Assembly (NCBI RefSeq): GCF_002760615.1
Contig: NZ_AWWI01000017.1
Location: 1-56,296, forward strand
Source: Puniceibacterium antarcticum
GTDB taxonomy: Bacteria > Pseudomonadota > Alphaproteobacteria > Rhodobacterales > Rhodobacteraceae
DNA: 56,296 nucleotides
Direction of reading: 5' to 3'
Within the stretch, counting starts at the first letter, position 1, and the number at the start of each line of letters is the position of its first letter. Shown piece by piece: positions 1-56,296 of the stretch. The position numbers and the translations under genes are program-made. A model generated the notes under the pieces. That model ran no database searches, was not told where the DNA came from, and saw nothing but the letters and a program-made list of their open reading frames with translations.

Positions 1-61
1 CCTTTCGGTTGGGCCAGAGTCTATCTCAAACTGGATTAGCTGCAGGGGGCAACGTCATCGG
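1..61. mobile_element. possible IS end truncating dctM
   Basis: DctM homology on the minus strand stops near position 62. On the minus strand the sequence beyond it begins TGACGTTGCCCCCTG, which resembles the TG-initiated, C-rich ends of IS3-family elements. Only 61 bases are visible before the window edge, so neither the family nor an insertion event can be proved. Confidence 0.25.
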
Positions 62-403
62 TCATAGCCGATGGCCGTCATCTCGGGCATGGCGACGCGT
101 GCCATGGTAGCGGCAGTAGCCAGCGACGATCCGCAGACCTCGCCGAACAGCGCGCAAGCGGCGACCGTGGCCGAAGCGAGCCCACCGCGCCAATGGCCTA
201 TCAGCGTTGAGCGCCTGATAGATGCTTGCCGACAGACCCGCGCGCGAGGCGAAGGCCCCCATCATCATGAAAAGCGGGATGACCGACAGCGAATAGCTGG
301 ACGAGGTGACGAAGGGCTGGGAGCCGAGCACGAAGCCAAGGCTGAACCAGCCGTTGAGGTAGACACCGCCGACGATTCCGACCGCGCCCATAGCGATGGC
401 CAC
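62..403 (-). pseudogene. dctM: TRAP transporter large permease DctM, N-terminal fragment, frameshifted
   Basis: Reading from 403 downwards the protein starts like a DctM/SiaM large TRAP permease: a glycine-rich membrane segment, then SVIPLFMMMGAFASRAGL, the conserved region around transmembrane helix 2. Near position 215 the frame breaks. In the next frame the family motif continues as GGLASATVAACALFG and then GSSLATAATMARVAMPEM, so one frameshift separates two good DctM segments. Homology ends near 62, leaving about a quarter of the usual 430-residue protein. It lies 73 bp downstream of the dctQ remnant in the same direction, the normal TRAP gene order. The frameshift sits inside the inverted repeat 198-221. 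It cannot make a working transporter. Confidence 0.8.
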
Positions 404-476
404 GGGAACCCGCAGCCCTATAAGTGCCCGAAGCGCGACAAGACCGACAACTCCTGTGTGCTAGGCGGACATGTTC

Positions 477-870
477 TCATATCCTCCGCAGGACGCGGAC
501 TTGGCACAGGATCAGCCAAAGATTCGCGACGGCCGCAAGCGCCATGCCGCCCACCAGTGGAAGCCAGTACCAGTCCATCGGGATGCCGATGGACTGCTGC
601 GGTCGCCGTAGCCGTATTCTCGCAGCATCTGCTGGGCTCCGAACCACGCCGCTCCGGCAAGAAAGCAGAACGCCAGCAGCGCCGCAACAATGGCAAGCCA
701 TGCCTGTGTGCGTTCGGGCATGCGGCTGGCGAAGATGTCGATGGCAACATGCTCCTGAGTAGCAAAACCGTATCCGACGTACGCGAGCGGAGATTGATCC
801 TCTCCCATGAATGAACCCTCAAGGAACGCGTACATGTCTCGCTTGATGTCCGGTGGGATTGGCCGACCAA
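477..870 (-). pseudogene. dctQ: TRAP transporter small permease DctQ fragment, frameshifted
   Basis: The stretch from about 870 to 600 encodes the middle of a DctQ protein (EHVAIDIFASRMPERTQAWL followed by a hydrophobic helix). The C-terminal helix (IGIPMDWYWLPLVGGMALA) is in another frame and stops at 477. The break falls at about 571-600, in the perfect 11-bp inverted repeat 571-596. The N-terminal membrane helix expected upstream is missing, and the GT gene begins there on the opposite strand, so the 5-prime end was lost in a rearrangement. With the dctM fragment it is the ruin of a TRAP transporter whose dctP is not in the window. Confidence 0.75.
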
Positions 871-880
871 TCAGGTCATC

Positions 881-1672
881 ATGCTCCTTCTGAGCCTTGT
901 CACGTTCTGCCCGTTCACGGGCGTCGGCCGCGGCACGCATGAAATACTGCTGGCCAATGACGGCTCCTCTGACGGGACGGCGCGGATCATGGCGCGTTAC
1001 GCCGTGCGCTATCCCACCCGCATCCGCAACATCAGCACCGGCGGCAATCTGGGTGTCTCGGCCAACTATCAGCACTGCTTCCGCGAGGCGGCGGGCAACC
1101 ACATCGCCATCCTGGAGGGTGACGACTATTGGACCGACCCGGACAAAAATGCCCGGCAAGCTGATTTCCTGGCCAGCCAGCCCGAGGCGGGCGCGGTCTT
1201 CTCGCGGATCGAGCTGTTCGACATGGCCAAGAACAGCCGCCGGGTGCAGCAACGTCAGGAAAACCTGCCGTTGCTGCTGGCCGACGAACATTTCGCGCGG
1301 AACCAGCACTTAAACCTGACCGCGAATTTTTCGTCCATAATTTTCCGGCGCAGCCTCCTGCTGGGCTCGCCCTTGTCGATCTATCATCCGCGCCTGAGCG
1401 AGATCGCACTAGCCTTCTATCTCGACAGGATCAGAAAGATCGGGTTTATGGACAAAGTAATGGGCGTGTATCGCCTCAATCCATCCAGCGTTTGGACAGG
1501 AGCAGATCAGATGGGCCAACGGGAGCAAGCAATCGCCACCCGCGCGGGTGCACTGGCTTTCGCGCGTCCGGTCCATCAGGCGGTTGTCCGCCAGAGGATG
1601 CTGGATAAACAGCAGCAGCTTGAGGCCCTGCAGGCGCAGAACCCGCAGACCCTCAAGCGACAGGGTGGATGA
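881..1672 (+). CDS. glycosyltransferase family 2, N-terminally truncated
   Basis: From about position 937 the protein matches GT2 (GT-A fold) transferases: HEILLANDGSSDGTARI is the nucleotide-sugar-binding DGSSDGT segment, GNLGVSANYQHCF follows, and ILEGDDYWTDPDK carries the acidic metal-binding motif. The opening strand of the family (VSVVIPTYN-type) is absent. The first 18 residues are unrelated sequence that overlaps the dctQ remnant antisense, so the gene lost about 40 residues at a junction near 930. The rest is open to the stop, and the C-terminus ends in a short Q-rich coiled segment. It overlaps the downstream sulfotransferase gene by 4 bp (ATGA at 1669-1672), so the two were an operon making or decorating a surface glycan. 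Probably inactive without the nucleotide-binding strand. Confidence 0.7.
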   Translation: MLLLSLVTFCPFTGVGRGTHEILLANDGSSDGTARIMARYAVRYPTRIRNISTGGNLGVSANYQHCFREAAGNHIAILEGDDYWTDPDKNARQADFLASQPEAGAVFSRIELFDMAKNSRRVQQRQENLPLLLADEHFARNQHLNLTANFSSIIFRRSLLLGSPLSIYHPRLSEIALAFYLDRIRKIGFMDKVMGVYRLNPSSVWTGADQMGQREQAIATRAGALAFARPVHQAVVRQRMLDKQQQLEALQAQNPQTLKRQGG

Positions 1673-3051
1673 TGACCGACGCGCCGACCACGAACCGCCC
1701 CGGACGGGTGGCGGTCATCGTCCTGGGAATGCACCGTTCGGGGACATCTTCGTTGGCGGGGATGCTGGACGGGCTGGGCTGTCACGGGCCTGCGACGCCG
1801 ATGCCGAAGACGGACGCGAATGCCGCTGGCTATTTCGAGTCGCTACCGGTGTTCCGGCTGAACGACGCGATCCTGACCGCCCTGAGATCGCGGTGGGACG
1901 ACTGGCGCCCGCTGCGCCCCGACGTGCATCTTTCGCCCCGCCTGGCCGAGTTCCACGATAAGGCCCGCGCCGTGATCGAGGCGGAATATGGCGACGGGTC
2001 GCTGATCTATCTCAAGGACCCGCGCATCAGCATGCTGCTGCCGTTCTGGCGGGGGGTGCTGGATGCTGGAGGCTACCGCTACGTCTATCTGAACATCCAT
2101 CGCAGCCCCTCCGAAATCGCGGCATCGTTGCAGCGGCGTGACGAGATCGACCCCGGCCTGTCGCTGCTGACCTGGCTGTCGCAAGTGCTGCAGGCCGAGC
2201 GTCACAGCCGCGGACAGGTCCGGCACTTCACCTCCTACGAGGCGCTGCTGCGCGATCCTGCCGCCGTGGCCATGGCGGCCGAGACGGCTTTCGGCTTTCC
2301 CTGGCCGCGACCGGCCGAGGACGGGGCAAGTCGCGTGAACCGCGCGCTGCGCCATCACGACGACGGCGTGCGCGCGGTGCTGGAGGATGCCCGAGTACCC
2401 GGCCTGATCCGCCAGACGCTGGAGATCCTGGAGCGGTGGGCTGCCCAAGGCGAACAGGCCGCGGACCACGCCCAGCTGGATGACATCGCCGCCGCCTTTG
2501 ACGAGGCCGAGGGGCTTTTCGCGGGGGCCATGCAGGCCCTGCGGAGCCGCTCCGCGCAGCTGGCCCCGACCCGCGCCCGCGAAGAGGCGCTCAAGACCGA
2601 GAAGGCGGCGCTTGAGGCGCACCTGACCCAAGCGACCAAGGATAAAGCGATGCTGGACGAGCACCTGACGCAGATTACCCAGGCCAGAGACGAGGCCCTG
2701 CGCGACTGCAACACCGCCCGCGAGGCACAGGCCGAGGCCGAGGCTCATCAGGCCCGCCAGCAGCAGGAGCTGGACATGCTCACCGACCGCCTGACCCAGA
2801 TCACCCGGGCCCGCGATGAAGCCCTGCGCGACCGCGACACCGCTTTGGCCACGATCCGTCGTGAAACGATCGCGGTGACGAACCGCGCCGCCGCCACCGA
2901 GGCCGCGCGCCAGCAACTGGAGCAGTCGCGCAAGGAGGCCGAAGCTCTAAGTGGTCAGCTGGAAACACAACGACAGGAGTTCCTGTCCAGCACGTCTTGG
3001 CGTGTCAGCGCCCCGGTCCGCGCCCTGGGCCGCCTGATCCGACGGCGCTGA
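1669..3051 (+). CDS. sulfotransferase-family protein with C-terminal coiled coil
   Basis: This 460-residue protein has the sulfotransferase P-loop (5-prime phosphosulfate motif) as GMHRSGTSSLAG at residues 20-31. KDPRI follows at 116-120, and a 3-prime phosphate-binding region HRSPSEIAASL lies at 144-154, which fits PAPS-dependent sulfation of a glycan. Residues about 280-435 are rich in A, E, Q, R and L in heptads (repeated ALRDRDTA-like runs), a predicted long coiled coil. The tail SSTSWRVSAPVRALGRLIRRR is the kind found at the ends of many roseobacter glycan enzymes. The start ATG overlaps the stop of the GT2 gene, so translation is coupled. The gene is high G+C and intact. The acceptor sugar cannot be deduced. 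Confidence 0.85.
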   Translation: MMTDAPTTNRPGRVAVIVLGMHRSGTSSLAGMLDGLGCHGPATPMPKTDANAAGYFESLPVFRLNDAILTALRSRWDDWRPLRPDVHLSPRLAEFHDKARAVIEAEYGDGSLIYLKDPRISMLLPFWRGVLDAGGYRYVYLNIHRSPSEIAASLQRRDEIDPGLSLLTWLSQVLQAERHSRGQVRHFTSYEALLRDPAAVAMAAETAFGFPWPRPAEDGASRVNRALRHHDDGVRAVLEDARVPGLIRQTLEILERWAAQGEQAADHAQLDDIAAAFDEAEGLFAGAMQALRSRSAQLAPTRAREEALKTEKAALEAHLTQATKDKAMLDEHLTQITQARDEALRDCNTAREAQAEAEAHQARQQQELDMLTDRLTQITRARDEALRDRDTALATIRRETIAVTNRAAATEAARQQLEQSRKEAEALSGQLETQRQEFLSSTSWRVSAPVRALGRLIRRR

Positions 3052-3186
3052 TCAGCGCACCCGTCAGGCCGCATCCCGTCCTTGGGAGGGTGCATGTTTA
3101 TCGTCCACATCCAAGACGACCGGCGGCCCACGGGCCTCCCCAAAGGAATGATCCTAACCGGGATTCCGACCGCCATCGGTGATGCC

Positions 3187-3345
3187 TGAACTATCCCCAA
3201 AAATTCAGACACTGACATAAGCTACGATTTGCAGTCTGCTGATCTTCAACGAGCAGTGGATCAGAGATGTCTAAACGCAAGCAGTATGCGCCCGAGTTCA
3301 AGACGAAGTCGCGCTGGAAGTCCTGAAAGGCGAAGAAACGGCAGG
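3187..3345 (+). mobile_element. IS3-family left end and orfA fragment
   Basis: At 3187 a TGAACTATCCCCAAAAATTC terminus typical of IS3 elements begins. At 3267 an ATG opens MSKRKQYAPEFK, the start of IS3 OrfA. One base is missing shortly after, but VALEVLKGEET continues in the next frame. Homology stops at 3345, where IS256-like sequence on the other strand begins. A matching orfB piece lies at 3560-3671, so this IS3 copy was cut by other insertions or deletions. Confidence 0.75.
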
Positions 3346-3425
3346 CCGCGATGATAGGCTCTGGGAAGCCCTTCAGGCCATCCACGACCGCGATCAGGAA
3401 GTCCTGGACGCCCCGCGATTGACGG
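3346..3425 (-). pseudogene. IS256-family (mutator) transposase fragment
   Basis: Read on the minus strand this short piece encodes RGVQDFLIAVVDGLKGFPEP, the conserved segment of IS256-type transposases that contains the VDGLKGFP signature. Only about 27 residues remain. It lies between IS3 sequence and a fragment of a ribbon-helix-helix-like protein, part of a composite scar. Confidence 0.7.
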
Positions 3426-3550
3426 GCCTTACTTCGGTCGCGCCACGTCCGTCTCCAGCAGCATCCGGACATAGCGGGTGTAGGGCACAGCCGCTGGCTT
3501 TTGCCTTGGCCTTCACCGCGTCCAGGAGGGCCACGGGCGGACCCTTCCAA
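3424..3550 (-). pseudogene. C-terminal fragment of a ribbon-helix-helix (CopG/BrnA-like) antitoxin
   Basis: On the minus strand the reading AVKAKAKAS, followed after a one-base shift by AVPYTRYVRMLLETDVARPK and a stop, matches the C-terminal helix of small CopG/BrnA-like DNA-binding antitoxins. In that family a (V/I)PYTxL/YVRMxL core follows a basic helix. Only about 35 residues survive and no toxin gene is adjacent. The assignment rests on this short motif and is tentative. Confidence 0.35.
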
Positions 3551-3559
3551 AGCCTCGGC

Positions 3560-3671
3560 CCGGCATCAGCGCGATGCGGAACTTCGCCCTGGAATCAAAC
3601 GGGTCGGGGAAGAGACCTATCAGGTCTATGGTGTCCGCAAGGCATGGCACCAGTTGAAACGCGAGGGTTCC
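3560..3671 (+). pseudogene. IS3-family orfB (transposase) N-terminal fragment
   Basis: The segment encodes RHQRDAELRPGIKRVGEE followed by YQVYGVRKAWHQLKREG, the start of the IS3 OrfB HTH_21 domain that normally precedes the integrase core. It presumably belongs to the same element as the orfA piece at 3187-3345. It ends abruptly where IS66 transposase sequence begins at about 3672. Confidence 0.7.
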
Positions 3672-3976
3672 GGATCTTCCTTGAGGATGGCCATGTCGAC
3701 TCCAACCTGGTCGAGAACGCCATCCGCAGCCCGGCCATGAACCGCCGCAACGCGCTTTTTGCCGGTCACGATGAGGTTGGCCGTCCCTGGGCGCGCTTAG
3801 CAAGCCTGATCGGATCCTGCAAGATGAACGGCTTCGAACCCTATGCCTACCTGCGTGATCTCTTCACCAAACTCACCAACGGCCATCTCGACAAGGACAT
3901 CGATGCGCTGATGCCATGGGCCTACGCTGTCGCCCCCCATTCCCTCACAATGAGCTCATCCGGGAGTCCCCAGTGA
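3672..3976 (+). pseudogene. IS66-family transposase (TnpC), C-terminal fragment
   Basis: The reading FLEDGHVDSNLVENAIRS, then NRRNALFAGHDEVG, then LIGSCKMNGFEPYAYLRDL and DALMPWAYA is the C-terminal third of IS66 TnpC. It includes the conserved vENaIRP/NRKNaLFAG block and the terminal lLPWay motif. The rest of TnpC and the accessory genes tnpA and tnpB are absent. It is fused in frame to non-IS66 sequence upstream. The stop at 3974-3976 lies inside the inverted repeat 3946-3986. Confidence 0.8.
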
Positions 3977-3986
3977 GCTCATTGTG
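3946..3986. repeat. perfect 13-bp inverted repeat at the end of the IS66 remnant
   Basis: CACAATGAGCTCA at 3946-3958 is repeated in inverted form (TGAGCTCATTGTG) at 3974-3986 with a 15-base loop, and it is followed at once by a second palindrome GTGAGCGCTCAC (3985-3996). No T-run follows, so a terminator is not obvious. It could be the end structure of the IS66 element or an inserted hairpin. Confidence 0.6.
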
Positions 3987-4180
3987 AGCGCTCACGAAGG
4001 CGAAAACGTCAGCCGGACGCACGGTCGCCCCCAACCGCAAGTGAAGACTCAATGGGCCGGAACCGGCGCATACAATATATCCAAGCTTGTAGCCCTTAAC
4101 CTACCGCCTGTTTTAGTTGGCTTATTAGGCCGTTATTTATAGCCTGACAAGGAACAGGCAACTCACAACTGCGGCAAAAC

Positions 4181-4531
4181 ATGACCCACAACACCCTCAG
4201 AGCCGCCCGACCTGGGCTTAACTGGACGCAGGCACAGCTTGCCGCAGAGACTGGCGTTCACGCCACGAGCGTTGCTTATTGGGAGCGCACAGCGGGCCAG
4301 ATAATCCACCCCGAGGGGCAGGTAATGCCTAAAGTCTTGGACGCCTTTGCCCGCCATGGCGTGGTGATGGAGGGCGCCCGGATCACCTTCACAGATGCCC
4401 CCGCGCAATTACCGTCTACATCGCAGAAACTGCGCCACGACACCGGGCAAATCGCCCTCTGGAAACGCCGCTGCGACGCACAAGCCGGGATCATCGGTCT
4501 GCAACGGACGGAAGCTCCAAAGCCGTGCTGA
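4181..4531 (+). CDS. small XRE-type helix-turn-helix protein
   Basis: The 116-residue protein has one N-terminal HTH of the Cro/CI (XRE) kind at about residues 5-60: LRAARPGLNWTQAQLAAETG, then HATSVAYWER, which fits the pattern of helices 2 and 3 (WTQxxLAxxxG...SVxxWE). A region like those of orphan phage-type regulators follows (VLDAFARHGVVMEGARITF). The C-terminal 50 residues are not recognised. It stands alone between IS debris and a sulfotransferase gene on the other strand, so its target is unknown. An AT-rich stretch at 4115-4145 upstream could hold its promoter. Confidence 0.6.
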   Translation: MTHNTLRAARPGLNWTQAQLAAETGVHATSVAYWERTAGQIIHPEGQVMPKVLDAFARHGVVMEGARITFTDAPAQLPSTSQKLRHDTGQIALWKRRCDAQAGIIGLQRTEAPKPC

Positions 4532-4854
4532 TACAGAGGGACGCATCAATGATTTACTGACTCAGGAAGTTAACGATGGCGCTAACCACATCACGGCTGC
4601 AGCAAAAAGGCAGACGAAAGATAGGAAGGCATGCCGCATGTCCTCCCAGATCGACAGTGCGATCGCCACGACTGCGGCCCGCGCCAGATCGGCGTAACGG
4701 ATGGAATCGGTGAACAACAATTCAGCTTCGCCGAGATGGATTGAGATCGGCAGCAGGTCGTCGAGCCGCGCACAGAGCGGTGACGCCTTAAGGTCCACCG
4801 CTTCCTAGGCCTGAAGATGCGTGACGGCGACGGCCTGAAGCACGCAGCCATCCG
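4532..4854. other. 323-bp stretch without a recognised gene
   Basis: A 78-codon open frame on the minus strand (4562-4798) encodes a partly hydrophobic peptide (LARAAVVAIALSIWEDMRHA) that I do not recognise. It has no clear ribosome binding site. It may be the scar of a deleted gene, and I see no RNA gene or IS end here. Confidence 0.4.
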
Positions 4855-5493
4855 TCATCCGGGCAGATCGGGATAGTTAAAGAGGAAAAAGTCAGCGGAG
4901 AAGGTCTTTTGCATCAAACTGACGGCTTCAACCGAATATTGATCTTCATCGCGATTTTCCGACTTGTTCTCAACCGGAAGATCGACGGCATCCCCGAAAA
5001 GCTCGGTTGTCAGGCGCGCAAAATCTTCAGTCAGTGCCTCGAAACGCAAGATACGACTTACCACTAGTCTCCCATCATGATCGACTATTCGGCCGCACAT
5101 AGTCGAAGGTCGATTCAAACAGGCCCAAATGGCGTAGTCAGAGAACGGACCATCCAACGGGGCCGGGTGCGGCCGCTTAAATGCTCGTCGAGCATAGTGG
5201 TATCGGCTCCGCATCCTGTTCCAGGGATTGCGCACCACACCGAACGAAACCAAGCGGCTGAATTCTGCTTCACCCAATCCAGTGCGCGCATCAATAGCAC
5301 GGGCATGGCCTACAGTGTGGACAATTTCGGCACTACGGTTGTTTTCACTCTGCATAGCTGCTGCGATTGACGGCATCCGGTCAAAAGGTACGGACCCCGT
5401 TTTTTCTTTGAGGGTTTTAGCGATGCTAGTACCGCCGCATTTGGGGACATGGATAAAAAGAAATGCATGTTCCTTGTTGTATAGACCGGTCAT
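4855..5493 (-). CDS. sulfotransferase family 2 protein
   Basis: The 212-residue protein carries the PAPS-binding 5-prime motif FIHVPKCGGTSIAKTL at residues 13-28, the form used by the carbohydrate sulfotransferase family 2, and the 3-prime phosphate motif GVVRNPWNRMRSRYHYAR at 85-102. Length and motif spacing fit a compact bacterial member. It is likely cytoplasmic and transfers sulfate to a sugar of a surface polysaccharide. The gene is alone on the minus strand, flanked by IS debris. A perfect 20-bp palindrome lies about 200 bp upstream of its start (5696-5715). Confidence 0.85.
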   Translation of the reverse strand: MTGLYNKEHAFLFIHVPKCGGTSIAKTLKEKTGSVPFDRMPSIAAAMQSENNRSAEIVHTVGHARAIDARTGLGEAEFSRLVSFGVVRNPWNRMRSRYHYARRAFKRPHPAPLDGPFSDYAIWACLNRPSTMCGRIVDHDGRLVVSRILRFEALTEDFARLTTELFGDAVDLPVENKSENRDEDQYSVEAVSLMQKTFSADFFLFNYPDLPG

Positions 5494-5695
5494 CCATTTT
5501 CCTCATCCTAGGCTCTACACTTGAAACGCCTTTCGGAAGTGTAATCACGCCCAAAGCGAATTTTAAAGCCATTTATTGCCTGTGGTTTCTGTGGGTGCTG
5601 GAACATAATCCACCGTAAGCGGCCGTTCGTTGATTGCGCAATTTGACACAGCCGAAGGATGCCCGAGTCTTTTCATTTTAACTTGGTAGAGGCGT

Positions 5696-5715
5696 GCTGC
5701 AATGTACATTGCAGC
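5696..5715. promoter_or_regulatory. perfect 20-bp palindrome, operator-like
   Basis: GCTGCAATGTACATTGCAGC reads the same on both strands with no mismatch. It lies in the 274-bp AT-rich spacer between the sulfotransferase start (5493, minus) and the IS1380 left end at 5768. Length and symmetry fit a dimeric-regulator site, but no regulator can be assigned. Confidence 0.45.
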
Positions 5716-6458
5716 TAACTTATGGGCATAATCGTGAGAAAATAAAAAATGAGACTATCCTTTCTAATCCCGGATTATTCATCCAAATCGTTTCGTGAAG
5801 GTTGCGTGCGCCTGCAAGCGGCGTATAATCAAGCTGTCGAAACAAAATCCGCAGCAGCCACGGATCCACGCATGGGTAGAAACGCTACGACCGGTCGCGA
5901 CCGGATTCAGCCGTTCTCTGACCGTTGAGGCGCACTCAGAGCGTTTAACCGGCGACCCCGGCGCGGTGCTGATTCTGTAGGTGCTCGATGCGACCGGTAT
6001 CGTGCCGTGGATGGCGGCGCAGATGAAGGACGATCGCCGCTAGGGCGACGTCGTCCACGACCTGCCGTCTTTGCTGCGGACCATGTTGCTTTTGGTGGCG
6101 CAGGGCTGGCGAGACCACGACGATGCAGACGCCCTGCGCGACGATCCCGCGATGCGCCTCTCGATCAGTTCCTCGGCCGGGCTGACGCCGCTGACGGAAG
6201 AGGTCGGGCTGGCGTCGCAGCCGACGCTGTCGCGCTTTACGGAGATGCTGGCGCGACCGGAGAACCTGAAGGTGCTGCGTGAGGCGGCGCTCGAACTTGT
6301 CGGGCGCAACCTGCGCGCTGAAAACGGTGGCGCGCGGCGCACCCGCATTACGTTGGACGTGGACAGTTTGCCGGTCGAAGTCCACGGCCACCGGCCGAAG
6401 GCGGAGTGAAACGGCCGCTACAGGGCACGGATCTATCATCCGCTCATCACGTCCATCG

Positions 6459-6485
6459 CGTCACGCCAGAGGCGTGCTTTCGGCA
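6459..6485 (+). repeat. short hairpin insertion CACGCC-AGA-GGCGTG in IS1380 copy 1
   Basis: A perfect 6-bp stem with a 3-base loop lies inside the transposase between YHPLITSI and TTGDMLDARL, where other IS1380 transposases, as I recall them, have no such segment. The same unit, inverted, forms half of the insertion at 6654-6701, and both recur in copy 2 (11895-11921, 12221-12268). Confidence 0.5.
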
Positions 6486-6541
6486 CGACAATCGGCGACA
6501 TGCTCGACGCCCGTCTGCGCCCGGGCAATGTCAGTACCGCG

Positions 6542-6582
6542 CCCTCTCGGCAGATTGCTTCGCAATCGCCTGCCGGGCAATG
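6542..6582 (+). repeat. 41-bp hairpin insertion (REP-like element), copy A
   Basis: The outer arms CTCTCGGCAG and CTGCCGGGCAATG enclose an inner stem ATTGC-TTC-GCAAT. It sits between the codons for NVST(A) and DGALDVILD of the IS1380 transposase and shifts the frame. Other copies are at 7632-7672, 11978-12018 and 33202-33244. Confidence 0.7.
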
Positions 6583-6653
6583 GATGGCGCATTGGACGTG
6601 ATCCTCGACGTCGTCGATCGCGCCGAAGCCAGCCTGTGCAAGATCACCATCGA

Positions 6654-6701
6654 CCGCCCCGGAGGGGCTCCTTCATTGCAAGGCACGCCTCTGGCGTGAC
6701 G
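6654..6701 (+). repeat. double-hairpin insertion in IS1380 copy 1
   Basis: Two hairpins in tandem, GCCCC-GGA-GGGGC and CACGCC-TCT-GGCGTG, are joined by CTTCATTGCAAGG-type sequence. They interrupt the transposase just before the TEPRLWTHDLEHQAS segment. The second hairpin is the inverse of the short insertion at 6459-6485. The paired-hairpin layout resembles BIME/REP units. Confidence 0.5.
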
Positions 6702-7631
6702 ACGGCGTCTGACCGAACCCCGGCTGTGGACCCATGATCTGGAACATCAGGCCAGCACCTGGGATGAGCCTCGCCGCGTCGTGCTCTTGGTCAAAGAGCG
6801 GCCCGACGACCTGTTGCTCGACCGGTTCTTCCTCGTCACCTAGATCTCGCATTTCCAGATGAACGGGCAGGCCCTGCCGGAGCATTACCGCCAGCGCGGC
6901 AAGGCCGAGGGGCACATGGGCGAGTTGAGGGACGTGCTGGCGCCCACGCTGTCCTCGACCAACCGGCCGAAGACCCACCTGCGCGGCAAAAAGCCAAAGA
7001 CGGCGGCGTCCGCTGTCGATGCCTTTGCCTGCAACGAGGTGCGGCTGCTGATCGCTATGCTGGCATACCAGGCCATGCATGTGGCCCGCCGCGCCATGGC
7101 GCACGCGACCGGCTCGCCGTGGAGCCTGAGCGCCTCGACCTGTTCCAGGGCCTCGGCCAGGGTGTGACCGTCGTATGGGTTACCTAGCATGGCGCGCATG
7201 CCGACGACGAAGCATTCGTCGATCGTGGTGGCGAGGCTGACCTTGCAGCCGAACTCGTAGCGCACCCGCGCCTTCCCCTTTGAGATACAGTCGACGTCGG
7301 GCTCGTGCAGGGCGTAGATCTTGCCCTTTCCCTTCGGAGCCTGGTGCAGCAGCTTCGACACGCGCGCCAGAATATCGGCCACGCCGTCGCGCATTGCACC
7401 CGCTGGGATGTTGTCCAGCCGCCGACGGATATCGCGCATGACGCGACCCGTGTATCCGCGCAACGTTCTCAGTGCCTTGCGCATCCGCTTGTATTGGCGC
7501 GCGTGGGCATACCGGCCGATCTGCATCGCCAGCCGCGGCGCCTTGCGCGCATAGGTCTGGCGCAGGTCGAGGCCAAGCTCCTTCGCAAGCGCGACCAACT
7601 TCACCCGTGCCTTTTCGTAGAGCCGAGCGTC

Positions 7632-7672
7632 CATTGCCCGGCAGGCGCATCCGCAGGATGCTGCCGGGAGGG
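7632..7672 (-). repeat. 41-bp hairpin insertion (REP-like element), copy C, in the IS5 transposase
   Basis: Read on the minus strand, the outer arms CTCCCGGCAG and CTGCCGGGCAATG are almost the same as in the IS1380 copies, but the inner stem is CATCC-TGC-GGATG in place of ATTGC-TTC-GCAAT. Pairing is kept while the bases change. It splits the IS5 motif KNIAY(S)T from DARLYEKA and has the same 41-bp length as copies A and B. Confidence 0.75.
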
Positions 7673-7877
7673 GGTTGAATACGCGATATTCTTTTCCATC
7701 ACGGTGGTGTCGACGGAGACCCGCGCAATGCTGTCGTCGTCGATGATACCGCCAGACCGGCCCGCTTGAATCGTCTTGGTCAGCAGCCACTCCGCGCCCT
7801 CTTCGCCGATACGATCGCGCCAACGGCTTAGTGATGACGTATGTATCGGCGGGGTGTGCTGGAGTGAGGAGGATCAG

Positions 7878-7900
7878 AAAACAGCGTGGGGCGCTGTTTT
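7878..7900. repeat. hairpin insertion AAAACAGCG/CGCTGTTTT in the IS5 transposase
   Basis: A perfect 9-bp stem with a 5-base loop sits exactly where the IS5 transposase frame is lost, after GETF. About 45 bp around it do not belong to the transposase reading. It is unrelated in sequence to the 41-bp family. Confidence 0.55.
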
Positions 7901-8207
7901 CCCGACGAACGTCTCACCTGTGAAATGCTGAACATACGGGGAGTCCACCCAGCGGGCGATCACGGCCTCGTCCGAGCGCCGATAGGCATGCTGCAGATAC
8001 ATGAGGCCCGCCACAAGCCGTGGCAGCGTCGCAGGCAGCCCTGTCGCCGACGGGAAGAAACCAGCCCATTCCCGCTCGAAGAATTCCCAGTCGATCAAGT
8101 CCGCCAGCTTCACCAGATCGTGGCGCATGTCGATCATGTCGACCAATCGGGGGCGGAGGAGGTCATCCTGTTCCTTAGGACGCGAACGGTGCTTCATGGC
8201 AGGATCC

Positions 8208-8251
8208 AAACTGCAGAAATTTCAATTGGATTCTACGAATTCCTGCAGTTT
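8208..8251. repeat. 14-bp inverted repeat upstream of the IS5 transposase
   Basis: AAACTGCAGAAATT at 8208-8221 and AATTCCTGCAGTTT at 8238-8251 pair at 13 of 14 positions around a 16-base loop. It begins 11 bp before the transposase start codon and may be the IS5 end or another inserted hairpin. Confidence 0.5.
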
Positions 8252-8504
8252 GAAGCCAGAAAAATATCCGATTTATCTCCGTTATTCAGCTACATGGCAG
8301 TTGTTCAAGCCGAACTTGGTAAACAGGCCCATAATCCAAAAAGTTTGCGACAGAACCACCAAACGGGAGGGCATTCTACGCGCAGGCGAACTGGTGGATA
8401 CGCATTTCATCCTGCATTCCCCAAGTAATCTGCTGATTTTTATATCCTGACGATGGAGTTATCTATATAAAATATAATGTTGATTTCTGCGGAGAGCGTG
8501 TTTC

Positions 8505-9308
8505 ATGGATCACCCAGAGGGTGCGGGTTCCGCGCGGGTAGATCGGCTGGATTTCTTTGTATCGGGCATCCAGAAGGCCGGCACGACTGCTTTGGACACC
8601 ATGCTGCGACAGCACGGGTGTGTTCAGATGTCTGCCAAGAAGGAAGCGCATTTCTTCGATGATGAAGGCATTGATTGGGCCGCGCCGGACCATTCGTCAC
8701 TGCATGCGCTTTTTGACTGGTCAAAGGCCTATGTTCTGCGCGGGGAAGCAACACCGATCTACATGTATTGGCCAAATTCAATCGAACGCTTGGCCGCCTA
8801 CAATCCGTACGCAAAATTGATTGTCTGCCTGCGCCATCCGGCCTATCGCGCCTACTCTCATTGGCGGATGGAAATGACTCGGGGGGCAGAAAACCTTCCG
8901 TTCAGATTTGCAATCCGTGAAGGTCGCGACCGTGTTTCCAACGCCCCGGCGGGTGTTCACAGAACCTATTCCTATGTCGAGCGCGGGTTTTACGCGGCCC
9001 AGATCGCGCGTCTCTGCGCGCATTTTTCCAAATCTCAATTGCACTTTCTTCGCATGGATCATCTTTGGGTCAACACGCAAAGGGAACTTGATGGCCTGAT
9101 GGAGTTTCTGCAGCTGCCCAAGGCGGGGATCGCAGTAAGCCAATACATCGTTTCAGTCGATTCAACCGGTATGGCGCCCATGCAAGCCGAGGACCTTTCG
9201 TATCTTTGCGGCCTTTATGAAAATGACATCCAGTTGACCGGCCAACTGGCGGGGATATCACTTGAAGACTGGTGCTGTTGCAACTATACTGAGCCGATGG
9301 TCTCTTGA
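8505..9308 (+). CDS. sulfotransferase domain protein
   Basis: This 267-residue protein has the classical heparan-sulfate-type sulfotransferase signature: FFVSGIQKAGTTALDTML at residues 17-34 (PAPS 5-prime phosphosulfate loop with the catalytic-type Lys and Thr) and KLIVCLRHPAYRAYSHWRME at 104-123 (3-prime phosphate loop). A mid-protein SYVERGFYAAQIARL segment is typical of acceptor-side residues in this family. The ATG at 8505 follows a GGAGAG box by about 12 bp. It converges with another sulfotransferase gene 44 bp away, in the remains of a glycan-sulfation island. The acceptor is unknown. Confidence 0.9.
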   Translation: MDHPEGAGSARVDRLDFFVSGIQKAGTTALDTMLRQHGCVQMSAKKEAHFFDDEGIDWAAPDHSSLHALFDWSKAYVLRGEATPIYMYWPNSIERLAAYNPYAKLIVCLRHPAYRAYSHWRMEMTRGAENLPFRFAIREGRDRVSNAPAGVHRTYSYVERGFYAAQIARLCAHFSKSQLHFLRMDHLWVNTQRELDGLMEFLQLPKAGIAVSQYIVSVDSTGMAPMQAEDLSYLCGLYENDIQLTGQLAGISLEDWCCCNYTEPMVS

Positions 9309-9352
9309 ACCGGATTATGGCGTCTTGCGCGCTCGTGTGGTGACGCCTGGCG

Positions 9353-10192
9353 CTATTGCGAAAGCAGCAAGGCTTCGACATTCACCTTTTCGTAGAATGA
9401 CCAGCACGACGATTCGGACTCAAGCAACCGCATGCCGATTTCCTTTGCCGCAGGGTCGGTCTGGATGCCAAGCATATTGCGTGATCTCAGCGGTTCATCC
9501 AGCTGGTTTGCCGCCGGATTGATCAGGGACAAGGCCTTGCCACCGGATCGAATGATGTCTTCATACCAGATTATCCGGGAAGGAAGAAACCGGCGATACT
9601 GTGAAAAGCAGTAATCAAGAAGAATGAGCTGTCGGTTCAGGACATCCGGTTCTGCGTTCAGCAGGGTTACCAGACGCGGATCGAACTGTTCCGCAGCGGG
9701 CATACGACCGTCGGAAACCGCCATGCCCGCCGTGCGCCAGGATAACAGCACGGCCAAAGGGTTGCGCACGATTGCAAAGCAGCTGAACCGGCCTATCAAC
9801 ACGGGCAGCGCAGCCGTGAAGAACGCGGGGTGCTTGATATAAAGATGGAAGGTGCTGCTGCTGACATTGGAAACCGCGATCTCAGTGCCGTTCAGTATTG
9901 TCGTTCGGCGCCCCTGTGCATCCGCGTCTCCCCTCGGGTTGGGGGGCACTGCGCCGTTCCACGCCTTGCTGGTCGCGGTGCCTTTAGTGAGGATCTGGTC
10001 GCGTTGAGCGGCAAAGAATTGCGCAATCGTCCCCAGAAGTTCGGTCGTTTCCAGGCCCTCCAGTTGGTTCGGCGACATGGGTTCGTGCAGAGCCACGCTG
10101 TTCGGAACCTTGTTCAAAAGATGGCAAGTCAAGGTCGTGCCCGATCGCGGCAGCCCGGTTATCAGAATGTCTTGCGTGGTATCTGTGTTCAT
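9353..10192 (-). CDS. sulfotransferase family protein
   Basis: The 279-residue protein has a PAPS-loop motif ITGLPRSGTTLTCHLL at residues 11-26 and a 3-prime phosphate motif FAIVRNPLAVLLSW at 139-152. HEPMSPNQLEGLE at about 36-48 resembles the region that positions acceptor residues. The arrangement fits the sulfotransferase_3/1 group. Its start codon overlaps the stop of the upstream glycosyltransferase gene by 4 bp (ATGA, 10189-10192), so the two are translationally coupled and probably act on the same polysaccharide: sugar transfer, then sulfation. Confidence 0.88.
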   Translation of the reverse strand: MNTDTTQDILITGLPRSGTTLTCHLLNKVPNSVALHEPMSPNQLEGLETTELLGTIAQFFAAQRDQILTKGTATSKAWNGAVPPNPRGDADAQGRRTTILNGTEIAVSNVSSSTFHLYIKHPAFFTAALPVLIGRFSCFAIVRNPLAVLLSWRTAGMAVSDGRMPAAEQFDPRLVTLLNAEPDVLNRQLILLDYCFSQYRRFLPSRIIWYEDIIRSGGKALSLINPAANQLDEPLRSRNMLGIQTDPAAKEIGMRLLESESSCWSFYEKVNVEALLLSQ

Positions 10193-11109
10193 GCCTGCCG
10201 GATGTCCTCAAGGATGTTAAGGAATGTCTCGCGTTCGCTCCGGATATCATGGCGAAGGCTGATTTCCTTGCCCTTGTCGCGCAACGTTTTTGAGAGCAGT
10301 GGATCGCGTGTCACCTCATGGACCGCGGCCACCAGATGATCGAGGTCAAGCGGGGGTGTCAGTGCCGTCACCCGATCGATGCAGAAGGCGCGATTGCCGA
10401 TGCAGTCCGGGCAAATCACGACAAGACCCATCGCAAGGGCTTCCAGCGAGGGAAGATAAAACCCCTCCTCAGGAAGGGGCAGCAACACCACCACGCGCGT
10501 GCGCGCCATACGGGTAAGAAACACGCTTCTGGGCAGATGTTCTATTTGGCAGTCTACAGTGTAGCCCTGTTCTTGCAGGCGCGCCGTCAGGTCGGAGGCA
10601 AGTCTTGGCTGCTTCGAGCCGCTGACGAAGATGTCGCAATCAACGATACCATCGCTGACGGGTAGTAATCCGAAATCGATGCCGTTCGGAATGACATGGA
10701 TGGGACCGTTACATAGGACGGTGGCTTTCAGTGCCTGCGCCACCTGATCGCTGACGCACAGCCTGATGGCCCGGCGACGCAGGAAACCGAACAACGGGTT
10801 GGAAGGCGAAGCGTGTCTTAGGCCTTGGACAAGGTTGACCACCGGTACACGCTCTTCGATGCCGGGGTGCGCTGCCAGCGCCGTCCAGTCCATCCCGGCG
10901 ACGAACAGGATTTCTGCATTTTCGGGGTCATAGTCTTTGACAACGCCCTGTTTCCCGCGCCAAGGGTGGTCGGTCGCGCTATTCTGCGTCAAATGGATTT
11001 CTGCCAAGTAGTTGTCACAACTGAGGGTGTGGTTGAAGTAGTCGAACACCTTCAGGTGCCCACCTGTGAAGGCTTTGAATTCCCTGTGGAAAAGAACTCG
11101 TCTTGGCAA
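10189..11109 (-). CDS. glycosyltransferase, GT4/GT-B type
   Basis: The 306-residue protein has GT-B features: an N-terminal half with HVIPNGIDFG at residues 138-147 (the IPNGID hinge of GT4 enzymes) and the C-terminal nucleotide-sugar motif EEGFYLPSLEALAMG at 214-228 (E-x7-E type). VVICPDCIGN follows, as in GT4 enzymes that guard the donor site. The N-terminal domain is short (about 150 residues), as in single-domain bacterial members. The start is TTG at 11109, preceded by a GGAG box with normal spacing. It is first in a two-gene unit with the sulfotransferase, and IS1380 copy 2 begins 124 bp upstream. Confidence 0.8.
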   Translation of the reverse strand: MPRRVLFHREFKAFTGGHLKVFDYFNHTLSCDNYLAEIHLTQNSATDHPWRGKQGVVKDYDPENAEILFVAGMDWTALAAHPGIEERVPVVNLVQGLRHASPSNPLFGFLRRRAIRLCVSDQVAQALKATVLCNGPIHVIPNGIDFGLLPVSDGIVDCDIFVSGSKQPRLASDLTARLQEQGYTVDCQIEHLPRSVFLTRMARTRVVVLLPLPEEGFYLPSLEALAMGLVVICPDCIGNRAFCIDRVTALTPPLDLDHLVAAVHEVTRDPLLSKTLRDKGKEISLRHDIRSERETFLNILEDIRQA

Positions 11110-11894
11110 TGTAAATCTCCGGAAGGGTTTCGCTCGGACGGGCAGTGTCTATCTAAATGGCGGTCGCGGCAGTTCGTGTCAAATACGCAGCAATGCGTCG
11201 CCTTTGCAAAGGGGATAGCGCCGATGCATCACCCCAGCTTATTCATCCAAATCGTTTCGTGAAGGTTGCGTGCGGCCGAAAGCGGCGTAGAATCAAGCTG
11301 TTCAAACAAAATCCGCAGCAGCCACGGACGCACGCATGGGTGAAACGCTATGACCGGTCGCGACTGGATTCAGCCGTTCTCTCACGATTGAAACTCGGGC
11401 AGAAAGATTGACCGGCGACCTCGGCGCGGTGCTGCTTCTGGAGGTGCTCGATGCGACCGGTATTGTGCCGTGGATGGCGGCGCGGATGAAGGACGATCGC
11501 CGCTAGGGCGACGTCGTCCACGACCTGCCGTCTCTGCTGCGGACCATGTTGCTTTTGGTGGCGCAGGGCTGGCAGGATCAAGACGATGCCGACGCCCTGC
11601 GGCACGATCCCGCGATGCACCTCGCGGTCAGTTCCTCGGCCGGTCTGGCATCGCAGCCGACATTGTCGCGCTTTACGGCGATGCTGGCGCGACCGGAGAA
11701 CCGACAGGTTCTGCGCGAGGCGGCCATCGAACTAGCAGGCCGCAACCTGCGCTCTGAGAAAGGTGGCGAGCGGCGCACCCGCATTACGTTGGGCGTGGAC
11801 AGCCTGCCGGTCGAGGTCCACGGCCATCAGCCCAAGGCAGAGTGGAGCGGCCATTATCGGGCCCGGATCTATCATCCGCTCATCACGTCCATCG

Positions 11895-11921
11895 CGTCAC
11901 GCCAGAGGCGTGCTTTCGGCA
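11895..11921 (+). repeat. short hairpin insertion in IS1380 copy 2
   Basis: Same unit and same place as 6459-6485 in copy 1: CACGCC-AGA-GGCGTG between the YHPLITSI and TTGDMLDARL parts of the transposase. Confidence 0.5.
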
Positions 11922-11977
11922 CGACAACCGGCGACATGCTCGACGCCCGTCTGCGCCCGGGCAATGTCAGTACCGCG

Positions 11978-12018
11978 CACTCTCGGCAGATTGCTTCGCA
12001 ATCGCCTGCCGGGCAATG
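11978..12018 (+). repeat. 41-bp hairpin insertion (REP-like element), copy B
   Basis: It is the same as copy A except for one base near its left end (CAC against CCC). The inner stem is ATTGC-TTC-GCAAT. Family sequence reads NVST(A) before it and DGALDVILD after it in a different frame, so the insertion itself is the frameshift. Confidence 0.75.
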
Positions 12019-12220
12019 GATGGCGCCCTAGACGTGATCCTCGACGTCGTCGATCGCGCCGAGACAAGTCTGTGCAAAATGACCACCGTGCGCATCGACG
12101 AGGGCTTTCCTTCTAGCGTGTTTCTGGCAGGCTTGGAGGCGCGTGGGATCCATCACGTTGCCCGTCTGCGCGCAAACCCCACGCTCGACCGGCTGGCCGA
12201 GCTGCACATGAATCGCCCGG

Positions 12221-12268
12221 CCGCCCCGGAGGGGCGCCTTCATTGCAAGGCACGCCTCTGGCGTGACG
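12221..12268 (+). repeat. double-hairpin insertion in IS1380 copy 2
   Basis: CGCCCC-GGA-GGGGCG (12222-12236) and CACGCC-TCT-GGCGTG (12251-12265) are joined by CCTTCATTGCAAGG. It interrupts the transposase between HMNRPA and TEPRLWTHDLEHQAS, with a frame change. Confidence 0.5.
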
Positions 12269-13186
12269 ACGGCGTCTGACCGAACCCCGGCTGTGGACCC
12301 ATGATCTGGAACATCAGGCCAGCACGTGGGACGCGCCTCGCCGCGTCGTGCTCGTGGTCAAGGAGCGGCCCGACGACCTGTTGCTCGACCGGTTCTTCCT
12401 CGTCACCTCGATCTCGCATTTCCAGATGAACGGGCAGGCCCTACTGGAGCATTACCGCCAGCGCGGCAAGGCCGAGGGGCATATGGGCGAGTTGATGGAT
12501 GTACTGGCACTAGCCCTGTCCTCGACCAAACGGCCGAAGACCCACCTGCGCGGCAGAAAGCCGAAGACGGCGGCGCCTGCCGTCGATGCCTTTGCCTGCA
12601 ACGAGGTGCGGCTGCTGATCGCAATGCTGGCCTACCAGGCTATGCATGTGGCCCGCCGCGCCATGGCGCACGCGACCGGCTCGCCGTAGAGCCTGCGCCG
12701 CTTGCGCGAGCGCGTTCTGCGCGGCGGCGGACGTCTTTTCATCTCGGCCCGCCGCATGACCCTGATCCTCGCCGAAGCCGTGGCGCCATTCTGGGCGGCC
12801 CTCTGGCCGCAGATCCAGACCCTGCGCGGCGCCAGTCCATGAGCCCCCGCTTGGCGCCCATACCCTCAGACCGCCTACAACGCCTTCGGGCGGCCCTGAA
12901 CGCATGCGCATCGGCGCCTGACGTTTCACGTTCTGGATGCCGGAAATATATCGTTAGCAACCAAGCCGCGAAACGCCGACGGCGCACCCTTCGGTGTTGC
13001 GTGTACGTGCTGCCTAAACCGACCTCAAGCCGACGCTGGCGGCGTCCAAGACCATCCCGGTGAATAATGCGGGATCAGACAGCGGCGCGCCCGAAGCGGG
13101 AAGCGGCGCGTTTCCGGGCCTCAGGATCAATGCGGCGCAGCAGCCCTACTAGGCACAGCGCGATGTGCTCGATATGGTCGCGTGAA

Positions 13187-13789
13187 ATGAAGTTACAGGT
13201 CTCCGACAGACCCGGGGCGATTCAAATGTGCGAAGCGCAATCCATCAGAGCACTAACAAGCTTTATCTTCATGGACGACGAACCAGCCACGGTCGATCTG
13301 GCCATTGTCCTTGGATCTCCGTCGATTTCCAACGTGGAACCTGCAATTGATCTCTACCTTAAGGGGTTCACAAAGAAGATCGTGATCAGTGGGCACGGCC
13401 CTTCGCCTGAAAGCGTACCCGAATGGCGGATCTACCGTGATCACGCCTTAGCAGCAGGCGTGCCGTCCGAGGCACTGATGATAGAGCCCAACGCCAGAAA
13501 TACGTTGGAGAATTTTCTTTTCACGGCAAAAGTGATCACTCAGCATACATCTTGGGATAAGATTTCTCGCATTGCGATCTGCTGCAAACCTATTCATACG
13601 CGCCGCGCCTTTATGACGGCACGGAAGCATTTCCCCGGTCACGTGAAGCTCTTTATGTGTCCACCGCGGGACCCTGCCGACCTTCAGGCGCACAATTGGT
13701 CGCAGACGGTGATCGGACGTGACCGTGTATTAGGTGAGGTTCGACGTATTGCCGAATATGGGATGAAAAGGGACTTGTCGATTGATTGA
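13187..13789 (+). CDS. YdcF/ElyC/SanA-family (DUF218) protein
   Basis: With the ATG at 13187 the protein has 200 residues and the DUF218 pattern: a hydrophobic strand ending in AIVLGSP, then KKIVISGHGPSPESVPEW, then AAGVPSEALMIEPNARNTLENF, the conserved E-P-x-A-x-N-T-x-E-N block that forms the putative active site. Family members are linked to envelope and peptidoglycan processes, and their reaction is not settled. No membrane helix is seen, unlike SanA or ElyC. Longer starts would run into the IS1380 right end and are unlikely. The stop overlaps the start of the Mur ligase-NRPS gene by 8 bp (13782-13789), so the two are expressed together. G+C looks lower than in neighbouring regions. Confidence 0.8.
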   Translation: MKLQVSDRPGAIQMCEAQSIRALTSFIFMDDEPATVDLAIVLGSPSISNVEPAIDLYLKGFTKKIVISGHGPSPESVPEWRIYRDHALAAGVPSEALMIEPNARNTLENFLFTAKVITQHTSWDKISRIAICCKPIHTRRAFMTARKHFPGHVKLFMCPPRDPADLQAHNWSQTVIGRDRVLGEVRRIAEYGMKRDLSID

Positions 13790-16700
13790 ATTTTTGGATC
13801 TTCCTGTCAGTCTGCGGACCAGTCGTGGCGTTCATTTTGTGGGAATTCTGGGTGCGGGAATGAGTGCGCTTGCCCAGCTTTGTTTAGATCTAGGACTAAG
13901 GGTTTCTGGTAGCGATCAAACCGACAATCCGCGCCTCGGCGCGCTACGGACAAAAGGAGCCGGGATAACGATTGGGCACTGCGCGACAAATCTTTTGGGC
14001 GCAGACACGGTGGTTTTCAGCCCAGCGGTGCCTCGAGACAATCCCGAGTTGGTAGCGGCAAGGGCGATCGGACTGCGCCAGATCTCGCGCCCAAGGGCTC
14101 TTGCTGAATTGCTTGGGGGACAAGAGTTTGTGGCTGTTGCGGGAAGTCACGGTAAGACCACAACAGCGGCTCTGCTGGCCCATATCCTGGAAAGTGCAAA
14201 CCTTCATCCTGGCTACATGATCGGCGAAACCTGCCCATCCCTTGCTGGGGGAAATGCGAAATGGAGCGGGCAAGGTGTCTTTGTCAACGAGTCTTGCGAA
14301 GCCTTCCGCGCCTTGGATTTCTGGCAGCCACAACACTGCATTGTAACCAATGTTGAAGATGAGCATAGCGATCATTACGGATCACTTCAGGCACTAGAGG
14401 ACGCGTTTGCCGATTTCATCCAACGTGTTCCGGTTGGCGGTAGGGTTCTTTTGTGTGCCGAATGTCCAACACTAGCCGCTATAGCGACGCAGATGGCAGA
14501 TCGGGTCGAAAGCTATGGATTGTCGCCGGGTACAAACTGGCGGGCCGTCATTCTGGAAATGACGCCAACCACTTCGATCTTTGAGGTCTGGAACAATGGA
14601 CGTCACCTCGTCAAAATATCTTTGAACCTGCCAGGAAAGCACAATGTTCTGAACGCACTTGGTGCGATTGCCATGGCTTCTTACCACGGGGTTTCGCCAG
14701 AGATCTCGGCACAGAGTTTGGGGGAATTTCAGTCCATTCCCCGACGTTGGCAAAAACTCGGGCAAATGGCCGAAGTGGGCGTGTTCGATGATCTCGCACA
14801 TCATCCAACAGAGGTTGCAGCCACTCTTTCTGTAGCGCGCACTACAGTCCGAAGGAATGGGGCCGTTATCGCGGTGTTTCAGCCGCAGCTTTACAGCCGA
14901 CTGTCGCGCCTGGCGCCAGATTTCGCGATCGCCCTGCGTTCGGCGGATCATGTCATCATACTGCCAATCGACTGCGCAGGTGAACTGAGAGGCGACGAAA
15001 ATCCCGAAGCGCAGTTATGGACGATTTTGGACAATCTTCAGGTTCCAGCGGTCCGGGCGAAGACCGCGTTAGAGGCTTGCCGAAAGGTAGCAGAACTGGC
15101 TCACCCCGGTGACCTTGTCGTCACTATGGGCCCCGGTTTAGCCCATGAAACGGGTAAAATGGTTCTTCGTTTTTTGGAACGAGAGGCAGGACTCCCGATT
15201 GAGGAACAATCAAAGGGCACCACGCCAGTGACACAGTCTACGGCTTTGCGCCTACAATCGGCGTTTGAAGCGCGGGCCAGAACCCGGCCAGACTCACCGT
15301 GCTTGACCCTTGAAGAACGGGTCTGGACCTATCGCGAAATTGATTGCCTCGCCCAATCGTTTGCCTTTGCTCTTTCAAAACGCGAGGTTGGTCGAGACGA
15401 TTTGGTTGTTCTCGTTTCCCATAAAACCCCGCAATTGATTGCACTCATGTTGGGTACGCTTAAGGCGGGGGCAGCTTTTGTTCCAATCGACCCCAAAATG
15501 TTGCGTGCTGGTATTCTTGCTGGGTTCGAGCAGGTGGGGGCGGCAATCATCTTACATGATCATGCCGCCGATATTGCGACACCGGCTGGCATTCCGGCAA
15601 TGCGCATTGACGCCTTTTTGTACGAAGCACTTGAACTCGAAGAACCCCTTGTAAGTTTGAAAGCAGAGACGCACGACAGCGATCTTGCCTATGCGATCTT
15701 CACCTCTGGTTCGACGGGAATCCCGCGCTTGGTCGGTGTGGAACACCGAAACGTCTGCAACCTCTTGCAGTTTTCAACGCAGGCGCTTTTTGACGCGGAT
15801 GACTTGGCCCTTACGCCTTTTATCGACTCAATCAGTTTTGACGCGAGCATTCACCAAATCTTTGCGACGCTGTCATTGGGCGGTTGCCTGTTGATAGAAG
15901 CTGATATGACCGGGATCATGCGGTCCAAGAATTTTGGTCACATTACCAATCTTGGCGGCACCCCAACGGTAATTTCAAGTCTGGCACAGATTGGCGCATT
16001 GCCAGAATCTTTGCGCGTAATCTCACTTGGCGGCGAAGTCATACCGCAAAGCCTGATTGCAACCCTTCGCCAGAGCACCAAGATAAAAAAGCTGTTCAAC
16101 TTTTACGGCCCCACCGAAACCACCATCTTTTCCACCGTTGCACAATTCTTGCGCCGTGGCCCGACGGAAGATTTTGCCGATGATGTGGGCGCTAACATCG
16201 GCTTTCCCGTAGCGGGCACCATCATTTACCTTTGCGATGCGCAAGATAAATTGGTGCCTGATGGGGCAATTGGGGAAATCTGCATCGCAGGTGCTGGAGT
16301 GGCCCGCGGCTATCTTGGTTCCCACGTTCAGACGGAAGAACGATTTGCGCCCGATCCATTTTTGGATGGAACCAAGCAGCGGATGTATCGCACCGGTGAT
16401 CTTGGAAAGCGCCTACCAGATGGCTCTCTCGAATTTGTTGGCCGCGTAGATGATCAAATGAAGGTCAACGGAATCCGCATTGACCCCGTAGAAATCGAGC
16501 TTCACCTCAATGCATGCGCAGGCATCGAACGGGCCGCGGTTGTAAATTTGGCGGGTATATCGGGCCGTTCCGTTCTGACGGCCTTCGTCCTTGCGGATCA
16601 CACGTTGGATTTTCAACAGATCCGATCCGATATTGCGGCGAAGTTACCCTCCGCCATGGTGCCCAAAGAGTTCATCCGTGTTGATAGTTTGCCCATGTCA

Positions 16701-17675
16701 AGCAACGGGAAGCTCCAGAGGAATGACCTGCGCAACCCTGTGGCGCAAAAGATGCCCGTCAGTTCAATTACTCCGGCATCACTTGACGGTGTGGAGCGGC
16801 GTTTGGTTCTGATATGGCGCGCAGTTCTGCAATGCCAAGATCTGACCGTGCAGGATGACTTCTTTCTACTTGGCGGTGATTCCCTCGCTTCTGTGCAAAT
16901 GGTTATGGCTGTAGAGAAGGCATTTGGAATGAGGCTCTCCGCACAAGCCTTGGAAACCATCGGGACAATTGAAGCGATGGCGGATCAAATTAGGGCGCTG
17001 TTAGCGGATCCGAAGTCGCTAGGGAAGATACAGCCCGACCTCGCGGAACGAATTTTGGACAAGCAAAAGGCGTTCTTGGCGGCTTGGAAAAGCGAGAACA
17101 TTGATCAGTCAGGGTTTATCCGCACCCTGAATTGCGGAGGCAAGAAGCCCGGCTTGTTTTGGTGTTTCCAAGGGTTCCCAGAACTGAAGGCTCTTGCCAA
17201 AGCCCTTGGCCCAGATCGCCCATTGCATGGAATGCGTTCGGCCCATATGATCATGGAACATGTGCCCGATACGATCGCGACCCTTGCCCATCAATACAGC
17301 GAAGAGATTATCTCTCTTCAACCCCAAGGCCCTCTTCTATTGGGAGGCAATTGCCAAGGAGCCACGATCGCCCGCGCGACAGCCTTTGCTTTGCGCGCCC
17401 GCGGTCGTGAAGTACGTCACTTGCTTCTTATGGAACAGGCCAGTATTTGGCCTTACGACAAACAAGTTGGGCTGATCTTTGGGCGCAATAGCAGTCACAA
17501 CCCTTACCTGACGAACGAAGACCCTGAAACTGCGTTCAGAAAGGCCTATGCACAGGGTTTTGCAGTAGAGATCGTTGAGGGTGCCCATGGAGAGTTCTTT
17601 ATGGAGGAAAACATCCCTTCGCTGACTCGCGCAATCAACGCCCTGATCGACAGACAGGTCGAGAACCTGTGCTAG
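13782..17675 (+). CDS. Mur ligase - NRPS adenylation - carrier - thioesterase fusion protein
   Basis: This 1297-residue protein has four parts. Residues 1-470 form a full MurC/Mpl-like ligase: HFVGILGAGMSALAQL, SGSDQTDN, the ATP loop AVAGSHGKTTTAAL with Lys125, IVTNVEDEHSDHYGS, DDLAHHPTEVAATL (336-349) and FQPQLYSRLSRL. Residues about 486-985 are an adenylation domain: FTSGSTGIPR (640-649), NFYGPTETTIF with Tyr775, YRTGDLGKRLPDGSLEFVGR and the catalytic SSNGK with Lys977. A carrier domain follows with LLGGDSLASVQ and phosphopantetheine Ser1034. Residues about 1110-1297 are an alpha/beta-hydrolase thioesterase whose nucleophile elbow is GGNCQG (Cys1191), with Glu1218 in the usual Asp position and His1269. 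There is no condensation domain. The start TTG at 13782 overlaps the YdcF-like gene. The housekeeping murC lies in the dcw cluster, absent here, so a specialised ligase is likely. Confidence 0.9.
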   Translation: MIEFLDLPVSLRTSRGVHFVGILGAGMSALAQLCLDLGLRVSGSDQTDNPRLGALRTKGAGITIGHCATNLLGADTVVFSPAVPRDNPELVAARAIGLRQISRPRALAELLGGQEFVAVAGSHGKTTTAALLAHILESANLHPGYMIGETCPSLAGGNAKWSGQGVFVNESCEAFRALDFWQPQHCIVTNVEDEHSDHYGSLQALEDAFADFIQRVPVGGRVLLCAECPTLAAIATQMADRVESYGLSPGTNWRAVILEMTPTTSIFEVWNNGRHLVKISLNLPGKHNVLNALGAIAMASYHGVSPEISAQSLGEFQSIPRRWQKLGQMAEVGVFDDLAHHPTEVAATLSVARTTVRRNGAVIAVFQPQLYSRLSRLAPDFAIALRSADHVIILPIDCAGELRGDENPEAQLWTILDNLQVPAVRAKTALEACRKVAELAHPGDLVVTMGPGLAHETGKMVLRFLEREAGLPIEEQSKGTTPVTQSTALRLQSAFEARARTRPDSPCLTLEERVWTYREIDCLAQSFAFALSKREVGRDDLVVLVSHKTPQLIALMLGTLKAGAAFVPIDPKMLRAGILAGFEQVGAAIILHDHAADIATPAGIPAMRIDAFLYEALELEEPLVSLKAETHDSDLAYAIFTSGSTGIPRLVGVEHRNVCNLLQFSTQALFDADDLALTPFIDSISFDASIHQIFATLSLGGCLLIEADMTGIMRSKNFGHITNLGGTPTVISSLAQIGALPESLRVISLGGEVIPQSLIATLRQSTKIKKLFNFYGPTETTIFSTVAQFLRRGPTEDFADDVGANIGFPVAGTIIYLCDAQDKLVPDGAIGEICIAGAGVARGYLGSHVQTEERFAPDPFLDGTKQRMYRTGDLGKRLPDGSLEFVGRVDDQMKVNGIRIDPVEIELHLNACAGIERAAVVNLAGISGRSVLTAFVLADHTLDFQQIRSDIAAKLPSAMVPKEFIRVDSLPMSSNGKLQRNDLRNPVAQKMPVSSITPASLDGVERRLVLIWRAVLQCQDLTVQDDFFLLGGDSLASVQMVMAVEKAFGMRLSAQALETIGTIEAMADQIRALLADPKSLGKIQPDLAERILDKQKAFLAAWKSENIDQSGFIRTLNCGGKKPGLFWCFQGFPELKALAKALGPDRPLHGMRSAHMIMEHVPDTIATLAHQYSEEIISLQPQGPLLLGGNCQGATIARATAFALRARGREVRHLLLMEQASIWPYDKQVGLIFGRNSSHNPYLTNEDPETAFRKAYAQGFAVEIVEGAHGEFFMEENIPSLTRAINALIDRQVENLC

Positions 17676-18523
17676 TTGGGTTTGGCGATCACGCGGTATC
17701 TGCTACACGCAAGACCGCTGTAGTCCACAGCGCTGCTGACATTTGCTACAAAGACTTCAAATCCTGCGGCCTCAATCATGCACATCACTTCCGCCTCGGA
17801 AAGGAAGAACTCAAATTGGCCTGACGGGCTGGTAATCTGAATCACCTCCCCCGTCTTTGAATTCGAGATAGTCTGACCTAGCCACCGTTCAGCCAAATCG
17901 GAAAACTCTGCGTCCGAACGCGCCAAATCTGCCAAACTTCGCGTTGTTGCTGTCAACTCTTGCGGCCAATCTGTCTGAGAAGTAGCCGATATAGCGGAGC
18001 ATTGCAGCAACTTAGATGCGCCCGCCGAAAAGCTAATCAAGCAAATCCCCTGTTGTTTGATATGCCGCCGCGCTTCTTGCAAGAGAGCGGGAATATAAAC
18101 TGGCGGCATGCAATTCAACACAAAATCTTGCACAATCAAATCGAACTTACGGCCCGCAAGCCGATCTCCGATGGCGCAGGCATCAGCCTGAATGAATTCT
18201 ATTTCAGGCATGTCGACGCCGAGTTCTTGATAAATCGTCGGCAACGGAATTTGATCAATCGCAAAAATTTGAACATTGTCGATGCCACGGCCCAGAAGAG
18301 CTTTACGGAGATCATCAGCATTTGTGGGTGTCGTATAACCTTGAAACAAGCATTCAAGGTTTGATCCAAACGTGGCGAGGGATGCAACAAAGTGATCGGA
18401 GGTCGCGAAAACAGAAAGACTCGAGGCAAGCGTTGGAGCGTCGGGGCAGAAATCGGGACTCGTCTCTAAGTAGCGTCCGACTAAATGGACATCAGCCAAA
18501 TGTCTAATCGCCTCGGCACTCAT
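17672..18523 (-). CDS. SAM-dependent methyltransferase-like protein
   Basis: The 283-residue protein has a class I methyltransferase layout in its middle: a motif I-like strand with QGYTTPTNADDLRKALL, an acidic strand end in IFAIDQIPLPTIYQ (motif II), EIEFIQADACAI (motif III), FDLIVQDFVLNCM (motif IV) and LLQEARRHIKQQGICLISF (motifs V and VI). The C-terminal part MCMIEAAGFEVFVANVSS is typical. The glycine-rich loop is not textbook, so an inactive or unusual member cannot be excluded. It converges with the Mur ligase-NRPS gene, overlapping 4 bp at the stops, and is bounded by the third IS1380 end, so it probably belongs to the same cassette and may methylate its product. Confidence 0.7.
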   Translation of the reverse strand: MSAEAIRHLADVHLVGRYLETSPDFCPDAPTLASSLSVFATSDHFVASLATFGSNLECLFQGYTTPTNADDLRKALLGRGIDNVQIFAIDQIPLPTIYQELGVDMPEIEFIQADACAIGDRLAGRKFDLIVQDFVLNCMPPVYIPALLQEARRHIKQQGICLISFSAGASKLLQCSAISATSQTDWPQELTATTRSLADLARSDAEFSDLAERWLGQTISNSKTGEVIQITSPSGQFEFFLSEAEVMCMIEAAGFEVFVANVSSAVDYSGLACSRYRVIAKPN

Positions 18524-18629
18524 CGTCAGTACGCCCCTTGGAACGGCCCGTCTATCAAGCAGTGTAGGTCAAATACGATAGGTATGCCACTCGATCGGAC
18601 AGGAATAGTCAAAAAGCTTTTCTTCTGAG

Positions 18630-18858
18630 CCCGGATGATCCATACAAATCGTTTCGTGAAGGTTGCGGACGCCTGAAAGCGCCTTAGAATCAAGCTGTTG
18701 AAACAAAATCCGCAGCAGCCGCGGGCGCACGCATGGGTGAAACGCTACGACAGGTCGCGACCGGATTTAACAGATCTCTGACCGTTGAGACGCGCTCAGA
18801 GCGTTTAACCGGCGACCCCGGCGCAGTGCTGCTTCGGGAGGTACTCGATACGACCGTT
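18630..18858 (+). mobile_element. IS1380-family left-end fragment, copy 3
   Basis: CCCGGATGATCCATACAAATC at 18630-18650 and the next 200 bp match the left ends of copies 1 and 2 (shared CGTTTCGTGAAGGTTGCG, ATCAAGCTGTTGAAACAAAA, GGCGACCCCGGCGCAGTGCT). Similarity ends at about 18858, after CTCGATACGACCG. Orientation is the same as the other two copies. It marks the far side of the YdcF/Mur-NRPS/methyltransferase cassette. Confidence 0.85.
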
Positions 18859-18944
18859 AAGGGAGCCATCCACACAGGAAATAGCGGACGGTTGCTGAAT
18901 CGTGGCATCTCACGAATAGAACAAGGACGCACCGGAGGTCGTGG

Positions 18945-19397
18945 ATGCAAGCAGCTCGTATATGGTTTAGACAGCCCATCCCTCCACTTACGCTTTCTCA
19001 GGTGAAGGAATACCTGCAAGCGATGGGGGCCGAAGTGAACGAGACAGAATGGCGCCTAGGTGGCTATGTCGTCCCCCAATTGCTTATAGTCAGTCCCATC
19101 GTGTTCCTTGCGCAGCTAGAAGATGAAGAATGGGTCATTGAAAAAGCCGAAGATTTTTCACAGCGTGCGCCTTCGGCCATGCGGACCAAACTTTCGATCT
19201 GCGATGCTCGGTTGTCTTTTGGAGGCACTGAAGATGAGAAAGTCACCAAGACCGATCAGGGCACATTCGTAGTGGCGGGGTGGACTGAGTTCGATCCAGC
19301 ACACCCGCAAGCTAGGATACTGTTCGAAGGGCTTGCGCGTAGGGTCGATGGTATCTTTGAGGACAACACTAGCGGGATATGGTGGGCACCAATCTGA
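18945..19397 (+). CDS. hypothetical protein, 150 residues
   Basis: I do not recognise this protein. The ATG at 18945 has a GGAGG box 7 bp upstream, which supports the start. The N-terminus (IWFRQPIPPLTLSQVKEYLQ) is followed by a mixed alpha/beta sequence with VVPQLLIVSPIVFLAQL and many acidic residues, and it ends in GIWWAPI. No signal peptide or membrane helix is seen. It begins about 90 bp after the truncated IS1380 copy 3 and precedes an IS110 copy, so the neighbourhood gives no hint of function. Confidence 0.5.
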   Translation: MQAARIWFRQPIPPLTLSQVKEYLQAMGAEVNETEWRLGGYVVPQLLIVSPIVFLAQLEDEEWVIEKAEDFSQRAPSAMRTKLSICDARLSFGGTEDEKVTKTDQGTFVVAGWTEFDPAHPQARILFEGLARRVDGIFEDNTSGIWWAPI

Positions 19398-19645
19398 CAG
19401 TCCGCTGTGGGCTTATTCTGTTCAAAAGATCACCTCCTCGCCCAAACGGGCCGGATCACGAGAATATTTTCCCGAAAAAGTGCCCTTATGAAACCTATGT
19501 TTGGGAAATAACTTTTGGCGAGAACAGTATTCCAATTTTCCAAGTCATTTTTCGCGTAGCGGAGTTTTTCAACATGGGGTAATGGTCGGACAGCTCTTCG
19601 AAGACCTCTGATAAGATCAGGGTCATCAGCTAGAGGAGAAGACTT

Positions 19646-20467
19646 ATGGACTATTTCGCAGGTTTGGATGTCTCGCTTGAGAAGACGCACATTTGCGTCC
19701 TCGACCCAGAGGGTACGATTGTCGGTGAGACTGTGGCAGCTTCGACGCCGGAAGCCATCGCCGCAGCGTTGAGCAAAGCGCCTGCTTGCAGGTCCGTCGT
19801 TTTCGAGACCGGTCGGATGGTGCCGATGCTCTACCACGGTCTGGTCGAGCGCGGGGTGCCAATCATCTGTATCGAAAGCCATCAGGTCTACCATGCGCTC
19901 AAGACCCTGGCCACGCACAAGACCGACCGCAATGATGCCAGGGGGCCCGCGCATTTGGCCCGGACCGGGTTCTTCAAGCAGGTTCACGTCAAATCGCTTC
20001 CCTCCCACGCGGTCCGCGCTCTCATTATGGCCCGCAAGAAGCTGGTGGGGCAGCGGATCATGCTGGAGAACCAAATCCGCGGACTGGCAGTTGTGTTCGG
20101 AGCGAGATTGCCACGCGGGCTCTCTGCGACCTTCGTCCGCGATGTTCTGGCCATGAGCGAGGGCGTCGTCGGCCTCTCCGCCGCAATGCGCGGCCTGATC
20201 AGCGCACGCGAAGCCGTGCTCTCGGCTGTCGCCGCCATCGATGCCGACATCAAACACCTCGTGCGGGAGTCCAAGGCCTGCAGACGGCTCATGACTGTCC
20301 CTGGCGTGGGGCCGCTCACTGCGCTTGCCTTCGGTGACGGGGTGATCCGGCGCGAGACTATTGACGGGGCTTTGCGCTGCAGTGACCGCTTCAAGGCGAT
20401 CTATGATGAAATCGGGGGCCATGGACTGCATTTTCAACCGACCAAAATGACTTCTGCGACAGTTTGA
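19646..20467 (+). pseudogene. IS110-family transposase, C-terminus replaced
   Basis: The first 240 residues are a good IS110 transposase: FAGLDVSLEKTHICVLD with the first catalytic Asp, VVFETG, then ATHKTDRNDARGPAHLAR with the D-x-x-D-A block of the DEDD (RuvC-like) domain. The Transposase_20 helix-hairpin-helix SKACRRLMTVPGVGPLTALA follows. After CSDRF the expected GAYLGLVPRRYQSG region is missing and unrelated residues run to the stop. It is 273 residues against about 340 in the family. A GAGGAGAAG box precedes the ATG. It cannot complete the serine-bearing C-terminal domain, so it is probably inactive. Confidence 0.8.
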
Positions 20468-20684
20468 AGGGGAAGGACCGGCGGCAGCATCACCGATTGA
20501 TCGAAAGGCGCTCCGAGCGTCAGCTTCCGGGGATCAGACCACTTAATTGTGCTACTGCAGCAGAGCGCTTGCTGCGCCTGGCGCGAATGTCGTGAAAGGG
20601 CTGGCTGCCGTCAGCTGCAGCCTGCCCTGAGGCGGTTTCGCCCCGGTGTCTTCATGCTGCTCCGCCGCAAAGCGGCTGTAGCCC

Positions 20685-21281
20685 TTAGCTGCCGGTCATA
20701 AGTGCTTCCATCGGCTGCCATTCGCGTTTTGGTCTCCGGACTTGGGAGTCGAATGCGAACCAGCATCCGCCACCGCCGAGGCCTTGGTCAAAGCGTCGGT
20801 CGATCCTGATACCCGACAAGGCGCAGAACAGCAGGGTGCCAACCCCGCCATGCCCGACGAACAGAACATCCTCTTCGTGTGGACCCGTTAAAGAGGCCTC
20901 AAACTCGCTCACAATCCGGCGTTGTGCGTCCTCTGCTGTCTCCCACCCGCTCACGCTCGCTGCGGGTTCGGCAAAGAACTGGTCCGCCACAGCCTCAAAT
21001 TCGTGTGGTGGGAGGAAGCCCGTGGCGCTGCGGTCATTTTCGTGCATCCGGGGCCGGACCTCTACCGCAACGCCCAGTGCCAAGGCGAGAGGTGTAGCAG
21101 TCTCAAGTGCCTTGGTCTCGTTACTGCTGACAATCCTGCGCGTTACGGAAAGAGATCCGAGTTGAGCGGCCAATGAAGACACGCGGTTACTGCCTACTTT
21201 GTTCAGTGACCAGGCCCGGACGTCCTTTAGAGGCTCTATCAGAACCTGTGGATGGGTCAGGTAGCGGACGATCCGGGACAT
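20685..21281 (-). CDS. histidine phosphatase superfamily protein
   Basis: With the ATG at 21281 (MSRIVRYLTHPQV) the protein has 198 residues. It fits the phosphoglycerate mutase-like histidine phosphatases: the N-terminal motif here is LTHPQV, where most members have RHG; SSNETKALETATPLA matches the conserved S-x-x-x-R/K-A-x-x-T-A segment; and DVLFVGHGGVGTLLF carries the second catalytic His. The first Arg of the RHG motif is Thr, a variant I have seen in a subgroup of proteobacterial proteins. Substrate is unknown. A longer start at 21320 is possible but has no better support. It is monocistronic, between an IS110 copy and IS6 debris. Confidence 0.7.
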   Translation of the reverse strand: MSRIVRYLTHPQVLIEPLKDVRAWSLNKVGSNRVSSLAAQLGSLSVTRRIVSSNETKALETATPLALALGVAVEVRPRMHENDRSATGFLPPHEFEAVADQFFAEPAASVSGWETAEDAQRRIVSEFEASLTGPHEEDVLFVGHGGVGTLLFCALSGIRIDRRFDQGLGGGGCWFAFDSQVRRPKREWQPMEALMTGS

Positions 21282-21397
21282 GGCGAAGCCTGTGGTTATG
21301 GGCGCTGTTAACAAAGACACTCGTGGCGGGCGTGCCGTCAGTCAATGTCTGAAAAATCCGCACTGTTGCCGGTCGGGTGTACTTGAATGATGCAGCT

Positions 21398-21493
21398 GCG
21401 ACGACAGGCAGCCTGCCGTCGTTCTGCTCTCACCATCCGCTACCATCGCCTCGAAGCGTTCGAGGCGTGGAAATCTGCGGCAAATGCCGCTTG
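21398..21493 (+). pseudogene. IS6-family transposase, C-terminal 30 residues
   Basis: RRSALTIRYHRLEAFEAWKS followed by AANAA and a stop is the C-terminal tail of an IS6-family transposase. The DNA is the near reverse complement of 32288-32395, the 3-prime part of the IS6 element at 32.2-33.1 kb. The rest of the element is gone. The other bases in 21321-21704 show no gene. Confidence 0.7.
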
Positions 21494-21704
21494 ATCAACG
21501 ACCGGCACCCTTCACCTCCTGCCGGAAGTGTTTCCGATAACTTATCAAATGGGAATCCCATACGATTCAGCTCAAAGGCAAACCGCTTTAGATAGCCGAA
21601 AACTGAAAGAGTATGCCACGACCGACGAATCTGAGCTCAAAGAGGCGTCCCGTGAGGGATCCGATGATGCTGAGGTCAACCTGGCAACCTGATCACGTCT
21701 CTTG

Positions 21705-22367
21705 TCAGTGCCTCCGCTCCCCGGAATCTTCCAGCATCATATCCAGGAATGGATTTCCGAGGAAGGTGTAGCCGGATGCGGACCTCATGTCCCTGAAGCG
21801 CGGCATGGTCACCATCAGGGCCGCGTGAACGCTCTCGCATTCGTCACAGACGTAGCCGAGGGCCGTCATGCCACTGAGGGTGTCGAGGGCGATCGAGGCA
21901 GCGCCATCCAGCAGCGCAGAAGCGGCGACATTCACCAGGTCGTAGACATCTTCCGCTTCGGTTGGATGGTCATCCCTGAAATCATGCGCAAGCATTGCGA
22001 CGAGGTCTTGGCTGGGCTGGTGCGGCTCTTCCACCACGTGCAGCATGCCACCGTTCGCCTCCAGCATTGCCGCATAGGGAATACAGCCCTGGATCTGCAT
22101 CAGGTATCTGGGATCATCCTCAAGCGACGAGTCCTCCATGACATGAATCTCGATTACTGGGTGATGCGTGTCGCAATCGGGGCAGGTGTATCCCAGCATC
22201 ATCCCACCGGTCTTCTTGTTGCGGTAGGCCTCCACGGTGCCGTCCTGAATGACCTTGTCCGCCATGACCATCGCGCTGGCAATCTCCTGAAACGGGAGCG
22301 TGTAGCGATGCATGTTGTTGCCATCGATCTCTGAAATCCGGACAGCTTTGGTTTTCTTTGGCGCCAT
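21705..22367 (-). CDS. hypothetical protein with two CxxC motifs
   Basis: Starting at ATG 22367 (MAPKKTKAVRISEIDG) this is a 220-residue protein that I cannot assign to a family. It has two CxxC knuckles about 120 residues apart, GYTCPDCDTHHPVIEIHVM and GYVCDECESVHAALMVTMP, each inside a similar G-Y-x-C-x-x-C-x-x-x-H-x setting. That suggests two related half-domains that bind zinc or are redox active. The middle is acidic and helical (DLVAMLAHDFRDDHPTEAED). No signal peptide or membrane helix is present. It lies 127 bp downstream of the IS-flanked histidine phosphatase region and divergent from nothing nearby. Confidence 0.5.
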   Translation of the reverse strand: MAPKKTKAVRISEIDGNNMHRYTLPFQEIASAMVMADKVIQDGTVEAYRNKKTGGMMLGYTCPDCDTHHPVIEIHVMEDSSLEDDPRYLMQIQGCIPYAAMLEANGGMLHVVEEPHQPSQDLVAMLAHDFRDDHPTEAEDVYDLVNVAASALLDGAASIALDTLSGMTALGYVCDECESVHAALMVTMPRFRDMRSASGYTFLGNPFLDMMLEDSGERRH

Positions 22368-22494
22368 ACGGGTTGTCCTGCTTCTTTTCCGGGTCACTCC
22401 TCGGCCTGCTACCGGTTATCTGTACCGGAATCACTGATTCTCACGTATGTTTTTTTCAAGATGAACGCAGTGGCCATGATGATCCGATCTTGTG

Positions 22495-23466
22495 TCACTG
22501 CGATGTTTCGGACTGCTCCCGCCGTTCTTCTCCCTCCCTCAGAACGCGCGCTAGGCGACGGATTCTGAGGGCACGGTTGAACTCGCCCCCGAAAATTAGG
22601 ATCAGTGCGGCGAGGTACATGAAGTAGAGGGTGGCGACGATACCGGCCAAACCGGCATAGTAGCTTGCGTAGCTGGCGAACGTTTGCAGGTAGAATGAGA
22701 AAGCAGAGGTGAGCAGAATCCAGAGAGTGAGTGTGAACAGGACCCCGGGCCAGATGTTCGAAAAACGCGTTCGTCGCGCGGGCAACAGCACATGAGCCAG
22801 GAAAAGCGCCACCATCAGAATGGCAGCAACGGCGGGATAACGTATCAGTCCAAAAGTCACCGAGGCCGGATCGAAGTCCGGCATCAGCACGTGCAACAGG
22901 GATCCAACCCTTGGCGCGATGACCAGAAGATATCCTACGAGCGTCAGCACCAGGCTCGCCATGACGACCACGGCCGCCTGCACGCCAAAGAGCACGACAG
23001 CCGATCGGGTTTCACGAATGCCGTAGGCGCGGTTCAGACCAACACGCACGCCTTCGACGCCGCCGACTGCGAACCAGATGGTCAGCAGGATGCCGATGCT
23101 GAGCACGCCACCGCGTTGAACCGTCATCACCTGTTTTACTTCCGATACGATGGGTTCGACCAAGGTTTGGGGCATGATCGCGATCAGGAATTCTATCAGG
23201 TGATCCGCCATTGATCGGTCGCCGATAAAGGCTGTAAGCGAACTCGTGAAAATGAGGAACGGAAACAGAGCCAGAAGCGCGCGAAACGCCACATTGCCTG
23301 CCAGGCCAAAGGCGTCGTCGCTCCAGAGCCGCAACGTCGCCTCGCGAAGTACCGCCCATGCGGCGCGCAGACCGGTGCCGTGCAGCAAATCCTCTGGCTG
23401 TTCGCTGAGAATGCCGTGCGTCAGCACGGAGTCCTGTCCAGAGTCTTGACCCGGTTTGGCGTTCAT
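22495..23466 (-). CDS. YihY/BrkB family inner membrane protein
   Basis: The 323-residue protein has the YihY/virulence factor BrkB signature: GLAGNVAFRALLALFPFLIF at the first membrane helix, IWFAVGGVEGVRVGLNRAYG in the middle, NIWPGVLFTLTLWILLTSAF, and the C-terminal YYAGLAGIVATLYFMYLAAL followed by ILIFGGEFNRAL. Six membrane helices are seen. The family was once called RNase BN by mistake and its function is still unclear. The hydrophilic ends are polar and basic, and the protein is complete in length. It reads away from the cytochrome c gene, with about 330 bp of gene-free sequence before its start. Confidence 0.88.
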   Translation of the reverse strand: MNAKPGQDSGQDSVLTHGILSEQPEDLLHGTGLRAAWAVLREATLRLWSDDAFGLAGNVAFRALLALFPFLIFTSSLTAFIGDRSMADHLIEFLIAIMPQTLVEPIVSEVKQVMTVQRGGVLSIGILLTIWFAVGGVEGVRVGLNRAYGIRETRSAVVLFGVQAAVVVMASLVLTLVGYLLVIAPRVGSLLHVLMPDFDPASVTFGLIRYPAVAAILMVALFLAHVLLPARRTRFSNIWPGVLFTLTLWILLTSAFSFYLQTFASYASYYAGLAGIVATLYFMYLAALILIFGGEFNRALRIRRLARVLREGEERREQSETSQ

Positions 23467-23794
23467 TGCGTTCCTGCGTTCATGATGGGCTCCGGCACGC
23501 GACCCGTCAGGATGATGCAGTGCCGCTTGGGCTCACAGATAGCGCCATCGGGTCTGCCTTGCCATAGAGCCGAAAGGTATGCAGCTGTCTCAGGTCAAAC
23601 CCGGTGAGGTTCGCACCAAGTCAGATTGCCCGACCCGTTCCAGTTCGTGGGGCACCGTTTCGACTGACCTGTTCGATTTTAGCCGGGTCGACAGATACGG
23701 CAGAACGCTGCGTAGGTCGCGCAATTTATCAATGGCTGTGAAAGTCCAATGTGTTTGCGATGAAGCCGTGATATCATATCGGCGCTTGAATACG
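23467..23794. other. gene-free spacer upstream of the YihY-like gene
   Basis: About 330 bp between the start of the YihY-like gene (23466, minus) and the terminator of the cytochrome c gene. Short open frames exist on both strands but none has a recognisable product or good ribosome binding site. I see no IS end or RNA gene. Confidence 0.4.
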
Positions 23795-23839
23795 AAAACA
23801 AACAGCGCCCGCCTCGGGCAGAGTTGCCGGGCGGGCGCT
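23795..23839 (-). terminator. rho-independent terminator of the cytochrome c gene
   Basis: On the minus strand, AGCGCCCGCC (rc of 23830-23839) and GGCGGGCGCT (rc of 23804-23813) form a perfect 10-bp G+C-rich stem followed by GTTTGTTTTC. It lies 20 bp after the stop codon of the cytochrome c gene. Confidence 0.8.
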
Positions 23840-23859
23840 TGTCGGCCCAGCAAGTCGGA

Positions 23860-24828
23860 TCAGTTCTCAAGCGACCAGAGATAGGCCAGAAGATTACCGC
23901 GATCCTCTTCCTTCTTGAGGCCGCGAAAGCTCATCTTGGTGCCCTTGGCAAAATCGCCAGGGCTGGTCAGCCAGGCGTTGAGCTTTTCCGGGGTCCATTG
24001 CTGACCTTTCAGATCTGTAAGAGCCGGGCTGTATTTAAAGTCCTCGATCGAGGCGATGTCGCGGCCGATGACGTTGACGAGGTAGGGCCCGACGCGGTTC
24101 TGCTCTTTATCGGCGACATGGCACGCCTTGCACTGATTGAAGACTTTGGCACCAGCCTCTGCGTCGCCATCAAGGAAGGCCATCTGCTCTTCGGACCATG
24201 CACCCGCCGAAGCTTTCTGCGCGGCGTCGCCCGGCGCTGCCGCATCTGCAGTTTCTGTTTCCGCAGGCGTAGCCGTAGACGCAGGTGCGCCGCTTTCGGC
24301 GGTCGCTGCTGTGTCAGAGGCGGCGATTGCATTTGCATCTTGCCCGGACGTTGATGATGCAGACGCAGTTTCCGTCTGTGCGTCCGGCTCGGATGATGCA
24401 GTTTCTTCGACCGCAGGCGCTTGCTCTGCGGCATCGGTGTCCTGAGACTCATTGGCCGCCGGGTCTGCTGAGGCGGTTTCGGTTGCCGGTTCTGGCGCAG
24501 GGTCTGCCACGGCAGTCTCAGATGTGTCTTCGGCTTCCGGCGCCGAATTCGCCGTATCCACAGCATTTGTTTCGGCGGTCTCGGTTGTTGCACTGTCCAA
24601 CGCTTGAGGTGCAGTTTCGGCAACCTGCTCGGGCTCGTTGGAAGTCTCAGATGCGGGGTCTGCCATTGCTGTCTGTGTTGCGGCAGAGGTCTCGGAGGCC
24701 GACCTCTGATCTGGTCCGGTCACCGCATGCCATCCAGCAAAAAGAACCAGAAACAGACCGAACACCCCGATAGCAGCAAGCGCCGCTTGGTCTAGTGGAT
24801 CCTTGTTCTTGAAGTTCTTGAATATCAT
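23860..24828 (-). CDS. membrane-anchored class I cytochrome c with a long acidic linker
   Basis: The 322-residue protein starts with a short cytoplasmic tail and one membrane helix (ALAAIGVFGLFLVLFAGWHA). A linker of about 165 residues (about 40-205) made almost only of A, E, T, S, D and P follows. The C-terminal domain is a class I cytochrome c: haem site CKACH at 233-237 and axial Met in GTKMSF at about 299. The domain resembles cytochrome c552/CycM-type carriers that shuttle electrons from bc1 to aa3 oxidase in alphaproteobacteria; the linker would let the haem domain reach its partners from the membrane. A terminator follows. The linker DNA is a run of imperfect short repeats. Confidence 0.9.
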   Translation of the reverse strand: MIFKNFKNKDPLDQAALAAIGVFGLFLVLFAGWHAVTGPDQRSASETSAATQTAMADPASETSNEPEQVAETAPQALDSATTETAETNAVDTANSAPEAEDTSETAVADPAPEPATETASADPAANESQDTDAAEQAPAVEETASSEPDAQTETASASSTSGQDANAIAASDTAATAESGAPASTATPAETETADAAAPGDAAQKASAGAWSEEQMAFLDGDAEAGAKVFNQCKACHVADKEQNRVGPYLVNVIGRDIASIEDFKYSPALTDLKGQQWTPEKLNAWLTSPGDFAKGTKMSFRGLKKEEDRGNLLAYLWSLEN

Positions 24829-24962
24829 CCTGTCTCCCCTTTAATTCCAGATTTACTTTACTTGGTGCATCGCGCTGGTCCGAACACGGTTTTTACCCAA
24901 AGAGACACCTCGTCTACAACGATTTTGCCCGCGACAAGTTCCGCTTCGTGCCGCACGTGGCA

Positions 24963-25192
24963 GGGAGTTGTCACATAAACTCGCCAGAGTGATCGATTGG
25001 TGCAAAGTCGCCGTTTCAGGCGATGTTTGCCGCCGCTTTCAGGCTTCGAATGCTTCCATCCGATGGTCACGGCGGGACCGCGGTAGGATGGAACGAAGAA
25101 ACGGTTTCGGGTTGCTGGGCGAACTGAAACAAACCGCTGCATCGTCCGTTCTCGTTTGCAAAACGGCAGATGGCTGTTTTCCGCAGGGTTAA
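24963..25192 (-). pseudogene. IS6-family transposase, 3-prime remnant
   Basis: On the minus strand NPAENSHLPFCKRERTMQRF is the conserved C-terminal RAENSHLPfRkRERxM block of IS6 transposases. Out-of-frame remains of the tail follow, ending near a sequence (GTCACATAAACTCGCC at 24972-24987) that matches the end of the IS6 element at 32250. N-terminal and DDE parts are missing. The 60 bp upstream hold the 12-mer ATGAAATTAACC also found at 30576 and, inverted, at 41243. Confidence 0.7.
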
Positions 25193-25253
25193 ACACTGGG
25201 ACGGATGAAATTAACCTGACAATCCCGTCGGCAAAGGTTTGCCAAGGCGACAT

Positions 25254-25919
25254 CTAGGCCTGCACCAGCATCAGGATCATGTCACCGACGTGCTGTCGCA
25301 AGATTGCCTGGCCCTCTTCGTCGAACAATTGTCGCCCGAAGATGTGTGAAAATGTCGCTCGGTTCGAGACGTTGAAGTAACTCAGCGCCGAGATGTGCCA
25401 ATGCAGCTCAACCGCTGTCATGCCGGGGCGGAATGTGCCTTGCGCTACCCCTTGCGCGTAAATCTCCTCTATAATGCGAATGACAGAGGAGTTTTCACCA
25501 GACATTTTGCTGGCGTCGGGCATGTAGCGCGCGTTGTGGACGTTCTCGATCATGACGAGCCTGATGAAATCCTGCGAACGGCGGTGGTTGTCGAAGGTGA
25601 AATCGGCCACCTTGCGCAACGCCACGGCGGGCGGCAGCCCCGATAGTTCCAGCGCATCCTCGGCCTCTCGAGTCTGGCGGTAGGCGTCAGCCAACACTTC
25701 GCGGTACAGGCCTTCTTTATCAGTGAAATAGTAGTAGATCATCCGCTTGGACGTTGACGTGCGGGCGGCAATCTCCTCGACCCGGGTGCCGGACAAACCC
25801 TTCTTTGCAAAAATCTCCCGCGCGACCTCCAGGATGTCGTTGCGCACGCCATTGGGATTCTGCTTCCACTTGCGGCGCGGCAGATCGGTGTCGTCTTCGG
25901 GGTCTGTTATCTGCGTCAT
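25254..25919 (-). CDS. TetR-family transcriptional regulator
   Basis: The 221-residue protein has a TetR N-terminal HTH at about residues 27-75 (RNDILEVAREIFAKKGLSGT, VEEIAARTSTSKRMIYYYFT) and a helical ligand-binding domain with FIRLVMIENVHNARYM and TAVELHWHISALSYFNVSN. It is divergent from the quiC-like/dctPQM/aroQ operon, with about 180 bp between the two starts, so it most likely controls that operon, perhaps in response to a hydroaromatic acid. The broken tetR at 41.3-41.8 kb encodes a close relative and stands in the same position next to the second quinate/shikimate locus. Confidence 0.88.
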   Translation of the reverse strand: MTQITDPEDDTDLPRRKWKQNPNGVRNDILEVAREIFAKKGLSGTRVEEIAARTSTSKRMIYYYFTDKEGLYREVLADAYRQTREAEDALELSGLPPAVALRKVADFTFDNHRRSQDFIRLVMIENVHNARYMPDASKMSGENSSVIRIIEEIYAQGVAQGTFRPGMTAVELHWHISALSYFNVSNRATFSHIFGRQLFDEEGQAILRQHVGDMILMLVQA

Positions 25920-26027
25920 GTCCGTCGGTCTCCTTCGCAGGTTAAAGGTCTACTTAGTCAAAAGACTCCCGGAAGTCGCGTCATCAGTGACGGAACGGAC
26001 CAAAATTTAATCAGCTTGAACATTTTG

Positions 26028-26056
26028 TTGACAGAATTAACCAACTCGAACAATCT
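26028..26056 (+). promoter_or_regulatory. sigma-70-like promoter of the TRAP/aroQ operon
   Basis: TTGACA at 26028-26033 and CAATCT at 26051-26056 are spaced by 17 bp, about 45 bp before the likely GTG start at 26100. AATTAACC inside the spacer also occurs inverted in the control region of the second locus (41212-41219 and 41243-41250), so it could be part of a regulator site. Confidence 0.5.
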
Positions 26057-26099
26057 TGCCAAAATCCGGTTGAGGGCCGGACGGGAGGAGACTGCTTTC

Positions 26100-26819
26100 G
26101 TGACCAACGAATGGATGCCCAGCGCGGACAGCCGCCCGATGGGTTGCGACCGGCCTGTGCTTGTAGCCATGTTGCGAAGCCTCGGTTTCAGCTGGGTTGG
26201 GCGGCAGATTGTTAAGGAGGCGGAGCTTTGGATCAAAGGTGAGCTCCGCGTTGTCTTCAGTAGCGGGACTGGGGGCTTCACTCAGTCCGCCTATACCGTC
26301 AACGGCCTGAACATCTGCGACATGGGCCTGTCGGTAGACGACGCGGACGCCACGGAGGCAGTGGGGGCAAGCACCTTTTCGCAGCCCTCAGGCTTCGAAG
26401 AGCATGATATTTCGGCGATCATAAGCGCGGGGGGAGGCATCCTGTACTTCTTCGAACGCAAGAGTGCTCTGCGCGACCTGTGGCAGACGATGAATTACGA
26501 AGAGATGCTGACGTTGTCACTGTTCTGTGGCTCTCTTTCCGAGGGGGCAAAACAGCCATGTGTGGATGTCGTGGAACCGCGCGGTCTGGTGCGGTCTCAG
26601 GAAATCGCGGAACTGGACGGCGCGCTGTGGCTGACGCTGAAGCTGCGATATTACCGGGTGAGCGAGACCTGCTTTGTGCAGCTTCATTCAATACTTTTGG
26701 GCGACGGCATCTTCTTCCAGATCGTCGAACCGCCGGAAGGCTGCGAAGGTCCGAAAGCTCCCTATCGCGTCGCGGCGCAAGCTGAGTTGACACGGTCGGC
26801 CGCCATGCCACGCATCTGA
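26100..26819 (+). pseudogene. QuiC-like VOC-domain protein, truncated paralogue
   Basis: Starting at GTG 26100 (GGAGGAG box 10 bp upstream) the 239-residue product matches the C-terminal VOC half of QuiC (37410-39356). Shared segments are SAYTVNGLNICDMGLSVDDA, MNYEEMLTLSLFCGSLSEGA, VDVVEPRGLVRSQEI and the tail APYRVAAQAEL. It lacks the N-terminal sugar-isomerase-like barrel, and it lacks the roughly 70-residue part that holds VQHIALATDD with its metal-type His. The metal-ligand position of MFFEIV is Gln here (IFFQIV). The frame is open, so it may be a new non-catalytic protein, but loss of key parts argues for decay. It is first in the TRAP operon, 26 bp before dctP. Confidence 0.6.
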
Positions 26820-26845
26820 ATTCACGGATCATCAAGGAGGAGACA

Positions 26846-27835
26846 ATGATGAGGACGACACGCAGAACAGCCCTCGGGCTTTTGACAGCCAGCGCTATGG
26901 CGTTGACCACAGGACTGCCCGCTCGGGCGCAGGAAAAGCCGAAGCTGCGCTTCTCGGCAGTGTTTTCAGAGCAGGATATTCGCGCCGAGATGATGCAGCA
27001 GCTCCAGGCCGCAGTCAGCGATACCGCCGACGTCGAGATGTTCTACGGTGGAAACCTGTTCAAACAGGGCACCGAGATCATCGCGATCCAGCGCGGCAAT
27101 CTGGAAATGGGCAACGTGGCCCCGCAGGACATCGCAAACCAGATCCCAGCGTTCTCGATTCTGACATCGGCCTACCTGTTCCGCGACGCGGCGCACCTGA
27201 AGACCTTCTTCGAGAGCGATGCCGGGGCGGAAATGAAGAAGCTTGCTGAAGATCAGCTTGGCATCCACATCCTCGGGCCGACGTATTTCGGCACGCGTCA
27301 GGTCGGTCTGCGCATCGACAAGGAGGTCCAGACGCCCGAGGACATGAGCGGCGTAAAGCTGCGGATGCCAGGTGGCGATTCCTGGCAGTTCCTGGGCGAG
27401 GCGCTTGGCGCGAACCCGACGCCGATGGCCTATGCAGAGGTCTATACTGGCCTGCAGACCGGTGCCATCGACGGGGAGGACAACCCCTATCCGAATATCG
27501 AGAACATGAAGTTCTACGAGGTAATGACCCAGATCGTGCGCACGTCGCATCTGGTCGGCTACGACCTGCTGGTGATCTCGAAGGCGGCCTATGACGCGAT
27601 GACCGAAGAGGAGCAGACCGCGTTCGATACTGCCGCCGACGAGGCCATCGCCTGGAGCACAGAGCAGCATCTGGCGCGCGAGGAAGAGCTTGGCGCGTTC
27701 TTCGAGGAGAAGGGGCTGAAGATTTCGACCCCCGACGTCGAGGCCTTCCGAACCAATGCGCAGCAGATGTACCTAGACTCGGACATCTCTAAGGATTGGC
27801 CCGAGGGCATGCTGGACAAGATCAACGCGCTGTAA
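26846..27835 (+). CDS. dctP: TRAP transporter solute-binding protein DctP family
   Basis: The 329-residue periplasmic protein starts with a twin-arginine-type or Sec signal peptide (MMRTTRRTALGLLTASAMAL ending in ARA). The mature part has family features: RFSAVFSEQDIRAEMM, FYGGNLFKQGTEIIAIQRGN, the substrate-binding Arg in GVKLRMPGG, and GLQTGAIDGEDNPYPNI with the conserved Q-x-G-x-I-D-G block. AAGGAGG precedes the ATG. It binds an organic acid and passes it to DctQM. The gene context (QuiC-like and AroQ-like) points to quinate, shikimate or a dehydro derivative, but the pocket cannot be read from sequence. Confidence 0.92.
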   Translation: MMRTTRRTALGLLTASAMALTTGLPARAQEKPKLRFSAVFSEQDIRAEMMQQLQAAVSDTADVEMFYGGNLFKQGTEIIAIQRGNLEMGNVAPQDIANQIPAFSILTSAYLFRDAAHLKTFFESDAGAEMKKLAEDQLGIHILGPTYFGTRQVGLRIDKEVQTPEDMSGVKLRMPGGDSWQFLGEALGANPTPMAYAEVYTGLQTGAIDGEDNPYPNIENMKFYEVMTQIVRTSHLVGYDLLVISKAAYDAMTEEEQTAFDTAADEAIAWSTEQHLAREEELGAFFEEKGLKISTPDVEAFRTNAQQMYLDSDISKDWPEGMLDKINAL

Positions 27836-27844
27836 GGGCGTCAC

Positions 27845-27874
27845 GCCATGCCCGCCGCACTGTGCGGGCATGGC
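27845..27874 (+). promoter_or_regulatory. intercistronic 11-bp hairpin between dctP and dctQ
   Basis: GCCATGCCCGC (27845-27855) and GCGGGCATGGC (27864-27874) form a perfect stem with an 8-base loop, 10 bp after the dctP stop. No T-run follows, so it more likely protects the dctP mRNA end or attenuates transcription than ends it. Such hairpins would explain the high ratio of binding protein to permease. Confidence 0.6.
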
Positions 27875-27897
27875 AGACCTGAGGGGGGAGAGCGGGA

Positions 27898-28404
27898 ATG
27901 GAGCGTCTGAGGACGGTCGGCGGCTGGTTGCACCGGCGCGCGGACGATATCGCGTCGATCATGCTGGCGGTGATGTTCATCGCGTTCATCTGTCAGGTTG
28001 TGTTCCGCTACCTGCTGAACCTGCCGGTGGGCTGGGCGTCGGAGCTGTCCATCGTCATGTGGCTGTGGCTGGTCTTGTGGGGCGCTGCCTTCGTCGTGCC
28101 TGAAAAGGAAGAGATCCGCTTTGACATCCTCTACTCGTCCGTGAGGCCCGGAGTGAGGCGGATCATGGTTGTCCTGTCGTCACTGGCCTTGCTGTTCCTC
28201 TATGGATATTCTCTGCCCGCGACTTGGGATTTTGTGACCTTCATGAAGGTGACCAAGACGTCCTACCTAGACATACGCTATGACCATCTGTTCTCGATCT
28301 TCGTCGTCTTCGTCGTGGCCATCCTGCTTCGCTACATTTGGCTTCTGGTGCAGGCATTCCGGGGCCGGGTGCCGGACACAGCGTTCAGCAAGGACGAAGC
28401 GTGA
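27898..28404 (+). CDS. dctQ: TRAP transporter small permease DctQ
   Basis: The 168-residue membrane protein has four helices in the DctQ pattern: IMLAVMFIAFICQVVFRYLL, then LPVGWASELSIVMWLWLVLWG with the conserved W-x-x-E-L segment, FVVPEKEEIRFDILY between helices 2 and 3, and a last helix ILLRYIWLLVQAF. It pairs with DctM to form the sodium- or proton-driven importer. The ATG at 27898 follows a GGGGGGAGAG box. The stop TGA shares its last base with the dctM ATG (28404), so translation is coupled. Confidence 0.9.
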   Translation: MERLRTVGGWLHRRADDIASIMLAVMFIAFICQVVFRYLLNLPVGWASELSIVMWLWLVLWGAAFVVPEKEEIRFDILYSSVRPGVRRIMVVLSSLALLFLYGYSLPATWDFVTFMKVTKTSYLDIRYDHLFSIFVVFVVAILLRYIWLLVQAFRGRVPDTAFSKDEA

Positions 28405-29699
28405 TGCTCGATCCGTTCACCCTGAGCGTCGTGTCAATCGTGGTGCTGGCCCTGCTAGGGCTTCCCATTGGGCACGCGATGATTTGCTCATCAATTCTGT
28501 ATCTGCTGCTGGCCGGTCAGGACATGGGCATTGCGGCCGAGCAGATCCTGAACGGGCTGTTCACCAGTTACATCTTGCTGGCGGTGCCGCTGTTTATTCT
28601 GGCGGCGGAGCTTATGAATTCCGGCTCCATGACCATGAGGCTTCTTATCTTCTGCAACGCCTTCGTAGGGCGGTTCCGGGGCGGATTGGCGCTCGTAAAC
28701 GTCGTGCAGTCGGTGATCTTTGCAGGCATGTCCGGGTCTGCCATTGCGGACGCCGCAGGCACCGGCAAGATGATGCAGAAGATGATGACCGAAGGGGGCA
28801 AGTACCCACCTGCCTTCGCTGCTGCGCTGACCGCGAGTTCCGCCGTCATCGGGCCGATCATTCCGCCATCGATCCCGGTCGTGGTCTACGCACTGGTCTC
28901 GGATGCCTCCATCGGCTTTCTGTTTCTTGCGGGCGTTTTGCCGGGATTGCTCATGGGGCTGGCGCAGGCGTGCATTATCGTGGGCACCGCGCGCGCGCGG
29001 AATTTCCCGGTCGAGGCACCTGTGCCTGTGGGCGAACTGCCGGGCATCACGTTCCGCGCCTTGCCCGCCCTGATAATGCCTGTCGTCCTGCTGGGCGGCA
29101 TCTATGGCGGTGCGACCACCCCGACCGAGGCCGCAGCCGTTGCGGCACTCTATGCTCTTCTGGTCTCGGCCTTCCTCTATCGCAGCGTGTCATTCGCATC
29201 CCTGCGCGCATCGCTTTCCGGCTCTGCCCGCACCACCGCGTCGATTGGTATGCTTATCGCGGGGGCGCTGGTCTATAACTACGTCGTCACGATCGAGAAC
29301 ATCCCGGCCAGCCTCAGCACCTTCCTTGCGGGGTTCGACATGAGCCCGGTGCAATTCCTTCTGATGGTGAATGCGATCTTGCTGATACTCGGTTGTCTAC
29401 TGGAAGGGACCACGATCCTGCTGGTTGTCGTGCCTGTGTTCATCCCGACGGCCAATGCCCTTGGGATCGACCTGGTGCATTTCGGGATCGTCTGCGTCGT
29501 CAATATAATGCTGGGCCTGATCACACCCCCCTACGGGCTGTTGCTGTTCGTCATGACAACCATTTCCGGTCAACCGCTGGCGCGCATCGTGCGCGAAGTG
29601 ATGCCCTTCCTGCTGGTGCTGATCGCGGCGTTGGCACTGATCACATTGGTCCCAGGGATCTCCCTCTGGCTACCGCGCCTCTTTGGCTACACGGGATGA
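28404..29699 (+). CDS. dctM: TRAP transporter large permease DctM
   Basis: From ATG 28404 (MLDPFTLSVVSIVVLALLGL) the protein has 431 residues and about 12 membrane helices. Signature segments are LAVPLFILAAELMNSGSMTM, the highly conserved VVQSVIFAGMSGSAIADAAG with GTGKMMQKMM, IGPIIPPSIPVVVYA (helix with the transport Pro-Pro-Ser) and GGATTPTEAAAVAALYALL. All are present and in frame, unlike the dctM remnant at 62-403. The stop TGA overlaps the possible ATG of the aroQ-like gene (ATGA, 29696-29699). Confidence 0.93.
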   Translation: MLDPFTLSVVSIVVLALLGLPIGHAMICSSILYLLLAGQDMGIAAEQILNGLFTSYILLAVPLFILAAELMNSGSMTMRLLIFCNAFVGRFRGGLALVNVVQSVIFAGMSGSAIADAAGTGKMMQKMMTEGGKYPPAFAAALTASSAVIGPIIPPSIPVVVYALVSDASIGFLFLAGVLPGLLMGLAQACIIVGTARARNFPVEAPVPVGELPGITFRALPALIMPVVLLGGIYGGATTPTEAAAVAALYALLVSAFLYRSVSFASLRASLSGSARTTASIGMLIAGALVYNYVVTIENIPASLSTFLAGFDMSPVQFLLMVNAILLILGCLLEGTTILLVVVPVFIPTANALGIDLVHFGIVCVVNIMLGLITPPYGLLLFVMTTISGQPLARIVREVMPFLLVLIAALALITLVPGISLWLPRLFGYTG

Positions 29700-30139
29700 C
29701 CGCAATGAAACCGATCTATGTCCTGAATGGACCGAACCTGAACCGCCTCGGTCAACGCGAGCCCGAGATCTATGGCCACATGACTCTGGTGGAGGTCGAA
29801 GCAATCTGCCGCGATGCCGCCGGCGACTGGCCTCTAGAATTCCGGCAGAGCAATTCCGAGTCTGAAATGATCGGCTGGATCCACGAGGCAACGGACGACG
29901 GTGGGGGAATCATCATCAACCCCGCCGCATTCACTTTCTACTCCATGGCGATCATGGATGCGCTCAAGATGTTCCCCGGACCGCTGATCGAGTTCCACAT
30001 CTCCAACATTCACAAGCGCGAAAAGATGTATCATCACTCGCTTGTGTCTGGCGTTGCAACGGCTGTAATGGCCGGGCTTGGTGCCCCGGGATACCGGATC
30101 GCAGTGCTAGAACTTTTGCGGCTGATGAAGGGCAGATAG
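29696..30139 (+). CDS. aroQ: AroQ-like type II 3-dehydroquinate dehydratase homologue with altered active site
   Basis: The 147-residue protein has type II dehydroquinase landmarks: LNGPNLNRLGQREPEIYG (Asn, Arg and catalytic Tyr of the lid), FRQSNSESEMIGWIHEA, IINPAAF, and EFHISNIHKREKMYHHS with the catalytic His. Set against the M. tuberculosis enzyme by eye, two substrate-contact residues are changed: the His after NPAA-x-T is Phe (TFYS in place of THTS) and the Arg four residues after the conserved KRE/ARE Arg is Tyr. Residues for water and base chemistry are kept. So it may act on a relative of 3-dehydroquinate. It can start at ATG 29696, coupled to dctM, or at ATG 29705. Last gene of the TRAP operon. 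Confidence 0.85.
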   Translation: MTAMKPIYVLNGPNLNRLGQREPEIYGHMTLVEVEAICRDAAGDWPLEFRQSNSESEMIGWIHEATDDGGGIIINPAAFTFYSMAIMDALKMFPGPLIEFHISNIHKREKMYHHSLVSGVATAVMAGLGAPGYRIAVLELLRLMKGR

Positions 30140-30480
30140 ATCCTCAGTGCTCCTGCGCGATAAGGTGGAAAATCCGGCACTGTGATGCCAACTCCCGGCA
30201 GTCTCGAAACGCGTCGCATCAAGCCTTGGGTCAGGCGCAGTGGTTGGTGAAAAAAATGCTCCCAACGTCAAGCAAATCTCAATCGCAAGGTCAGAGTAAC
30301 GAGCTTGTCCGACCGGCGTCATTCGACGCTGCGTCAACCACACCCCGAGCGTCTTTTCACTGATCCAAACCGTCAGATAACCGCGTCGCCGCAAGTCCTC
30401 GTTATACCCAGACCAATTGTCACCCGATGCTTTTGCTTTGGGATCATGTCACGACGATCGGCGTTTAACTTGTGCGGCAT
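30140..30480 (-). pseudogene. IS5-family transposase, 5-prime fragment, frameshifted
   Basis: From ATG 30480 the minus strand reads MPHKLNADRRDMIPKQKHRV. After a one-base shift it reads NWSGYNEDLRRRGYLTVWIS, RRMTPVGQARYSDLAIEICL and later AGFSTLSRRS. This is the N-terminal third of an IS5-type transposase of the kind with KYSDLAIEMCLTLR and DFSTLSRRS. Homology stops at the end of the aroQ-like gene. It is a different IS5 subgroup from the copy at 7.1-8.2 kb. Confidence 0.75.
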
Positions 30481-30719
30481 TTACACCATCCTGAAGGGTA
30501 AAGGACGCATCGATTTCAACCGTGGGACGATCCCTGCTACAAGGGCCATAATACTCTGGCGGAATACTGTGGCGGATGAAATTAACCCGGCAATCCCGTG
30601 CAGTCTTTCTAACCGTAGACGGTCACATTGCGCCCATGCATTGCGCGGTCGGTCCCTTGACACTCTGGCAACAGCAATCCCACATGCGGCACATCCCCCG
30701 CGGGTACAGGAGAGCCGCC

Positions 30720-31976
30720 ATGCGCACTGATTTCGACACCGAACTGGAAGACCGCCTTGTCCGTTACGCCGTGATTGACAGCCAAAGCGATGGGCACAGC
30801 CCGACGGTGCCCAGCACGCCTATCCAGCTGGATATGTCGCGTCTGCTGATGGCAGAGCTGAAGGCGATGGGGGCGCAGGACGTGACCCTTAGCCAAGACA
30901 GCGTCGTACTGGCCACTATCCCCGCGACCGAAGGAGTCAACGCTCCGGTGGTAGGTTGGCTCGCCCATGTCGACACGGCCCCCCAGTTCAACGCAAGCGG
31001 CGTGAAGCCAGTGGTGCATCGGGGCTATAACGGTGGCGATATCAGCTTTGCCGACGCTCCCGACCTGCGCCTGTCGCCCGAGGAGTTCCCGTTTCTGTCC
31101 GAAAAAGTGGGCGAGGATATTATCACCGCCAGCGGCACCACCCTGCTGGGTGCTGACGACAAGGCAGGCGTCGCCGTTGTGATGACCGCCGCACGGCACC
31201 TGCTGGAAAACCCTGATATTGCGCACGGAAAGATCCGTCTGGCATTTGTCCCTGATGAGGAAATCGGGCGCGGTGTCACCCAGAATCTGCCTGCCGATCT
31301 GGCGGCAGATTTCGCCTATACCTTCGACGGCTCAATGCCTGGTGACGTGGAATACGAAAGCTTTTCTGCAGACGCCGGCGTGGTCAAAATCACAGGTGTG
31401 TCGATCCACCCCGGCTGGGCCAAGGACGAGTTGGTCAACGCTTTGCATCTGGGCGCCAAAGTATTGATGACGCTGCCCCACGTCACCATGACACCGGAAA
31501 CGACTGAAGGCCGCGAGGGCTTCATCCACGCCGTGTCGATGACCGGAAGTGCAGCGCAGGTCGAAATGCACTTCATCCTGCGCGACTTTGAAATGGAAGG
31601 GCTGGAGGCCAAGGGTGCGCTGCTGCGGCAGGTCTGCGAAACCGTGGCAAAAACTGAGCCACGCGCGCGGATAACCTGCGATATCACACACCAATACCGC
31701 AACATGCGCTACTGGCTAGAAAAGGACATGACACCCGTGGACATCGCCACCGCCGCTGTTCGCAAGGCCGGGATGGAACCTGTGTCCGGCGCAATCCGGG
31801 GCGGTACTGACGGATCACGCCTGACCGAGTTCGGCACCCCCTGCCCCAACATCTTCTGCGGCATGCAAAACGTGCATGGCCCGCTGGAATGGGTATCGGT
31901 GCAGGACATGGCCAAGGCGACCCTGGTGGCGCTGAACCTTGCCACCGGCGTGGCGGAGCTGGACTCGCCTAGCTGA
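30720..31976 (+). CDS. pepT: peptidase T (tripeptide aminopeptidase)
   Basis: The 418-residue protein is a full M20-family PepT: GWLAHVDTAPQ with the first zinc His and the Asp two residues on, TTLLGADDKAGVAVVM with the bridging Asp, FVPDEEIGRG with the Glu-Glu pair (general base and ligand), AYTFDGSMPGDVEYE, and FCGMQNVHGPLEWVS with the last His. It removes N-terminal residues from tripeptides in the cytoplasm. The ATG at 30720 is preceded by a GGAGAGCCGCC stretch. It is monocistronic, between an IS5 fragment and an IS6 element. No decay is visible. Confidence 0.92.
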   Translation: MRTDFDTELEDRLVRYAVIDSQSDGHSPTVPSTPIQLDMSRLLMAELKAMGAQDVTLSQDSVVLATIPATEGVNAPVVGWLAHVDTAPQFNASGVKPVVHRGYNGGDISFADAPDLRLSPEEFPFLSEKVGEDIITASGTTLLGADDKAGVAVVMTAARHLLENPDIAHGKIRLAFVPDEEIGRGVTQNLPADLAADFAYTFDGSMPGDVEYESFSADAGVVKITGVSIHPGWAKDELVNALHLGAKVLMTLPHVTMTPETTEGREGFIHAVSMTGSAAQVEMHFILRDFEMEGLEAKGALLRQVCETVAKTEPRARITCDITHQYRNMRYWLEKDMTPVDIATAAVRKAGMEPVSGAIRGGTDGSRLTEFGTPCPNIFCGMQNVHGPLEWVSVQDMAKATLVALNLATGVAELDSPS

Positions 31977-32249
31977 TCGGCAAATCCATTCGCATATGAT
32001 ACAAACCACTGCTTTCTCGCGCCTGCCATTGTCAGACGTCAGGCAAAATTGATGTTGTTGTCACTTCGCTGACTCCGATTGCATGCGGAAAACGAAAAAT
32101 GACCTTTCCTGTCAAGCACAGCGAGCGCGCCGTTCAGCACCTATGTGCGGGCAAAGCTTGTGCAGAACGTGCTGGACTATGACGATCTGCTGTTGGCCTG
32201 GGCACAGGTCATGGCAGATCCGGGGGGGCAGGCAGATAGGCGCCACGTG

Positions 32250-33065
32250 GGTGATGTCACGTTAACTCGCCGAGTTTGCAATTTGGCATGCCGGTCGTTG
32301 ATCAATCGACATTTGCTGCGGATTTCCACGCCTCGAATGCTTCGAACCGATGGTCGCGGATGGAGAGAGCGGAACGACGGCGGGCTGGGACGGAGAAACG
32401 ATTGCGGGTTGCCGACTGAATAGATACGAAGCGTTGCAACTCACCCGGCGATCAGAAGCCTTGCATCATCCGCTCTCGTTTTCGCAGGGGCAGGTGGCTG
32501 TTTTCGGCGCGGTTATTGGGCCCCTCGTGAGACCAATGATCAAGGCCTGGAGCTTCCTCACGCTTGGCGACACCACAGGATCGCAATTTCTCCGTAATGA
32601 TCCTCTTGGGCACGACGCCCCAGCGCTTCATCAGCTTGACCAAAAGCCGCTTTGCGGCGCGCTTGTCTAGTCTTGATTGAAGGATTTCCTCAAGAACAAC
32701 GCCGTGTTGGTCGACTGTGCGCCAGAACCGGTATGACCGGCCCGCGTTCTTCACAACGACTTCGTCCAGATACCAGACAGCGCCGGGGCACGGCGGCCGT
32801 CGCCTTAGAAAGTGGGCGATCAAGGGAGCGAACTTGACGGTCCAGCGCCGGATCGTCTCGAACGAAACGTCCATGCCACGCTCCAGAATCAACTCATCAA
32901 CCTCGCGCAGGCTCAAGTTGAACCGGACGTAAAGCCAGACAACGTGAGCGATGATCTGGGACGGAAAGCGGTGGCGCTTGTCGTTGATTTTCAATGTCTG
33001 CATCGACACCGCCTACGACCAGATCAATGAACCGGCAACCTCAGGCCCGTTGACGTGATAATACC
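32250..33065 (-). mobile_element. IS6-family element, about 0.8 kb
   Basis: Ends GGTGATGTCACGTTAACTCG (32250-32269) and, inverted, GGTATTATCACGTCAACGGG (33046-33065) agree at 14 of 20 positions and bracket a transposase on the minus strand. The length fits IS6. Remnants of close relatives lie at 21398-21493, 24963-25192 and 49600-50307. IS6 elements often make cointegrates and deletions, a plausible cause of the rearrangements here. Confidence 0.7.
32335..33009 (-). pseudogene. IS6-family transposase, frameshifted near the C-terminus
   Basis: From 33009 the protein reads INDKRHRFPSQIIAHVVWLY, then LSLREVDELILERGMDVSFE and TIRRWTVKFAP, then VWYLDEVVVKNAGRSYRFWR with the first Asp of the DDE triad, and GVVPKRIITEKLRSCGVA followed by NNRAENSHLPLRKRERMMQG. 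The second catalytic Asp position is Glu (ITEKL where the family usually has ITDKL). The frame stops at 32452, about 30 codons early; the missing tail (RRSALSIRDHRFEAFEAWKS-like) is in another frame. Two changes suggest an inactive copy. Confidence 0.8.
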
Positions 33066-33089
33066 CATGATCAGTACTATGCAGCGGAA

Positions 33090-33335
33090 TCAAAACCATG
33101 ACCGCTGCAATCGATGACTGCATCGCCGAGAGGGGGCCAGCCCGGAAAACAGTGCCTCGCATTGCGCGTGCTTCAGCGCCATCATTCCGTCATTGATCGC
33201 CCCCTCTCGGCAGATTTGCTTTGCAAATCGCCTGCCGGGCAGTGGGACCAGGTGGCGTGCGTTGTCGTGGCGCTCCCGTGACGAACTTGTCTCGTAATGC
33301 TTCCTTCCAAGCCTGAGAAAGGAACGCACCATCAA
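33090..33335 (-). pseudogene. unrecognised ORF interrupted by a hairpin element
   Basis: An open frame of 81 codons (MVRSFLRLGRKHYETSSSRE to the end) contains hairpin copy D at 33202-33244, which supplies its LPGRRFAKQICREG residues. The flanking halves are not recognised. Because the other three copies of this hairpin lie in transposase genes, the host may be an unknown transposase or another dying gene. Confidence 0.3.
33202..33244 (+). repeat. 43-bp hairpin element (REP-like), copy D
   Basis: The outer arms CTCTCGGCAG and CTGCCGGGCAGTG are as in the copies at 6542, 7632 and 11978, but the inner stem is one pair longer: ATTTGC-TTT-GCAAAT. A second stretch, GCCGAGAGGGGG at 33125-33136, is the exact inverse of 33200-33211, so a partial copy may lie beside it. 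Confidence 0.7.
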
Positions 33336-33492
33336 TTCGCGGGATTATACATCTAAAGCAAGGCTCTTGCCGAAAAAAAAGCCCTGCGGGAGGTTTCCGT
33401 TATGCTTTTCAAAGAAAATCCAAGCTGGCAATGCCCTTATAACTGTCCTTTCTGGTCTCTCTGAGAAACGCCCTTCATCAAATAAGTGGGCA

Positions 33493-33518
33493 CTAACTAC
33501 GTTAATATACGTAGTTAG
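33493..33518. promoter_or_regulatory. perfect 10+10 inverted repeat, operator candidate
   Basis: CTAACTACGT (33493-33502) and ACGTAGTTAG (33509-33518) flank the AT core TAATAT without mismatch. It lies about 170 bp before the Tat-exported dioxygenase-like gene. The size and 6-bp centre fit TetR- or MarR-type operators. The rest of 33336-33690 holds no gene that I can support. Confidence 0.55.
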
Positions 33519-33690
33519 CCTCGACATAAATGCCGCGCCGGAGGGTCATCGGTCGGTTCTGTGGTGTCTGTTTTTGTTGAATTGCCTCACGAGATTGTGG
33601 CCAACCGTGCGGTGCGCGAAGGGTCGACTCTTGGTATCTTTCATACACCAGTCGGCACGTCTGCCGACCTCTGAAACACGGAGGCGAACA

Positions 33691-34176
33691 ATGCACAGCC
33701 CGTTTTACAACCGCCGCTCGTTCTTAGTGACCTCAGGTGCTGTGCTGGCCTGTAGTGCGCTGGGTGCAGCCGGACCCGCAATCGCCCAAGGCATCGCGCC
33801 GACACAGTCCATGCGCGGCGGCAGCAACAATTACCGTCCCGGAGCGCCGCTGGTGGAAAAGCTGGGGAACGGATTCTTCGTACGCGGCAGGGTGCTGCGC
33901 GCAAGCGATGGTGCGGCGCTCAAGAATGTCCGCATCCAGATCTGGGCGGCGACGACTCTCGGAGGTGAGCGTGAGCCCGCCAACCACGGAAGTGTGCTGA
34001 CCCGCGCCGATGGAAGCTATGAGCTCGAAATGGAGCAGATCGTGCCGAATTTCGGCCAGCCCCACGCGCATCTGGCCTATGACGACCGCGATTTCCGGCA
34101 GGTCTTCCTGCGTCCGGTCATGCCGAGCGCGGCGGACAGGTCGGTGAACGCGGACTTCGTGCTCGTCGCGGCCTAA
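33691..34176 (+). CDS. Tat-exported intradiol-dioxygenase-like protein
   Basis: The 161-residue protein starts with a twin-arginine signal (YNRRSFLVTSGAVLACSALG, cleavage after AIAQ). The mature part resembles the intradiol ring-cleavage dioxygenase core: FFVRGRVLRASDGAALKNVR, IQIWAATT, TRADGSYELEMEQIVPNFGQ and PHAHLAYDDRDF. The H-x-H pair fits two of the iron ligands of protocatechuate 3,4-dioxygenase, while the two Tyr ligands cannot be placed with certainty. The protein is much shorter than PcaG or PcaH and acts outside the cytoplasm. A GGAGG box lies 8 bp before the ATG. It is followed at once by a ferric-reductase-like membrane protein gene, which suggests a redox pair. Confidence 0.7.
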   Translation: MHSPFYNRRSFLVTSGAVLACSALGAAGPAIAQGIAPTQSMRGGSNNYRPGAPLVEKLGNGFFVRGRVLRASDGAALKNVRIQIWAATTLGGEREPANHGSVLTRADGSYELEMEQIVPNFGQPHAHLAYDDRDFRQVFLRPVMPSAADRSVNADFVLVAA

Positions 34177-34181
34177 GCGGT

Positions 34182-34829
34182 TTGAAAGACGAAAGCCGCA
34201 ACCCAAACCCGAGCCGTATGCGTGGCGCGGTGCTCTGGGGTACTCTCGGCACCCTCGGCCTGATCCCAGTGCTTTTGGCGGCGAACAGTCCGCTGCTGGG
34301 GTATCGCGGGGTTGCCTATATCATCGGCGGCTTCGCAGGGATTATCTGCCTGTCGATCTTGCTTGTGCAACCGCTTCTGCCCGCAGGATATCTGCCGGGA
34401 GTGACTGCGGCCACCGGACGGTGGCTGCATCGCTGGACAGGCACGGCAATTGTCTCATGCGTGACGCTGCATGTCGGCGGGCTCTACATCACCAGCCCGC
34501 CCGACACGCTGGATGCGCTGTTTCTGGTCTCTCCTACTCCATTTTCTGTCTATGGCGTCATCGCGCTCTGGGCGCTTCTGATCACGGCTCTCCTCGTCGC
34601 GTTGCGGCGCAGGCTGCCAGTCGGCTTGCGGGTCTGGCGACTGCTGCACAACGCTCTGGCGCTGGTGGCCGTGCTGGCAACGGTAATCCACGCTGTACAG
34701 ATCGATGGCGCGATGGAGCCTCTGTCGAAGACGATCTTGTGCGGCGCGGTCATGCTGACCACTCTGCTGGCTTTTATCGACCTGAGAGTGATCCGCCCGC
34801 TTCTTGCGAGACGCAGGCGCAGCGCCTAA
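34182..34829 (+). CDS. ferric-reductase-like transmembrane protein
   Basis: The 215-residue protein has six membrane helices in the ferric reductase/MsrQ pattern. Two of them carry paired His for b-type haem: GRWLHRWTGTAIVSCVTLHV and RVWRLLHNALALVAVLATVI followed by HAVQ. No FAD/NAD domain is attached, so it would pass electrons from the quinone pool or a partner, as MsrQ does. It starts 5 bp after the stop of the Tat-exported dioxygenase-like gene (TTG 34182; ATG 34218 is an alternative), so the two form one unit. A strong inverted repeat follows. Confidence 0.75.
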   Translation: MKDESRNPNPSRMRGAVLWGTLGTLGLIPVLLAANSPLLGYRGVAYIIGGFAGIICLSILLVQPLLPAGYLPGVTAATGRWLHRWTGTAIVSCVTLHVGGLYITSPPDTLDALFLVSPTPFSVYGVIALWALLITALLVALRRRLPVGLRVWRLLHNALALVAVLATVIHAVQIDGAMEPLSKTILCGAVMLTTLLAFIDLRVIRPLLARRRRSA

Positions 34830-34847
34830 CGCCGGGCCCGGATCAGA

Positions 34848-34920
34848 GAGGTCGTGAAAACCTCTCGCAGCCCCAGGACAGAAGTTCCGGGCTCGCGAGC
34901 AGTTTCACGACCTCCTTCTT
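34848..34920 (+). terminator. terminator-like inverted repeat after the ferric-reductase-like gene
   Basis: GAGGTCGTGAAA (34848-34859) and TTTCACGACCTC (34903-34914) are perfect 12-bp arms followed by CTTCTTTTTC. The loop of 43 bases has internal G+C-rich pairing (GTTCCGGGCTCGCGAGC). Confidence 0.6.
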
Positions 34921-35082
34921 TTTCAGTCAGTCAATGGCCGTATGCACATCACGCGCTGCGCACAGTTTCGTACACGCGGTGATGATGTCGAGATCAGCTG
35001 TTGCTATGGCGACCGGAATAAGGCGACATTGAAATCGTCGAAAATAAGCCGCCGCAAACGGGATGATCGAAGATCCGGTTCA

Positions 35083-35859
35083 TCTCAGCCGTGCCCGCAA
35101 TTGCCGAATGGCATCCGCAACTGTCTCTGGCACTTCTTTAAAGTGCAGATGTCCGGCCCGTTCGATCCGTTGAAAGGGGGCACCTGGAATCAAATCGGCG
35201 AGTGGCTGCAAAAGTGCGGGGGGGTGTTGCCGAGTCATCCGCACCGACAACGCAATGCGTCGGCAGGCCAATCGCGCGACATAGGTCCGTAAAGTCAGTG
35301 TCACGAATTGCGCCGCAGAGCCCCGCGTAGCCGACTGGCGACGTGCGGATCAGCATGTTGCCATACATGGCAGGCGCGGCCTTCTCCCGAATCATGAAAT
35401 CTGGCGAAAACCATCGGCCGAGGATCGCGTCCGCCACGGGTGTGATTCCATCGCGTAGCACCGCATCTATCCGGGCGTTCCAGCCAGCATCATCCGCGAT
35501 CCTTGCCCACGTACAGCCCAAGACCACACCCGCCGCCAGATCCGGACGCTGCGCCAAGACGCCTTGGGAAATCATGTCGCCGACGGATATGCCGCAGATA
35601 AGTGCGGGTGGCAAGGACAGGTGGTCCATCAGTGCCGTCACGTCGGCGACCAGCAGATCCATGGTGATCAAACTGTCATCGCTCAGCCCGTGGCCGCGTT
35701 TGTCCATGCAGAGTATCGGCACCTTCAGACCCAGACGGGCAATGACAGCGTCCCAGATGCGAAGGTAGTCCCGAGCGAGTTGAGAAACACAATCGGGACG
35801 CCATCTCCTGCCGCGCCGCGATAGTGCACTGTGGCCTCATTGAGAAAACAGGTTTGCAA
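35083..35859 (-). pseudogene. pcaD: 3-oxoadipate enol-lactonase, frameshifted
   Basis: The product begins (TTG 35859) QTCFLNEATVHYRGAAGDGV and PIVFLNSLGT, then shifts frame near 35780 to YLRIWDAVIARLGLKVPILC and MDKRGHGLSDD. ALICGISVGDMISQGVLAQR holds the nucleophile elbow (G-x-S-x-G). VVGADDSATPPRTFAAT contains the Asp region. A second shift near 35210 leads to ADLIPGAPFQRIERAGHLHF with the catalytic His and the end at 35083. The domain is an alpha/beta hydrolase. With two frameshifts it cannot hydrolyse the enol-lactone. Last gene of the pca/quinate operon, 3 bp after the small ORF. Confidence 0.82.
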
Positions 35860-35862
35860 GGT

Positions 35863-36003
35863 TCAGACGATCATATCTTGGGTGGCGTCGCGCATTTCGG
35901 CCTCTGTCACGCCGTCCGAGAGCGACTGTTCCGATGGTAGGTCTCGAGGGGTAAAGTCTACTTGTGGCTCAGCTGATCTCTGGTTGATATACACTTTCTT
36001 CAT
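35863..36003 (-). CDS. small ORF of 46 codons between BKACE and pcaD
   Basis: ATG at 36003 overlaps the stop of the BKACE remnant (ATGA, 36000-36003), is preceded by an AGGTGG box, and ends 3 bp before the pcaD start. The peptide begins MKKVYINQRSAEP and ends in DGVTEAEMRDATQDMIV. It is acidic and soluble and I do not recognise it. It could be the surviving end of a larger gene, a short operon protein, or a leader that couples pcaD translation. Confidence 0.4.
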   Translation of the reverse strand: MKKVYINQRSAEPQVDFTPRDLPSEQSLSDGVTEAEMRDATQDMIV

Positions 36004-36730
36004 AAGGCCACCTTTCGCAACTCGAGAATCTCATGGGCCTGTTGCCACCTGGCCACCGGGCGTTCGTATTTGTTGCACAGCCCAACACCACGTGTGACCA
36101 ATGCCGCGTTTGAGGGCGCCAAGCGGTCGTGGTCCAGACGCACATTGTCCTCAAGTCCGGTGCGCGTGTGCCCGCCTTTGGAAATCGACCATTCGTTGAT
36201 CGTCAGCTGCGCCGGGCCGATCCCCGCCGCGCACCATTGGGCGGTGGGGGCAAGCCGTTTCAGGGTTTCGATGTAGAAATCGATAATAGGCTCATCCGCG
36301 GGCATCGAATTCTTCAAACCCATAACAAACTGCAGATAGAGCGGCCCCCTGAGCCGCCCGTCCGCCGCCATCCGTGTGGCCTGAACGATATGACCAAGAT
36401 CAAGGCCTCTATCTCGGGCTTTACATCATGGGCATTCAGTTCAGAGGCGAGCCAGTCAACCAGATCCGGCGCGTTCTCATAGACTTGTGTCGGAAAGTTG
36501 TTGGATCCGACTGACAGCGATGCCATGTCGGGTGAAAGCGACAGCATCCCACCCCGGTCGCGCCCCCCGCCAGAGCGGCCACCGGTCGAAAGCTGTACGA
36601 TCATGCCGGGGCAGTGTTTCTCCAGCCCCTCCTTGAGGCGGGCAAACTGCCCGGGGTCAGAGGTCGCCTTGCGGTCATCATCGCGCACGTGGCAATGGGC
36701 GATGTTCGCCCCAGCCACGAATGCTTCTTG
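36000..36730 (-). pseudogene. beta-keto acid cleavage enzyme (BKACE, DUF849), truncated and frameshifted
   Basis: The reading GANIAHCHVRDDD with its metal-type H-x-H, then HCPGMIVQLSTGGRSGGGRD and LSPDMASLSVGSNNFP is BKACE sequence. A one-base loss near 36390 moves it to DLGHIVQATRMAADGRL, then PLYLQFVMGLKNSMP and GGHTRTGLEDNVRL to the stop at 36000. The first 30 or so residues, with the start codon, are missing where it is fused to the pcaH remnant. In this setting it would have cleaved beta-ketoadipate with acetyl-CoA to succinyl-CoA and acetoacetate, in place of PcaIJ and PcaF. Confidence 0.78.
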
Positions 36731-36736
36731 TGTGCT

Positions 36737-37096
36737 TTAGCCGCCAAGTTTCGGGTCAATCGTGGCCAGGTAGGCATCCTTTTTTTGACGATACCGCCCG
36801 CCTGCATTGGCCTGTCAGATCTCGACCAGCGTGTTGGGCACGGGGCGGCCATTTTCGTCCAGCACACGACCATACACGATGATACGTTCACCGATGGGGT
36901 CACCGGATTTGGCATTATTGCGGATCAGGTCGATGTCGATGTGGTCAAATATCGGCCCGGTCAGTTCACTGTCCAAGTTTTGCAGCGCCAGACGCGCAAG
37001 CTTGGGCAACTGCGCCACACTGGTTTTGTAATCCGGCGTCAAAGCACGAGGATGCCATCCCATGCCTCGCTGGTACAGATCACTCTGGGTCATCAC
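36737..37096 (-). pseudogene. pcaH: protocatechuate 3,4-dioxygenase beta subunit, N-terminal part with nonsense mutation
   Basis: From 37096 the product reads MTQSDLYQRGMGWHPRALTP and DYKTSV, then GPIFDHIDIDLIRNNAKSG and PIGERIIVYGRVLDENGRPV, then PNTLVEI and a TGA where the family has Trp (VEIWQANAAGRYRH). Beyond the stop QANAGGRYRQKKDAYLATID continues in the same frame to TAA at 36737. The C-terminal 120 or so residues with all four iron ligands (two Tyr, two His) are absent, and no pcaG follows. Ring opening by this locus is therefore lost. Confidence 0.82.
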
Positions 37097-37449
37097 GACT
37101 CTCCTTCCATGGCGGCGTAGGCCTGCTTGGCCAGCTTGATCGCATGGTTGGCGGTGGAAACACCTGCGTAGATCGCCACATGCTGGAACACCTCGATCAC
37201 ATCCTGTCTGGATACGCCGGTGTTTGCGGTCGCGCGGATGTGCATCGGGATCTCTTCAAAGTTCTTTGTGGCTGCCAGCAGCGCCAGCGTGATCATCGAA
37301 CGTTCCCGCAGCGTGATTGCGTCACTGGCCCAGACCGTTCCCCAAGCGCCTTCGGTGATCAGTGTCTGAAATGCCGCATCGAAGTCTGTCTTGGCGGCTT
37401 CTGCCCGGTTCACATGGGCACCCCCAAGCACTGAACGCCGCACAGCCAT
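37093..37449 (-). CDS. pcaC: 4-carboxymuconolactone decarboxylase
   Basis: The 118-residue protein is a full PcaC/CMD domain: AVRRSVLGGAHVNRAEA, then FQTLITEGAWGTVWASDAIT, SMITLALLAATKNFEEIPMH, IRATANTGVSRQDVIEVFQH and VAIYAGVSTANHAIKLA with the His of the active site. It converts 4-carboxymuconolactone to the enol-lactone. In-frame sequence upstream (ITEKFDKG) looks like the normal N-terminus, but its first codon is ATT (37471-37473), so the start is either a rare ATT or the ATG at 37449. Either way it overlaps the end of quiC by 40-64 bp. The stop overlaps the pcaH start (37093-37096). Confidence 0.88.
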   Translation of the reverse strand: MAVRRSVLGGAHVNRAEAAKTDFDAAFQTLITEGAWGTVWASDAITLRERSMITLALLAATKNFEEIPMHIRATANTGVSRQDVIEVFQHVAIYAGVSTANHAIKLAKQAYAAMEGES

Positions 37450-39356
37450 GCCTTTGTCAAATTTTTCGGTAATGTCTTGGGCATTCCTTTTGGTCGCATC
37501 AGGCGTTTTTGCGCAGCGATCCGAAACGGGGAGTTCGGGGCGCCATACCCTGAATAGCCATCCTTGCGCTGCACGATTTCAAAGAACATGCCGCCCGCGT
37601 AGGGACGGGAATAGAACTGGAAAAACGCGCCATTGGTATCCTCATCATAGAGAATATTTCCATCCTTGAGCCTTTGCAGCAGCGTTGGGGCCAGATCAAA
37701 CCGTGCGACAAGGTCTGCATAATAGTTTTCCGACATGGGCATAGGTTTGAAACCCCCGGTCGCGAGCGCATCCGAGGTGGCAAATATGTCGTCCGTCGCC
37801 AAGGCAATATGCTGGACCGACGCGCCAAAGCTGTCGGCCAGAAAGTTGCCGGCCATGGTGCGGTGCGTATCTGCCCCGTTCAGCGTGATGCGGAACGCGC
37901 CGTCCGATGTTTCGAGCGCCTGGCTGCGCACAAGCCCGTCCGGGTCTACCACATCGACCATTGGCGATTTGCCCATTTCGAACAGCGTGGTGTAAAACAG
38001 TGACCAGCTGAGCATTTCATCATAACTCATGGTCTGTGCGAGGTGATCGATGCGTTTCATGCCGGCGCCGGTCATGATCTCGGTCGATCCGGTGAATTCT
38101 GACGACCAGACGTGGCTGAGCCCGCTGGACTCATCAATGAAATGCAGAACGCTGCCGCTGAGACCCCGAATGGCGGGGATATCGATTTCGCCGGGGCCGA
38201 GAGGCTGGGAAAAGGGTTGCGATCCCAGACTTGTGGCGCGCGAGACGGCGGCAGCTGCATCTGCCACAGACAGCCCGATATCGCAGACCGTCGTGCCATG
38301 CATGTTGTATGCGCTGCTCGCGTAACCAGAGGTTTCGCGGTTCACGACAATGCGAATGTCGCCTTGGGTCCACAGTGACAGCATCTTAGCAATATGGGTG
38401 CCGGAATGTGCGAAACCCAAGGTTCCCAGCGTGGCTTCGAGTGCATCAGCTTCAGCGCCACGCGTTGCGAATTCGACAAAGGAAACGCCAGAGACGGTGG
38501 CGCGCTTCGGCATGGCGGGCAGATCGAGTTTGGCCGACGGCTCTTCGGTCCGAACGTCATCCAGAAGCGCGACAAGAGAGCGATGACCGTCCTTGGCCAC
38601 GGTAACAGGGCTGCCGCCGCGAAACTGGTCGTTGAAAATCTCAAGCGAGATTGGCCCGCAATATCCGCTGGCTACAACCGCCCGCATGAAGTCCGTGACC
38701 GCGAGATCGCCTTCTCCGGGCATGTTGCGGAAGTGGCGGGACCAGTACAGCAGATCCATATCGATTGCCGGTGCATCGGCGAGCTGGACGAAAAAGATCT
38801 TGTCGCCCGGTATACGGCGGATGGTCTCTGGATCGATCCCGCGCGCCAGCGTGTGAAAGCTGTCAAGCACCAGTCCGACATTGGCATGATCGGCGCGGCG
38901 CACAATTTCCCATGCGTCGCGATGATCGTTGACGTGTTTGCCCCAGGCGAGCGCCTCGTAGCCGACGCGCAGACCACGCTTTGCGGCGCGCATGCCAAGT
39001 TCATGGAAATCTGCTGCAGCGCGGTCGATGCCTCCCAGCGCCTGCGGATGGCAGGACGAGCAGATCAGAACCAGATCGGTGCCCAGTTCCTGCATCAGGT
39101 CGAACTTGCGCTCAGCTCGGTCAAAAGCCTTTGCGCGCAGTGGATCTGGAAGCCCCTCAAAATCGCGGAACGGCTGAAACAGCGTGATCTCAAGGCCTAT
39201 GGAGCGGATCAAATCGCCTACATCGCGCGGGTTGCCGTCATGGGCAATGAAATCCTGCTCAAAAATTTCGATGCCGTCGAACCCGGCTGCTGCAATGGCC
39301 TCCAGCTTCTCCGGCAAGCTCCCCGAAATCGAAACTGTGGCGATTGAGGTCTTCAT
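37410..39356 (-). CDS. quiC: 3-dehydroshikimate dehydratase, bimodular (sugar isomerase barrel plus HPPD-like VOC)
   Basis: The 648-residue protein has an N-terminal xylose-isomerase-like barrel (residues 1-270: ATVSISGSLPEKLEAIAAAG, YEALAWGKHVNDHRDAWEIV, GLVLDSFHTLARGID, IFFVQLADAP, GPISLEIFNDQFRGG) with the metal ligands of 3-dehydroshikimate dehydratase. The C-terminal half resembles 4-hydroxyphenylpyruvate dioxygenase (residues about 290-630: VQHIALATDDIF, ANGAFFQFYSRPY-like DTNGAFFQFYSRP and GGMFFEIVQRKDGYSGYG). This two-part form is known from QsuB and QuiC-type enzymes of soil and marine bacteria. It makes protocatechuate. It overlaps the aroE-like gene by 4 bp (39353-39356). Confidence 0.92.
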   Translation of the reverse strand: MKTSIATVSISGSLPEKLEAIAAAGFDGIEIFEQDFIAHDGNPRDVGDLIRSIGLEITLFQPFRDFEGLPDPLRAKAFDRAERKFDLMQELGTDLVLICSSCHPQALGGIDRAAADFHELGMRAAKRGLRVGYEALAWGKHVNDHRDAWEIVRRADHANVGLVLDSFHTLARGIDPETIRRIPGDKIFFVQLADAPAIDMDLLYWSRHFRNMPGEGDLAVTDFMRAVVASGYCGPISLEIFNDQFRGGSPVTVAKDGHRSLVALLDDVRTEEPSAKLDLPAMPKRATVSGVSFVEFATRGAEADALEATLGTLGFAHSGTHIAKMLSLWTQGDIRIVVNRETSGYASSAYNMHGTTVCDIGLSVADAAAAVSRATSLGSQPFSQPLGPGEIDIPAIRGLSGSVLHFIDESSGLSHVWSSEFTGSTEIMTGAGMKRIDHLAQTMSYDEMLSWSLFYTTLFEMGKSPMVDVVDPDGLVRSQALETSDGAFRITLNGADTHRTMAGNFLADSFGASVQHIALATDDIFATSDALATGGFKPMPMSENYYADLVARFDLAPTLLQRLKDGNILYDEDTNGAFFQFYSRPYAGGMFFEIVQRKDGYSGYGAPNSPFRIAAQKRLMRPKGMPKTLPKNLTKAWLCGVQCLGVPM

Positions 39357-40189
39357 AGATCATCTCCCTTGATTGCGGCCCTGAGAGCCGCGGTGTTCAG
39401 ATCAATACCTGTGAAGATGTGCCAGGCATCGACACCCTGACCGAAGAAGAGTTCGTAACCGGAAATCACGTTCAGACCGGCGGCTGTCGCATCCAGAAGA
39501 AATTCGGTTTCGACCGGTGTATAGACCGCGTCGAATGCCCAGCTCGCGCCTGTCATCGCGGATTTGGGCAGGGGGGTCCCGCCGATACCGAACATGCCAA
39601 GGGGTGTGCAGTTGATGATGCCATCAGCTCCGCTCGCGGCCAGAACCGGGTCGGTGAACGTTTCGATGATTGTGTCCGTGCTCAGAGCCCTGAGCGCCGT
39701 TGCCAATGCCTTGGACTTTGTCACATCAAGGTCCACGCAACGGATGGTCTTCGCCCCCAAACCGATCAACCCGAACGCAACGGCTTTGCCAACCCCGCCG
39801 GCCCCTATCAGGCAGACTATCCCGGGGGCAGCATCCCCCCGGATTGTCTGATAGGCGCGCATGAACCCTGAATAATCGGTATTAAAGCCCTGCGGCCCCC
39901 CGGGCGTGAAGACCACGGTATTGACAGCACCGATGCCGCGTACCAGCGGGTCAGCAACCGTGACACGTGAGGTCACCTGCTCCTTGTAGGGATAGGTGAT
40001 GTTAAGACCCCGGTAGCCGCTGTCTCTGGCAGTGTCGAACACCTCATCAAAGTTCTGCCCAAGGTCTTTGGGGATCAGCCGATCGTAAGTCACATCCTGC
40101 CCTGTGATCTGCCCCGCCGTCCGGTGCAGGCGCGGCGATTTGGAACGGGTGATGTTGTCACCGATGAGACCAAGTTTGATCGCGCTCAT
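39353..40189 (-). CDS. shikimate/quinate 5-dehydrogenase (AroE-like)
   Basis: The 278-residue protein has AroE landmarks: LGLIGDNITRSKSPRLH (substrate Ser pair region), GLNITYPYKEQVTSRV with the catalytic Lys, GAVNTVVF, GFNTDYSGFMRAYQ with the catalytic Asp, and the NAD(P) loop CLIGAGGVGKAVAFGLIGLG. FDAVYTPVETEFLLDA and GYELFFGQGVDAWHIFTG close the fold. After the loop the acidic residue in RCVDLDVTKSKAL suggests NAD rather than NADP. Placed before quiC in a catabolic operon, it likely oxidises quinate or shikimate, not the biosynthetic reaction. It overlaps the tctA remnant upstream and quiC downstream by 4 bp each. Confidence 0.9.
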   Translation of the reverse strand: MSAIKLGLIGDNITRSKSPRLHRTAGQITGQDVTYDRLIPKDLGQNFDEVFDTARDSGYRGLNITYPYKEQVTSRVTVADPLVRGIGAVNTVVFTPGGPQGFNTDYSGFMRAYQTIRGDAAPGIVCLIGAGGVGKAVAFGLIGLGAKTIRCVDLDVTKSKALATALRALSTDTIIETFTDPVLAASGADGIINCTPLGMFGIGGTPLPKSAMTGASWAFDAVYTPVETEFLLDATAAGLNVISGYELFFGQGVDAWHIFTGIDLNTAALRAAIKGDDL

Positions 40190-41064
40190 AATAAGGCCTT
40201 TCTCGAAAGATGTTTCGTCACCCCGCTCCAGAGCGGTGTCTGGCTGACAAAGATCAGGATCCCCGTCACAAAGAACACCAGCAACGGCGGGCTTTTTAGG
40301 GTGCCTGCAAAGAACTGCGGCAGGCTTTCACGCAAAATGATTGCGCGGCGCCAGTTGTCCTCCAGCAGGCGCGACACGATCACGCCCAGAATGACGAGAC
40401 AAAGCAGCCAATTGTAGTGCTTCATGAGGTAGCCGACCACACCAAAGATCAGCAAAAAGAAGTTGGTCATAACCAGCGCGCCCGCGACGAACCAGAACGT
40501 GTCCGACTTATCGATCATCTGACTGGGCCCGGAACTGAGGCCTTGGATGAACAGTGCGCCGATTATGATTGCTTTCACGGCGTCACTTGGAATGCCCAGC
40601 GTGATCATCGCGACGACGGCACCCCCGGCGGCAGCATTGTTGGCGGTTTCGGGCGCCACTCGGCCCTCCGTTGCTAACTCATCGAAGGAAGCCTCAGGGT
40701 TCTTTGTGATCCACTTGGCATGATCATAAACCATGAGGTAGGCGATATTGCCGCCGGCGCCGGGCGGGGCGCAAATTTTCACGCCAATGGTCGAGGTCTG
40801 AAAGGACAGTGCCAGAGATTTTCCTCTCATGCCGAATGAGGCAATGATTTTGCTCACGTTCTGCTTGAATGCGGGCGCGTGGATGTGGACAATCCGCTGG
40901 AGCGCTTCGGACACGCCGCACATCAGCGCGATGAAGCAAAGTACAGACCGCATCATGGGGCGGTCAAAAGTGAAGCGTTCGTAAAGGTCAGCTGGTCCAA
41001 ACCCAGTGCCCCAAGGTCGATGTCGAAAGCAAAGCCAAGGATGCCCTTGACCAAAGAGACTCAA
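40186..41064 (-). pseudogene. tctA: tripartite tricarboxylate transporter permease TctA, truncated and rearranged
   Basis: Family segments are present in order: GFGPADLYERFTFDRPMM, FIALMCGVSEALQRI, then STIGVKICAPPGAGGNIAYL, where GALPGAGGNIA is expected, then ETANNAAAGGAVVAMITLGI with PSDAVKAIIIGALFIQGLSS, and FWFVAGALVMTNFFLLIFGV. The N-terminal 150 or so residues are missing and there is a frame disturbance near the PGAGGN motif. The protein would have imported the substrate of the operon, taken up with a TctC-type binding protein not seen here. Its TGA overlaps the aroE-like start codon, so it is the operon-proximal gene that decayed. Confidence 0.78.
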
Positions 41065-41088
41065 GGGAGCGAGCCGAATCGCCGAATT

Positions 41089-41134
41089 AAATCAGGCTGA
41101 ACGCAACAAGTGCGCCAATCAGTTCACGAGACAT
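41089..41134 (-). pseudogene. 5-prime remnant of the first gene of the quinate operon
   Basis: An ATG at 41134 with a GGGAG box 9 bp upstream begins MSRELIGALVAFSLI and stops at once. The hydrophobic start suits a membrane protein such as a TctB-like subunit. It is followed by the truncated tctA, so a deletion seems to have joined the start of one transport gene to the middle of the next. Confidence 0.4.
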
Positions 41135-41204
41135 CTTTGTACTCCCTGGGTGTCAAATGTCTGCCGAATCTCTCCTAAGTCCAGCCTCTACCGAGGCAGA
41201 ATGG

Positions 41205-41260
41205 AATGGGTGGTTAATTGTGTCAATCTAAATGTACTGTACGGTTAATTTCATGGTAAG
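41205..41260. promoter_or_regulatory. control region between the quinate operon and tetR remnant
   Basis: The octamer GGTTAATT occurs twice (41212-41219 and 41243-41250), 31 bp apart, and its inverse AATTAACC lies in the promoter of the TRAP/aroQ operon (26035-26042). TGTACTGTACGG between them is a partial palindrome. These are candidates for regulator sites shared by the two loci. Confidence 0.35.
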
Positions 41261-41309
41261 CTCTGTTCCACAATGCAGCTGAGGGGGAGTTCAAGCGTTG
41301 GCTAGATGT

Positions 41310-41835
41310 CAGACACTTGCCCCGAAAAACGCAAATCGCTCTGGAAACAGGACCAAGATGCGGTCAAACGGGATATCCTCAGCATTGCGATCTAGGAGTT
41401 TGCAGCACATGGAGTTTTCGGTCCCTGCATCGACGAGATCGAAGTCACACGAAAGCGTCCAAACGAATGAACTACTACTATTTTGAAGACAGGGAGGGTC
41501 TTTACAGAAACGCCCTTGGGGACAACCTGTCTCTGCGTGAAACCGTGCAAGCGCAAAACGTGGCTGATCTCGATCCTATTGTCGGCCTGTGCCGTTTGAC
41601 GCAAGCGACTTTTGATTCACACGCAAACAACCCTCAGTTCATGCGTTTTGGTGATGATCGAGAACATTAACAACGCCGAATACATCAGGAAGTCCGAAAT
41701 CATCCCGAGGCTGAACAAGTCCATCATCGACTAGCTGGCTGAAGTCTGTGAACTTGGCGTTGCCGCTCGGCGTCTTGCGAGCGGACGCCGAGCGGCTTGA
41801 GCTGCACTGGATAGCCAGTTCCGCAGGTTTCTAAA
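41310..41835 (+). pseudogene. TetR-family regulator, multiply frameshifted
   Basis: Pieces of a TetR protein close to the one at 25254-25919 are spread over frames: a broken HTH, then MNYYYFEDREGLYRNALGDN, DPIVGLCRLTQATFDSHANN, VMIENINNAEYIRKSEIIPR, and GVLRADAERLELHWIASSAG near the end. At least three frame changes and two stops are seen. One of them, an extra C near 41768, completes a perfect 13-bp inverted repeat (41762-41774 with 41784-41796). It was divergent from the quinate operon. Confidence 0.78.
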
Positions 41836-41889
41836 ATCTCTTAAACCGTTAAACTTTTTGGTAGTCCCACATTTTTAAAGGGGTCCATG

Positions 41890-41960
41890 CGTAGAATTCA
41901 CGCGGCTCTTTTCAATTTCATTGCGGGTGTCATGCCGCCGATGCCCATGTTTGGTCGTTC
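41890..41960 (-). pseudogene. IS3-family transposase C-terminal fragment
   Basis: On the minus strand NNERPNMGIGGMTPAMKLKR followed by AA and a stop is the C-terminal end of an IS3-family OrfB (integrase core, yNxxRPhxxigg-tPa). It is followed by a possible IS end near 41870 (GTGGGACTACCAAAAAG on the minus strand). No other part of this element is visible. Confidence 0.6.
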
Positions 41961-41990
41961 ATTGTTGTAAGCCCAGAGTATCCGTATTGA

Positions 41991-42135
41991 TCAAGCGGCT
42001 TTTGGTGCCCACTTGCGATCAGCTTTGACCGAGGCATTAGCTATCTCGCTCAGATTTCTCATGACAGCGATGATGGCGACTTTGGTGGGTTTGCCCGCAC
42101 TGCGCATTCGAGAGAGATCTTCTGTGTAACTGCGC
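41991..42135 (-). pseudogene. IS110-family transposase C-terminal fragment
   Basis: The minus strand reads KRSYTEDLSRMRSAGKPTKV, AIIAVMRNLSEIANASVKAD and RKWAPKAA with a stop. This is the last 48 residues of an IS110 transposase (kpxKVAliAvMRKLLxixNAmlkd). It abuts the stop of the MFS transporter gene. Confidence 0.65.
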
Positions 42136-42146
42136 TTTGGTCCGGA

Positions 42147-43451
42147 TTATGCCTGATCGAACTGACGTTGCAGAATTAACAGCGTCACCAACGTGACGAG
42201 CACGCCAGAAACGAGATAAAGAGCTGCGGCCCAAAGACCAAAGGTGCTGGCCAGAAAAAGACCCACCAGCGGAGCGAACGCTGCACCAAAAATCCAGGAA
42301 AGGTTGGTTGCAAACGCCGAACCGGAATACCGGCAATCGGGAGAGAAACGGTCGGGCACGATCGCGCTGGATTGCCCATAGGACAAGCCGAAAATGATAA
42401 AACCCGCAACGATATAGATGGCCGGATTATCTTTGAGCGTTCCGATGCTGAGGCACAGCAACAGCGTCAGAACACTGGATCCTAAAAGCACGGCACGTTT
42501 GGTGTAACGGTCCGCAAGCACCCCTGACAAAATAACGGTCCCGACCGCCAACGCTCCGCCCACAAGCTGCCACAGGATGATGCGATCAATCGCATTGTCC
42601 GTGAACAGTAGCGTGTAGCTGATCGGGAAAACAGTCAACATGTGCAAGAGCGCGTAGCTTGACAGCGGCAGGAAAGCCGACAGCAGGATCGTGCGCCATT
42701 CCGTCTGCAGCAGAAAGCCAAGAGGGGCGGATTTCATCATCGTCTTTTCATCAGAGCCGAAATTTGTCGTCAAAAGCCTCAGCCGCGCAAACAACGAGAC
42801 CACGTTGACCGCCATCACGGCAAAAAACGCAAACCGCCAGCCGTATTGATAGAATTCTTCCTCTGTCAGAAACCCGGTCAGGACGTAGAACATCGCGGCA
42901 GCCACACAAAATCCGATTGGCCCACCCAACTGCGGCACCATACTGTAAAGCCCATCACGATCCTTTGGAGCTGCGGACTTCAACTGCAGTGTCAGCCCGT
43001 CCCACGACCCGCCTAAGCCCAGACCTTGCACAATGCGCAATGCCGCCAACAACGCCGGGGCTACCCAACCAATCTGGTCGTATCCAGGCAGCAAACCAAT
43101 TGCGACTGTCGACGTGCCCAACACCATCAGAGCAACTGTGATCTTGCCCGCCTTTCCGATGCGCCTTTGCAGTTTACGGCCAATCAGGCTGGCAACTGGT
43201 CGCGCCAGAAACGCCAGTGAAAATACCGCAAAAGACGCCAAAGTCGCGGCCACCGGTTCAAGATATGGAAAGAAAATCGTTGGAAAAACAAGAGCTGAGG
43301 CGATGGCAAAAACGAAAAAGCCAAAGTAGTCGGTCACACGCGCCATCACCACGGTCGTGATAACGTCGTCAAGATGAACGATTTGTTTCATATCCGGATC
43401 GGCGTCGCGCTCCTCCGGCATGTCTGTGCTTGCTGGGTTTCCAATCGCCAT
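42147..43451 (-). CDS. MFS transporter, metabolite:H+ symporter type
   Basis: The 434-residue protein has 12 predicted helices and MFS motifs: ARVTDYFGFFVFAIASALVF, FLARPVASLIGRKLQRRIGK (motif A between helices 2 and 3), ALRIVQGLGLGGSWDG (helix 4), and GVLADRYTKRAVLLGSS (motif A repeat between helices 8 and 9). The layout resembles the MHS subfamily that contains shikimate and aromatic-acid permeases (ShiA, PcaK-like), which suits the neighbouring quinate/shikimate locus. It stands alone, bounded by an IS110 fragment and the cyo operon on the other strand. It looks intact. Confidence 0.87.
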   Translation of the reverse strand: MAIGNPASTDMPEERDADPDMKQIVHLDDVITTVVMARVTDYFGFFVFAIASALVFPTIFFPYLEPVAATLASFAVFSLAFLARPVASLIGRKLQRRIGKAGKITVALMVLGTSTVAIGLLPGYDQIGWVAPALLAALRIVQGLGLGGSWDGLTLQLKSAAPKDRDGLYSMVPQLGGPIGFCVAAAMFYVLTGFLTEEEFYQYGWRFAFFAVMAVNVVSLFARLRLLTTNFGSDEKTMMKSAPLGFLLQTEWRTILLSAFLPLSSYALLHMLTVFPISYTLLFTDNAIDRIILWQLVGGALAVGTVILSGVLADRYTKRAVLLGSSVLTLLLCLSIGTLKDNPAIYIVAGFIIFGLSYGQSSAIVPDRFSPDCRYSGSAFATNLSWIFGAAFAPLVGLFLASTFGLWAAALYLVSGVLVTLVTLLILQRQFDQA

Positions 43452-43625
43452 GACCTAGATCCTTCGCCACCTGTACCCTAAGGATAGCGGACGGAATGAA
43501 AATCACCACAATTTCTCGCAACCGCGCCAAAACATCGCAGTATTTGCTCTGTCTAAACCAGCCCTAAGAGCTATTCCTTCAAGGTACGTAGGAAACACGC
43601 TGAAGAAACACGCAAGAGGTATTGG

Positions 43626-44735
43626 ATGTCTAGCTCGCAACTCAGAATAAGCCCCAGAGCTAGTCGTGTCGGTCTGTTGGCTCTTGGAACGCTGGCGCTG
43701 TCGGGATGCAATTTAGTTGTAATGAACCCAGCGGGCGACGTGGCGGCGCAGCAGGGCGATCTGATCATATATGCGACCGTCCTGATGCTGATCGTGATTG
43801 TTCCCGTGTTGGTGATGACGCTTTTCTTTGCGTTCAAGTACCGGGCCGACAACAAAGAGGCGACATACGATCCGGAATGGGACCATTCTGTCAGCCTTGA
43901 GATTGTCGTGTGGTCGGTGCCGCTGGCGATTATCATCTGTCTGGCCGGGTTGACCTGGGTGGCGACGCACAGGCTTGATCCCTATCGTGACTTGCCCCGG
44001 ATTTCGGCGACCAAGCCAATCGATCAAAACGTGTCGCCTCTGCAGGTGCAGGTTGTAGCGCTCGATTGGAAGTGGCTCTTCATCTATCCGGAGTACAACG
44101 TCGCCACCGTGAACGAGATGGCTGTGATTGTAGATCGCCCCGTCGAGTTGAAGCTGACATCGAGCACCGTGATGAACGCGTTTTATGTGCCAGACATGGT
44201 GGGGATGATCTATGCCATGGCCGGGATGGAGACCGAACTGAACGGCGTCATAAACAGCGCCGGGACTTATGAGGGTTTTGCCTCGCACTACAATGGCACA
44301 GGTTTTTCGCGGATGCGATTTGACGTCCAGGCATTGGATGAGGCTGGGTTCGAAGAGTGGACCGCGAAGGTGGCGAGTGCAGAGCAAGCCTTGGACCGTC
44401 GGTCCTTTGTGGAACTTGACCAACCCAGCATCGACGAAGATGTGCGCTACTACGGATCGGTCCAAGAGGGGCTGTGGCAACGGATCCTGAACATGTGCGT
44501 GGGCGACGACGAGTTGTGCATGAATGATATGATGATGGTCGACGCCCTTGGCGGTGGCGGCATCGCGGGGCTTTACAATCGCGAGCTTTACCGTGGCCTC
44601 TGCTCTGCCGACAATCCGCAAGGTGTGTTTGCGATCCTGCGCCCCGATCTGGTCGACCGAGCCGAAGAAATCACTGCTGCCATGGACCTGCTGCCGCACG
44701 AAACGCCGCAGATGTCCGTACCAACGGAGAACTGA
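43626..44735 (+). CDS. cyoA: cytochrome bo-type ubiquinol oxidase subunit II
   Basis: The 369-residue lipoprotein has a lipobox ALSGC with Cys28 and two membrane helices ([20 protein letters not shown] and [20 protein letters not shown]). A cupredoxin domain follows with [20 protein letters not shown] and [20 protein letters not shown] but without copper ligands, as in quinol oxidases. The last 100 residues ([20 protein letters not shown]) are the COX aromatic-rich C-terminal extension. AGAGG lies 8 bp before the ATG. It starts the cyo operon, followed 2 bp later by cyoB. Confidence 0.92.
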
Positions 44736-44737
44736 AC

Positions 44738-46768
44738 ATGGCCACACAAACTGAAACAGGCGCCGAACATTTTGCTGACATCACCAATCCGGTGCATTGG
44801 TTCTGGGGCAAGCTGAACTGGGATATCTTCCCGTTTTACGACCCGCTCATTCTCGGCACCTTCATCGTCACCATTGCGCTGGGTGTGGGAGTGGTCGGCT
44901 GGCTCACCCACAAGCGGCTGTGGGGCTATCTGTGGACGGAATGGTTCACTTCCGTTGATCACAAGAAAATCGGCATCATGTATATGATTCTGGCCACCGT
45001 AATGCTCATTAGGGGGTTTTCCGACGCGGTCCTTATGCGTATCCATCAGGCGCTGGCCTCGGCCGGAATCCTCGAATTTCTGCCGCCTTACCACTATGAT
45101 CAAGTCTTTACCGCCCATGGTGTGATCATGATCTTCTTCGTGGCGATGCCGTTTATCACGGGGTTCATGAACTACGTCATGCCGCTGCAAATCGGCGCTC
45201 GGGATGTCGCCTTTCCCTTCCTGAACAACTTCAGTTTCTGGCTGACGTTCGCTGGCGTGGTTCTGGTGATGATGTCGCTGTTCGTGGGCGAATTTGCAGC
45301 GACCGGATGGCTGGCCTTTCCACCGCTGTCGGGTCTGGAATTCAGCCCCGGCGTCGGTGTGGATTATTACCTTTGGTCTCTCAACATCGCAGGGATCGGG
45401 ACGACGCTTTCGGGCATCAACCTGATCGTCACAATCGTGAAAATGCGCGCGCCGGGCATGAACTGGATGAAGCTGCCGATCTTCACCTGGTCCACCTTGG
45501 TGACCAATATCCTGATCGTGGCGTCTTTCCCAGTTCTGACAGCCACGTTGGCGCTGCTGACCGCAGACCGCTATCTTGGCACCCATTTCTTTACCAACGA
45601 TATGGGAGGCAACGCGATGATGTATGTCAACCTTATCTGGATATGGGGCCATCCAGAGGTATACATTCTGATCCTGCCGATCTTTGGCATCTTCTCAGAG
45701 ATTGTGCCGACTTTTTCGCGCAAGCGGCTGTTTGGGTACACCTCGATGGTCTACGCGCTGTGCGTGATCACGATCCTGAGCTATCTGGTCTGGTTGCACC
45801 ACTTCTTCACCATGGGGGCTGGGGCGGATGTGAACTCGTTCTTCGGGATTACCACGATGATCATCTCGATCCCGACGGGGGCCAAGCTTTTTAACTGGCT
45901 GTTTACGATGTATAAGGGCCGCATCCAATTCGAGTTGCCTATGATGTGGGTCATTGCCTTCATGATCACCTTCACCATCGGGGGGATGACCGGTGTCCTT
46001 CTCGCCGTGCCGCCTGCAGACTACGTGCTGCACAACTCGTTGTTTCTGGTGGCGCACTTCCACAACGTGATCATTGGCGGGGTGGTCTTTGGCATCTTTG
46101 CGGGCATCACCTACTGGTGGCCCAAGGCTTTTGGCTTCCATCTGGACAAGTTCTGGGGAACGATCAGCTTTTACGGCTGGGTCGGGGGCTTCTGGGTGGC
46201 CTTTATGCCGCTCTATATCCTTGGCCTTATGGGCGTCACCCGACGTCTGAGCCAGTTTGAAGATACAAGTTACGCGCTGCTCTTCGGTATTGCAGCGGTG
46301 GGTGTCGCCATGATCGCGATTGGCGTGATTGCCTTTATCATTCAGATAGTCGTCTCGATTCGAAATCGCGAGGCGCTGGCCTGCGGAGGGGACCCTTGGA
46401 ACGCAAGAACTCTGGAATGGTCCACATCGTCCCCGCCGCCATACTACAACTTCGCGCACGTGCCGCGTGTATATGCGCTGGATGCCTGGGACCATATGAA
46501 AGCCAATGATGCCCAAGTGCCGAAAGAAGGCTACGTGCCGATCCACATGCCAAAGCGCACGCCAAGCGGGCTTATCATCGCGGGCATGATGACAGTGCTC
46601 GGGTTTGCCATGGTCTGGCACATCTGGTGGCTTGCGGCGCTCGGCTTCTTTGGGTCTATCGCCTACGGCATCTACCACACCTTCGACTATGATCGTGATT
46701 TTTATCTGCAGCCGGACGAGGTCCGCGCCATCGCGAATGGCCGCAGGCCGGTCGCCCCGGCGGAGTAA
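44738..46768 (+). CDS. cyoB: cytochrome bo-type ubiquinol oxidase subunit I
   Basis: The 676-residue protein is full length for CyoB. It holds the haem-copper core: [19 protein letters not shown] with the low-spin haem His, [40 protein letters not shown] with the CuB His and cross-linked Tyr, [11 protein letters not shown] with the CuB His pair, [16 protein letters not shown] with the K-channel Lys, and [20 protein letters not shown] with both haem His. The N-terminal extra helices typical of quinol oxidases are present. It reduces oxygen to water with electrons from ubiquinol and pumps protons. Confidence 0.95.
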
Positions 46769-46774
46769 ACAGCC

Positions 46775-47416
46775 ATGGCAAACCTAACGCATCCCGCAAA
46801 GCCTGCCAAAAGCTTCGACTTTTACAGCACCGATCCTACCAGCCATGTCGATGGACATCACGATACTGGCACGATGCTGGGGTTCTGGATCTACTTAATG
46901 AGCGATAGCCTTATCTTTGGCATCCTCTTCGCGATCTACGCCGTCCTTGGGACAAACTATGCCGCCGGACCCGCGCCGGCGGACCTTTTCGAGATTAAGA
47001 AGATCCTTCTGGCAACATTCTTCCTGCTGTTTTCATCGATCACCTATGGATTTGCCGTGATCAATATGCAGCAGGGCAAAGAAAGGCAGATGACGACTTG
47101 GCTGTTGGTCACGGGTGCCTTTGGCATCGCGTTTCTGGTGATGGAGCTGCTCGAGTTCCAGCATCTTTGGCATCTGGGCGCCGGACCGGGGGCGAGCGCC
47201 TTTTTGTCTTCCTTCTGGTTTCTGGTCGGCACCCACGGCCTGCACGTTTTGTCCGGCACGATCTGGCTGGCTGTCCTGCTGGTGCAAGTGCAAAAGCACG
47301 GGCTGAACGAGGACAACAAACGCCGGATACTGTGCCTGAGCCTGTTCTGGCACTTCCTCGACCTGATTTGGATCGGGGTCTTTTCCTTTGTCTACCTCAC
47401 GGGGGTGCTGCTATGA
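46775..47416 (+). CDS. cyoC: cytochrome bo-type ubiquinol oxidase subunit III
   Basis: The 213-residue protein has five helices of the quinol-oxidase subunit III type: MLGFWIYLMSDSLIFGILFA, FFLLFSSITYGFAVINMQQG, LVTGAFGIAFLVMELLEFQH, SSFWFLVGTHGLHVLSGTIW with the conserved G-T-H-G-x-H, and LFWHFLDLIWIGVFSFVYLT. It surrounds the proton-entry side of subunit I. A GGAG box lies 10 bp before the ATG. Its stop overlaps the cyoD start (ATGA, 47413-47416). Confidence 0.94.
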   Translation: MANLTHPAKPAKSFDFYSTDPTSHVDGHHDTGTMLGFWIYLMSDSLIFGILFAIYAVLGTNYAAGPAPADLFEIKKILLATFFLLFSSITYGFAVINMQQGKERQMTTWLLVTGAFGIAFLVMELLEFQHLWHLGAGPGASAFLSSFWFLVGTHGLHVLSGTIWLAVLLVQVQKHGLNEDNKRRILCLSLFWHFLDLIWIGVFSFVYLTGVLL

Positions 47417-47778
47417 CCACACAAGATCACGACGAACACGAAGCCCACGGCTCCTACCGTTCCTATTTCATCGGCTTTGGCCTTTCCGTCGTCCTCACTT
47501 TGATCCCCTTTTGGATTGTCCTGAGCGAAGTGGAGATCAATCTCTGGCTGGCCCTGACGATCATCTTCGGTCTGGGCGCGGTCCAGATCATGGTGCATGT
47601 ATCCTACTTCCTCCACGTCACTGTGAAAGCAGAGGAAGGTTGGCAGGTCATGTCAATGGTCTTTACCGGAATTCTGCTTTTGATCGTTTTGGTCGGCTCG
47701 ATCTGGGTAATGACGCACCTCAACAACAACATGATGCCCGCGCATGACCAGATTGATCGCGTGCGCGAATTGCAGTGA
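47413..47778 (+). CDS. cyoD: cytochrome bo-type ubiquinol oxidase subunit IV
   Basis: The 121-residue protein has the three helices of CyoD: YFIGFGLSVVLTLIPFWIVL, LALTIIFGLGAVQIMVHVSY, FLH and MVFTGILLLIVLVGSIWVMT with the final LNNNM. The His-rich start (DHDEHEAHGS) is common. It stabilises the CuB site during assembly. It overlaps cyoC by 4 bp, and the SURF1 gene begins at a GTG inside its last codons (47775). Confidence 0.92.
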   Translation: MTTQDHDEHEAHGSYRSYFIGFGLSVVLTLIPFWIVLSEVEINLWLALTIIFGLGAVQIMVHVSYFLHVTVKAEEGWQVMSMVFTGILLLIVLVGSIWVMTHLNNNMMPAHDQIDRVRELQ

Positions 47779-48473
47779 GTGCCGCGCGACGTCCTATCTG
47801 GGTCGATGTGACGATTCTGGTGCTGGCGGGTATGATGCTTGTCAGCATGATCGCCCTTGGAAATTGGCAGATACGCCGGTTGGCATGGAAGCTGGACCTT
47901 ATCGAAAAGGTTGAGACCCGCGCCTATGGCGATGCGGTGCCCGCCCCGCCGAGCACCGCACCAGAGTATCTCCGTGTCTTCGCCTCAGGCACCTTTGCCA
48001 ATGACCTGAGCCTTCGGGTCAAGGCGGTCACAGAGTTTGGGCCCGGTTACTGGATCATGACCCCGCTCAGGACCAGTGACAGCGTTATATGGATCAACCG
48101 CGGGTTCGTGCCAAACGCTATTGACCAAGGCGCTTGGAGCAAACCTCAGCAACCCATTGAGGTGATTGGACTGGTGCGTCTGGACCAACCGGGGGGCACC
48201 CTTCTGGAAAGCAATCAGCCCGCGACCGGGCGCTGGGTCTCAGCCGACCTGACGGAGATGAGCAGGGCCGCCGGTCTGGAAAATGCGCAAACAGCGTATT
48301 TCATCGATGCCGATCGCGCGGATTCGAATATCCCCTGGCCGCGTGGTGGACTGACCCGCCTGACATTTAGCAACACCCATCTTATCTATGCATTGACTTG
48401 GTACGCGATGGCCGGACTTTTCATTGCCGCCATGGGATATGTCATTCGAGAACGCCGTAAAGCATCCGATTGA
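47775..48473 (+). CDS. SURF1-family oxidase assembly protein
   Basis: The 232-residue protein has SURF1 features: an N-terminal helix followed by ALGNWQIRRLAWKLDLIEKV (the GxWQxxRxxWKxxLI block), then TEFGPGYWIMTPLRTSDSVI, WINRGFVPNA, RLDQPGGTLLESNQPATGRW, and the C-terminal FSNTHLIYALTWYAMAGLFI helix with N-x-H-x-x-Y-x-x-x-W. SURF1 helps insert haem into the oxidase. It starts at GTG 47775, overlapping cyoD. No cyoE haem O synthase gene follows, so the haem type must be set elsewhere. Confidence 0.9.
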   Translation: MSAARRPIWVDVTILVLAGMMLVSMIALGNWQIRRLAWKLDLIEKVETRAYGDAVPAPPSTAPEYLRVFASGTFANDLSLRVKAVTEFGPGYWIMTPLRTSDSVIWINRGFVPNAIDQGAWSKPQQPIEVIGLVRLDQPGGTLLESNQPATGRWVSADLTEMSRAAGLENAQTAYFIDADRADSNIPWPRGGLTRLTFSNTHLIYALTWYAMAGLFIAAMGYVIRERRKASD

Positions 48474-48887
48474 ACTGTCTGCCCAGCAATATTGCGTTTG
48501 GGAAAATTTGTGGATCAGGCTCTGGCTAAAGCGCTTCGGGGACACGTGACTGACGAGGGATTTGCATCTATGCCACTTTTTTCCACACATGTGCATTCGC
48601 GTTTAGTCTGAACTCTCTGCTGCGGCGAATGTCTCCTTCGACGGACGACGTTGCATCAACCGAGTAAGCTCTTGGATGGAAGTTTGGAGCCGTATTGTCC
48701 CTCTGCCACGCCGAGCCGCCGGTCTTTGCAAAAATGTCGTAATGGGGCTCGTCGCTCACCTTCACTGTTGTGAAGTGCCATCGGGAGGTTGTTGAGGTTT
48801 CGTTGCCCTTCGCACGTAGGAAGAGTGTCACCGGGGTTTTGCCGTTAGGCCCGCCCCAAATTTCTTTGCGAAGAAAGGGTAACAACA
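48474..48887. other. 414-bp spacer without a recognised gene
   Basis: Between the SURF1 stop and the IS110 pseudogene I see no gene that I can name. A 119-codon minus-strand frame (48568-48927) overlaps the IS110 start and contains TSTTSRWHFTTVKVSDEPHY and other protein-like sequence, but it has no family match by eye and crosses into IS sequence. Confidence 0.35.
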
Positions 48888-49580
48888 TGGATCTGTATAT
48901 TGGTTTGAATGTTTCACTGGAAAGCACTGCAATTTGCGTACTGTCATCCTATGGCACGGTGATCAGGGGAACGACAGCGTCCAGCGTGCCAGAAGATCTG
49001 GAGAGGCGATTGCGATCACTGTCTGGACCATCGTCAGCGTCGGACTGGAAGTCGGGCCGCTGTCGCAGTGGCTCTATCGACACCTCAGTGAGGCTGGTTT
49101 TGATACGGTTCTGATGCAAACACGGCAGGAGTAGGGCGCCCTGAGGGAGATGCCGATCAAGACTGACAGGCAGGATGCCGAAGGGATCGCGCGATTTTTG
49201 CAAATGGGATGGCTCCGGGGTGTCCACTGTAAATCGATATCCGCGCGCTGCTGTCCTCGCGCAAGGCTATCCTGCTGCCCATCGTAAACCTTGAACTCTC
49301 GCTCCGGGGCGTGTTGCGTAATTTTGGGCTGAAGATGGACGTATCGCCAAAGGACGTTTCGAGTCGCGGGCATGGGAACGCGCCGATTGCATTTTCATGC
49401 TTCAAGCCGCTGCAGATCCGGTGCTGAGGGTCCGCGCTGCTCTGCGCACCGAGTTGGCAGGCTTGGAGAAGCGCGCCCGAGACCACGCCAAAATCGACTC
49501 GCTTTATCACAAGTTCGTGGCCATACCCGGCATAGTCAGTTTATTTCCCAGCGCTTGAATAGGGCTCTGATACGGTAGCT
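48888..49580 (+). pseudogene. IS110-family transposase, heavily degraded
   Basis: It starts at 48888 as MDLYIGLNVSLESTAICVLS, where the first catalytic Asp of G-L-D-V is changed to Asn. In other frames follow SQWLYRHLSEAGFDTVLMQT, MPIKTDRQDAEGIARFLQMG with the D-R-x-D-A block, WLRGVHCKS and late pieces of the second domain. Many stops and frame changes are present. It is a second, older IS110 lineage in the window, distinct from 19646-20467. Confidence 0.75.
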
Positions 49581-49599
49581 TCAGGCGACGATCTCACCC

Positions 49600-50307
49600 A
49601 CGTAGCCAACTCAGAGGCCATGGGCATTTATTCGTGCGCAGCAGTAAAAGGCGGCGTTGAGGCGCTGGCGTTTAGGGCGAAAGAGAACTGCGATTTGATC
49701 ATGGACAGAGAGGAACATCTGAGCCTGTCTTGCTGATTTGAACCGGCCGAATATCTTCTCTCTTCGGCGGGTGTGCCGATGTGACGCCTCGCTGAGATTG
49801 TTAATCCCTTGTGCGATCTTTGATCAACGCCAGGGCAAAACTCTAACTTAGCAACGCCATAGCTGCGCAATTTATCCGTTACAATGGCCCGAGGCCTGCC
49901 CCACCGCTTCAGGAATTTCCTTAGAAACCGCTTTGCAATTTAGCGTTTCGGCGCGGCTGCATCAGGATTTCGAGCGTGTCTCCCCTGCCATCGACCGCAC
50001 GCCAGAGCCAGTGCTTCTGCTCGTGGATCGGGATCACAACTTCGTCCTAGTGCCGGTTGTCGGCGGACTGGGGGCGATCACGCAGGAACTTGGACGCAAT
50101 CTGCGCTCCAAATTTTGCCACCCAATTTCGGGTCGCCTCATGGCTGACGGTTCTGCCGCGTCCTGCCAAAAAATCCTCAACATCCTGCAGGCTGAGGGCG
50201 AAACGGCAGTAGGCCCCGACGGGATAGCCAATAGCCAAACGTGGAAAGCGATAGCCCTTCAGGGCCAAGGAAGGGGGCAAAGTATCATTGTCCTGCGTTA
50301 GCCTCAC
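49600..50307 (-). pseudogene. IS6-family transposase, heavily degraded
   Basis: From 50307 the minus strand reads LKGYRFPRLAIGYPVGAYCR, FALSLQDVEDFLAGRGRTVS and HEATRNWVAKFGAQIASKFL, the N-terminal HTH and start of the IS6 DDE domain. Later pieces (DEVVIPIHEQKHWLWRAVDG, LISVHDQIAVLFRPKRQ-like sequence) are in other frames with several stops. This is a different IS6 subgroup from the element at 32.2-33.1 kb. Confidence 0.72.
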
Positions 50308-50701
50308 AGAGAGGTACCGGCAGCCTTACAATGCCGCCCGACGGGTTCGCATGGGGGGAGCATGCGCAGTGCCCGGGCGGTCGAACGCACCACCGAAGGG
50401 CGGGTCACTCTGATTCGTGTTCAGCATGAATACAAAGGTCACGGGTTACAGTCGTCCCGACCCCCGGGACATGCCTCTAGAGTGATGCAAAAAGGCATGT
50501 TTTACAGAACTGGTACGATAAGTTTAGCACGTTTTATTTCGTGTGGGCGGGTTTCAGCGACATTAATATCGCAATTAGGCTGGCGTCGCGAAGCAAAGTC
50601 AGAATGAGAATTACCAACGTGCTGCCCGATGATTAGTTAATAAATTGTTAACTGCCTGTGGTGGGCAGTGTTTGTTCGCCAAGGCGACTGGATCCCTGAA
50701 A
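50308..50701. other. AT-rich upstream region of the surface-protein gene
   Basis: A 394-bp stretch without a recognised gene. The last 150 bp are AT-rich and probably hold the promoter of the large surface-protein gene. I could not fix a -35/-10 pair. Confidence 0.35.
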
Positions 50702-52696
50702 ATGATTGACTGGCTTTTTTCGGCACGGCGGCTGCGGGTAGCCCGAGACATATTTTGTGCAACGACACCCCGGGCTGCAAGGACGCTGTTATGCCTTGCC
50801 GCCTTCACAACCGCAGGGCCCGCTCACGCGTTCCAAGGCTGGGGGCAAGAATATCTCATCTGTAATTTCAGGGCTTTCTGGTCCGTGAATTCAGCACCGA
50901 ACACAAATACCACCTTGTTCATGTCAGGTAGTGGACGCGTCGCAGGTGGCTCTTACTGGAGCAATGACGCGGTGCCCGTACGCGTCGGGGGGCAGAGTGC
51001 GATCACAGCCTCGGCGCTGGAATCTGCCTGCAATCAGAAAGATGTGACAATCATTTCCCAGAAGGGCGCGACGGCTGCAAGTTTGGCCGCAGAAAACTAC
51101 ATGGGGGTCGTCTGGCAAGGGGACAGTGGCGATCAGGTGTCCGAATATGAGGTTGCCATCGTCGGGGCCACCGGCACGCGCGCCGTCAATAACCAAAGGG
51201 TGATAGGAACGCGCCCGCGTGTCAGCGTTACGTCGGATGTCTCTACGCTGTTGTACGGCCAGACTGCGACCATTTCCTTTGAGCTGACCCAAACCGGCAA
51301 CTTGAACGACCTCGGTGCAATTGTGGTTTCCGGCGGCAGGCTGGGCGCCATCACCGGCAGTGGCACCACCTATTCCGCAACATTCACTCCTGATACAAAC
51401 GCGACGACATCGGGGGTCATCACGGTTGGCAACGCGGCGTTCAAAACCCTGGCGGCCAACCTGATCAACAAGGACGCAGCCGAGGCCGACAACAGGGTGA
51501 GCATTGCCGTCAACACCGTTCTGAATGCCGTTCCGACGGCCCGGGCCGGGGTTGACAGAACCGTTGCGTCTGCGGCGAGCGTGACGCTGGACGGCACCGG
51601 CTCTGACGCCAATGATCCTGGCCAGACGCTGAGCCATGCTTGGATCCAGACCGGTGGCGTTGCGGTGGTGCTGTCTGATCCGACAGCTGCAGAGCCCCGC
51701 TTTACCGCGCCGACGCTGGCCATCGGCGATGCCGATGCGCTGCTGAGCTTCAGCCTGACAGTGAATGACGGGTTCGACTCCTCGGCCGCCGATACCGTGG
51801 TGATCACGGTGCAGGCGCCGCTGGACACCGAGGCGCCGGTGGTGACGGGGCCCGCGGATATTACGGCACCGGCAGATGCGGGAACGGCAACGGTTGTCGT
51901 GACCTACACTGCCCCGACTGCGACGGATAATGTCGGTCTGACGTCTGGGCCGACGCTGACCGCCGGTCTTGCCTCTGGGTCGGCTTTCCCCGTGGGCGTG
52001 ACGACCGTCACCTACGAAGCGACTGACGCGGCGGGCAACACAGGGACTGTAAGTTTCACTGTCACCGTGACCCCTGACGTCACAGCGCCGACGATCTCCA
52101 TCGCGGCCTTAACCGGTGCGTCAAACGACGATCTGACCGCAGAGATAACCCTGTCGGAGGCGAGCACTGACTTCGAGGCCAGCGATCTGAACCTCACGAA
52201 CGCCAACGCAATACTGACAGGCAGGGGCACCAGCTATACTGCGGTACTGACGCCGGTTGCCGATGGGGAGGTTGCTTTGTCTGTCGCGGCAAACAGCTTC
52301 ACGGACGGGGTGGGCAACGTCAACACGGCGTCCAACAGGGTCACAGCCATCCACGACGCAACCGCCCCAACCATCAGCATCGCCGATTTCACCGGTCCGC
52401 TGAACGGCGATCTGACGGCGGTGGTCACATTGTCGGAGGCGAGCACAAGCTTCACCCAGGCAGACCTCTCCCTGGTTAACGCCACGGCCAACCTCAGCGG
52501 CTCGGGCTCCAGCTATACCGCCGTGCTCACCCCGCTTGCGGATGGCACAGTCTCGCTGTCTGTCGCCGCAGGGACGTTCACCGACGCGGCGGGCAATGGC
52601 AACACCGCCTCCAACGAAGTCACCTCGACGCATGACGCAACCGCCCCAACCATCAGCATCGCCGATTTCACCGGTCCGCTGAACGGCGATCTGACG
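50702..52696 (+). pseudogene. autotransporter-like surface protein, N-terminal part (gene split)
   Basis: From ATG 50702 a signal peptide (RTLLCLAAFTTAGPAHA, cleavage before FQG) leads into a unique domain (residues about 45-170). A Big-like segment follows (VSVTSDVSTLLYGQTATISF), then a PKD/K319-like domain (ARAGVDRTVASAASVTLDGT), then one HYR domain (APVVTGPADITAPADAGTAT), then Ig-like repeats of 93 residues that begin TAPTISIAxxxGPxNGDLT. The third repeat is cut after GDLT at 52696. The frame then runs six codons into foreign DNA and stops. The second half of the gene, with matching repeats and the beta-barrel, resumes at about 53349 in another frame. Together they would form a 1600-residue adhesin. 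Confidence 0.8.
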
Positions 52697-53348
52697 TTAT
52701 CCACGGTCAGGTAAGCGTCCGTGCCATCCACAAAGGTCCAGTGAACAACATAGCGGCTTTCGTCGCGCGTGATTTCCTTCAGCACCCAGGCGTCTCCGAG
52801 GGCAAGATCATCTGCAAAAACGCATTCGGCCGACTCCGCGGTAAATTCCGCGATCACCTCACGGAGAGTGTCGTAACTGGCTTGCTTCGCTCATTACCCG
52901 TGATCCACTTTGGATCCCATACGCAGCCGAAAGCTGCCCGCTCAACGCAAGCGTCCTGCAACGCCAACAATGCGAAGGTGCTGTCTCCCGGCGCTCCGCC
53001 ACCGGGATTGTCTGCAAGGTCTGCGATGACCACCGGTTTGTCGACTTGCCTTCCATAAGCAATGGCATCGGGCAGCTAGAGATGCTTCGTCCGGGCATCC
53101 TCCCTGATGGCCCAGAAATGTTCGGCGATCTGACGTGCCACAGTCTTGGCCTGATCAGGGTTTCCGTCTGAAATGCACCACGCGCCCGCGGTCGCTTCAG
53201 CAATGTCACCCCACGGAAACCCGTGCGCCAGAGACACCGACAGCACACCCGGCTCACGCTCCAGCGCAAGCATTTCCAGCACAAGCTTGCGCATTGCCGG
53301 ATTGGTCGTGATCCAGAGGCCGACCATTGGACAGGGAACGAACCGCGT
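52697..53348 (-). pseudogene. inserted fragment with M81-family (MlrC-like) peptidase sequence
   Basis: On the minus strand the insert reads RFVPCPMVGLWITTNPAMRK, LVLEMLALEREPGVLSVSLA, HGFPWGDIAEATAGAWCISD, then VVIADLADNPGGGAPGDSTF, ALLALQDACVERAAFGCVWD. This is the core of M81/MlrC-type metalloproteins (LEREPGVLxVSxAHGFPWaD; DNPGGGapgDST). A TAG stop (after KHL) breaks it, and the end nearest 52697 (YVVHWTFVDGTDAYLTVDN) is not clearly of that family. It has no start or end of its own and interrupts the adhesin repeats exactly at a codon boundary. How it got there is unclear, since no IS end is visible at either junction. Confidence 0.7.
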
Positions 53349-56222
53349 GCCGGAAACATCGGGACCTCCAGCTTTAGCGTGACGGTGGAGGATGGCGAGC
53401 CCCCGGCTGTAACTGTGCCCGGGAACCTCACCGTGAATGCCGAACCGGGGTTGGCAACTGCTGTTCTGACCTATGCGGCGCCGACAGCGACGGACAACAT
53501 GGCAGTGACCAGTGGCCCGCTGCTGACGGCGGGTCTTGCCTCTGGCGCGACCTTCCCGGCTGGCGTAACGGCAATCAGCTATGCGGCAGAGGATGCTGCG
53601 GGCAACATCAGCACGGCGAACTTTACCGTCACGGTGGTGGATGGCGAGGACCCGGTGATCACCGTGCCCGGAAATATCATCGTACCGGCAGAGACAGGCA
53701 CTGCATTGGCTGTCGTGACCTATGTGGCTCCGACGGCGACGGACAACCTCGGCGTGACATCGGGGCCGGTGCTGACCGCTGGTCTTGCCTCTGGGGCGGC
53801 TTTCCCTGCGGGTCTGACGACCGTCACCTACGAAGCATCTGATGCGGCGGGCAACACGGGGGTGGGGAGTTTCAGTGTCACAGTGACCCCCGACACCAGC
53901 GCGCCGATCATCTCCATCGCGGCCCTCATCGGGCCTGCGAACGGCGACCTGACGACAGAGATCACTCTGTCGAAGCCCAGCACAAACTTTGAAGCCAGCG
54001 ATCTCACCCTCACGAACGCGACCGCCATACTGACTGGCACGGGCACCAGCTATACTGCCGTGGTGACGCCGCTTGCCGATGGTCCTGTTTCGATCTCAGT
54101 TGCACCAGGCGTCTTCACTGACGGAGTGGGGAACCTCAACACTGCCTCCAACACAGTCACTGCGACCCACGACGCCACCGCACCCACCATCTCAATCGCA
54201 CCCCTCACCGGCCCGGCGAACGGCAACCTGACGGCGGTGGTCACATTGTCGGAGGCGAGCACAAGCTTCACACAGGCTGACCTCTCCTTGGTTAACGCCA
54301 CGGCCAACCTCAGCGGCTCTGGCACCAGCTATGTCGCTGTGCTGACGCCGCTTGCAGACGGGGCAGTCTCGCTGTCTGTCGCCGCAGGGACGTTCACCGA
54401 CGCGGCGGGCAATGGCAACACCGCCTCCAACGAAGTCACCTCGACGCATGACGCAACCGCCCCAACCATCAGCATCGCCGATTTCACCGGTCCGCTGAAC
54501 GGCGATCTGACGGCAATGATCACCCTGTCTGAGGCGAGCACAAGCTTCACACAGGCTGACCTCTCCTTGGTTAACGCCACGGCCAACCTCAGCGGCTCTG
54601 GCACCAGCTATGTCGCTGTGCTGACGCCGCTTGCAGACGGGGCAGTCTCGCTGTCTGTCGCCGCAGGGACCTTCATCGACGCCGCAGGCAACCTCAATAC
54701 GGCCTCCAACGAAGTCACCTCGACCCACGATGCCACAGCGCCCACGCTCTCCATCGCCTCGTTCACCGGGGCGATGAAGGGTGATCTGACGGCCGCGATC
54801 ACCCTGTCGGAGGCAGCTACCGATTTCGACGGATCCGATCTGTCGCTTGTCAATGCCACGGCGACTCTTACCGGCTCGGGCACCAGGTACACTGCCGTTC
54901 TGACGCCCGTTGCTGATGGTCTCGTCTCTCTTTCGGTCGCGGCGAGCACCTTCACCGACGCGGCAGGCAACCTCAACAGGGCCTCCAACGAAGTTACATC
55001 GACCCACGACGCCACCTCGCCAAGCGTTTCACTGACCACGACGCAGGCATCGACGGCAGGTGCCGCAACGTTTGACGTCACGATCACCTTTTCCGAAATC
55101 GTAACGGGTCTGGTGATCGATGACTTCGAGCTTGCCAACGGTTCAGCCTCCGGGCTCACCGGCAGTGGACTGGACTATTCCATGACAGTGCTCGCAAGTG
55201 GTGCGGGTATTGCCACGGTCGTCTTGCCCGCTGCGGCGGCGCAGGATTCGGCAGGAAACGGCAATCTGCAGTCCAACACGCTGTCCGTGGCCAGTGCGAC
55301 GGTGCAGGAGACGCAGGAGCAGATCGCGACCTTCATGCAGACGCGGGCCCGACAACTTCTTGCCAGTCAGCCGGATCTGAGCGGGCTTTTGAGCGGATCG
55401 CGTGGGCGGAGTTTTTCGACCATCGCGACCCAGGGTTCCGGCAACTTTTCCTACGCTTCAGGGACCGAAAAGTCTGTCTGGATGCTTCTGAACGGCAGCT
55501 GGAGCAAAGTGGATGGCGAAAAGACCGCCTATGTCTTTGGCGCCCTGGGAAGCCATGTGACCTTTACCCCCAACCTGCTGGTCGGGGGCATGCTGGAGTT
55601 CGACCACTCCGAGTCGGGCCAGGACGGTGCAGAGCTTCGTGGCACGGGCTGGCTGGCCGGGCCGTATTTCGTCGCGCGTCTGCCCCAGGCTCCGGTGTAT
55701 TTTGAAGGACGTGCGCTCTTTGGACAGTCTTCCAACAAGATCACGCCGTTTGGCACCTATACGGACACTTTCGACACCCAACGCGCCCTGGCACAGGTGA
55801 AGGTTTCCGGCGAACTGCAGTCGGGTGCGCTGACCCTTCTGCCCAACCTGGGCTATGCCTATACTGAGGACCGGCAGAAGCGGTACGTCGACGGTCTGGG
55901 CAATGACGTCCCGAGCCAGACACTTTCGATGTCGGAAGCTTCGCTCGGGCTCGACCTGAGCTATGGTGTCGGCTGGGTGCGCGCCAACAACGCTCTGACG
56001 CTCTCCGGCGGGATCAAGCTGATACGCTCCAACACCTCTGGTGAGGGCTATGCGATCGAGGTGATGCCCGAAGACAGCGCTCTGCGCGGACGTATCAACC
56101 TCGGCATCGACTACAGCATAAGGCAAAACACCCGGTGGCGGGTTACACTCGACTACGATGGCCTCGGCCTGTCCGACTATGAGGCCGTCGGAGTCGAAAT
56201 CGGGTTCCAGCGCGCATTCTGA
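53349..56222 (+). pseudogene. autotransporter-like surface protein, repeat and beta-barrel part (gene split)
   Basis: After the insert the frame resumes AGNIGTSSFSVTVEDGEPPA. Two HYR domains follow (VTVPGNLTVNAEPGLATAVL, ITVPGNIIVPAETGTALAVV), then four Ig-like repeats with a period of 279 bp (starts near 53892, 54171, 54450, 54729), one diverged repeat (VSLTTTQASTAGAATFDVTI), a helical linker (EQIATFMQTRARQLLASQPD) and a C-terminal autotransporter beta-barrel (VWMLLNGSWSKVDGEKTAYV to EIGFQRAF, ending in Phe as outer-membrane strands do). Repeats 54171-54440 and 54450-54720 are nearly identical in DNA, as are 52357-52690 and 54450-54512. The piece has no start codon of its own with a signal peptide, so export is lost unless the split is an artefact. 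Confidence 0.82.
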
Positions 56223-56243
56223 TCAAAAGGTTCCTGAAGACGG

Positions 56244-56274
56244 GGGATGTCGCCAAGTCTGCGATGTCCCCCTG
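56244..56274 (+). terminator. hairpin after the surface-protein gene
   Basis: GGGGGATGTCGC and GCGATGTCCCCC form a 12-bp stem with two G-T pairs and a 7-base loop, 20 bp after the stop codon. A T-run is not evident before the window ends, so it may be a rho-independent terminator of weak form. Confidence 0.5.
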
Positions 56275-56296
56275 CCATCAGCCTCAGAGAGGCTGA

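Follow-up and report, generated by a model that had tools for sequence, protein, structure and literature searches.

A MurC-side ligase fused to an adenylation–carrier–thioesterase module: a possible NRPS design without a condensation domain in alphaproteobacteria

A gene on the stretch of DNA analysed here (the window, an entire 56,296-base contig from a 5.5 Mb draft genome) is predicted to encode a one-module non-ribosomal peptide synthetase (NRPS) whose condensation (C) domain is replaced by a MurC-derived UDP-sugar-acid ligase, a reading that we put at a little over one chance in three. Ten distinct proteins, from at least two alphaproteobacterial families, were found to share the order Mur ligase, adenylation (A), carrier (T), thioesterase (TE), and these relatives of the same design suggest that this may be an undescribed enzyme, with an aminoacyl muramic-acid-type product made without a condensation domain. 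A preliminary description of this DNA had not recognised the domain order as a known one; the order is conserved in all ten proteins, and no account of a Mur-A-T-TE protein was found among the papers listed in searches of an open-access library.

The gene forms a single uninterrupted frame of 1297 amino acids with a TTG start. A scan with Pfam and TIGRFAM confirmed what had first been read from the letters alone, viz. one open frame with Mur ligase, adenylation, carrier and TE domains, the GSHGKTTT ATP loop (placed at Lys125) and the carrier serine Ser1034; all Pfam matches in the protein exceed Pfam's cut-offs. The possibility, raised at the same time, that the Mur and NRPS parts might prove to be separate genes can be set aside, as they are one gene, with a common frame in all ten proteins found. 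The features of the locus are as follows.

13067..13789, + strand: DUF218 (YdcF-like) gene; PF02698, 70.2 bits (cut-off 27.6)
13782..17675, + strand: Mur-A-T-TE fusion gene, 1297 aa; TTG start overlaps the DUF218 stop
13830..14114, + strand: Mur N-terminal (UDP-binding) domain, residues 17-111; PF01225 (Mur_ligase)
14136..14678, + strand: Mur middle (ATP) domain, residues 119-299, with Lys125, Glu170 and Cys172; PF08245 (Mur_ligase_M)
14742..15134, + strand: Mur C-terminal domain (Mur_ligase_C), residues 321-451, with Leu338, Gln369 and Leu370 at changed positions and Arg373 kept; PF02875
15264..16712, + strand: adenylation domain, residues 495-977, with Asp687 and Lys977; PF00501, PF13193, TIGR01733 (Pfam limits: AMP-binding 495-845, AMP-binding_C 904-977)
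16800..16988, + strand: carrier (T) domain, residues 1007-1069, with Ser1034; PF00550 (PP-binding)
17079..17672, + strand: thioesterase, lidless in the model, residues 1100-1297, with Cys1191, Glu1218 and His1269; PF00975 (Thioesterase), 40.3 bits, best-matching stretch residues 1148-1217
17672..18523, - strand: methyltransferase gene, convergent, overlapping the end of the fusion gene by 4 bp; weak Pfam matches

The ligase had been described as MurC/Mpl-like, of which the first half stands and the second does not. With the murC model (TIGR01082) the window protein scores 366.2 bits against a cut-off of 335.1, and the fused Mur domain 366-370 bits, compared to 491-616 bits for the ordinary MurCs found in 59 of 60 Pseudomonadota genomes and 247-298 bits for a second tier, which by inference is Mpl. 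The mpl model (TIGR01081) gives 181 bits, below its cut-off of 388.7. In a tree of 112 rows, built by a quick method with six of the ten fusions and with two short rows and one duplicate dropped, the six fused Mur domains make up a single clade (SH-aLRT 99), which falls on the MurC side (support 100) and splits into window-like and Paracoccus-like groups. The AlphaFold model of the window Mur domain (pLDDT 94.0) has the MurC structures 1p31 and 1p3d as its top Foldseek matches (TM 0.90; E 1.9e-48), and the full-length Mpl 3hn7 ranks 22nd (TM 0.66; E 1.7e-33), a contrast in TM that is weak by itself, as MurC 9ir5, in another domain pose, also gives a TM of 0.64. On score, tree and fold ranking Mpl was rejected as the identity of the ligase, which sequence and model together assign to the MurC side.

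Active-site residues (numbered here as in Haemophilus MurC) were compared with a control of 30 MurCs, the best-scoring 30 of 59 drawn with TIGR01082, all from Pseudomonadota. K129, E173, E176, H198, N292, N295, R325, R326, D344, D345, H348, H349, R380 and the UDP-site Asp49 are kept in all ten fusions, and the P-loop carries the conservative Thr-to-Ser changes T126S (10/10) and T130S (8/10). Y346, H376 and R377, present in 30/30 control MurCs, are lost in every fusion, and three further positions near the active site, D175, S177 and D178, invariant in the controls, are also changed in 10/10. According to PMC3060825, Y346, H376, R377, R380 and H348 are the residues that touch the amino acid to be added, as judged from the product complex of MurC; three of these five are thus lost, while H348 and R380 are kept, in all ten fusions. 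In an alignment with 7bva, a solved structure of MurC from Mycobacterium bovis, Leu stands at 377, and eight free-standing MurC-side proteins have L377 in 7/8, H376 in 8/8 and F346 in 8/8, the last count being favoured by the way the proteins were fetched, since one pattern fixes 346 as F/L (77 Mur proteins, L026-L102). As positions 346 and 377 vary in free MurC-side proteins, only the H376 change separates the fusions from free MurCs. The Mpl-rich set departs from MurC at 376 and 377 as well, with R in 66/77 and S in 67/77, respectively, and the substrate of Mpl is a peptide that has no free carboxylate on residue 1; the shared departure is one of several points that together favour a thioester as the amine donor. 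The fused Mur looks like a UDP-sugar-acid ligase that still works but whose pocket for the amine has altered, and the lost pocket residues would also fit another free amino acid or a peptide.

The amino-acid adenylation model TIGR01733 gives the window 334.7 bits against a cut-off of 317.4. The carrier serine, the A-domain aspartate (Asp687 in the window), which we take to be the anchor of the amino-acid amine, and the GK lysine are present in 10/10 fusions. The specificity positions of the window, which the preliminary description gave as D-A-H-G-I-L-F-I-F-K, read D-A-H-G-S-G-F-I-F-K when reread by eye from the core motifs, following the usual numbering of the ten positions rather than an alignment to GrsA. 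Automated motif reading worked for the six Paracoccus-like proteins only; by eye these read DVGSIAA(V/I)EK, presumably nearest to ornithine-type codes, and no firm amino-acid prediction could be made from the specificity positions. In a tree of A domains each subclade is coherent and the two stay apart from each other (89/85, short of the star that the tool awards), which is moderate support against a single A-domain origin for both, and the amino acid loaded may therefore differ between them.

No condensation domain was matched by Pfam in the window protein, which bears out the preliminary description, or in its own draft genome. The same holds for six of the seven fusion genomes scanned (the window's own, G046, G152, G555, G526 and G1185), all drafts in which absence means absence of a match, while in the positive controls G200 and G316, which have C-A-T-TE proteins, the C domain was detected. 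The seventh, G511, has three C-domain matches on a contig other than that of the fusion. As the protein lacks a C domain, and as none was matched in six of the seven genomes, an amide must come either from Mur or from aminolysis at the TE. The window's genome has two genes of the ACPS/PPTase family.

The TE belongs to a subfamily represented here by 14 proteins, the ten fusions and four C-A-T-TE proteins (L014, L017/L021, L018/L022 and the longer L013). GGNCQ and ME motifs, holding the Cys and Glu, occur in 14/14 and the His in 13/14 (Tyr in L013), and Cys1191 is likely the nucleophile. The model of the TE (pLDDT 90.8) has an alpha/beta-hydrolase core, with the NocB TE as its best solved match (TM 0.70). 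The usual TE has two lid helices between beta6 and beta7 according to PMC11298585, whereas in the model strands 6 and 7 are joined by just 11 residues, which leaves no lid; of the features of a type I thioesterase, the modelled protein thus has the nucleophile-acid-His set in an alpha/beta-hydrolase fold and lacks the helical lid. The same paper describes two TEs with a Cys nucleophile, as in the fusion TE, viz. SulM and ObiF, both of which form four-membered rings, and a third, AB3403, which is uncharacterised, so ring closure by the fusion TE is conceivable. SulM differs in having a lid and in the place of its Asp after beta7 (position II) (PMC11298585), whereas for the fusion TE the model shows no lid, the conserved Glu directly follows the strand that comes after the nucleophile (position I), and the motif is GGNCQ in place of QCN. 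Neither the Cys nucleophile nor the missing lid had featured in the preliminary description, and nor had the DUF218 partner of the fusion.

This DUF218 gene overlaps the TTG start of the fusion gene by 8 bp at its stop region, as if the two were translationally coupled, and as its conserved part begins near 13250 the gene may in truth start later than 13067. A DUF218 gene sits directly upstream in eight of the ten fusions and forms an in-frame N-terminal extension of the protein in the other two (L023, 1459 aa; G526, 1446 aa), and in four of seven genomes scanned it is the sole DUF218 match, which makes chance adjacency hardly credible. Thr, His and Glu columns of DUF218 are conserved in 10/10, and we equate these, without a residue map, with the conserved Thr/His/Glu triad reported for DUF218/YdcF in PMC12176290.

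Downstream, a methyltransferase gene abuts the fusion in four of four window-like loci, in two types: one, in the window and its closest relative G1185, is convergent, and the other, in L023 and G526, is co-directional and 68% alike, with no detectable relationship between the window and L023 types. The window gene matches PF08241 at 22.2 bits, just over the cut-off, with its other Pfam matches weak, and its homologue in G1185 has the same arrangement (38% over 283 aa, E 4e-68). A GH3 gene follows the fusion in four of six Paracoccus-like loci (4/10 overall), with NagZ (PRK05337) as best family match in all four at 152-177 bits, below the cut-off of 207; it was not found at the other six, the window included, though it could have been missed in G511, whose contig ends 2.6 kb downstream. 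A downstream gene common to all members was sought and none was found.

As to distribution, 5 of 394 genomes of the same family matched at 1e-100, three over the full length (the window's own, G046 and G152) and two, G200 and G316, in A-T-TE only. A contig scan gave 80 of 580 loci, among which L023 (a Rhodobacteraceae MAG), L024 (Rhodobacter capsulatus DSM 1710) and L025 (the G152 contig) are fusions, i.e. at least three, and the remaining 77 of the 80 have no match to A-T or TE. A profile built from six fused Mur domains (A2) found six fusions at 558-762 bits among 390 genomes of the order, the next match being an ordinary MurC at 353 bits; the window, G046 and G152 are refound by construction, and G511, G555 and G526 are new. 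At a limit of 1e-120, which would hide weaker members, 385 class genomes gave one match, the window's own fusion, and 299 phylum genomes gave two fusions, adding G1185 (497 bits) as a further new find, from a different family of the same class; the order, class and phylum samples overlap. Each of the six fusion genomes of the order search also has a second, MurC-level match, and the fusion-type Mur clade was seen solely in fused form among the genomes searched. No pattern match to relatives of the fusion was found in viral contigs. The other nine fusions are 31-48% identical to the window protein over the length, and the family divides into a window-like subclade (window, G1185, L023 and G526; four loci) and a Paracoccus-like one (six).

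Considering how such a protein might work, Mur could act as the condensation catalyst, joining a nucleotide-activated muramic acid to a carrier-bound amino acid, with release by the lidless Cys-TE to give UDP-muramyl aminoacyl metabolites, an account that we offer tentatively and with well under even odds. From what is known of the families, the A domain would adenylate an alpha-amino acid and load it onto the phosphopantetheine of Ser1034, and Mur would use ATP to convert the carboxylate of UDP-MurNAc, or of a close UDP-sugar acid, to an acyl phosphate. Purely as a hypothesis, the aminoacyl thioester on the carrier might then attack the acyl phosphate through its free amine to form UDP-MurNAc-aminoacyl-S-T, after which Cys1191 of the TE would, again by family chemistry, accept the chain and hand it on, the acceptor being water, an amine or a hydroxyl. 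DUF218 would act before or after, as would, depending on the clade, the methyltransferase or the NagZ-like GH3. While domains, catalytic residues, conservation and neighbours are observations on the sequences themselves, the sugar acid, amino acid and acceptor named here are hypothetical, with UDP-MurNAc suggested by clade and motifs.

The preliminary description had already raised the idea that the amide bond normally made by a C domain may come from the ligase, and for this there is circumstantial support in the six of seven genomes without a C match, the H376 loss and the clade seen only fused. The reading is suggested by Mur occupying the place of C in the C-A-T-TE proteins with the same Cys-TE, and this position, together with the loss of H376 and the fused-only clade, favours the carrier-bound aminoacyl thioester as amine donor. 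Were Mur to replace C, amide bonds on carrier proteins could be made by acyl-phosphate chemistry, a chain could start on a nucleotide sugar, which would widen the repertoire of NRPS modules, and cell-wall precursor metabolism would be linked to natural-product assembly. The fusion family also supplies DUF218 with an in-frame biochemical partner, and the fusion enzyme, as a single protein, is directly assayable. Several observations count against Mur standing in for C: H348 and R380 are kept, R377L and F346 occur in free MurC-side proteins, the Mur part passes the murC equivalog cut-off, the P-loop differs, C domains are present in G511 and the A-domain subclades do not group.

The kept H348 and R380, and the occurrence of L377 and F346 in free-standing MurC-side proteins, would also suit two activities in series that do not share one tether, in which Mur couples UDP-MurNAc to some free amino acid that is not L-Ala and A-T-TE independently places a second aminoacyl group on a side-chain amine or hydroxyl of the product, with the TE as transferase; a bulky acceptor could enter the TE if it is lidless as modelled. 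We consider this somewhat unlikely, as the scheme needs no strict fusion and H376, which helps to hold the amino acid of MurC (PMC3060825), is lost in 10/10. An order of events like that of Mpl, with aminolysis at the Cys-TE making a dipeptide or aminoacyl amide that Mur then ligates en bloc to UDP-MurNAc, would agree with the 376/377 loss common to the Mpl-rich set and with the NagZ-like GH3, a recycling-type enzyme, at 4/10 loci, but is made improbable by the placing of the six tree-placed fused Murs on the MurC side, by the mpl score, by the Foldseek order of MurC first and 3hn7 22nd, and by the six loci at which GH3 was not found.

Another UDP-sugar acid, e.g. a uronic acid, could be the acceptor, with an aminoacyl amide sugar for surface polysaccharide as product. 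Pointing this way are positions 175, 177 and 178, which differ from the 30 MurCs in all ten fusions, the glycosyltransferases near two of the C-A-T-TE relatives, and the glycosyltransferase and sulfotransferase genes left of the IS remnant in the window; fold and clade are nevertheless those of MurC, and among the flanking genes scanned at other fusion loci (not every gene or locus) no glycosyltransferase was seen, so that we give this option little credence. A broken IS1380-type transposase just upstream of the module might raise the suspicion of an assembly or annotation artefact, or of a decaying gene, with Mur and NRPS parts that in fact lie apart or no longer work, yet ten proteins from separate assemblies have the same order in one frame with catalytic residues kept, and with homologues at 31-48% identity this explanation was rejected as having next to no chance of being right.

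Several known systems resemble the fusion in part. MurC is like the fusion Mur in fold (TM 0.90 to 1p31/1p3d), equivalog score and core ATP/Mg/UDP residues, whereas the fusion Mur is changed at H376 and at 175, 177, 178, 346 and 377, forms its own clade and has A-T-TE attached. Mpl, which attaches a tripeptide in recycling, shares the Mur fold and the 376/377 departure and lies on the opposite side of the tree. EntF-type single-module C-A-T-TE NRPSs have the A-T-TE order in common with the fusions, which have Mur instead of C, and L014, L017/L021, L018/L022 and L013 have, in addition, the same GGNCQ/ME Cys-TE. Lincosamide synthetase resembles the proposed role in using NRPS parts to form an amide that links an amino acid with a sugar unit, but reportedly the amide is to an amino sugar, not a sugar acid, and other enzymes are involved. 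Fusions of MurC itself have been described, viz. MurB/C of Verrucomicrobium and MurC/Ddl of Chlamydia, whose partners are peptidoglycan enzymes, with no A-T-TE mentioned in the portion of PMC4803751 available to us, and PMC2922099 notes a cyclodipeptide synthase with a Mur ligase gene as its neighbour.

A full-length relative, 31% identical, is present on the Paracoccus aminophilus plasmid pAMI4, which alone among 2399 matching plasmid records reaches a cover of 80% or more; nonribosomal, adenylation, muramic or secondary-metabolite wording does not occur in the main text of the paper on that genome (PMC3925955). Three modules, those of the window, L023 and G511, have a transposase gene or the remains of one no more than about 0.5 kb away. 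The patchy spread, the plasmid copy and the nearby transposases fit a mobile accessory module. The GC content of the fusion region, near 53%, is by itself a weak hint of mobility, other stretches of the window being equally low.

The Mur-A-T-TE protein is joined in frame to DUF218 at two loci, L023:1464-5843 (a Rhodobacteraceae MAG) and L145:1141-5481, and the DUF218 family thereby gains an in-frame partner. The GGNCQ Cys-thioesterase is also common to the C-A-T-TE proteins L013, L014, L021 and L022, with the conserved thioesterase His changed to Tyr in L013.

Free-standing MurC-side proteins at L027, L029, L030, L036, L037 and L040, which belong to Actinomycetota and mostly to Microbacteriaceae, possess F346 and L377 (Haemophilus MurC numbering) and keep H376; judged by sequence, this set is a naturally occurring form of MurC that differs at the amino-acid site. 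Free-standing Mpl-side ligases are seen at Acidobacteriota loci L031-L035, L041, L048, L051, L052 and L066, each with GH3 encoded no more than a few kb away, an arrangement resembling a recycling cluster. No GH3 gene was found downstream of the Paracoccus-like fusion of genome G511, in the 2.6 kb remaining to the contig end (L143).

Mobile elements or their remnants lie close to fusion modules, and the window carries further genes on both sides:
L143:1244-2170, an integrase/transposase gene, the first one after the G511 fusion on its downstream side
window 11400-12840, a disrupted transposase of the IS1380 family (PF13701 and NF033539 on ORF 11546-12031), immediately upstream of DUF218
window 881-11109, two genes resembling glycosyltransferases and several resembling sulfotransferases, to the left of this IS remnant
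window 37410-39356, single ORF with a xylose-isomerase-like TIM barrel (PF01261) and an HPPD-type glyoxalase domain (PF14696)

The glycosyltransferase- and sulfotransferase-like stretch is possibly a sulfated surface-polysaccharide region. A shikimate dehydrogenase-like gene adjoins the PF01261-PF14696 ORF.
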